Source of the DNA: a virus
IMG/VR virus record: IMGVR_UViG_3300037333_000207
Coordinates: 1 to 24,270 of that record
Length of the DNA stretch: 24,270 nucleotides
Reading direction: 5' to 3' (one strand)
Shown: one piece after another, positions 1 through 24,270 of the stretch
Numbering within the stretch: position 1 is the stretch's first letter
How the letters are laid out: each line of letters starts with the position of its first letter
The notes under the pieces: model-generated
Databases searched by the model: none
The model's input: only the letters and a program-made list of their open reading frames with translations
What the model was told of the DNA's origin: nothing
Made by a program: the position numbers and the translations under genes

Positions 1-419
1 AGTATATCTTCTGCATTAGCTAATAGTTTAATTTTAATTGTTCCAGCTTCTGTAAGAATCGAAGATACATTTATAACAAGTGGTTGAGTTCCTGAAACTG
101 CATCATTACTCTTGGCCTTATTTATGGCAGCTTCTAGGTCACTATACCCTCCAAATATGCCCTGTGCCTTTAAATCTTTAGCTGTATAGCCTAAATGTAT
201 AAGCTCTGCATTTAAAAGATCCTTGAGATAGTTTATAGCCCATCTTGGAACGGCTGCTGGTGCATCTTTTTCTTTTTTTATGAGATCCTCTTTTTTTACT
301 TTCATGTAATCAGCAAAAGAATCTAAACTCATTCCTGCAAATTTTAACAATATAAGCAAAAGCTCTTCTTCTGTGTCTGTAACAACAGTAAAGCTGTGCA
401 TAGTAACTTTATATGCCAT
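1..419 (-). CDS. hypothetical protein, 3' end cut by window edge
   Basis: A leftward frame opens with ATG at 419 and stays open for 139 codons to the window edge, so the C-terminus is missing. An AGGAG ribosome site lies about 9 bases upstream of the ATG. The protein begins MAYKVTMHSFTVV. It then has a Lys/Glu-rich helical stretch (about residues 40-60), a segment reading PRWAINYLKDLLNAEL (about 63-78) and a Gly-containing GIFGGYSDLE turn. No signal peptide or membrane segment is visible. I do not recognise the family. It shares the orientation of the replication genes, but the origin-like region separates it from them, so it probably has its own promoter in 420-480. The real-gene call rests on the uninterrupted frame, the good ribosome site and normal amino acid composition. 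Confidence 0.75.
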   Translation of the reverse strand, partial: MAYKVTMHSFTVVTDTEEELLLILLKFAGMSLDSFADYMKVKKEDLIKKEKDAPAAVPRWAINYLKDLLNAELIHLGYTAKDLKAQGIFGGYSDLEAAINKAKSNDAVSGTQPLVINVSSILTEAGTIKIKLLANAEDI

Positions 420-572
420 AGATGTATTTCTCCTTTTATAAGCGATATTATGGCTATATTATGATCTATTCTGAGTGAGTCAATCAATAAGCATGATGGC
501 AAAAAAAGCAAAACAGAGTAGAGATTTACCGTGCAGAGCGAAAACCTCCTTTTCTAATAGATTTTTCTCCCT

Positions 573-652
573 GAAACACTAAAAAAAGCTAGAAACACTA
601 AAAAATATACTAGAAACACATTAGAAACACATTAGAAACACATTAGAAACAC
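573..652 (+). repeat. left iteron array, six GAAACAC copies
   Basis: GAAACAC begins at 573, 592, 613, 624, 635 and 646. The last four copies are tandem 11-bp units reading ATTAGAAACAC or close variants. The first two are spaced 19 and 21 bases, about two helical turns, so all sites would face the same side of the DNA. This is the spacing expected for cooperative binding of an initiator protein. Confidence 0.85.
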
Positions 653-808
653 TAAGATAAAATATAACAAAGCCCATAAAATAGGGCTATAAACGGATTA
701 TTTTATTAAAATCAAAAATAAAATTATAAAATGAAAAAAAAAATTTTTCAAAACGAAATACAAAAAAATATAAAAATGTGTTTTTGTCCGTAAAATAGGG
801 GTTTTTAA

Positions 809-881
809 GTGTTTCTGATAGTGTTTCAGTAGTGTTTCTGATGTGTTTCAGTAGTGTTTCTATGAATGTGTGTAGTGTTTC
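809..881 (-). repeat. right iteron array, six inverted copies
   Basis: GTGTTTC, the complement of the left iteron, begins at 809, 821, 832, 843, 854 and 875. Spacings are 12, 11, 11, 11 and 21 bases. The arrangement mirrors the left array: a dense block faces the centre and a copy about 21 bases away lies outside. The array ends 16 bases before the helicase stop codon. Confidence 0.85.
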
Positions 882-900
882 TAACTTTAAAAAAAGTTAG
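881..900 (-). other. hairpin at the end of the helicase gene
   Basis: CTAACTTT (881-888) and AAAGTTAG (893-900) form a perfect 8-bp stem with an AAAA loop. The hairpin contains the helicase stop codon and touches the outermost right iteron. No T-tract follows on the minus strand, so it is a poor intrinsic terminator. It may instead protect the mRNA 3' end or belong to the origin. Confidence 0.4.
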
Positions 901-2750
901 AAAACATCTTGTTCTAGTTCTATTGCTATTTTTGTTGAAGTAAAAGTGAAATTCTTTTTGTTGTAGTGGAATATGTTTGGTATGTCGTGAGGATCTATTG
1001 CTCTGAATCTCTCTCCGTGCTCTTGTTGTATTGTTTTGCTCGTTCCATCTATATATCTTCTTTCTTCCCATCTTAATTTTACTATGAAAGATTTAGATAG
1101 TACAAGGTTCCAAAAATCACCAAACTTTCTATCACTCTTTAGTATGTGTTCTATGTTTGTTACTTTAGAGAACCACTTCAAACTTGTATTTGATATTAAT
1201 CCAGCTTTGAACTCATCCATGAATATATTTTTCATCTCTGCATTGTTGTGAGCAAATGGAATTACTTTTTTAGATTTAATAGTTTCAAATTCACCATTTG
1301 TAGATGCTTCTATTTCTTGCTTAATTAAAGTTTCTGATTTTGTATCTGCAATAGCCTCATCAAGCATCTCTGATATTGTGTCAATGTCTTGGCTTCTAAA
1401 TGCAGTCTTTAAAACAGATTGTGTTGTGCTGGTAGCATCTTGAATTGCTTTTTTAGTTTTATTTGCAATTGTACTCATTGCTAGTTGTTTAGAATATTGA
1501 CACATTTTGAGATGCACAAGGAACTCATCTCTTTCTTTTTCTAAAAGAGAAATAAACTCTCCAATTTCATAGCCCATCTCTTGAGCTACTGTTTTTAGTG
1601 TTTTTGATTTTGTTTCAATAACTGATAATCGCTCATCACTTTGGTCCATTGGAATCGGTAGATCCTCGTTTGATAAAAAGATACAGTTTGCACTGAATCT
1701 AATCATATATGGATTAGTGTGCATAGTTCTGATAGATATATTTTCCTCTGACACTATGAGCTTAATTTTATTTGCGATGTCTTTATCTTTGTGGAAATCG
1801 CCTTTTACTTCATCAAAAGTGATAAATAGCTTATCTTCTAAATAACTGTTGAAATTATCACTTAAATTTGCATTAGTAGCTACAAAACAGTTACTTTCGT
1901 GCATTGCATACTCAATAATTTTAGATGCAAATACACCTTTACCTGTTCTTTGAATACCTTTGAGGATAATAGCTGTCTTAGTCTTTTTTGCTGTGTTGAG
2001 AATTGTAGAGAGCCAATTAAGTAAAAACACCCTTTCATCTTCATACGGTGCTATGTTTTCAAGTAGTGCATTTATGATTGGGTATCTTTTTGGGAGTGTG
2101 ATTGTTGTAAATTTATCTACTTTTAAAACATTATTCACTTTTACATCTAAAAAACCATTTGGTGTATAAGTGTTAAAGAACTCTCCATAGAAAGCTGGTT
2201 TCAGAGGTGCAAATTCTTTTCTATAAACCTTGAACTCTCTAAGTATTGCAGTTCTCTTTTTAGTAGCTACATGAATACCAGCTAAAGTTTTACTCTCAAG
2301 ATCTATATATTTATTTACCGTTGTATCTTTTAATCTATCTGTGATAATACGGTCGTGTTTTTTTCCATCTGTGTCTATATCAACATAGCGAGATATACGA
2401 ACATACATATTTGTCATGGAGTCAAAAAATATTGTTGCTTGTCCTAAACGGTCAAGTTCTGCATTTTTACGAGCATATCTTACATAAGCATCTTCTAATT
2501 TGTCTAGCTTATCTTTGAGTGTCATTTCTGCTTTGTTAGCTTCGTACTCTTCTTCTATGGCTCTTTTTTCATCATAGAATCTTTGAAGTAGAGCTTTTGA
2601 TTGTTCATCGTTGTGATACTTGTTTTCTTCTCTAATAGCATTTACTTGTACTATATAGTTTTGTACTTGGTTGTAGAAGTCATCTTCTGGTGTAAGTTGT
2701 TGTTTAGCAGCTTCTTTTATACTTTTGATTTTATTGTTAATATCTACCAT
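897..2750 (-). CDS. phage/plasmid replication helicase, SF3/D5-like
   Basis: This 617-residue protein is probably the replicative helicase that unwinds the neighbouring origin. The N-terminal ~100 residues are charged and helical (coiled-coil-like). The ATPase core contains Walker A GIQRTGKG (265-272), Walker B LFITFDEV (308-315), a sensor-type CIFLSNED (356-363) with the expected polar Asn, and a likely arginine finger in DERLSVIE (around 374). This matches the DUF5906/D5-like SF3 helicases of phages and plasmids. The C-terminal ~200 residues are not recognised and could bind iterons. The ATG follows directly after the primase stop, with GAGGAT as ribosome site inside the primase end, so the two genes are translationally linked. 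Family assignment is from motifs; origin binding is inferred. Confidence 0.85.
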   Translation of the reverse strand: MVDINNKIKSIKEAAKQQLTPEDDFYNQVQNYIVQVNAIREENKYHNDEQSKALLQRFYDEKRAIEEEYEANKAEMTLKDKLDKLEDAYVRYARKNAELDRLGQATIFFDSMTNMYVRISRYVDIDTDGKKHDRIITDRLKDTTVNKYIDLESKTLAGIHVATKKRTAILREFKVYRKEFAPLKPAFYGEFFNTYTPNGFLDVKVNNVLKVDKFTTITLPKRYPIINALLENIAPYEDERVFLLNWLSTILNTAKKTKTAIILKGIQRTGKGVFASKIIEYAMHESNCFVATNANLSDNFNSYLEDKLFITFDEVKGDFHKDKDIANKIKLIVSEENISIRTMHTNPYMIRFSANCIFLSNEDLPIPMDQSDERLSVIETKSKTLKTVAQEMGYEIGEFISLLEKERDEFLVHLKMCQYSKQLAMSTIANKTKKAIQDATSTTQSVLKTAFRSQDIDTISEMLDEAIADTKSETLIKQEIEASTNGEFETIKSKKVIPFAHNNAEMKNIFMDEFKAGLISNTSLKWFSKVTNIEHILKSDRKFGDFWNLVLSKSFIVKLRWEERRYIDGTSKTIQQEHGERFRAIDPHDIPNIFHYNKKNFTFTSTKIAIELEQDVF

Positions 2751-3782
2751 TTACTTATCCTCACTTTGTAGATAATCAACAAAATCTAAGCCACTATCAA
2801 ATTTCAAGAAGTTATCAACATTTAATCCTACTTGTAGTTTAAAGTTTTCAAATGCTTTTGCACCAGCTGCATCACCATCAAACATACAAATGATATTAAA
2901 ACCTTTAGAGTGATAGTTTCTTATGTATTGAATAAGTGCATCATCTATTTTATTTGATGAGCTCTCAAGAGTAATAAAAGGGACTGAATAGAATAGTGCG
3001 TTGAGTCCATTTTTTATACCTTCTCCAACAATGAGATACTTTTCTCTTTCTATGATTGGCTGCACTTCTTTTCTAAAAGGATATAAGAAGTTTTCACCTC
3101 TGTTATGAGAGTTTTTATAAATATATTTTGGATTGCTCCAATTTTTATATTTTTCAGGTTTGATTGGTCTATAAGCTATGAGATCTACAATTTTTCCTGT
3201 GTAATCGTAAAGTATTATGCTAGGACAATTAAAATGTTTATTCCAACCAACAAGTTTTAAAAATATATAATCTATTTTTTCTTTGTACTCAGGAGTAAAC
3301 ATTTTTGTTTCAAAAAGTTTTTGCATTTCTACAGGAACACTAAAGTGTAGTGTGTTTTCGTTTTTGTCCTGGTACTCTATTGGTCTATGTGCACCAACAA
3401 GTTTTAGTTCTTCTTGTCCCCATAACTCGAGTTTAGCAAAATCAACTTTCTTTTTCTTTTTTGCTTCTTCTTTTCTCTTTATCTGTAATGATGGATCAAT
3501 TTTATATGTATCGAGCGAACTTAACTCTTTAAGCCTTTCTATTCCAGCTTTTAAGTCGAGCTTCTCCATATACATAACTAGATCTAAGACTGATCCACCT
3601 GTAATGTTTCCGTTGAAGTCACTAAATATTTGTTTAGCTGGATTAATTGTTATACTCTTATCATTCTTATAGATAAAGTTTGCTCCAGCTTTTTTTAATT
3701 CTCCGTACATTTCTGCAACTTGTACTATGTCAAGTGATTGTTTGATTTGTTCTAGTGTGGGTTCGTTTGTAGTATTGTTCAT
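2751..3782 (-). CDS. DnaG-type primase with TOPRIM domain
   Basis: This 343-residue protein probably makes RNA primers for replication from the adjacent origin. Residues 12-88 follow the fold of the DnaG N-terminal zinc-binding domain, including NPAKQIFSDFNGNITGGSVLDLVMYME. The cysteines and histidine that normally bind zinc are absent. After a Lys-rich linker (about 102-112), the TOPRIM domain shows GEG with E254, and FDGDAAG with D302 and D304, the metal-binding acidic residues. At 343 residues it is much shorter than chromosomal DnaG and lacks the helicase-binding C-terminus. The start at 3782 has AGGAC about 8 bases upstream. The helicase follows without a gap. Primase function is well supported by the TOPRIM motifs; a pure TOPRIM nucleotidyl transferase role is less likely given the N-terminal domain. 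Confidence 0.82.
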   Translation of the reverse strand: MNNTTNEPTLEQIKQSLDIVQVAEMYGELKKAGANFIYKNDKSITINPAKQIFSDFNGNITGGSVLDLVMYMEKLDLKAGIERLKELSSLDTYKIDPSLQIKRKEEAKKKKKVDFAKLELWGQEELKLVGAHRPIEYQDKNENTLHFSVPVEMQKLFETKMFTPEYKEKIDYIFLKLVGWNKHFNCPSIILYDYTGKIVDLIAYRPIKPEKYKNWSNPKYIYKNSHNRGENFLYPFRKEVQPIIEREKYLIVGEGIKNGLNALFYSVPFITLESSSNKIDDALIQYIRNYHSKGFNIICMFDGDAAGAKAFENFKLQVGLNVDNFLKFDSGLDFVDYLQSEDK

Positions 3783-3831
3783 GTTATTGTCCTAATTTAA
3801 CTAATTTATTTACAAATAAGTGACTATTAGA

Positions 3832-3848
3832 TACAATAACGGCAACCA
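3832..3848 (+). promoter_or_regulatory. promoter/operator repeat, rightward copy
   Basis: TACAATAACGGCAACCA lies here and is repeated as an exact 17-bp inverted copy at 4190-4206. It begins with a plausible -10 box, TACAAT, preceded by T-rich sequence. GGCAACC and nearby CCGGT could be protein-binding half-sites. It would drive a short rightward transcript ending at the terminator at 3875-3912. Confidence 0.5.
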
Positions 3849-3912
3849 AACCGGTGTTATTGCACCAAATAATCAAGGGTGAGTGTTTACCAGACACTTA
3901 CCCTTTTTTTTT
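3844..3912 (+). ncRNA. candidate small RNA of about 65-70 nt
   Basis: A -10-like TACAAT at 3832-3837 and a strong intrinsic terminator ending at 3912 define a possible short rightward transcript. No rightward coding gene lies between or near them, so the terminator needs another explanation. The transcript would start around 3843-3845 and would share its first bases with the leader of the RHH mRNA, because both come from inverted copies of the same element. CAATAAC (3834-3840) and GTTATTG (3856-3862) can also pair. Existence is inferred from signals only. Confidence 0.4.
3875..3912 (+). terminator. intrinsic terminator, rightward
   Basis: AAGGGTGAGTGT (3875-3886) pairs with ACACTTACCCTT (3894-3905) in a 12-bp stem with one G-U pair and a 7-base loop. 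Nine Ts run from 3904. The T-tract is on the + strand, so it terminates rightward transcription, although the flanking genes run leftward. Confidence 0.8.
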
Positions 3913-3914
3913 GC

Positions 3915-4109
3915 TTATTTTTTAGCGTTCATATTTTTGATAAAAATCTCCATAAACTTTTCTATAACACCAGAACGGTTCATTCCGTTGTTCTCTACAA
4001 GTGTATTGAACTCTTGAAGTATGTCTGCTCGTACCGTGTGAGTTACTTTCTGCTTGTTGTGAAGTTTAGGAAAAAGTGTATCACTTGGTATGTTATAGAT
4101 TTCATCCAT
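3915..4109 (-). CDS. small ribbon-helix-helix (CopG/Arc-like) regulator
   Basis: This 64-residue protein has a ribbon-helix-helix DNA-binding fold. The N-terminal strand reads KVTHTVRADI, helix A covers LQEFNTLVENNG, the turn and helix B read MNRSGVIEKFMEIFIKNM. Proteins of this size commonly repress plasmid copy-number genes and their own promoter. I chose the ATG at 4109 because GAGGAT lies about 8 bases upstream; an upstream TTG would include that site in the coding region. The leader contains a 9-bp stem (4140-4148 with 4173-4181). The 17-bp inverted repeats flank the gene on both sides and are good candidates for its own operators. The repressor role is inferred. Confidence 0.75.
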   Translation of the reverse strand: MDEIYNIPSDTLFPKLHNKQKVTHTVRADILQEFNTLVENNGMNRSGVIEKFMEIFIKNMNAKK

Positions 4110-4139
4110 AAAAATATCCTCTATCAATTTTTTTAAAAT

Positions 4140-4181
4140 TATATTACTAAGTTTCTTAATAGTATGTTAAAAAGTAATATA
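4140..4181 (-). other. hairpin in leader of the RHH mRNA
   Basis: TATATTACT (4140-4148) and AGTAATATA (4173-4181) form a perfect 9-bp stem in the predicted 5' untranslated region. A possible regulatory or stabilising role is inferred. Confidence 0.35.
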
Positions 4182-4189
4182 GCTTTAAA

Positions 4190-4206
4190 TGGTTGCCGTT
4201 ATTGTA
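4190..4206 (-). promoter_or_regulatory. promoter/operator repeat, leftward copy
   Basis: This is the exact 17-bp inverse of 3832-3848. On the minus strand it reads TACAAT followed by AACGGCAACCA. TACAAT fits as the -10 box for the RHH gene, giving a leader of about 85 bases. Two identical promoters pointing at each other flank the gene. Confidence 0.5.
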
Positions 4207-4250
4207 AAGATAATTTAGTTAAAAAATCCTCCTTTTTAAAGTTGTAAAAC

Positions 4251-4472
4251 TCATATTTCACTCTCTTTGATTTCCCCTCTAATAGCAAGAGGGTTCTCGA
4301 GGTTTCTAAAATATTCTTCTTGAACATCTATCGCTCTTTCTATGAAACTCCATGCTTTAGTGTCAAACTCTTGTTTTTGCATATAGAGATTAGTTGCATA
4401 TTCTTTTAACTCACTTTGAGTACAGGTTTCAAGTTTTTTAAATATATTTTCTAATATCTCTTTAGTATTCAT
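4251..4472 (-). CDS. small hypothetical protein of the early leftward operon
   Basis: This 73-residue protein begins MNTKEILENIFKKLETCTQ and is predicted to be mostly helical and charged, without membrane segments. I do not recognise a family. Its start lies inside the end of the preceding HTH gene (11-base overlap), so it is the third gene of the Cro-like operon and probably translated by coupling. A GTG two codons upstream is an alternative start; the ATG at 4472 has the better-spaced purine-rich AAGAG. It could be an accessory early protein, but nothing in the sequence says what it does. Confidence 0.6.
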   Translation of the reverse strand: MNTKEILENIFKKLETCTQSELKEYATNLYMQKQEFDTKAWSFIERAIDVQEEYFRNLENPLAIRGEIKESEI

Positions 4473-4926
4473 TTTCACTCTTTTTTATGATTTGTTCTAT
4501 TGTTGCTTGAGAAAGATTGTATTTATTTGATAGTTCTTTGTATGTTAGGTTTTTATGTTCTCTATCAAATCTTATGAGAGCATCTCTTTTGTATTTTAAA
4601 AAGTCTTTAAAAAAGTATAGTTTTTTGCTTGAGCTATATCTTTGTGAAAACTTTTCTAATGATATTGAGTTGTCCTGTACATCTTGCACCATCAATCCTA
4701 TTGTTACAATATTTTGATGTGTTAGTTTTTTAGTCGGACCTCTTGAAGACAAACGATCATTTGATAAGAAATATTCATCCCTAAAAGCTTCAAAGTCTTT
4801 TTTGAGAATTTTATAATTTCCATCTACTAAAGATGCTTTTAGGTGTCCTGCTCTTATGTAGTAGTTTACATTTGTTCTTTTAATTCCTAGCATTTCGGCA
4901 ATATATGAAGTGCTATAATGAGTCAT
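4462..4926 (-). CDS. two-domain HTH DNA-binding protein
   Basis: This 154-residue protein has two helix-turn-helix-like regions. The N-terminal one (about 6-50) reads TSYIAEMLGIKRTNVNYYIRAG followed by DGNYKILKKDFEAF, the layout of MerR/excisionase-type winged helices that recognise one DNA half-site. The C-terminal one (about 127-150) reads LTYKELSNKYNLSQATIEQIIKK, a homeodomain-like HTH. The ATG overlaps the stop of the upstream Cro-like gene (ATGA), with AAGGTG as ribosome site. Its place behind cro suggests a CII-like or delayed-early regulator. An excisionase role is unlikely, because no integrase is visible and the phage seems to be extrachromosomal. Confidence 0.72.
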   Translation of the reverse strand: MTHYSTSYIAEMLGIKRTNVNYYIRAGHLKASLVDGNYKILKKDFEAFRDEYFLSNDRLSSRGPTKKLTHQNIVTIGLMVQDVQDNSISLEKFSQRYSSSKKLYFFKDFLKYKRDALIRFDREHKNLTYKELSNKYNLSQATIEQIIKKSENEY

Positions 4927-5162
4927 TTTTCACCTTGTTTCTCTTTGTATTTTCTAATGTCAACCCATGCACGAGCAGGTATTCCAAAAGAATCTTCTAT
5001 TAATATTGCTTTATCAAGAGATGGATAGTTCGAAAAATTTTTATATTTCTCTGCCATATTTCTAGAAACACCAACTGCTTCAGCAAGTTTTATAGTTCGT
5101 ATATTTTTAATTTCTTTTAAAAACTTTTCTATATCTTTTTCCATGTCAGGAATGTTAACCAT
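4923..5162 (-). CDS. Cro-like repressor, HTH
   Basis: This protein of up to 79 residues has a lambda-repressor-type HTH in residues 23-43: IKLAEAVGVSRNMAEKYKNF. It is transcribed divergently from the CI-type repressor, the classic position for Cro, which shuts off lysogenic expression. The start is uncertain. ATG at 5162 sits directly behind a TATAAT (5163-5168), which would leave it outside a transcript from that box. A second TATAAT lies inside the operator at 5180-5185. ATG at 5144 is the alternative and would give 73 residues. Neither has a strong ribosome site. The repressor operator at 5173-5193 overlaps both promoters. Confidence 0.72.
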   Translation of the reverse strand: MVNIPDMEKDIEKFLKEIKNIRTIKLAEAVGVSRNMAEKYKNFSNYPSLDKAILIEDSFGIPARAWVDIRKYKEKQGEK

Positions 5163-5172
5163 ATTATACTTA

Positions 5173-5193
5173 ATACTTAATTATATTATGTAT
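5173..5193. promoter_or_regulatory. repressor operator, copy 1 (cro side)
   Basis: A 21-bp palindrome with 10-bp arms around one base. Its core CTTAATTATATTATG differs by two bases from the best copy, CATAATTAAATTATG. It overlaps the promoter region of the Cro-like gene, so repressor bound here would block the leftward early operon. Confidence 0.65.
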
Positions 5194-5230
5194 ATCTATA
5201 AAAGTTTAATTTCTTTATGCAAATAGCAAG

Positions 5231-5236
5231 TATAAT
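5231..5236 (+). promoter_or_regulatory. -10 box of the CI-type repressor promoter
   Basis: TATAAT lies 41 bases before the repressor ATG, in T-rich sequence without a clear -35, as usual in Campylobacterota. Transcription would start near 5243, inside operator copy 2, allowing autoregulation. Confidence 0.55.
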
Positions 5237-5241
5237 TATTC

Positions 5242-5262
5242 ATACATAATTAAATTATGCAT
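5242..5262. promoter_or_regulatory. repressor operator, copy 2 (CI side)
   Basis: CATAATTAAATTATG (5245-5259) is a perfect 7-bp inverted repeat around one A, and the flanks extend the symmetry. It lies between the repressor -10 box and its start codon. Confidence 0.7.
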
Positions 5263-5276
5263 TATAAAGGGAAGAT

Positions 5277-5963
5277 ATGTTTAGTGAAAATTTAAAAAAA
5301 TATAGAAAACAAAGTGGATATACTCAAGAACAGTTGGCAACTGCAGTCAATAATTTGTTAGATAGTGAATATACTAAAAGTAATATACAATCATGGGAAA
5401 GAGGTGTTAATCCTAAAATAGAAGTTATTAGTGCTATTGCTGAAATATTAAATATACCAGAACAGTTTTTATTTGATGATAGCTCTGATGCAGTTGATAA
5501 AATAGTCAGTAGAGAAGTTCCTAATTTAAAAAATATTGTTGACCATGTTAAAGAAATACCTCTTTTAAAAGGGTATGTAGGAGCAGGAAGTAGTGGAGTT
5601 ATTGATGAAGTTGAAATAGAGAAGTATTTATATATAGATACTTGTTTAGTTAAAAAAGCTTATCAAAACAAAGAAATAAAAGCTTTAACAATAGTAGGTG
5701 ATAGTATGATCCCCTATGTAGATAACAATGATATTGTTTTGTATCATCCAATTAAAAAAGGTCAATACAACCTAATAGATGGAAAATATATAATAGAAAC
5801 AATTAATGGGATTATGCTTAAGAACTTAAAATTCTGTTGTAACGGAGATATTGTCATCTCATCATGCAATAAAGCATATAGAGATGAAATAATACGAGCA
5901 ACAGAGTCTCAAGAATATTTAGACATTATAGGTATAGCTGTTGGACGGCTTTTAAAAGATTAA
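5277..5963 (+). CDS. LexA/CI-type phage repressor with S24 protease domain
   Basis: This 228-residue protein is the lysogeny master repressor. The N-terminal HTH (about 5-60) reads LKKYRKQSGYTQEQLATAVN and SNIQSWERGV. The C-terminal S24 domain shows the self-cleavage site GYVGAGSSG (likely A103-G104), the catalytic Ser143 in VGDSMIPYVDNNDIV and the catalytic Lys182 in GIMLKNLK. The Ser-Lys spacing of 39 is normal. RecA-stimulated self-cleavage after DNA damage is therefore expected. The start at 5277 follows AAAGGGAAG. Its gene ends directly against a convergent gene with no gap. Likely targets are the three palindromes at 5173-5193, 5242-5262 and 20404-20424. Family assignment is secure; target assignment is inferred. 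Confidence 0.93.
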   Translation: MFSENLKKYRKQSGYTQEQLATAVNNLLDSEYTKSNIQSWERGVNPKIEVISAIAEILNIPEQFLFDDSSDAVDKIVSREVPNLKNIVDHVKEIPLLKGYVGAGSSGVIDEVEIEKYLYIDTCLVKKAYQNKEIKALTIVGDSMIPYVDNNDIVLYHPIKKGQYNLIDGKYIIETINGIMLKNLKFCCNGDIVISSCNKAYRDEIIRATESQEYLDIIGIAVGRLLKD

Positions 5964-6338
5964 TTATAAAATTTCTAGTTTGAGTAAACTCCAATTATTT
6001 GTATCCATTTTATCTCCACCATTAAATTGTATATCACAATGAGATTGAACATTTTTTTTGTTGTTTGTGTTATCTATAAATGATATTGGATATTTTATTA
6101 TATATCTGTTATTTTCTTTTTTGAAAATTTTTCTATCCATAGAGTGAAAATTAATATCTCTATATAGGGATAGTTTTTTCTCTATGAGCATTTTACATAT
6201 AGTAACTGCTTCTAATTCAACATTATTATTTTGTTCACTTTCACTATTATCATCAAGAATAACTGCTGCTATTATTAGTCCTATAAACCCACCTATAAAA
6301 ATTGAAAAAAACCATTTTAAAAACTTCTTCATTTGCAT
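5964..6338 (-). CDS. membrane-anchored hypothetical protein, candidate lysogenic moron
   Basis: This 124-residue protein begins with a basic stretch MQMKKFLKW followed by a membrane helix (about 10-28, FFSIFIGGFIGLIIAAVIL). The remaining ~95 residues are polar and would lie outside the membrane. An AAGGAAAG ribosome site precedes ATG 6338; ATG 6332 is an alternative. It converges on the repressor gene and is a single-gene unit with its own promoter (TATACT at 6361-6366, minus strand). Such lone genes beside the repressor are often expressed in the lysogen, for instance for superinfection exclusion, but the family is not recognised and that role is a guess from position. Confidence 0.7.
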   Translation of the reverse strand: MQMKKFLKWFFSIFIGGFIGLIIAAVILDDNSESEQNNNVELEAVTICKMLIEKKLSLYRDINFHSMDRKIFKKENNRYIIKYPISFIDNTNNKKNVQSHCDIQFNGGDKMDTNNWSLLKLEIL

Positions 6339-6352
6339 ACTTTCCTTTTGTT

Positions 6353-6373
6353 TTTTTGCAAGTATAGCAAAAA
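6353..6373 (-). promoter_or_regulatory. candidate promoter with inverted repeat for the moron gene
   Basis: TTTTTGC (6353-6359) and GCAAAAA (6367-6373) flank a minus-strand TATACT (6361-6366). This fits a -10 box about 25 bases upstream of ATG 6338, embedded in a small palindrome that could be an operator. Confidence 0.4.
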
Positions 6374-6439
6374 CTCATATTGATTAACCAACCTCCAAAA
6401 TGTGATTATTTTAATAATGAAAAAGAGATAAGGATAAAA

Positions 6440-6778
6440 ATGCCAACAAAAGTGATAACTTCAACGGCAGAAGCATACTTTCAGTACGGTGTTTTAGGGA
6501 TAACTGTAGTTGCTTTAATGCTTATTAGTTCAGTGCTTCTCATGGCTATTTTAAAAGATAGAAAAGTGCATAAACAGTTTGCAGATGCAATCGAAAAAAG
6601 CACGGTTAATCAAAAAGAGTTTCTTATCCTCTATGAGGAAACACAAAAGAGAAATGAAGAGATACTAACTGTTTTAAAAGACACACTAAGCATTGAGAGA
6701 GAAAACACTAAAAAGTGTTATGTAGATGTTTCTAATAAACTTGACAAATTGCATTACATTATCGGTAGGAACTTGTAA
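6440..6778 (+). CDS. small membrane protein heading the tail operon (holin candidate)
   Basis: This 112-residue protein has one clear membrane helix (about 16-38, YGVLGITVVALMLISSVLLMAIL) followed by a long charged helical region (40-105) of coiled-coil character. I use ATG 6440, with AAGGAT upstream; a longer reading from TTG 6380 has no ribosome site. Its stop overlaps the start of the next gene (TAATG). First place in the late operon and the membrane helix fit a holin or another lysis or exclusion factor. Single-helix holins usually have a short, basic tail rather than such a long cytoplasmic helix, so this is only a candidate. Confidence 0.7.
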   Translation: MPTKVITSTAEAYFQYGVLGITVVALMLISSVLLMAILKDRKVHKQFADAIEKSTVNQKEFLILYEETQKRNEEILTVLKDTLSIERENTKKCYVDVSNKLDKLHYIIGRNL

Positions 6779-7350
6779 TGAATATCCAATACGGTGTAAT
6801 CATACAGTATAGATACACTTCTGATAAAGCAGGTAAAAAGCTTGAAGTTAAGTGTAATGTTGGGGAACGACCTACTGATTGGCTACCTGTAAAAACTCAA
6901 GCCTCCTCTTTTCTAAGAGTACATACTCCTGTACGAATTGGTGATCAAGTTATTGTTTTTAATCCATTCGGTGAAAATGAGAACGGTTTTGTGGATAGAA
7001 ATTTGAGCTACAAGGATATTCCACTTCCTGATGAAGCAAATGAAAATACTTATGTTGGAGTTTTTGAAGATGGTACTACTTTTTTACATGATGTACAGGC
7101 TAAAGAGATTAGCCTTAACACTCCGTGCTCAATAAACATTATAACAAATAAGCCTGTAAAGGTTGTGAGTGATAAAAATATCGACATAGAGTGCAGCGAT
7201 GCAAATATTAAAGCTAAAAATGTTGTAGTTGATAGTTCTAGCATAGATTTAGGCAAGGGTGGAGCTGGTGTTATAACTGCAGAAAGCATTTGCCCTTTTA
7301 CAGGTTCTCCACATTTAGATGAAAGTAAAAACACAAGGTCTGCAAAATGA
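6778..7350 (+). CDS. V: baseplate assembly/spike protein, P2 gpV / Mu gp45-like
   Basis: This 190-residue protein forms the central spike under the baseplate that punctures the host envelope. Residues 1-85 form the OB-fold, with MNIQYGVIIQYRY, LRVHTPVRIGDQVIVFNPFGE and GFVDRNLS, the usual gpV hallmarks. Residues 105-165 consist of short alternating beta repeats (ISLNTPCSINIITNKPVKVVS and similar), typical of the triple-stranded beta-helix needle. The C-terminus reads GGAGVITAESICPFTGSPH, a common ending in the gpV family. It is coupled to the preceding gene (TAATG) and followed by the W-J-I baseplate genes, the P2 order. Confidence 0.88.
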   Translation: MNIQYGVIIQYRYTSDKAGKKLEVKCNVGERPTDWLPVKTQASSFLRVHTPVRIGDQVIVFNPFGENENGFVDRNLSYKDIPLPDEANENTYVGVFEDGTTFLHDVQAKEISLNTPCSINIITNKPVKVVSDKNIDIECSDANIKAKNVVVDSSSIDLGKGGAGVITAESICPFTGSPHLDESKNTRSAK

Positions 7351-7532
7351 TTAGTGAATCTTCACTTAAAGCAAAGATTGAATCTAATATGAAAAATTGT
7401 GGTTTTGTTATGACAAAACAAAACAAATGTTTAGCAGCTTCTATTGCAAAAGCTGTAGTTGATGAGATAACACAAAATGCTCAAGTTGTTGTAGCAGGTG
7501 GTTCATCAAGTGGTACATACAAGGTTTCATGA
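7347..7532 (+). CDS. small hypothetical protein of the baseplate cluster
   Basis: This 61-residue protein lies between the V and W genes and overlaps both (4 bases each side), so it is clearly part of the translated operon. It reads as one amphipathic helical domain (SSLKAKIESNMKNCGFVMTKQNKCLAASIAKAVVDEI) with a Gly/Ser-rich C-terminal tail, VVAGGSSSGTYKVS. I know of no P2 equivalent at this position. It might be a small spike tip or assembly factor, but no motif supports a specific role. Confidence 0.75.
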   Translation: MISESSLKAKIESNMKNCGFVMTKQNKCLAASIAKAVVDEITQNAQVVVAGGSSSGTYKVS

Positions 7533-7825
7533 TGGGTTTTTATGCTGTAAGTATTGAAGATAGTTTTAAAGATGCTCTTATGACACCAAAAGGGAGTGTT
7601 ATTGGTAAACCTGAATATGGAACTAACCTATTTGAGTTAAAACATAAGCCATTTAATAGTGAGTGGTTGATTGATTTTCGTAGATGTTTAAAAGATGCCT
7701 GTAAGCATGATGAGAGATTAAAATTTAAAGGTGCTGATATAAGTTCTTTAGATGAGCAGAATAGTTTAGTTTCTTATGTTGTTTACATAAAAAACAATGT
7801 GATAAGAGGAGTTGTGAATGTATGA
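7529..7825 (+). CDS. W: baseplate wedge protein, P2 gpW / T4 gp25-like
   Basis: This 98-residue protein (97 if the second ATG is used) belongs to the GPW/gp25 family that joins the baseplate wedge to the sheath. Visible hallmarks are an N-terminal SIEDSFKDALMTPKGSVIGKPEYGTNLFEL, where MTP-x-GS-x-x-G-x-PEYG is characteristic, followed by a helix with FRRCLKDACKHDERL and a C-terminal beta-strand pair. Two ATGs are adjacent at 7529 and 7532. The gene overlaps the end of the preceding small gene and the start of the J-like gene, which argues for coupled translation of the baseplate set. Confidence 0.92.
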   Translation: MMGFYAVSIEDSFKDALMTPKGSVIGKPEYGTNLFELKHKPFNSEWLIDFRRCLKDACKHDERLKFKGADISSLDEQNSLVSYVVYIKNNVIRGVVNV

Positions 7826-8921
7826 AAAAATAGAAAAAGAACTCCTTTCTCTACAAGAACCTTTAGTTTTTAGTTTAAAAAGTTTTGATGAGTTGTTGAA
7901 TGAGAATATTGCATTAGCAAAAGATGTACTAGGTGAAGATTGGATTCCTCTTGAGAGTGATCCATATATGAAAAAACTTAGAGTGCTTACTTTAAGACAA
8001 TTACACAATCAGGCAGATAAAAAAGAAACTGTTAAACAACTACTTTTAACAACTGCAACAGGTGCAAATTTAGACAATCTTGGAGCAAGTGAAAATGTTT
8101 TTCGAGATGCAGGTGAGTACCCTTATACAAACTTTGAGTTTAAATTATTAGTAGAGAGTAAAAGTGAAATAGTTATACCAGCTGGACTTATTTTAAGTGA
8201 TGAAACAAAAGAACACCATGCGAAAGTGGTAGAGAGTGTTTCTATTGCTCCTGGTATGTTGAGCTGTATTGTAAAAGTTGAATTGCAAGAATTTGTTGAA
8301 GAGAGCGAAGTAAAAACAGAAAAAATAGTTACTGATCTTCCTTTTGCACTTGAAATAAAACAGCTAGATGCTTTTAAACATGGTGCAAGTGCAGAGAGTG
8401 ATGATAGATACCGTTTAAGAATTATTGCTTCTAAAGATAGATATGCAACGGCAGGTAGTAAAGAGGCTTATATTTATCATGCTGTAAGTGCAGATAGTCG
8501 AATCGATGACATAGTAGTTCTTGATGAGAAAGTTCTTGAAGTCAATATTTACATCGCTTCTTTTAGTGGTGTAGATAGTTCTATGATTAAACGAGTTGAA
8601 GAGGCTTGTAATAAGAGATATGTTCGCCCTCTTGGTGATAGAGTTATTGTAAAAGCAGCAGAGATACTAGAACTTAAACTATCTGCAACGATAGAGGTTT
8701 TTGATTTGTTGAAACAGTATGAGATTGAAAAATCTATAAGAGAGAATTTCAGTAATTCTTTTTTTATTGGTCAAGATTTTGTACGAAGCGATTTTATTCG
8801 TAAGTGCCATATAGATGGTGTTTATCGTGTTGATACAGATTTTAAAGATGTGATAGTAAGCGATAAACAGATTATTAAGATTGCATCATTAACTTTGGTA
8901 TTTAAAGAGGCTTCATTATGA
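7818..8921 (+). CDS. J: baseplate J-like protein, P2 gpJ
   Basis: This 367-residue protein is the main baseplate wedge component, which links the central hub to the tail fibres. The N-terminal region (about 60-100) reads LRQLHNQADKKETVKQLLLTTATGANLDNLGAS, the usual start of the J-like fold. The central jelly-roll reads VIPAGLILSDETKEHHAKVVESVSIAPG. The C-terminal part contains DDRYRLRI, DRYATAGSKEAYIYHAVSAD and RPLGDRVIVKAAE, all typical. Length is close to P2 gpJ relatives. It overlaps W by 8 bases and the I-like gene by 4. Confidence 0.93.
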   Translation: MYEKIEKELLSLQEPLVFSLKSFDELLNENIALAKDVLGEDWIPLESDPYMKKLRVLTLRQLHNQADKKETVKQLLLTTATGANLDNLGASENVFRDAGEYPYTNFEFKLLVESKSEIVIPAGLILSDETKEHHAKVVESVSIAPGMLSCIVKVELQEFVEESEVKTEKIVTDLPFALEIKQLDAFKHGASAESDDRYRLRIIASKDRYATAGSKEAYIYHAVSADSRIDDIVVLDEKVLEVNIYIASFSGVDSSMIKRVEEACNKRYVRPLGDRVIVKAAEILELKLSATIEVFDLLKQYEIEKSIRENFSNSFFIGQDFVRSDFIRKCHIDGVYRVDTDFKDVIVSDKQIIKIASLTLVFKEASL

Positions 8922-9520
8922 GTTTATTACCAAAAAACAGCACATTGCAAGATCAGGACTTTGCAAAAATCATAGATTCTCAATCTGTTTTAGATTTTAG
9001 TGATATTAGTTTTGATCCTATGGTTTGTGATGCTTCTTTGTTGCCTCATATTGCTTTTATGATTGGTGCAAATATTGACAACATGGAAGAGGATGAGGCT
9101 CGTCTTTATTTAAAAACATATAACAGAAAATTACTTGGAACTGTTGGAGCTGTTGAAGATGCTGCAAGAGTTTATTTTGATAATGCACAGATTATAGAGT
9201 GGTTTGAAGATAAAGAACTTGAAAAAGGTTATTTTTCTCTTTTTATAGATGTAAAAGATGACACAAGATTTTATAACTTAAAAACTGTTCATAAAGCAGT
9301 TCGTGAGATGAGAAAAAACAAGAATGTAAGAAGCCAACTATCACACATACACATGAGTTATGTGCAAGAGCAAGATTTTTCTCTCTCTAGTGGATGTGTT
9401 GCTGAGGCAGATGTTGATGTTTCAATGGTTGGTGGTTACAAAGAAACACTTACAAATGATTTTTTACCGCATCATGGATGTGTTTGTGAATCGTTTTGTG
9501 AAATTAAGATGGAGAGATAA
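8918..9520 (+). CDS. I: tail protein I, P2 gpI-like
   Basis: This 200-residue protein is the P2 gpI-type baseplate component that connects the wedge to the fibre. It starts MSLLPKNSTLQDQDFAKI and contains the family features LLPHIAFMIGANIDNMEEDEARLYLKTYNRKLLGTVGAVEDA, where the GT-x-GAVE motif is diagnostic. The C-terminal part has a Cys-rich tail (SSGCVAEADVDVS, HHGCVCESFCEIKM), which is unusual and might be a metal or disulfide site. It overlaps J and is followed immediately by the fibre genes, as in P2. Confidence 0.9.
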   Translation: MSLLPKNSTLQDQDFAKIIDSQSVLDFSDISFDPMVCDASLLPHIAFMIGANIDNMEEDEARLYLKTYNRKLLGTVGAVEDAARVYFDNAQIIEWFEDKELEKGYFSLFIDVKDDTRFYNLKTVHKAVREMRKNKNVRSQLSHIHMSYVQEQDFSLSSGCVAEADVDVSMVGGYKETLTNDFLPHHGCVCESFCEIKMER

Positions 9521-10204
9521 ATGAGCAGTATTGTAACTAAAGATGGTATTCATGCTTTTATAAAAGCGAGTGAAACAGGTAAAAAGCTACAACCAAAGTA
9601 TTTTATATTTAGCGATAAAGAGATTAAGATAGATCCAAATGTAAGTGCTAAAGATTTTCATGGTTGGAAGAAACAAGATATTAACCAATATCAAAAAATT
9701 AATGATGAAACTTTAGAGTTTATTTGTGATGTGAAGCCTGATGAAGCAAAACACTACACTAAGTCAGTAGGTCTTTTTTTAGAAGATGGCACTCTTTTTA
9801 TGATTGCAAAGCCACCTTATCCATTCCCTCCATCTTTAAGACAAACAATAAAGATACAACTCAAGTACCAAAATGCGAACAATCTTATGAGCTTGGATTA
9901 TATCTCGTGGAGTGAAGAGGAGCAAAGTCTTGCTGCACTTGATACTGCTTTAGCTTTAGGTTTTGAAACTATGGAGAGTGCAGAGGATTATGGCTTAAAA
10001 GATAAAAAGTTTTTGGAGGTGTGTAGTGATGTTGTTAGCCTGAAAGATAATGCAAAGAGAAATAATGCTGCGATCTCTTCTTTAGAGGAGAATGTACACA
10101 ATGCACACTTAGGTGTAATAGAAAATAGTTTGTCTTTAGGAATTGAAATTTTAGAAAATTCCGAAGAGATAGGCTTAATTAAACAAAAAATTGGAGGAAA
10201 ATAG
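9521..10204 (+). CDS. tail fibre N-terminal (baseplate-attachment) protein
   Basis: This 227-residue protein corresponds to the N-terminal attachment part of P2 gpH-type tail fibres (tail-collar fibre domain). It begins SSIVTKDGIHAFIKASETGKKLQPKYFIFSDKEI and contains GLFLEDGTLFMIAKPPYPFPPSLRQTIKIQLKYQNANNL, close to the usual gpH motif around KP-x-x-P. The C-terminal third has two copies of a short repeat, ALGFETMESAEDYGL and SLGIEILENSEEIGL, possibly a trimerisation or joining element. The gene stops where P2 gpH would continue, and a separate fibre gene follows, so the fibre appears to be built from two polypeptides. The ATG follows GGAGAG directly after the I-like stop. Confidence 0.82.
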   Translation: MSSIVTKDGIHAFIKASETGKKLQPKYFIFSDKEIKIDPNVSAKDFHGWKKQDINQYQKINDETLEFICDVKPDEAKHYTKSVGLFLEDGTLFMIAKPPYPFPPSLRQTIKIQLKYQNANNLMSLDYISWSEEEQSLAALDTALALGFETMESAEDYGLKDKKFLEVCSDVVSLKDNAKRNNAAISSLEENVHNAHLGVIENSLSLGIEILENSEEIGLIKQKIGGK

Positions 10205-10205
10205 T

Positions 10206-11330
10206 ATGGATTTAAATGCCTTACAACAAAAGATAAACAGTTATACAACTGTAGTTAGTAGCTGGGTGAAGAATGTAGGAAAGATTTACTTTGATTCGAA
10301 ACCAGCAGTAGTAAAAGTGAAAATGTTAGATGATCATGGGAAAGTTGTAGATGTAAGCATTCCAAACATCGCAAAAGTTAAAGCAGATTTTGATGCTAAG
10401 AAAAAGTTTACTCATTCTATGGGTATTGGTGTAGATCCAAGTGGAAATCTGAATAACGGTAAAGGTTTAGCTCTTGGTGACAATGATACAGGGTTCCGTC
10501 AAAATGGTGATGGGAATTTGGAAGTTTTTGCAAATAACAGAATGGTTGCAAGATTTAAAAGTGATGGAATTCATTCTGATAGAGAATTTTATTATACAAA
10601 TTGGATTCGTAATGTTAGAGAAACTGCTAGTGGTCTTTATTGGCACAATTCAAAAAATCCAGGTTACAGATGGCATATCTATCCACAAAATCAAGCAGAT
10701 ATGACATTGCGAACAGGAAAAGGCAACGGTGGTATTAAAGGTACTATTGAGAATGAAACTGCTCGTGGTTATGTTCATTGGACCACAGGAAATCAAATCG
10801 GCTTTTTGAATAATCTTCGTCAATGGGCTTTAAAAATTTCATCAAACAAAAGTGCAACTTTTTATGGTGATATTTTGATGAGCAAATCAAACCCTTTCAT
10901 CAATTTTAATGACTCAACAGATGCTGGTGTTGATGTTGCGATTGGTGTTAGTGGAGACAATTTTTACATCCGTGAGCCAGAAGATAAAGGCAAAGAGTGG
11001 TTTAGAATTGAAGATGATAAAGATGCTTATATCTTTGGTAACAAAGTGAATCATCGTGGAAATGTAAAGTTTTACAGTGGTTCAGTAAAAGCAGACAAAA
11101 GTGGTGGAACAGGATTTATTTCTCCTCCTAGTGGATATTCTATTGGGAATTTAAGAGCAGTTGTTGTTTCACCTAGAATTATTTATTTTAATGGTGATGT
11201 TGATAAAAATGACACTCTTATTTGTAGAGTAACTTCAAATAATGACAATGGAAAAATTAAAGTTGAATGTAGGAATTCAGAGCAGCGTGGTGCAGCTTAT
11301 TTTAACTTTTTAACAATATGGAGTAAATAA
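10206..11330 (+). CDS. distal tail fibre protein, receptor binding
   Basis: This 374-residue protein is probably the distal fibre that recognises the host surface. I use ATG 10206, with GGAGG 8 bases upstream; a TTG reading from 10191 would include the ribosome site. After a helical start (MDLNALQQKINSY), residues 75-110 read GLALGDNDTGFRQNGDGNLEVFANNRMVARF, the motif of T4 gp37-type long tail fibre shafts. The body is beta-rich with many Gly/Asn/Trp, and the C-terminal domain (about 290-374) may bind the receptor. No chaperone-cleavage motif is evident. The stop overlaps the start of the next gene (TAATG). Confidence 0.82.
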   Translation: MDLNALQQKINSYTTVVSSWVKNVGKIYFDSKPAVVKVKMLDDHGKVVDVSIPNIAKVKADFDAKKKFTHSMGIGVDPSGNLNNGKGLALGDNDTGFRQNGDGNLEVFANNRMVARFKSDGIHSDREFYYTNWIRNVRETASGLYWHNSKNPGYRWHIYPQNQADMTLRTGKGNGGIKGTIENETARGYVHWTTGNQIGFLNNLRQWALKISSNKSATFYGDILMSKSNPFINFNDSTDAGVDVAIGVSGDNFYIREPEDKGKEWFRIEDDKDAYIFGNKVNHRGNVKFYSGSVKADKSGGTGFISPPSGYSIGNLRAVVVSPRIIYFNGDVDKNDTLICRVTSNNDNGKIKVECRNSEQRGAAYFNFLTIWSK

Positions 11331-12064
11331 TGGAAAATGAAGTTTTAGAAGAAAATGTAGAGATGGAAGAGATTGTTGCAACTGCTGAAGAAGCTAAAGA
11401 AGTTGTTGATGATTCAAAAAAAGATGTTGCTCATTTGGAAGAGCCTGTAAAACCTGAAATCAAAGAGGATGATACAGAGGGGATTTTCTTTCTATTAGGT
11501 GGAGAGAATAACGAAGAGATTGTTGGTATTGTTGATAGTAAAACAGATGATGCAAATTGTGTTCTTTCTCCTCTTGAAAATATCGACTATACAGTTCTTG
11601 GTAAGTTGTTTGTAAATGGAAAAATTGAGGATAAACCTCTAAGTGAAGAAGAGATGAAAGAGGAATCACTTTCAAAACTTCAAACACTATGCGATAAAAA
11701 ATCGGTTGAAGCAAAAACTTACATCAACGGTGGGTATGTATCTGCTGAGCAACTTGCTCGTTATGAGGAAAAACTCAAAATGGCACAAGCTTTCTTAACT
11801 GATGGTAGTTATGAGAGTGTTCTTGCATTAGAAGCAGAGATTCAAGGTGTAAGTGTAGAGGATTTAGCAAAAGCGATCGTTGCAAAAGGTGCAGCATACG
11901 AAAATGCTCTTTTATCTTTCAATGCAAAAATTGAAGCTTTTAGAGTAAGTGTAAATAAAATCATTGAGCAAAAACAGTTTGAAACTGCAAATGCAATCAT
12001 AGAGAAAGCTTATGCACTTGGTGCAGGTGCTACAGATGCTGATATAAAAGCATTATTTGAATAG
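11330..12064 (+). CDS. probable tail fibre assembly protein
   Basis: This 244-residue protein lies exactly where P2 has the fibre assembly gene G. The N-terminal 55 residues are very acidic (many Glu/Asp/Val), which suggests a disordered tail. The middle (60-110) is a small beta domain. The C-terminal half is helical, with LSKLQTLCDKKSVEAKTYINGGYVSAEQLARYEEKLKMAQAFL, resembling the helical C-terminal domain (DUF4376-like) of many fibre assembly chaperones. The assignment rests on position and this resemblance. An alternative is a fibre-associated structural protein. ATG overlaps the fibre stop. Confidence 0.6.
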   Translation: MENEVLEENVEMEEIVATAEEAKEVVDDSKKDVAHLEEPVKPEIKEDDTEGIFFLLGGENNEEIVGIVDSKTDDANCVLSPLENIDYTVLGKLFVNGKIEDKPLSEEEMKEESLSKLQTLCDKKSVEAKTYINGGYVSAEQLARYEEKLKMAQAFLTDGSYESVLALEAEIQGVSVEDLAKAIVAKGAAYENALLSFNAKIEAFRVSVNKIIEQKQFETANAIIEKAYALGAGATDADIKALFE

Positions 12065-12075
12065 GAGGCTGAATT

Positions 12076-13263
12076 ATGCCAGGAATAAAAGTTTTAGAAA
12101 CTAAAAATGCAAGTGCAACTGCAACAATTGTCACATCTACAACTGTTATAGGTGTTGTTGGGTCTGCTTCTTTAGATTCTTTGTCTAAAGAAGTAAAAGA
12201 GAAACTAAGCGATAAATCTCAAGCTGGGATGCTTCGCTTTTCAAATGCAGAGGCAGCATTAAAAGAGTTTGAAAAGGCAGAGGGAACAATCAGAGAAGAT
12301 CTCTATGATATTCAAGCTCAAAATGTTAAATCACCTGTAATTATCTCTCTAGTGGAGTATAAAAAAGAGTACAAAGGTAAAACTCCTCAATCTTTTTATG
12401 GTGATAGTAAATTTAAAAGTGCAATTGTCAATGCGATTGGAAATTTGAAAAAAACTCGTGTTGTGTTTAGTGAGAAAGTTCGTATCTCTATCGCTTCATA
12501 TTTTTCTCATGATACAACTGTTAGAAATGCACTTGATAGTTTAGCAGCTGCTACAAAAACAATAGCAATAGTTGATATGCACGAATCAAATGTAAATGAT
12601 GCGATTAAACATTTAAAAGCTCTTGGTTCACAAAGATATTTAGCATTTCCTTTTTATAGAAAAACTTGGTCTGTATTTGAAAATAAGAGTGTTTTAAAAC
12701 CAAACTCTGCAATTGTTGCAGGGCATATTGCAAAAGAAGATGCAAAGATTGGTGAATTTGGTCCGTGTTTTGATCATGCAAATAAACTCATTTATGATGT
12801 AGAGGGTGTTGCGATTCCTCTTACATACGAAGAGGGTGAAGACACTTGCGAGGTAAATACACTTGTAAATGCTGGAGGAGCTCTTCTTCTAAACGATGAT
12901 GGGAACCGTTTGTATAACTATGAGTCACCAAGTGATGATGCTCGTTTCAACAAGCTTGAGACGATTCGTTTTTTTGATTTGATTAATGAGAATCTTCAAA
13001 AATCTCTAAAAAAGCACAAACACCGTCCTATGACAGAAGTTCTTGTTCTTGCAAAAGCTGATGCCGAAGCATTTTTAAATAGAGCAATTCGTGCTGGTGC
13101 AGCTATTGGTGCAAAAGTTTGGTGGTCTGATAAAAACTCTCCAGAAGAGATTGCAGCAGGAAACCTATATATGGATTTTGATGCAGGTAACAATGTTGGA
13201 GTTCGTTCAATCGTTATCCAGCCTTATGCAACAAATGATTACTACACTTTGGAGGTTAAATAA
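12076..13263 (+). CDS. FI: contractile tail sheath protein, P2 gpFI
   Basis: This 395-residue protein is the sheath subunit that contracts around the tail tube. It begins MPGIKVLETKNASATATIVTSTTVIGVVGSA, the normal sheath N-terminus. The middle shows SPVIISLVEYKKE and RYLAFPFYRKTW, and the C-terminal part NRLYNYESPSDDARFNKLETIRFFDLINENL, GAAIGAKVWWSDKNSPEEIAAGNLYMDFDAG and a final strand, as in P2 FI. Length matches the family. AGGAGG stands 10 bases before the ATG, giving the strong ribosome site expected for a major structural protein. The stop overlaps FII (TAATG). Confidence 0.95.
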   Translation: MPGIKVLETKNASATATIVTSTTVIGVVGSASLDSLSKEVKEKLSDKSQAGMLRFSNAEAALKEFEKAEGTIREDLYDIQAQNVKSPVIISLVEYKKEYKGKTPQSFYGDSKFKSAIVNAIGNLKKTRVVFSEKVRISIASYFSHDTTVRNALDSLAAATKTIAIVDMHESNVNDAIKHLKALGSQRYLAFPFYRKTWSVFENKSVLKPNSAIVAGHIAKEDAKIGEFGPCFDHANKLIYDVEGVAIPLTYEEGEDTCEVNTLVNAGGALLLNDDGNRLYNYESPSDDARFNKLETIRFFDLINENLQKSLKKHKHRPMTEVLVLAKADAEAFLNRAIRAGAAIGAKVWWSDKNSPEEIAAGNLYMDFDAGNNVGVRSIVIQPYATNDYYTLEVK

Positions 13264-13739
13264 TGACTAAGCAAGGATTAGGAGCAGATGCTCAACTGCT
13301 TACAGGGCTTTCTATTATGATTGGTGGGAAAAATACTTTCGGCTATACAGGTGATGGTACAAAGCCACCTGAGTTTGAGTTTGAAACTGTAAATGAACAA
13401 AGTACAGGGATTGTAAAACAACCAAAAATGACACTTGAAGTTTTAGATCTCAATCCTTTGTATGTAACACATATAGCAAGTGGATTGCCTTTTGTACTAA
13501 AAGGGAACACTCGTAAAGATGGTGAGGACAAACCTCTTCTTGTTACAGTTCAAGGAACTCTTTTAAAAATGAGTGGAGAGCTAAAAGAGGGTGATGCCAC
13601 AAAAAGAACTTTCGAGCTTCGTGTAGATATGTACAACGAGCTTGTAGATGGATTACCTGGTATTGTTTACACTCGTGAACCGTATAACATCATTCTTGGT
13701 GGTGTGCCAATGGCACCAAATTTTTCAAATAATGTTTAG
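13263..13739 (+). CDS. FII: major tail tube protein, P2 gpFII
   Basis: This 158-residue protein is the tail tube subunit that stacks inside the sheath. Features of the FII family include the N-terminal region GLSIMIGGKNTFGYTG, the PPEFEFETVNEQSTGIVKQPKMTLEVLDLNP segment and DGLPGIVYTREPYNIILGGVPM near the C-terminus. Its length agrees with P2 FII (about 170 residues). It is coupled to the sheath gene by a TAATG overlap and followed after 10 bases by the E gene, the standard order. Confidence 0.93.
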   Translation: MTKQGLGADAQLLTGLSIMIGGKNTFGYTGDGTKPPEFEFETVNEQSTGIVKQPKMTLEVLDLNPLYVTHIASGLPFVLKGNTRKDGEDKPLLVTVQGTLLKMSGELKEGDATKRTFELRVDMYNELVDGLPGIVYTREPYNIILGGVPMAPNFSNNV

Positions 13740-13749
13740 GAGGTAGTTT

Positions 13750-14055
13750 ATGGAAAATCTATATGAAACAAGAGAAGTAGTTTTAAGTCGTGCTTACCCT
13801 TTTGGGGATAAAAAGAAAGCAAAAGTTCGTGGAAAAGTTAAAGAAGTGAGTGTTTTAAAAGTGCATGAGCTCAATGGTTATGATGATGAGCAGCTGCTAA
13901 AAGTTGGTACTCCTACGGTTTATGATGAAATTGCAATCTCTTGTGGTTTAACAGTTGAAGATGCAAAAAGTCTTTCTCGTGCTGATGCAAGACTTGTTCA
14001 AGAGGTGCTTAACGATTTTTTATACGCTTCGGTGGAAGTAGAGCTGATAGACTAG
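13750..14055 (+). CDS. E: tail assembly chaperone, gpE-like (unshifted product)
   Basis: This 101-residue protein is the short form of the tail assembly chaperone (P2 gpE / Mu gp41 type), which helps the tape measure protein and tube subunits assemble. It reads ETREVVLSRAYPFGDKKKAKVRG in its N-terminal part, followed by VSVLKVHELNGYDDEQLLKVGTPTVYDEIAISCGLTVEDAKSLSRADARLVQEVLNDFL, characteristic of the Mu gp41/tail assembly family. AGGAGG precedes the ATG at a good distance. The gene contains a slippery heptamer at 14016-14022 that produces the longer E-E' protein. Confidence 0.88.
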   Translation: MENLYETREVVLSRAYPFGDKKKAKVRGKVKEVSVLKVHELNGYDDEQLLKVGTPTVYDEIAISCGLTVEDAKSLSRADARLVQEVLNDFLYASVEVELID

Positions 14056-14198
14056 AGGCTTATAGTCTTGTTAATGAGTTTTTTTCTCTAACAGTTAAAG
14101 AACAAAAAGAGATGAGCATAAATGAGTGGAGTGAGTATCTCAAGGTTGCTTTAGATAAGCATGAGAGAAAGCTAAAACTATTTTCCCTACCTGAGTAG
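13750..14198 (+). CDS. tail assembly chaperone gpE-E', made by -1 ribosomal frameshift
   Basis: In the -1 frame after 14022, an open frame of 58 codons runs past the E stop to TAG at 14196-14198. Slippage at T TTT TTA (14016-14022) would join it to E, giving a protein of about 149 residues. The E' part reads FGGSRADRLEAYSLVNEFFSL and continues with NEWSEYLKVALDKHERKLKLF; it has no start codon of its own with a ribosome site. P2 E+E' and lambda G/GT use the same arrangement, in the same place just before the tape measure gene. The frame shows coding-type composition and ends shortly before the next gene, which supports real use. Confidence 0.85.
14016..14022 (+). other. -1 frameshift slippery heptamer T TTT TTA
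   Basis: In the E frame the codons are GAT TTT TTA, so bases 14016-14022 read T TTT TTA in the exact X XXY YYZ register. Both tRNAs can re-pair after slipping back one base. Confidence 0.88.
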
Positions 14199-14242
14199 GT
14201 TGGCTTAGCTGTAAAACAAAAAAATACAAAAAAGGAAAAACT

Positions 14243-14572
14243 ATGGCAAATGCACTAGATAGTTTAAATTTAAAAGAGCAAGTTGATGCGATTGCAGCAT
14301 CTTTAAAAGCAGAGGGTGTAGAGGTTACTAAAACTATCATCGATAAGATTTTAGACAAACAAAGATCTCTTGGTTTTAATGCACTTGTTGCTCACAAAGC
14401 AATCAAATGGCAAGACTTCGGAACTCTTGAAGTTCATAGTCATGCTGAGAGACCGTACAAAGTTCCAGATGGTAAAGGTGGTTTTCTTGAGGGTAAAATT
14501 CCTGCTGGTTACCATGTTAAGTTTGTTGAATCTAAAAAACTTTTAGATGCACTCAACAATGTAAAAGCATAG
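14243..14572 (+). CDS. divergent HU/IHF-like DNA-binding protein in the tail operon
   Basis: This 109-residue protein ends with a region that follows the HU/IHF fold: ALVAHKAIKWQDFGTLEVHSHAERPYKVPDGKGGFLEGKIPAGYHVKFVESKKLLDALN (about 47-105). The segments FGTLEV and KIPAGYHVKF-x-x-SKKLLDAL correspond to FGTFEV and IPASK-x-x-x-F-x-PGKALKDAV of HU. The N-terminal part is a helical segment, slightly longer than in HU. AAGGAA precedes the ATG. It lies between E' and the tape measure gene, where P2 has no gene. It could bend or coat phage DNA, or the fold may be used structurally in the tail. The fold resemblance is clear by eye; the function is open. Confidence 0.65.
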   Translation: MANALDSLNLKEQVDAIAASLKAEGVEVTKTIIDKILDKQRSLGFNALVAHKAIKWQDFGTLEVHSHAERPYKVPDGKGGFLEGKIPAGYHVKFVESKKLLDALNNVKA

Positions 14573-14659
14573 TAGGAGATATATTCTCCTGCTAAAGCAC
14601 TTTTAGAGCTTCTTTTTAGAGGTTTTATAAAGTGATTTAATAAAAAAAAGAGGTATGAA

Positions 14660-16942
14660 ATGGGCATCGGTGCAGTAAGCCTTAACATGGTGTGGAATCC
14701 AGCAATTAAGGGATCAAATTTTTTACAAGCGAGTGTAAAAGGGATTCATACTTATGCAGTAAAGGTAACAAAAGCAAATTTACTTCAAAGCACAAAGTTT
14801 TCTCTTCTTAACAGAAATCTCAAGCAGTTAGATAATCATTTGGGGCATATAAGAAAGCAAACTGCAAAGATAAGTGCTAATCCTATCAAGTTAGATATAG
14901 AAACTTCTCGAACATCTTTAAAAGAAGCTCGTAAGGATATGACTGCAATTGAGCACGATGCTAAACAAGTTGCTTTTTATACAAAAAAGGCAAGTGAAAA
15001 TTTACAAGCTGGTGTAAATAGTTATAGATCTCAAGTTCAAAACAAAAATGTACCAGCGAGTAAATATTCTTCACATCATTCTGTTACTTCTACAGTTGTT
15101 GCAGGTGTTACAGTTGCAAGTGTTTTAACATTGCCTTTTAAAGCAAGTATAGACTTTGAGAGCAAGATGGCAAGGGTTAAAGCTATAAGTGGTGCTACTG
15201 ATTCGGAATTTAAAGCTTTAAATTCTACGGCATTGCAACTTGGAAAATCGACTGAGTGGTCTGCTGGAAGTGTTGCTGAGGGTATGCAATTTTTAACAAT
15301 GGCAGGATTTAATGCAAAACAAACAATAAGTGCTATTCCTGGTCTTTTGAGTTTGGCGACTGCTGGTGCTACTGATTTGGCAACTACTTCTGATATAGCT
15401 TCTAATATTATGGGTGGTTTTAGTATTGATCCAAAAAGCACAATAAATGGTATGGCTGCAATGAATTATGTAAGTGATGTACTTGCAAAGACAATAACAT
15501 CTGCAAATGTTGATATACGAATGCTTGGTGATACTATGCAATATGTTGCTCCTGTTGCAAAAACTGCTGGTATGAGTTTACAGGAAACTGCTGCGATGGC
15601 TGGGCTTCTTGGAAATATAGGAATACAGGGGAGTATGGCAGGTACAACATTAAAAAGCATGTTGACACGATTAGCTGCACCACCAACAGAAGCAAAAAAA
15701 GCATTGTTAGCTTTGGGTGTGACAACAAAAGATTTAAAAGGAAATTTAAAAAGTGTACCTCTTATTTTAGCAGAGGTTTCTAAAGCAACTCGAGGAATGG
15801 GAAATGCAAAACAATTAGAATATATGTCAAAAATATTTGGTTTGGAGCCTATGGCAGGAGCTTCTAAACTTGTTGAATTATCAGGAAAAGGAAAATTACA
15901 AGATTATATAAAAATTGTTAATGATTACAAAGGGACAGCACAAAAAATAGCAGATATTCAGTTGGCTTCTACTGCTGGACAATTTAAACTTTTGAGTTCT
16001 GCAATGGAGGGGCTTAGCATATCTGCTACTACAGGATTACTTCCAACTATTCAAATGGTAACAAATGGATTGACAAGTGCAGCTAGTGCAGTGAGTGATT
16101 TTACTGCAAAATATCCTGAAGCTTCTAAGTGGGTTTTTGGTCTCGGTGCTGCTTTTGTAGCAGGTAGTATTGCTTTAGCTGGTTTTGGCATTGTTGCAAG
16201 TGGTGTAGCAGCTGCTATTGGTTTTATATCTCTTCCTGTAGTTGCTGTTATTGCAGGTGTAACTGCTTTAGTTGCTGCTGGTGTAGCACTTTATAAAAAT
16301 TGGGACACAATAAAAACAAAAGCTGGTCTTGTTTGGAGTTCAATATCTCAAAGTATAAAAAAACCTTTCGTTGGTGTTTTTGAGTGGATAGAGAGCAAGT
16401 TCTTAAAAGTAATGAAGATAAAAGATTCAATATCTAGTTTTTTTGGCTTTGGAGATGATAAAGAGAAAAAAGAGAAAACAATTCATGCAAATGTACTACA
16501 ACCTGCAAATAATATCTCAAGCAAAACAGAAAAGAAAGAGAGTAGTTTCTTCGCTAGTGTTAAGGAGTTCTTTCATTTTAAATCAGATACAAAAAGCACA
16601 ATAGTACCAGGACAAAACAAAACTGTTCATGCAGGAGTTATTCAACCTGCAAACAATGTAACTTTAAGATCTACTCTTTTAAAAGATAGAGCTATAAAAG
16701 AAGTTCCATTACCTCGAGTTAGTGAAGTTACAAATAGAGTAATACAAGAGAAACAAACACTTATGCAAGAGAGAAATAATTCTACAATACAAGGAGTGCA
16801 GCAAACTATTACAAATCATATAACTGTTCATGCAGCAGAAAATGGTCAAGTTGATTATGAGGATTTAAAAGAGAAAATCTCTCGAGCTCAAAGAGAGTTA
16901 GCAGAGGAAGAGCAACACTTGCAAATGCAAGATGTATCTTAA
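14660..16942 (+). CDS. T: tail tape measure protein, P2 gpT-like
   Basis: This 760-residue protein sets tail length and is ejected ahead of the DNA. Residues about 170-270 carry the core of the TIGR01760 tape measure family: DFESKMARVKAISGATDSEF, LGKSTEWSAGSVAEGMQFLTMAGFNAKQ and ASNIMGGF. The 300-400 region (NIGIQGSMAGTTLKSMLTRLAAPPTEAKKAL) belongs to the same family. Residues about 490-550 are strongly hydrophobic (several membrane-like helices), as in other tape measures. The C-terminal part has two related segments, TIHANVLQPANNIS and TVHAGVIQPANNVT, and ends in a charged coiled coil. It is the longest gene in the window and follows E/E' and the HU-like gene. Confidence 0.93.
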   Translation: MGIGAVSLNMVWNPAIKGSNFLQASVKGIHTYAVKVTKANLLQSTKFSLLNRNLKQLDNHLGHIRKQTAKISANPIKLDIETSRTSLKEARKDMTAIEHDAKQVAFYTKKASENLQAGVNSYRSQVQNKNVPASKYSSHHSVTSTVVAGVTVASVLTLPFKASIDFESKMARVKAISGATDSEFKALNSTALQLGKSTEWSAGSVAEGMQFLTMAGFNAKQTISAIPGLLSLATAGATDLATTSDIASNIMGGFSIDPKSTINGMAAMNYVSDVLAKTITSANVDIRMLGDTMQYVAPVAKTAGMSLQETAAMAGLLGNIGIQGSMAGTTLKSMLTRLAAPPTEAKKALLALGVTTKDLKGNLKSVPLILAEVSKATRGMGNAKQLEYMSKIFGLEPMAGASKLVELSGKGKLQDYIKIVNDYKGTAQKIADIQLASTAGQFKLLSSAMEGLSISATTGLLPTIQMVTNGLTSAASAVSDFTAKYPEASKWVFGLGAAFVAGSIALAGFGIVASGVAAAIGFISLPVVAVIAGVTALVAAGVALYKNWDTIKTKAGLVWSSISQSIKKPFVGVFEWIESKFLKVMKIKDSISSFFGFGDDKEKKEKTIHANVLQPANNISSKTEKKESSFFASVKEFFHFKSDTKSTIVPGQNKTVHAGVIQPANNVTLRSTLLKDRAIKEVPLPRVSEVTNRVIQEKQTLMQERNNSTIQGVQQTITNHITVHAAENGQVDYEDLKEKISRAQRELAEEEQHLQMQDVS

Positions 16943-16957
16943 AAAAGGAGTTAAAAA

Positions 16958-17179
16958 GTGAAAATATCAAAAGCAGTTTTAGAGGTGAGTGAATTAAAAG
17001 CTCATTTGGCAGATGAGAGTAATTCTTATCTTTACAAGAAAGAGGATGATGACAGCATAACTTGTTATATGTGCTGCGATTTTGATGTGATTGATTGTAG
17101 TGAGATAGTTTTTTCAGGTAGTTGTGGAAATGGTATTAATTACAATAAAAATAGAGATGAACTTAGGAGAGTAGATTGA
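16958..17179 (+). CDS. small hypothetical protein, Cys-rich
   Basis: This 73-residue protein starts with GTG at 16958, 7 bases after a strong AAGGAG. It is acidic, with LADESNSYLYKKEDDDSITCYMCCDFDVIDCSEIVFSGSCG holding five cysteines in a short beta-rich region. The cysteines could form a metal site or disulfides. Its stop overlaps the next start (TGATG). I do not recognise a family. The good ribosome site and tight packing in the operon argue that it is translated. Confidence 0.7.
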   Translation: MKISKAVLEVSELKAHLADESNSYLYKKEDDDSITCYMCCDFDVIDCSEIVFSGSCGNGINYNKNRDELRRVD

Positions 17180-17682
17180 TGAAAAAAATATTTTTTATTT
17201 TGGTGTTTATGGTTTCAGTTGTTTTTGCAAATGAGTGGGAAATTGCAAAGGTTAAATATGTAAGTGATGGTGACACCTTATGGTTACAAAAAGGGAATGA
17301 AAAACCTTTTAAAGTTCGTTTGGTTGGAATAGATACTTTTGAAACAAAAGTTAATCATAGGGTGTTTATGCAGTTAGAAACATTAAAAAAACTTCATTAC
17401 AAGAGTAAAAATACAGTTAAAAAAGTGCTTTATTTTGGGTTTAAAGCAAAAGACTATGTAACGAAAAGATATTTACATAAAACAGTTAAATATCATTCCT
17501 ATGGTAAAGATAAGTATGGAAGAGAACTTGTTTGGATTGACACTCTTAACTTTTCTCTTGTTCGTCAAGGTTTGGCAGTTTATTATCCAAACAATCTTAT
17601 AGACAAAGGAAGGAAAGCTTATTTGTTAGAGCTTAGTAAAGATGCGAATCTTCATAAAAGAGGGATTTATGCGAGGTACTAA
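17179..17682 (+). CDS. secreted staphylococcal-nuclease-like thermonuclease
   Basis: This 167-residue protein has a signal peptide (MKKIFFILVFMVSVVFA, cleavage likely before NEWE) and one SNase domain. The catalytic set is complete: Arg47, Asp52 and Glu55 in VRLVGIDTFET, with the same spacing as R35/D40/E43 of staphylococcal nuclease, plus Arg115 in DKYGRELVWI. DGDTLWL (about 30-36) is the other usual hallmark. It should cut DNA or RNA in the periplasm or outside, with Ca2+. I start at ATG 17179, which overlaps the previous stop; a TTG just upstream is less likely. Its place among tail genes is atypical for P2 and suggests a cargo gene. Confidence 0.88.
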   Translation: MKKIFFILVFMVSVVFANEWEIAKVKYVSDGDTLWLQKGNEKPFKVRLVGIDTFETKVNHRVFMQLETLKKLHYKSKNTVKKVLYFGFKAKDYVTKRYLHKTVKYHSYGKDKYGRELVWIDTLNFSLVRQGLAVYYPNNLIDKGRKAYLLELSKDANLHKRGIYARY

Positions 17683-18087
17683 ATGGCTCTTTTAAATGAT
17701 TTAATAAGTGGCATGGATATGGGAAAGATAGGTGATTTTAAATTTTACATGAATAAAAATGACTATCAAAAACTATCTAAAACACTTAAAGTAACATTTG
17801 GAAGCTATAAGCCTGTAAGAGGACAAGAGAGGCTAAGTGATAGTGGTGGCTTTGAGCGAACCATTGCACTTAGTGGTGTTTTGGTTGTACAACCACAAGA
17901 TGCACTTAAAGTATTAGAGGATTATGCAGAGAATCGTGAACCTTTGGAGTTTACAACATTAAGAGATAGCTATGAGATTGTTATCACATCATTAGGTGTT
18001 ACTCAAACTCACTTTATTGATAATGGGGATTTTACTGTGCAAGAGTATTCTCTTACTCTAAAAGAGGTTTATGATGAGCTTGTATAG
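17683..18087 (+). CDS. U: tail completion protein, P2 gpU-like
   Basis: This 134-residue protein fits the P2 gpU family, which caps the tail at its head-proximal end. Features are the pattern MGKIGDFKFYMNKNDYQKLSKTLKVTFGSYKPVRGQERLSDSGGFERTIALSGVLVV, followed by PLEFTTLRDSYEIVITSLGVTQTHFIDNGDFTVQEYSLTLKEV. The DNGDF and F-x-LTLKEV pieces are typical. It starts directly after the nuclease stop and overlaps the X-like gene by 17 bases. The following X and D genes confirm the P2 order T-U-X-D. Confidence 0.9.
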   Translation: MALLNDLISGMDMGKIGDFKFYMNKNDYQKLSKTLKVTFGSYKPVRGQERLSDSGGFERTIALSGVLVVQPQDALKVLEDYAENREPLEFTTLRDSYEIVITSLGVTQTHFIDNGDFTVQEYSLTLKEVYDELV

Positions 18088-18286
18088 AACAAAAGATGGT
18101 GATCGCATTGATTTGATTGTTCTTGAGCATTATGGAAATTTGAATCATCTTAATGATGTTTTGAGCTTAAATACTTTTTTGTTTAATCTTCCTTTAGATT
18201 TAAAAGCTGGTTTAGATATAGATCTCCCAGATTTTACAGAAGAGGTAGTGAAAGAAACTAAAAATGAAAGAGGTCCACTATGGTAA
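18071..18286 (+). CDS. X: tail protein X, P2 gpX-like
   Basis: This 71-residue protein belongs to the gpX family, whose LysM-like fold helps tail assembly. It reads YRTKDGDRIDLIVLEHYGNLNHLNDVLSLNTFL, the usual D-x-x-D-x-I-x-x-x-YG start, and LDIDLPDF near the C-terminus. Two ATGs are adjacent (18071, 18074). It overlaps both the U and the D genes. Confidence 0.9.
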   Translation: MMSLYRTKDGDRIDLIVLEHYGNLNHLNDVLSLNTFLFNLPLDLKAGLDIDLPDFTEEVVKETKNERGPLW

Positions 18287-19215
18287 ATGATGTTATAGAA
18301 CTTACAATAGATGGTGTTAATGTAAAAATAGAAGATGTTTTAAGTCTTAGTTTTAATGATGCAGCTGGAGTAAAAAGTGACAAGGTAACTTTGAGTGTTA
18401 TGCCAAATTTTCCAAAACCAAAACCAAGTGCAAAGCTTGAGCTTATATTTAAAACATTTAAAGATGGTAATGAGCTGGAATCTTTAAACTGTGGTTTGTT
18501 TCATGTTCAAACTGTGGTTAGAAAGGATGTAAAACTTTTGAGTTTTACTGCTACAGGTGTAGAATTTAATGACAAACAGAAGATAAAGCTTTCTAATCAT
18601 TATCAGGGTACTAAATTATCATCAATAGTTCAGATTGTGGCAGATAGATTGGGGCATAAGGTTAAATTTCAAACAGATGATGTTGATATAAAATCTCTCA
18701 ATCAAACAAATGAGAGCGATATAAATTTTCTTAACCGATTGGCACAAACTTATAATTGTTTGTTTTCAATCAAAAATGATTACATCTATTTTGTAGATAA
18801 AGATGATGGATCTCTTCCTGTAACAAAAATAGATGTAAGTAAGTGTAAATCATCTTCTATAAAACATTCTACTAAAACTTACTATAAATCATGTGAAGCG
18901 AGTTGGCATGATATTGATAGTGGAAAGATTAAAAAAGTTACTTTTGGAGATGGTTCACCTGTACTAAAAATTGATGGTTCTTACATTGATGAGAATGATG
19001 CTTTAGCAAAAGCGAAAGCAAAGTTAAAAAGTATAAACAAGGGAACTGTTAGTGGATCTCTTTCTCTAAAAGGTAGAGAGATTTATGCAGGTACAAAAGT
19101 AGAGCTTGTAAATACATATAACAACGAAGATGATGGAGTTTATAGTGTAGTTAGCTGCACACATAGATATACCATTAAAAATGGTTGGATTGTAGATGTT
19201 GAGATAGAAAACTAA
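18280..19215 (+). CDS. D: tail protein D, P2 gpD-like (baseplate hub)
   Basis: This 311-residue protein is the P2 gpD/T4 gp27-type hub of the baseplate, on which the V spike is mounted. Family features include the N-terminal beta-sandwich (DDVIELTIDGVNVKIEDVLSLSFNDAAG-like), VKLLSFTATGVEF, LSSIVQIVADRLGHKVKF, NESDINFLNRLAQTYNCLFSIKNDYIYFVDK and a C-terminal region with KSINKGTVSGSLSLKGREIYAGTKVELV. Length is close to P2 gpD. It overlaps X by 7 bases and is the last recognised tail gene of the operon. Confidence 0.92.
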   Translation: MVNDVIELTIDGVNVKIEDVLSLSFNDAAGVKSDKVTLSVMPNFPKPKPSAKLELIFKTFKDGNELESLNCGLFHVQTVVRKDVKLLSFTATGVEFNDKQKIKLSNHYQGTKLSSIVQIVADRLGHKVKFQTDDVDIKSLNQTNESDINFLNRLAQTYNCLFSIKNDYIYFVDKDDGSLPVTKIDVSKCKSSSIKHSTKTYYKSCEASWHDIDSGKIKKVTFGDGSPVLKIDGSYIDENDALAKAKAKLKSINKGTVSGSLSLKGREIYAGTKVELVNTYNNEDDGVYSVVSCTHRYTIKNGWIVDVEIEN

Positions 19216-19626
19216 ATGAAAGGATGGAGAGTGAAGGCAGGTTTTAGAACTAAAGAGGTTTTGTTAAGTGTTCCACAAAGTGGAGATATTAGAACATTAA
19301 AGAGTGAACTTGTTTATTTAACAGAGAAGCCACGAAAGCAGATGCTTTTAGTCCCTAGTGAGATTAAAACAGATTTAGGAAGTATTCCTCAAGCTTTGCA
19401 GGGGATTTTCCCAAAAGACGGAAAAGCAATGTTTGCCTATATTCTCCATGATTATTTATATCAAGTTGGAATGTTTAGTAGAGGCGAAACAGATGCAATA
19501 CTAGAAGAGGCAATGAAATCTCTTGGTGTTAGTCTTTGGAGAAGAAAATCTGTGCGAATTGGTTTAGCACTTGGTGGCTGGAAAGCCTGGAATGAATGGA
19601 GAAAATTAAATGGAGAAAATAAATGA
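19216..19626 (+). CDS. DUF1353-family phage protein
   Basis: This 136-residue protein resembles the DUF1353 family found in many phages. The match rests on VPSEIKTDLGSIPQALQGIFPKDGKAMFAYILHDYLYQVGMFSRGETDAILEEAMKSLGV, where T-D-x-x-SIP, HDYLY and R-x-x-x-D-x-x-x are the conserved parts. Conserved Asp and His residues look like a metal or catalytic site, but no activity is established to my knowledge. It starts directly behind the D gene and overlaps the lipoprotein gene by 4 bases, so it belongs to the late operon, near the lysis genes. Confidence 0.75.
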   Translation: MKGWRVKAGFRTKEVLLSVPQSGDIRTLKSELVYLTEKPRKQMLLVPSEIKTDLGSIPQALQGIFPKDGKAMFAYILHDYLYQVGMFSRGETDAILEEAMKSLGVSLWRRKSVRIGLALGGWKAWNEWRKLNGENK

Positions 19627-19865
19627 AAAACTTATTTCTTTTAATAGGTGTATTACTATTTAGTGGATGTGTAACTGATAAGCCTTATGCAGTTGGTAAA
19701 GTTATTTATAAAAGTGCAAGAACTGCTTATATAGAGCTACCTCTTCCAGCAAATGGAACACTAGAGAATGTAGATACGGTTTTAGTGCAGTATGATAAAG
19801 TTCGTTCAGGTGTAAAAGAGGTTTTAGCTAAAAAAAAAGAAGAGGGTGCGAGTACTTCACAGTAA
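19623..19865 (+). CDS. small lipoprotein, candidate spanin subunit
   Basis: This 80-residue protein has a lipoprotein signal peptide MKNLFLLIGVLLFSGC, with Cys16 as the lipid-attached residue. The mature part is short, with YAVGKVIYKSARTAYIELPLPANGTLENVDTVLVQYDKVRSGVKEV and a Lys/Glu-rich end. It stands directly before the endolysin gene, so an outer-membrane spanin (Rz1-like) role in disrupting the outer membrane at lysis is plausible. A matching inner-membrane spanin is not obvious nearby. An alternative is a lipoprotein for superinfection exclusion. Confidence 0.75.
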   Translation: MKNLFLLIGVLLFSGCVTDKPYAVGKVIYKSARTAYIELPLPANGTLENVDTVLVQYDKVRSGVKEVLAKKKEEGASTSQ

Positions 19866-19897
19866 GTGGGTACTTAGTAGAATGTTGGTGGTGAATA

Positions 19898-20329
19898 ATG
19901 GCTAAATTTTCGAAGAGATCACAAAGCAGGTTAAATAGTTGTCATAAAGATTTGCAAGTTATATGTGCAGAAGCTATAAAGACACTAGATTTTTCAGTTT
20001 TGGAAGGGCATAGAAGTGTTGCAAAACAACAAAAGTATTTTAGGCAAGGTCGTAGTAAGTTAGATGGTATAAAAAGGAAATCAAAACATCAATCTTACCC
20101 TAGTAAAGCAGTTGATATTGCACCTTATCCGATAGATTTTAAACAAAAAGCAAAATCTAAGGCTAGATTTTATCTTTTAGCAGGTGTAATGCTGCAAGTT
20201 AGTAAAAAGTTACTAGATAATGGAAAAATCTCACATAAACTCAGGTGGGGTGGTGATTGGGATAGCGATAGAGATTTTTTTGATCAATCGTTCGATGATC
20301 TCCCTCATTTTGAGTTGCTGGAGGTTTAA
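19898..20329 (+). CDS. endolysin, M15-type L-alanyl-D-glutamate peptidase-like
   Basis: This 143-residue protein is probably the cell-wall-cutting lysis enzyme. It resembles small phage peptidases of family M15. The zinc ligands can be placed at His64 in KSKHQS, Asp73 in KAVDIAP and His137 in DDLPHFEL, with EGHRS-x-x-x-QQ-x-x-x-x-x-GRSK (about 36-55) as the usual substrate-side region and LRWGGDWDSDRDFFD upstream of the last His. No signal peptide is present, so export would need a holin. The ribosome site is weak (GGTGGTG). Position after the lipoprotein gene agrees with a lysis cassette. Confidence 0.87.
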   Translation: MAKFSKRSQSRLNSCHKDLQVICAEAIKTLDFSVLEGHRSVAKQQKYFRQGRSKLDGIKRKSKHQSYPSKAVDIAPYPIDFKQKAKSKARFYLLAGVMLQVSKKLLDNGKISHKLRWGGDWDSDRDFFDQSFDDLPHFELLEV

Positions 20330-20354
20330 TTGGTTTAGAAAATAGTTGCTAAGA

Positions 20355-20386
20355 CAGAGAGTGCGAATTGAAGCCCCCACTCTCTG
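20355..20386 (+). terminator. hairpin after the late operon, possible terminator
   Basis: CAGAGAGTG (20355-20363) and CACTCTCTG (20378-20386) form a perfect 9-bp stem with a 14-base loop. It follows the endolysin gene by 25 bases. There is no T-tract behind it, so it is a weak candidate for intrinsic termination and may instead protect the mRNA end. Confidence 0.45.
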
Positions 20387-20403
20387 AGCTGGAATAATAT
20401 CTT

Positions 20404-20424
20404 ATACATAATTAAACTATGTAT
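20404..20424. promoter_or_regulatory. repressor operator, copy 3 (methyltransferase side)
   Basis: CATAATTAAACTATG (20407-20421) differs by one base from operator copy 2, and the flanking ATA and TAT extend the palindrome to 10-bp arms. It ends 28 bases before the methyltransferase ATG, over its probable promoter. No other near-copy was seen outside the repressor region. Confidence 0.68.
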
Positions 20425-20452
20425 AAAATTAATATACATTGAGGGCTTTATA

Positions 20453-21244
20453 ATGAAAACTACAACTTTAAAACCACCACATGGTTGGATAGGTGGAAAA
20501 TCAAGACTTGCGAAACAAATAGTTTCTTTAATACCTAATGATCATTTATTATATGTTGAAGTGTTTGGAGGTGCATTAAATGTTTTATATGCAAAGGAAG
20601 TACCTACAAATAGCAAATATAGAGAGGTAGCAAATGATTTTAATAGTGATCTCATAAATCTTCATCGCTCCATAAGAAACAATCCTACTAAATTGCAGCA
20701 CTACTTAAATGAGCTTTTTATAAGTCGAGAGATATTTAACGATATTAAGAAAAAGGAATTAAAACCTCGAGACAAGATAGAACAAGCAGCATTCTTTTTT
20801 TATAAGTTACAAATGAGTTTTGGTGCAAAAGGTGAGAATTTTGCTATGAGTGCTAAAAGTCGTAAACCAAAAAATATATATAGAGATTTTTATAAATGGT
20901 CTCAAAGGCTCAAGCTGGTCACTATTGAAAACATGGATTTTCAAAAGCTTATAGAGAATTATGACAAAGAGGAATCATTTTTTTATTGTGATCCTCCGTA
21001 TGTTGGAACAGAGTCTTACTATAAGAATAAAAAAACTTTTGATATAGATGACCATAGGAGGCTCTATATGACTTTAAAAGTGATTAAGGGTAAGTTTCTA
21101 TTATCTTACAATGATTGTCCGTTTGTTCGTGATTTATATGCCGATTTTCGAATAATTGAAAGTGATAAGCTTAATTATACTCTTGGTTCAAATGTGCATA
21201 AGAAGAAAAAAGAGGTTAGGGAGCTGTTTATAATGAATTATTGA
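20453..21244 (+). CDS. D12-class DNA adenine N6-methyltransferase (Dam-like)
   Basis: This 263-residue protein should methylate adenine in a short DNA site using S-adenosylmethionine. It has the D12-class layout: N-terminal PPHGWIGGKSRLAKQIVSLIP (about 8-28), SAM-binding YVEVFGGALNVLYAK (34-48) and the catalytic DPPY at 180-183 in FFYCDPPYVGTESYY. Length matches the family. The ATG follows TGAGGG. It stands alone behind an operator copy of the phage repressor, and no restriction gene is nearby, so it is more likely an orphan enzyme that protects phage DNA or marks it for regulation. Its stop codon abuts the tRNA-like gene on the other strand. Confidence 0.92.
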   Translation: MKTTTLKPPHGWIGGKSRLAKQIVSLIPNDHLLYVEVFGGALNVLYAKEVPTNSKYREVANDFNSDLINLHRSIRNNPTKLQHYLNELFISREIFNDIKKKELKPRDKIEQAAFFFYKLQMSFGAKGENFAMSAKSRKPKNIYRDFYKWSQRLKLVTIENMDFQKLIENYDKEESFFYCDPPYVGTESYYKNKKTFDIDDHRRLYMTLKVIKGKFLLSYNDCPFVRDLYADFRIIESDKLNYTLGSNVHKKKKEVRELFIMNY

Positions 21245-21245
21245 A

Positions 21246-21327
21246 TTAAGCAGGGGGATTCGAACCCCCAATCTCTAAGAGCGACTCGTTGGCAACGAGT
21301 TGTGTATACCAATTCCACCATGCTTCC
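21246..21327 (-). tRNA. unusual type II tRNA, anticodon GCC, acceptor end degraded
   Basis: Read on the minus strand, the sequence folds as a cloverleaf. The acceptor 5' strand is GGAAGCA, the D-arm is GTGGAATTGGTATACAC and the anticodon stem ACTCG/CGAGT has loop TTGCCAA (anticodon GCC, Gly). A long variable arm of about 14 bases contains CTC/GAG, and the T-arm is GGGGG-TTCGAAT-CCCCC. The D-arm and long variable arm are those of a leucine-type (type II) tRNA, which does not fit a glycine anticodon. The 3' acceptor strand pairs for only five bases (TGCTT) and then reads AA where CC is expected, with no CCA encoded. This break falls at the methyltransferase stop codon, so the 3' end may have been lost by recombination. 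A promoter-like TATAAT lies upstream. Confidence 0.65.
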
Positions 21328-21332
21328 AGATT

Positions 21333-21346
21333 CCCAATAAATTGGG
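21333..21346 (-). other. hairpin just upstream of the tRNA-like gene
   Basis: CCCAAT and ATTGGG, separated by AA, form a perfect 6-bp stem five bases before the tRNA 5' end. It could mark the 5' processing point or be an operator. Confidence 0.4.
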
Positions 21347-21355
21347 TGCGATAAA

Positions 21356-21392
21356 ATTATACTATTTATTTTATTAATTATTAGAGTATAAT
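21356..21392. promoter_or_regulatory. divergent promoter pair for the tRNA and the toxin RNA
   Basis: ATTATACT (21356-21363) and AGTATAAT (21385-21392) are exact inverse copies. They place one TATAAT facing left toward the tRNA-like gene (21361-21356) and one facing right toward the peptide RNA (21387-21392). The 21 bases between are almost all A/T. The two start points would be about 50 bases apart. Confidence 0.6.
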
Positions 21393-21450
21393 TCCATTGC
21401 TACAAATTGTGATACTTCTTAGTGCGATAGGGTGTTTTAAGGGAAAGAGG

Positions 21451-21524
21451 TGTGAGGGTAATCCTCTGAAAGGAGTCCTCACAATGTACATCGTACTTGC
21501 ATTAGTGGTTTTAATGGTGTTCGC
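21451..21524 (-). ncRNA. candidate antisense antitoxin RNA
   Basis: A minus-strand TATAAT at 21536-21531, preceded by T-rich TTTGGTTTTTAA, would start an RNA near 21524. It would run against the toxin coding region and ribosome site, through at least the stem-loop at 21451-21483. Such an RNA would pair fully with the toxin message and block its translation. This matches the IsoA/AapA layout in Helicobacter. The 3' end is uncertain because no clear terminator with a T-tract follows. Confidence 0.5.
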
Positions 21525-21540
21525 ACCACCATTATATTAA
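21484..21540 (+). CDS. candidate type I toxin, 18-residue hydrophobic peptide
   Basis: The reading frame MYIVLALVVLMVFAPPLY is almost entirely hydrophobic apart from its ends and can span a membrane as one helix, ending in a Pro-Pro break. A strong ribosome site, AAGGAG (21470-21475), stands 8 bases before the ATG but is buried in a stem. Small membrane peptides with hidden ribosome sites and an overlapping antisense promoter are the pattern of type I toxins that depolarise the cell. It is not recognisable as a member of a named family (no match from memory to AapA, Ldr, Fst or TisB). No translation evidence exists in the sequence alone. Confidence 0.6.
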   Translation: MYIVLALVVLMVFAPPLY

Positions 21541-21572
21541 AAACCAAAGAGTGGGAGCTTTTAGCTCTCATT
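21541..21572 (-). terminator. leftward hairpin terminator behind the small gene at 21597
   Basis: GAGCT (21555-21559) and AGCTC (21563-21567) form a stem with a TTT loop, extended by G-U and other pairs to about 10 bp (21550-21572). On the minus strand it is followed by CTTTGGTTTTT, a modest T-tract. It could end leftward transcription before the antisense promoter. Confidence 0.5.
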
Positions 21573-21596
21573 CCACTAATGCAATTGTAGCATATT

Positions 21597-21821
21597 TTAT
21601 ATTGTACTTTGGTTTGTTCCATATTGTACTTTTATGCTTGTTGTAAATTTACAAGCTGTTTTTGCAGAGCGAATATCATTCGTTAAATTTGAATGAGTAT
21701 TTTTACTGTTATATACAAAACCACTTTTTTCATCGTATGCAATTGTAATATAGTTTAGACCTTCTAACTTTTCTAAAATACAAGATAACTCTTTTGTACT
21801 TTCTAATCTAGCTATTATCAT
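21597..21821 (-). CDS. small hypothetical protein
   Basis: This 74-residue protein begins MIIARLESTKELSCILEKLEGLNYITIAYDEKSGFVYNS and looks like a small alpha/beta domain: strand, helix, then strands. A very good ribosome site, AAGGAGG, stands 7 bases before the ATG. It lies 23 bases behind another small gene (21845-21973), so the two form a leftward operon. Its end faces the candidate toxin locus. I do not recognise a family. Because it is beside partition and toxin genes it may serve plasmid maintenance or defence, but the sequence does not show which. Confidence 0.72.
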   Translation of the reverse strand: MIIARLESTKELSCILEKLEGLNYITIAYDEKSGFVYNSKNTHSNLTNDIRSAKTACKFTTSIKVQYGTNQSTI

Positions 21822-21844
21822 AATGTTTCCTCCTTTTTAAATTC

Positions 21845-21973
21845 TCATCTCTGAGTGTTTTTATTATACAATTTATTTTCATTTGCAAATGTTACAAAGT
21901 CTGCGATAGTTTTTAATTCAACACCTTGTTTCTCTGCTAATTTTGTAATTTCTCTCATTTTTTTATAACTCAT
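21845..21973 (-). CDS. small hypothetical protein of 42 residues
   Basis: The frame starts MSYKKMREITKLAEKQGV and ends NKNTQR, a basic helical peptide in which KKMREITKLAEKQGVELKTIADFVTFANEN suggests a small HTH-like or helical-hairpin domain. GGAG lies 8 bases before the ATG at 21973. Ribosome site, operon position directly ahead of the next small gene and amino acid make-up all favour a real gene. Function unknown. Confidence 0.6.
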   Translation of the reverse strand: MSYKKMREITKLAEKQGVELKTIADFVTFANENKLYNKNTQR

Positions 21974-22000
21974 TTTAAAACTCCATATTATTTGATATAA

Positions 22001-22043
22001 TACGGATACTAAATGACCGACCAAAGTTTTTTTAGTATCCGTA
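22001..22043. repeat. 13-bp inverted repeat between partition operon and small genes
   Basis: TACGGATACTAAA and its exact inverse are separated by 17 bases including seven Ts. On the minus strand it could stop transcripts of the partition operon. As DNA it is also a candidate binding site for the RHH protein. Confidence 0.65.
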
Positions 22044-22077
22044 AACGGTTGGCTCTTACGAGCGACTGTTTACTTTT
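22008..22077 (+). ncRNA. candidate small RNA of about 70 nt with double hairpin
   Basis: A rightward TATAAT lies at 21996-22001 and a T-tailed hairpin ends at 22077, with no proper rightward gene between. The predicted RNA would start near 22008. A 13-bp perfect inverted repeat, TACGGATACTAAA (22001-22013) and TTTAGTATCCGTA (22031-22043), overlaps its start. The repeat may be an operator, a partition site or a leftward terminator, rather than RNA structure. It lies just downstream of the small RHH gene of the partition operon, on the other strand. Confidence 0.45.
22041..22077 (+). terminator. intrinsic terminator, rightward
   Basis: GTAAACGGTTGGCTC (22041-22055) pairs with GAGCGACTGTTTAC (22059-22072), with two G-U pairs and one bulge, around a short loop. 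Five Ts follow (22073-22077). This is a rightward terminator in a region where the flanking genes run leftward. Confidence 0.65.
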
Positions 22078-22086
22078 TCAAGTAAC

Positions 22087-22401
22087 TTATTTGCTGTGTA
22101 GCTCATAGTGAGCTAGAAATAGTTTTTTAGCTACTGCATGAGGTGTTCTCTCCTTTCTATTGGTTAAGCTTTCTAAATAATCTAGCTGCTCATCGTTTAT
22201 ATAAAAAGTTATTTTGTGTCTTGTTTTACTTTTCCCCTGTAATGGGCGACCTGCTTTTTTTCCATTTGCAGCAGTTGCAACAATCTCTTTTAGCTCTTTG
22301 TATTCTGCTTCTTTTTTGTCTGCATCCTCAAAGCTTTGTTTTACATCTTCTTTAGGTATTAACTCATCTAGTGTTGGTTTTGGCTTTTGTTTTTTTATCA
22401 T
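22087..22401 (-). CDS. RHH DNA-binding protein, probable partition partner of ParA
   Basis: This 104-residue protein has a charged, flexible N-terminal half (KPKPTLDELIPKEDVKQSFEDADKKEAEYKEL) and a C-terminal ribbon-helix-helix domain: TRHKITFYINDEQLDYLESLTNRKERTPHAVAKKLFLAHYEL. Small RHH proteins encoded directly after a ParA-type ATPase are the centromere-binding partners in type Ib partition systems; their flexible N-terminus touches the ATPase. The ATG overlaps the parA stop (ATGA), so both are translated together. A segment GKKAGRPLQGKSKTR at about 48-62 is basic and could add DNA contacts. The centromere site is unknown; the repeats at 22001-22077 are candidates. Confidence 0.75.
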   Translation of the reverse strand: MIKKQKPKPTLDELIPKEDVKQSFEDADKKEAEYKELKEIVATAANGKKAGRPLQGKSKTRHKITFYINDEQLDYLESLTNRKERTPHAVAKKLFLAHYELHSK

Positions 22402-23009
22402 TTTTTAACTCCTGTTGATTTTTCTTCTAGTAGAGTATTAAAAAACTCTTCATCATTTAATACAAATCTCAAAATCTCTTTGTACTCAGGTATAAAATTT
22501 CTACCAGCATAAGCTATTTGTTTACTCTCTGCAACGAGCTCGAGAGGGCTCATGCCATATTCTAAACCATTTTTTAGCATTTTTGTTTTTCTTAGAGGTA
22601 GTACAGGGATATTTTTAAAATATTCTCTAATATCATTTTCTATCTCTTCAAACTCTTTTTGATTTTCCAATCTAGTTCCAACAACAAGAAAACGGTTGTT
22701 GTATTTTTGTAGTTCACTAATTGTTTTTATCGCTTTCATTTTTGAGTTTAGATCATTTATACATGGAACGATAACAATATCGCTGTTTTTTATAATATCA
22801 AGAACACCAGCATCAACAAATCCACCAAAGTCGTACACAACATCATCTATAATTGGTAAATCTTTTGTAATTCGTGCCATGTTTGGATATATCTTTTCAA
22901 TAACACTATCATCATTGCTAAGCAAATAATAATCAAGTTCTTTAGCAAGTGCAAAGGCGATAGCTGTTTTACCAGCTCCACCATCTGTTGTAATAACTGA
23001 AATTCTCAT
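22398..23009 (-). CDS. parA: ParA-like partition ATPase lacking the signature lysine
   Basis: This 203-residue protein is of the small ParA/MinD type that moves plasmid copies apart. The nucleotide-binding loop reads TDGGAGKTAIA (8-18), with Lys14 and Thr15 intact. The first lysine of the family's deviant Walker A motif, normally KGG-x-GK, is replaced by Asp9. Walker B-like VVYDFGG lies at 57-63, and DIVIVPCINDLNS corresponds to the following conserved strand. The start codon touches the protelomerase stop (TAA then ATG), and the end overlaps the RHH gene. Loss of the signature lysine could change dimer-dependent ATP hydrolysis. The partition role is inferred from family and order. Confidence 0.82.
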   Translation of the reverse strand: MRISVITTDGGAGKTAIAFALAKELDYYLLSNDDSVIEKIYPNMARITKDLPIIDDVVYDFGGFVDAGVLDIIKNSDIVIVPCINDLNSKMKAIKTISELQKYNNRFLVVGTRLENQKEFEEIENDIREYFKNIPVLPLRKTKMLKNGLEYGMSPLELVAESKQIAYAGRNFIPEYKEILRFVLNDEEFFNTLLEEKSTGVKK

Positions 23010-24270
23010 TTATTTACCCTCTTTAGTCATGTAGTGATTAGCAGCCACTAATCTATCTTTGTTTATTTCGTGCCCTAGTATATCTGAGATAAAATTTTCT
23101 TTCTCTCTATCAGAACCATTTTTCTTACCATATTTCATATAAGCCATCTCGGCAAAAATCTCTCTCAAGTCATGATAAGTATATTTAGTACCTGTAATGT
23201 TTTTAAGCGATCTGTTAAATATGTGATTGTATTTGCTATTTACTTCTTGGTTTGTCATTTTTGAAGTGTCAAGATCTCTTCTAAGCTGTTTTAGTAGCTT
23301 TGATAGTAGTTCATAATCATCATCTAAGCTATAAGCTTTAATTTCTACACCCTCAGAACCTTTTTTCATTATGCCTTTGTAATACCATCCATCCTCTTTT
23401 TTTATTAGCTCAAGAGTTTTTAGTATTTCTGTGATTCTGCGACCTGTTACCATTGCTATATATGCAGCGAATAAGTATGCTCTAGCACGATCTACTGTTT
23501 GTTGCTTTGCAATAGGCAATCCATTTGCTTTCCACTCTTCAATGCTTACATCTTCGTTTAATTGAAGTGCTTTCTTAACTTTTTGTTTTAAGTCAGATAT
23601 TGTTGATTCTATTTTTTCAACTTCAAAAGTTTCTTTATCCCCCTCAAGTTTATCTAGTACCTTTTTTGTATCTGCTTGTTTAATTCTCTCATAAACATCG
23701 CTAGGTACAGAAAATAGCTCAAGAGCATAGTCCTGGAACTGATCGTTTACATCTTTTATTACATTTCTCATATCTGTGTAATATCTAGCTACTGTTTTAA
23801 TACTTCTTGCTCCCATCCAGCAATACGGTATATACTTAGTAACAGTTAGTGCAACATCTCTTTTATCTTCGCATTTGAGCAAATCTTGTTTAAACAGTTC
23901 TCTAACCTCTTTTAAAGAGCTTACACCATAAAATATTTTGACAATATCATCATGTGTTTTTTCCTCTTGAGGAACATTATCTTTTATTGTCTGTTTTATT
24001 GTTGTTTCTACTTCATCTGCTACTATTGATGCTATATCATAGCTATCTATATCACAAACAACATCGTTTCCTTTTGCTTTTTTAAGCTCTTTAACCTCAT
24101 CCATAAGCTTTTCTAGCATTTTTAGAACTTCTGTATTATCTGCAATGGTTGCCTCTTTTTTTGGTTCTTTGTATATCTCCCAAGTTTTTTCCTTAGCAGC
24201 CATAAGGTTAAAGTTTTTGCCATTGTTATCTACTATTTGACCATCTTTATTTACTGTTATATATTTATCT
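23010..24270 (-). CDS. protelomerase (telomere resolvase), TelN/TelK-like, 5' end outside window
   Basis: This enzyme cuts a palindromic telomere site and rejoins the strands as hairpins, which keeps replicated linear DNA linear. Counting from the ATG at 24203 (397 residues), the tyrosine-recombinase-like catalytic set is visible: Arg255 in MVTGRRITEI, Lys280/281 in GIMKKGS, Arg347 in YHDLREIF, His378 in DILGHE and Tyr391 in NHYMT. TelN has closely similar segments in the same order: SGRRMIEI, KDSRAIYARIAYEM, EILGHDDE and LHYKQF. Upstream regions YIPYCWMGARSIKTVARYYTDMRN and ARAYLFAAYIA fit the N-terminal DNA-binding parts. The ATG at 24203 lacks a ribosome site and the frame stays open for 22 more codons to the window edge, so the real start is probably outside. 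It lacks the long C-terminal domain of TelN (631 residues). An ordinary integrase is the alternative but fits less well. Confidence 0.85.
   Translation of the reverse strand, partial: DKYITVNKDGQIVDNNGKNFNLMAAKEKTWEIYKEPKKEATIADNTEVLKMLEKLMDEVKELKKAKGNDVVCDIDSYDIASIVADEVETTIKQTIKDNVPQEEKTHDDIVKIFYGVSSLKEVRELFKQDLLKCEDKRDVALTVTKYIPYCWMGARSIKTVARYYTDMRNVIKDVNDQFQDYALELFSVPSDVYERIKQADTKKVLDKLEGDKETFEVEKIESTISDLKQKVKKALQLNEDVSIEEWKANGLPIAKQQTVDRARAYLFAAYIAMVTGRRITEILKTLELIKKEDGWYYKGIMKKGSEGVEIKAYSLDDDYELLSKLLKQLRRDLDTSKMTNQEVNSKYNHIFNRSLKNITGTKYTYHDLREIFAEMAYMKYGKKNGSDREKENFISDILGHEINKDRLVAANHYMTKEGK

Follow-up and report, generated by a model that had tools for sequence, protein, structure and literature searches.

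Between the small orfL gene and a helicase gene of this viral replicon lie two arrays of short repeats, which raise the question whether they form an origin of replication and which protein would read them. The window analyzed here, the whole stretch of 24,270 nucleotides of the IMG/VR record IMGVR_UViG_3300037333_000207, contains 12 exact copies of GAAACAC in 310 bp, six on each strand, grouped in two arms facing each other across an AT-rich core. Copies start at positions 573, 592, 613, 624, 635 and 646 on the plus strand and at 809, 821, 832, 843, 854 and 875 on the minus strand. Between positions 501 and 950, where 12 of the 16 copies of the whole window are located, 1000 dinucleotide shuffles gave a mean of 0.08 copies and a maximum of 2. 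The AT content is 81.4% in the core (156 bp) and 67.6% in the window as a whole; the 120-bp segments richest in AT of the entire 24 kb begin at 657–697, inside the core. A preliminary description of two opposed six-iteron arrays around an AT-rich core is thus confirmed.

Iteron steps in both arms are all close to whole helical turns. The left arm shows two wide gaps (19 and 21 bp), the right arm one (21 bp) and, towards the core, a step of 12 bp. The arms are therefore alike in number and helical rhythm, but they are not exact mirrors: of the mirror symmetry claimed before, copy number, orientation and helical rhythm hold, whereas the order of the gaps does not. A palindrome is found at the left inner edge of the core and a degenerate copy at the right (Table 1). 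In the relatives G001 and G003 the right element is the clean palindrome CCCTAtataTAGGG, and YCCC-N8-GGGR elements are present at the inner edges in most relatives. We rejected the inner palindromes as a universal feature, G008 and G014 being without them.

Table 1. Positions of the repeat arms, the core and the main genes in the window.
Feature	Position	Strand	Basis or detail
orfL, small protein gene between origin and left end, cut by window edge	3–419	−	
Left iteron arm	573–652	+	six GAAACAC, gaps 19, 21, 11, 11, 11
AT-rich core, likely melting region (predicted)	653–808		81.4% AT
Left inner-edge palindrome AGCCC(ataaaata)GGGCT	671–688		
Right inner-edge element GTCCGTAAAATAGGGG, degenerate copy of the left palindrome	786–801		
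Right iteron arm	809–881	−	six GAAACAC, gaps 12, 11, 11, 11, 21
DUF5906 SF3-type helicase, proposed initiator, 617 aa	897–2750	−	PF19263, E 6.5e-21
Helicase C-terminal domain, residues 465–617, proposed iteron reader	897–1358	−	AlphaFold2 model
CHC2/Toprim (DnaG-type) primase	2751–3782	−	PF01807, E 3.5e-8
ParA-like partition ATPase	22398–23009	−	PF01656, E 1.9e-5 (just under curated cut-off); phrog_164, E 1.2e-9
Telomere resolvase (protelomerase, ResT/TelK), 5' end cut by window edge	23010–24269	−	PF16684, E 1e-11

Relatives were collected by searches with the helicase and the resolvase, which yielded contigs from IMG/VR as well as two MAGs of Campylobacterota, labelled Sulfurimonas and Helicobacteraceae, respectively; a search of a plasmid database returned no relative. 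The replicon is taken to belong to Sulfurimonas-like bacteria. Six relatives (G001, G002, G007, G010, G011 and G014) measure 24.9–27.5 kb and reach both ends or nearly so, and G013 (27.7 kb) lacks the left end. The common gene order is orfL, origin, helicase, primase, repressor, tail genes, ParA and resolvase. In all relatives covering the region two opposed arms surround an AT-rich core beside the same helicase; the origins of G003 and G013 are seen in part only because they are cut by the contig end. Most relatives show gaps of 18/19, 21, 11, 11, 11 and 12, 11, 11, 11, 20/21 bp and an arm-to-arm distance of 158–163 bp, with G008, G012 and G014 deviating in gaps or distance. The comparison supports the expected conservation of the two-armed structure beside the primase-helicase pair, and none of the relatives covering the origin region keeps this pair while missing the arrays.

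The repeat itself changes between genomes: GAAACAC in the window is replaced by a mixed form, AAAAACAC, in G002, by GGAAYAC in G007 and G010 and by GGAACG/GGAACAC in G008 and G012. Arms of the same genome were more alike than in any of 5000 shuffled pairings (0.152 versus a mean of 0.258, in a test that ignores phylogeny). Since the repeat changes jointly in both arms, one protein probably reads both, and any shared cause of the likeness would still imply a single reader for the two arms.

A candidate for this protein is encoded next to the arrays. The right arm ends 15 bp from the stop codon of the helicase gene, and the origin lies directly 3' of this gene here as well as in the relatives. 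Helicase and primase genes adjoin the origin, the primase being of the DnaG type and not an AEP. Helicase residues 226–472 match the NrS-1 primase-helicase structures 6k9c/6k9e/6lrb (E 8e-21). As the fold obtained for the full-length helicase was too poor (pLDDT 60), we modelled the C-terminal 153 residues instead, which gave a pLDDT of 86.5 and a pTM of 0.78. The model shows the order helix-strand-helix-helix-strand-strand, that of a winged helix, and had no Foldseek match at E≤0.001 among PDB and viral models. We also looked in each protein for residues changing with the repeat type (GAAAC versus GGAAC). None of the proteins near the origin stood out, the helicase included; signals in tail genes and the resolvase were set aside because of the few sequences and the relatedness behind them. 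The comparison with the relatives favors the helicase as the likeliest iteron binder, one of the candidates named in the preliminary description.

Genes for two HTH proteins and a CI-like repressor lie close to the primase gene, and the arrays could accordingly be operators through which phage-type HTH proteins control orfL and the helicase operon. We give this hardly any credence: the helicase operon begins some 2–4 kb away and runs towards the arrays, the start of orfL lies about 150 bp outside the left arm, and no HTH4923 was detected in two relatives that keep both arms, G006 and G014. Furthermore, 12 sites at fixed helical spacing with an AT-rich core of conserved length go far beyond the needs of an operator. 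OrfL is present in every relative that covers its place.

The replicon also encodes a ParA accompanied by an RHH-like protein (22087–23009), and an Arc-like RHH gene is located in the replication operon. RHH proteins often bind short repeat arrays. The arrays might thus be, or double as, a partition site (centromere) for an RHH/ParB-like protein, with the origin located elsewhere. This is unlikely, since the arrays adjoin the helicase gene, with the ParA operon some 21 kb away, and the Arc-like RHH was not detected (ORFs ≥60 aa, E≤1e-4) in G006, G008 and G011, which keep the arrays. In addition, arrays also lie next to distant DUF5906 helicases in other kinds of elements.

The position of the arrays has to be seen in relation to the ends of the replicon. 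The window stops short of its own ends, but in its relatives these can be observed: fold-back palindromes occur at contig ends of G001, G002, G004, G007, G009 and G011. Both palindromes of G002 are 104 bp long and the left one of G011 98 bp, those of the others being shorter. Such ends are the product expected from reads through closed hairpins. Together with the resolvase, which scores above the PF16684 cut-off in six relatives, they indicate a replicon of the hairpin linear type, as had been supposed before. No integrase was seen among the ORFs searched, and the complete relatives end in hairpins and encode a resolvase; judged by its genes, the element would not be classed with whole-element PICIs, integrated islands with an integrase and an att site. 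If the contig ends of the relatives are taken as telomeres, the origin is located about 0.6–1.5 kb from the left telomere. Of the suggested linear replicon with an internal origin, the linear setting therefore stands, while the origin lies close to one end. The coding-strand GC3 skew is higher for plus-strand than for minus-strand genes near the origin in six of the seven near-complete replicons, G013 being without signal; this is a weak hint of rightward forks from the left end, confounded by gene strand. Resolvases of G002 and G014 are 30–36% identical to that of the window and their helicases 61–71%, which suggests that the telomere module and the replication module are exchanged independently of each other.

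Near most covered ends of G001, G002, G007, G010, G011 and G014 the sequence TTATTCACAT occurs two to three times, and in the replicons checked it is found nowhere else. It presumably resembles the DnaA boxes of the host phylum. Replication could hence start from these subtelomeric boxes, leaving the arrays a regulatory function only, in copy-number control or handcuffing. We regard this as very unlikely: the self-encoded helicase, the primase and the iteron-flanked AT-rich core would already make up a complete initiation set, and the end repeats could equally serve the resolvase or partition.

We therefore consider it probable that arrays and core form a PICI-type origin of a hairpin linear Campylobacterota plasmid carrying a contractile-tail operon, with the winged helix of the helicase as the binder. 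The C-terminal winged helix would bind the iterons of both arms, and as iterons are about one or two helical turns apart, the bound sites would face one way. The bound helicases would then melt the AT-rich core, and one hexamer would be loaded per strand, one helicase from each arm, in opposite directions. With the plasmid's own primase priming both forks, these would continue around the hairpin ends, producing a circle of double length that the telomere resolvase would cut back into two linear copies.

Individual features of this proposed origin are known from other systems. N15-type telomere phages and the hairpin replicons of Borrelia and Agrobacterium share the telomere resolvase and the closed hairpin ends. 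N15, however, encodes a head, and its replication origin lies within repA, whereas the origin here is intergenic and near one end, and head genes were not found in the ORFs searched. Iterons combined with hairpins for the plasmid primase in RSF1010 oriV and opposed repeats around a melting region in archaeal ORB origins are analogies only, the initiators being unrelated to that of the window. The alpha protein of phage P4 is a helicase that also binds iterons at its own origin, as is proposed here for the DUF5906 helicase; unlike the latter, alpha is a fused primase-helicase, and the two repeat regions of P4 (ori/crr) are far apart. The paper PMC6092414 deals with P4 and its ori. The NrS-1 primase-helicase (6k9c, 6lrb), the closest solved structure to the helicase core, likewise has repeats 3' of its gene, but NrS-1 uses a prim-pol and its AAGTGTA repeats form several mixed clusters rather than two clean arms.

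The closest likeness is to phage-inducible chromosomal islands such as EcCICFT073 and to SaPIbov1 and SaPI5, in which primase and helicase-initiator are followed by an origin with two iteron sets and an AT-rich region (PMC6092414, PMC7581432). PICI origins carry two sets of iterons around an AT-rich region 3' of rep, and a fragment with primase and origin is stably kept in plasmid form (PMC6092414). In SaPI Rep and Cch2 it is the C-terminal domain that binds the iterons (PMC7581432), and for PICI and SaPI/SCCmec helicases an initiator sitting on the iterons, perhaps as two hexamers, opens the AT-rich region (PMC6092414, PMC7581432). The layout had been set against the single tandem array usual for iteron origins; given these publications, it is not without precedent. 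What is known is the PICI-type origin; what is new, as far as the literature searched shows, is its setting on a hairpin linear plasmid instead of an integrated island, together with several features of its own. The primase is a separate DnaG-type enzyme, while in PICIs it is fused or an AEP; six plus six repeats at fixed spacing form two clean arms, while EcCICFT073 mixes orientations; and palindromes are present at the inner edges. When the profiles of the helicase and of EcCICFT073 pri-rep were compared, similarity outside DUF5906 was not significant, so the kinship between the two is based on this shared domain.

Repeat arrays were also found beside other DUF5906 helicases. EcCICFT073 pri-rep carries DUF5906, and TCTACC repeats occur in both orientations 3' of its gene. 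In phage S1 the DUF5906 gene is followed directly on its 3' side by opposed CCGCACA-type repeats, five in one array and six in the other, with no AT-rich core. Among 399 genomes of the host's order the helicase profile matched eight, seven of them distantly. Of these seven, L049 (E 1e-42) is a DUF5906 helicase of a Campylobacterota integrative element that encodes a tyrosine integrase and a TrwB-type coupling protein, with tRNA-Ser nearby. Beside it, six TGCCACA repeats in forward orientation on one side and opposed repeats on the other enclose an AT-rich core, with a CCCTA..TAGGG element at either edge of the core; the repeat is wholly unlike that of the window, whereas the inner-edge elements are similar. 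Also among the seven, L053 shows two opposed pairs of repeats, L054 mixed clusters with a pattern identical to that of phage NrS-1 and L051 arrays in one direction only, and no clear array was seen at the homologues L050, L130, L131 and L133. L056 (8350–10600), an integrase/TrwB element, has a two-armed array of a different repeat on the upstream (5') side of its DUF5906 helicase.

The occurrence of arrays at the side of DUF5906 in hairpin plasmids, phages and an integrative element suggests that this type of origin follows the helicase and not a satellite lifestyle. Tentatively, and with somewhat more doubt than confidence, two-armed helicase-bound origins may be a general class across satellites, phages, integrative elements and hairpin plasmids, which here would copy a headless-tail tailocin plasmid, one helicase per arm giving two-way replication beside the telomere.

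A more surprising fact nearby than the origin itself is what the hairpin plasmid carries. Positions 6778–20329 are occupied by a complete-looking contractile-tail operon with an endolysin, comprising genes for spike, W, J, I, fibres, sheath, tape measure, U, X and D, and the operon is also present on G001, G002, G007, G010, G011, G013 and G014. Head, portal and terminase genes, which would mark a contractile-tailed phage, had no match among the ORFs of the window and those ORFs of G001 without a counterpart in it, in a search that could miss distant or very small head genes; on this gene content the element would not be counted as such a phage. In a search with the telomere pattern for a head-bearing partner replicon, the one further contig that could be assigned is the right half of a member of the same family. 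The tail operon without head genes may represent a tailocin borne by a telomere plasmid. The window further contains a thermonuclease-like protein (17176–17682) and a DNA adenine methyltransferase (20453–21244), both kept in most relatives, and a tRNA-Gly (gcc) gene (21245–21327, minus strand).

In the openly licensed literature searched, neither such an origin nor a hairpin plasmid with tail genes only was found to be reported for Campylobacterota. About 12 natural versions of the origin exist in which the repeat sequence is changed and the geometry kept, which makes the recognition of iterons by the helicase and the role of the two arms directly testable. The analysis also predicts the origin of a family of linear replicons that seemingly exists to carry a phage-tail weapon.
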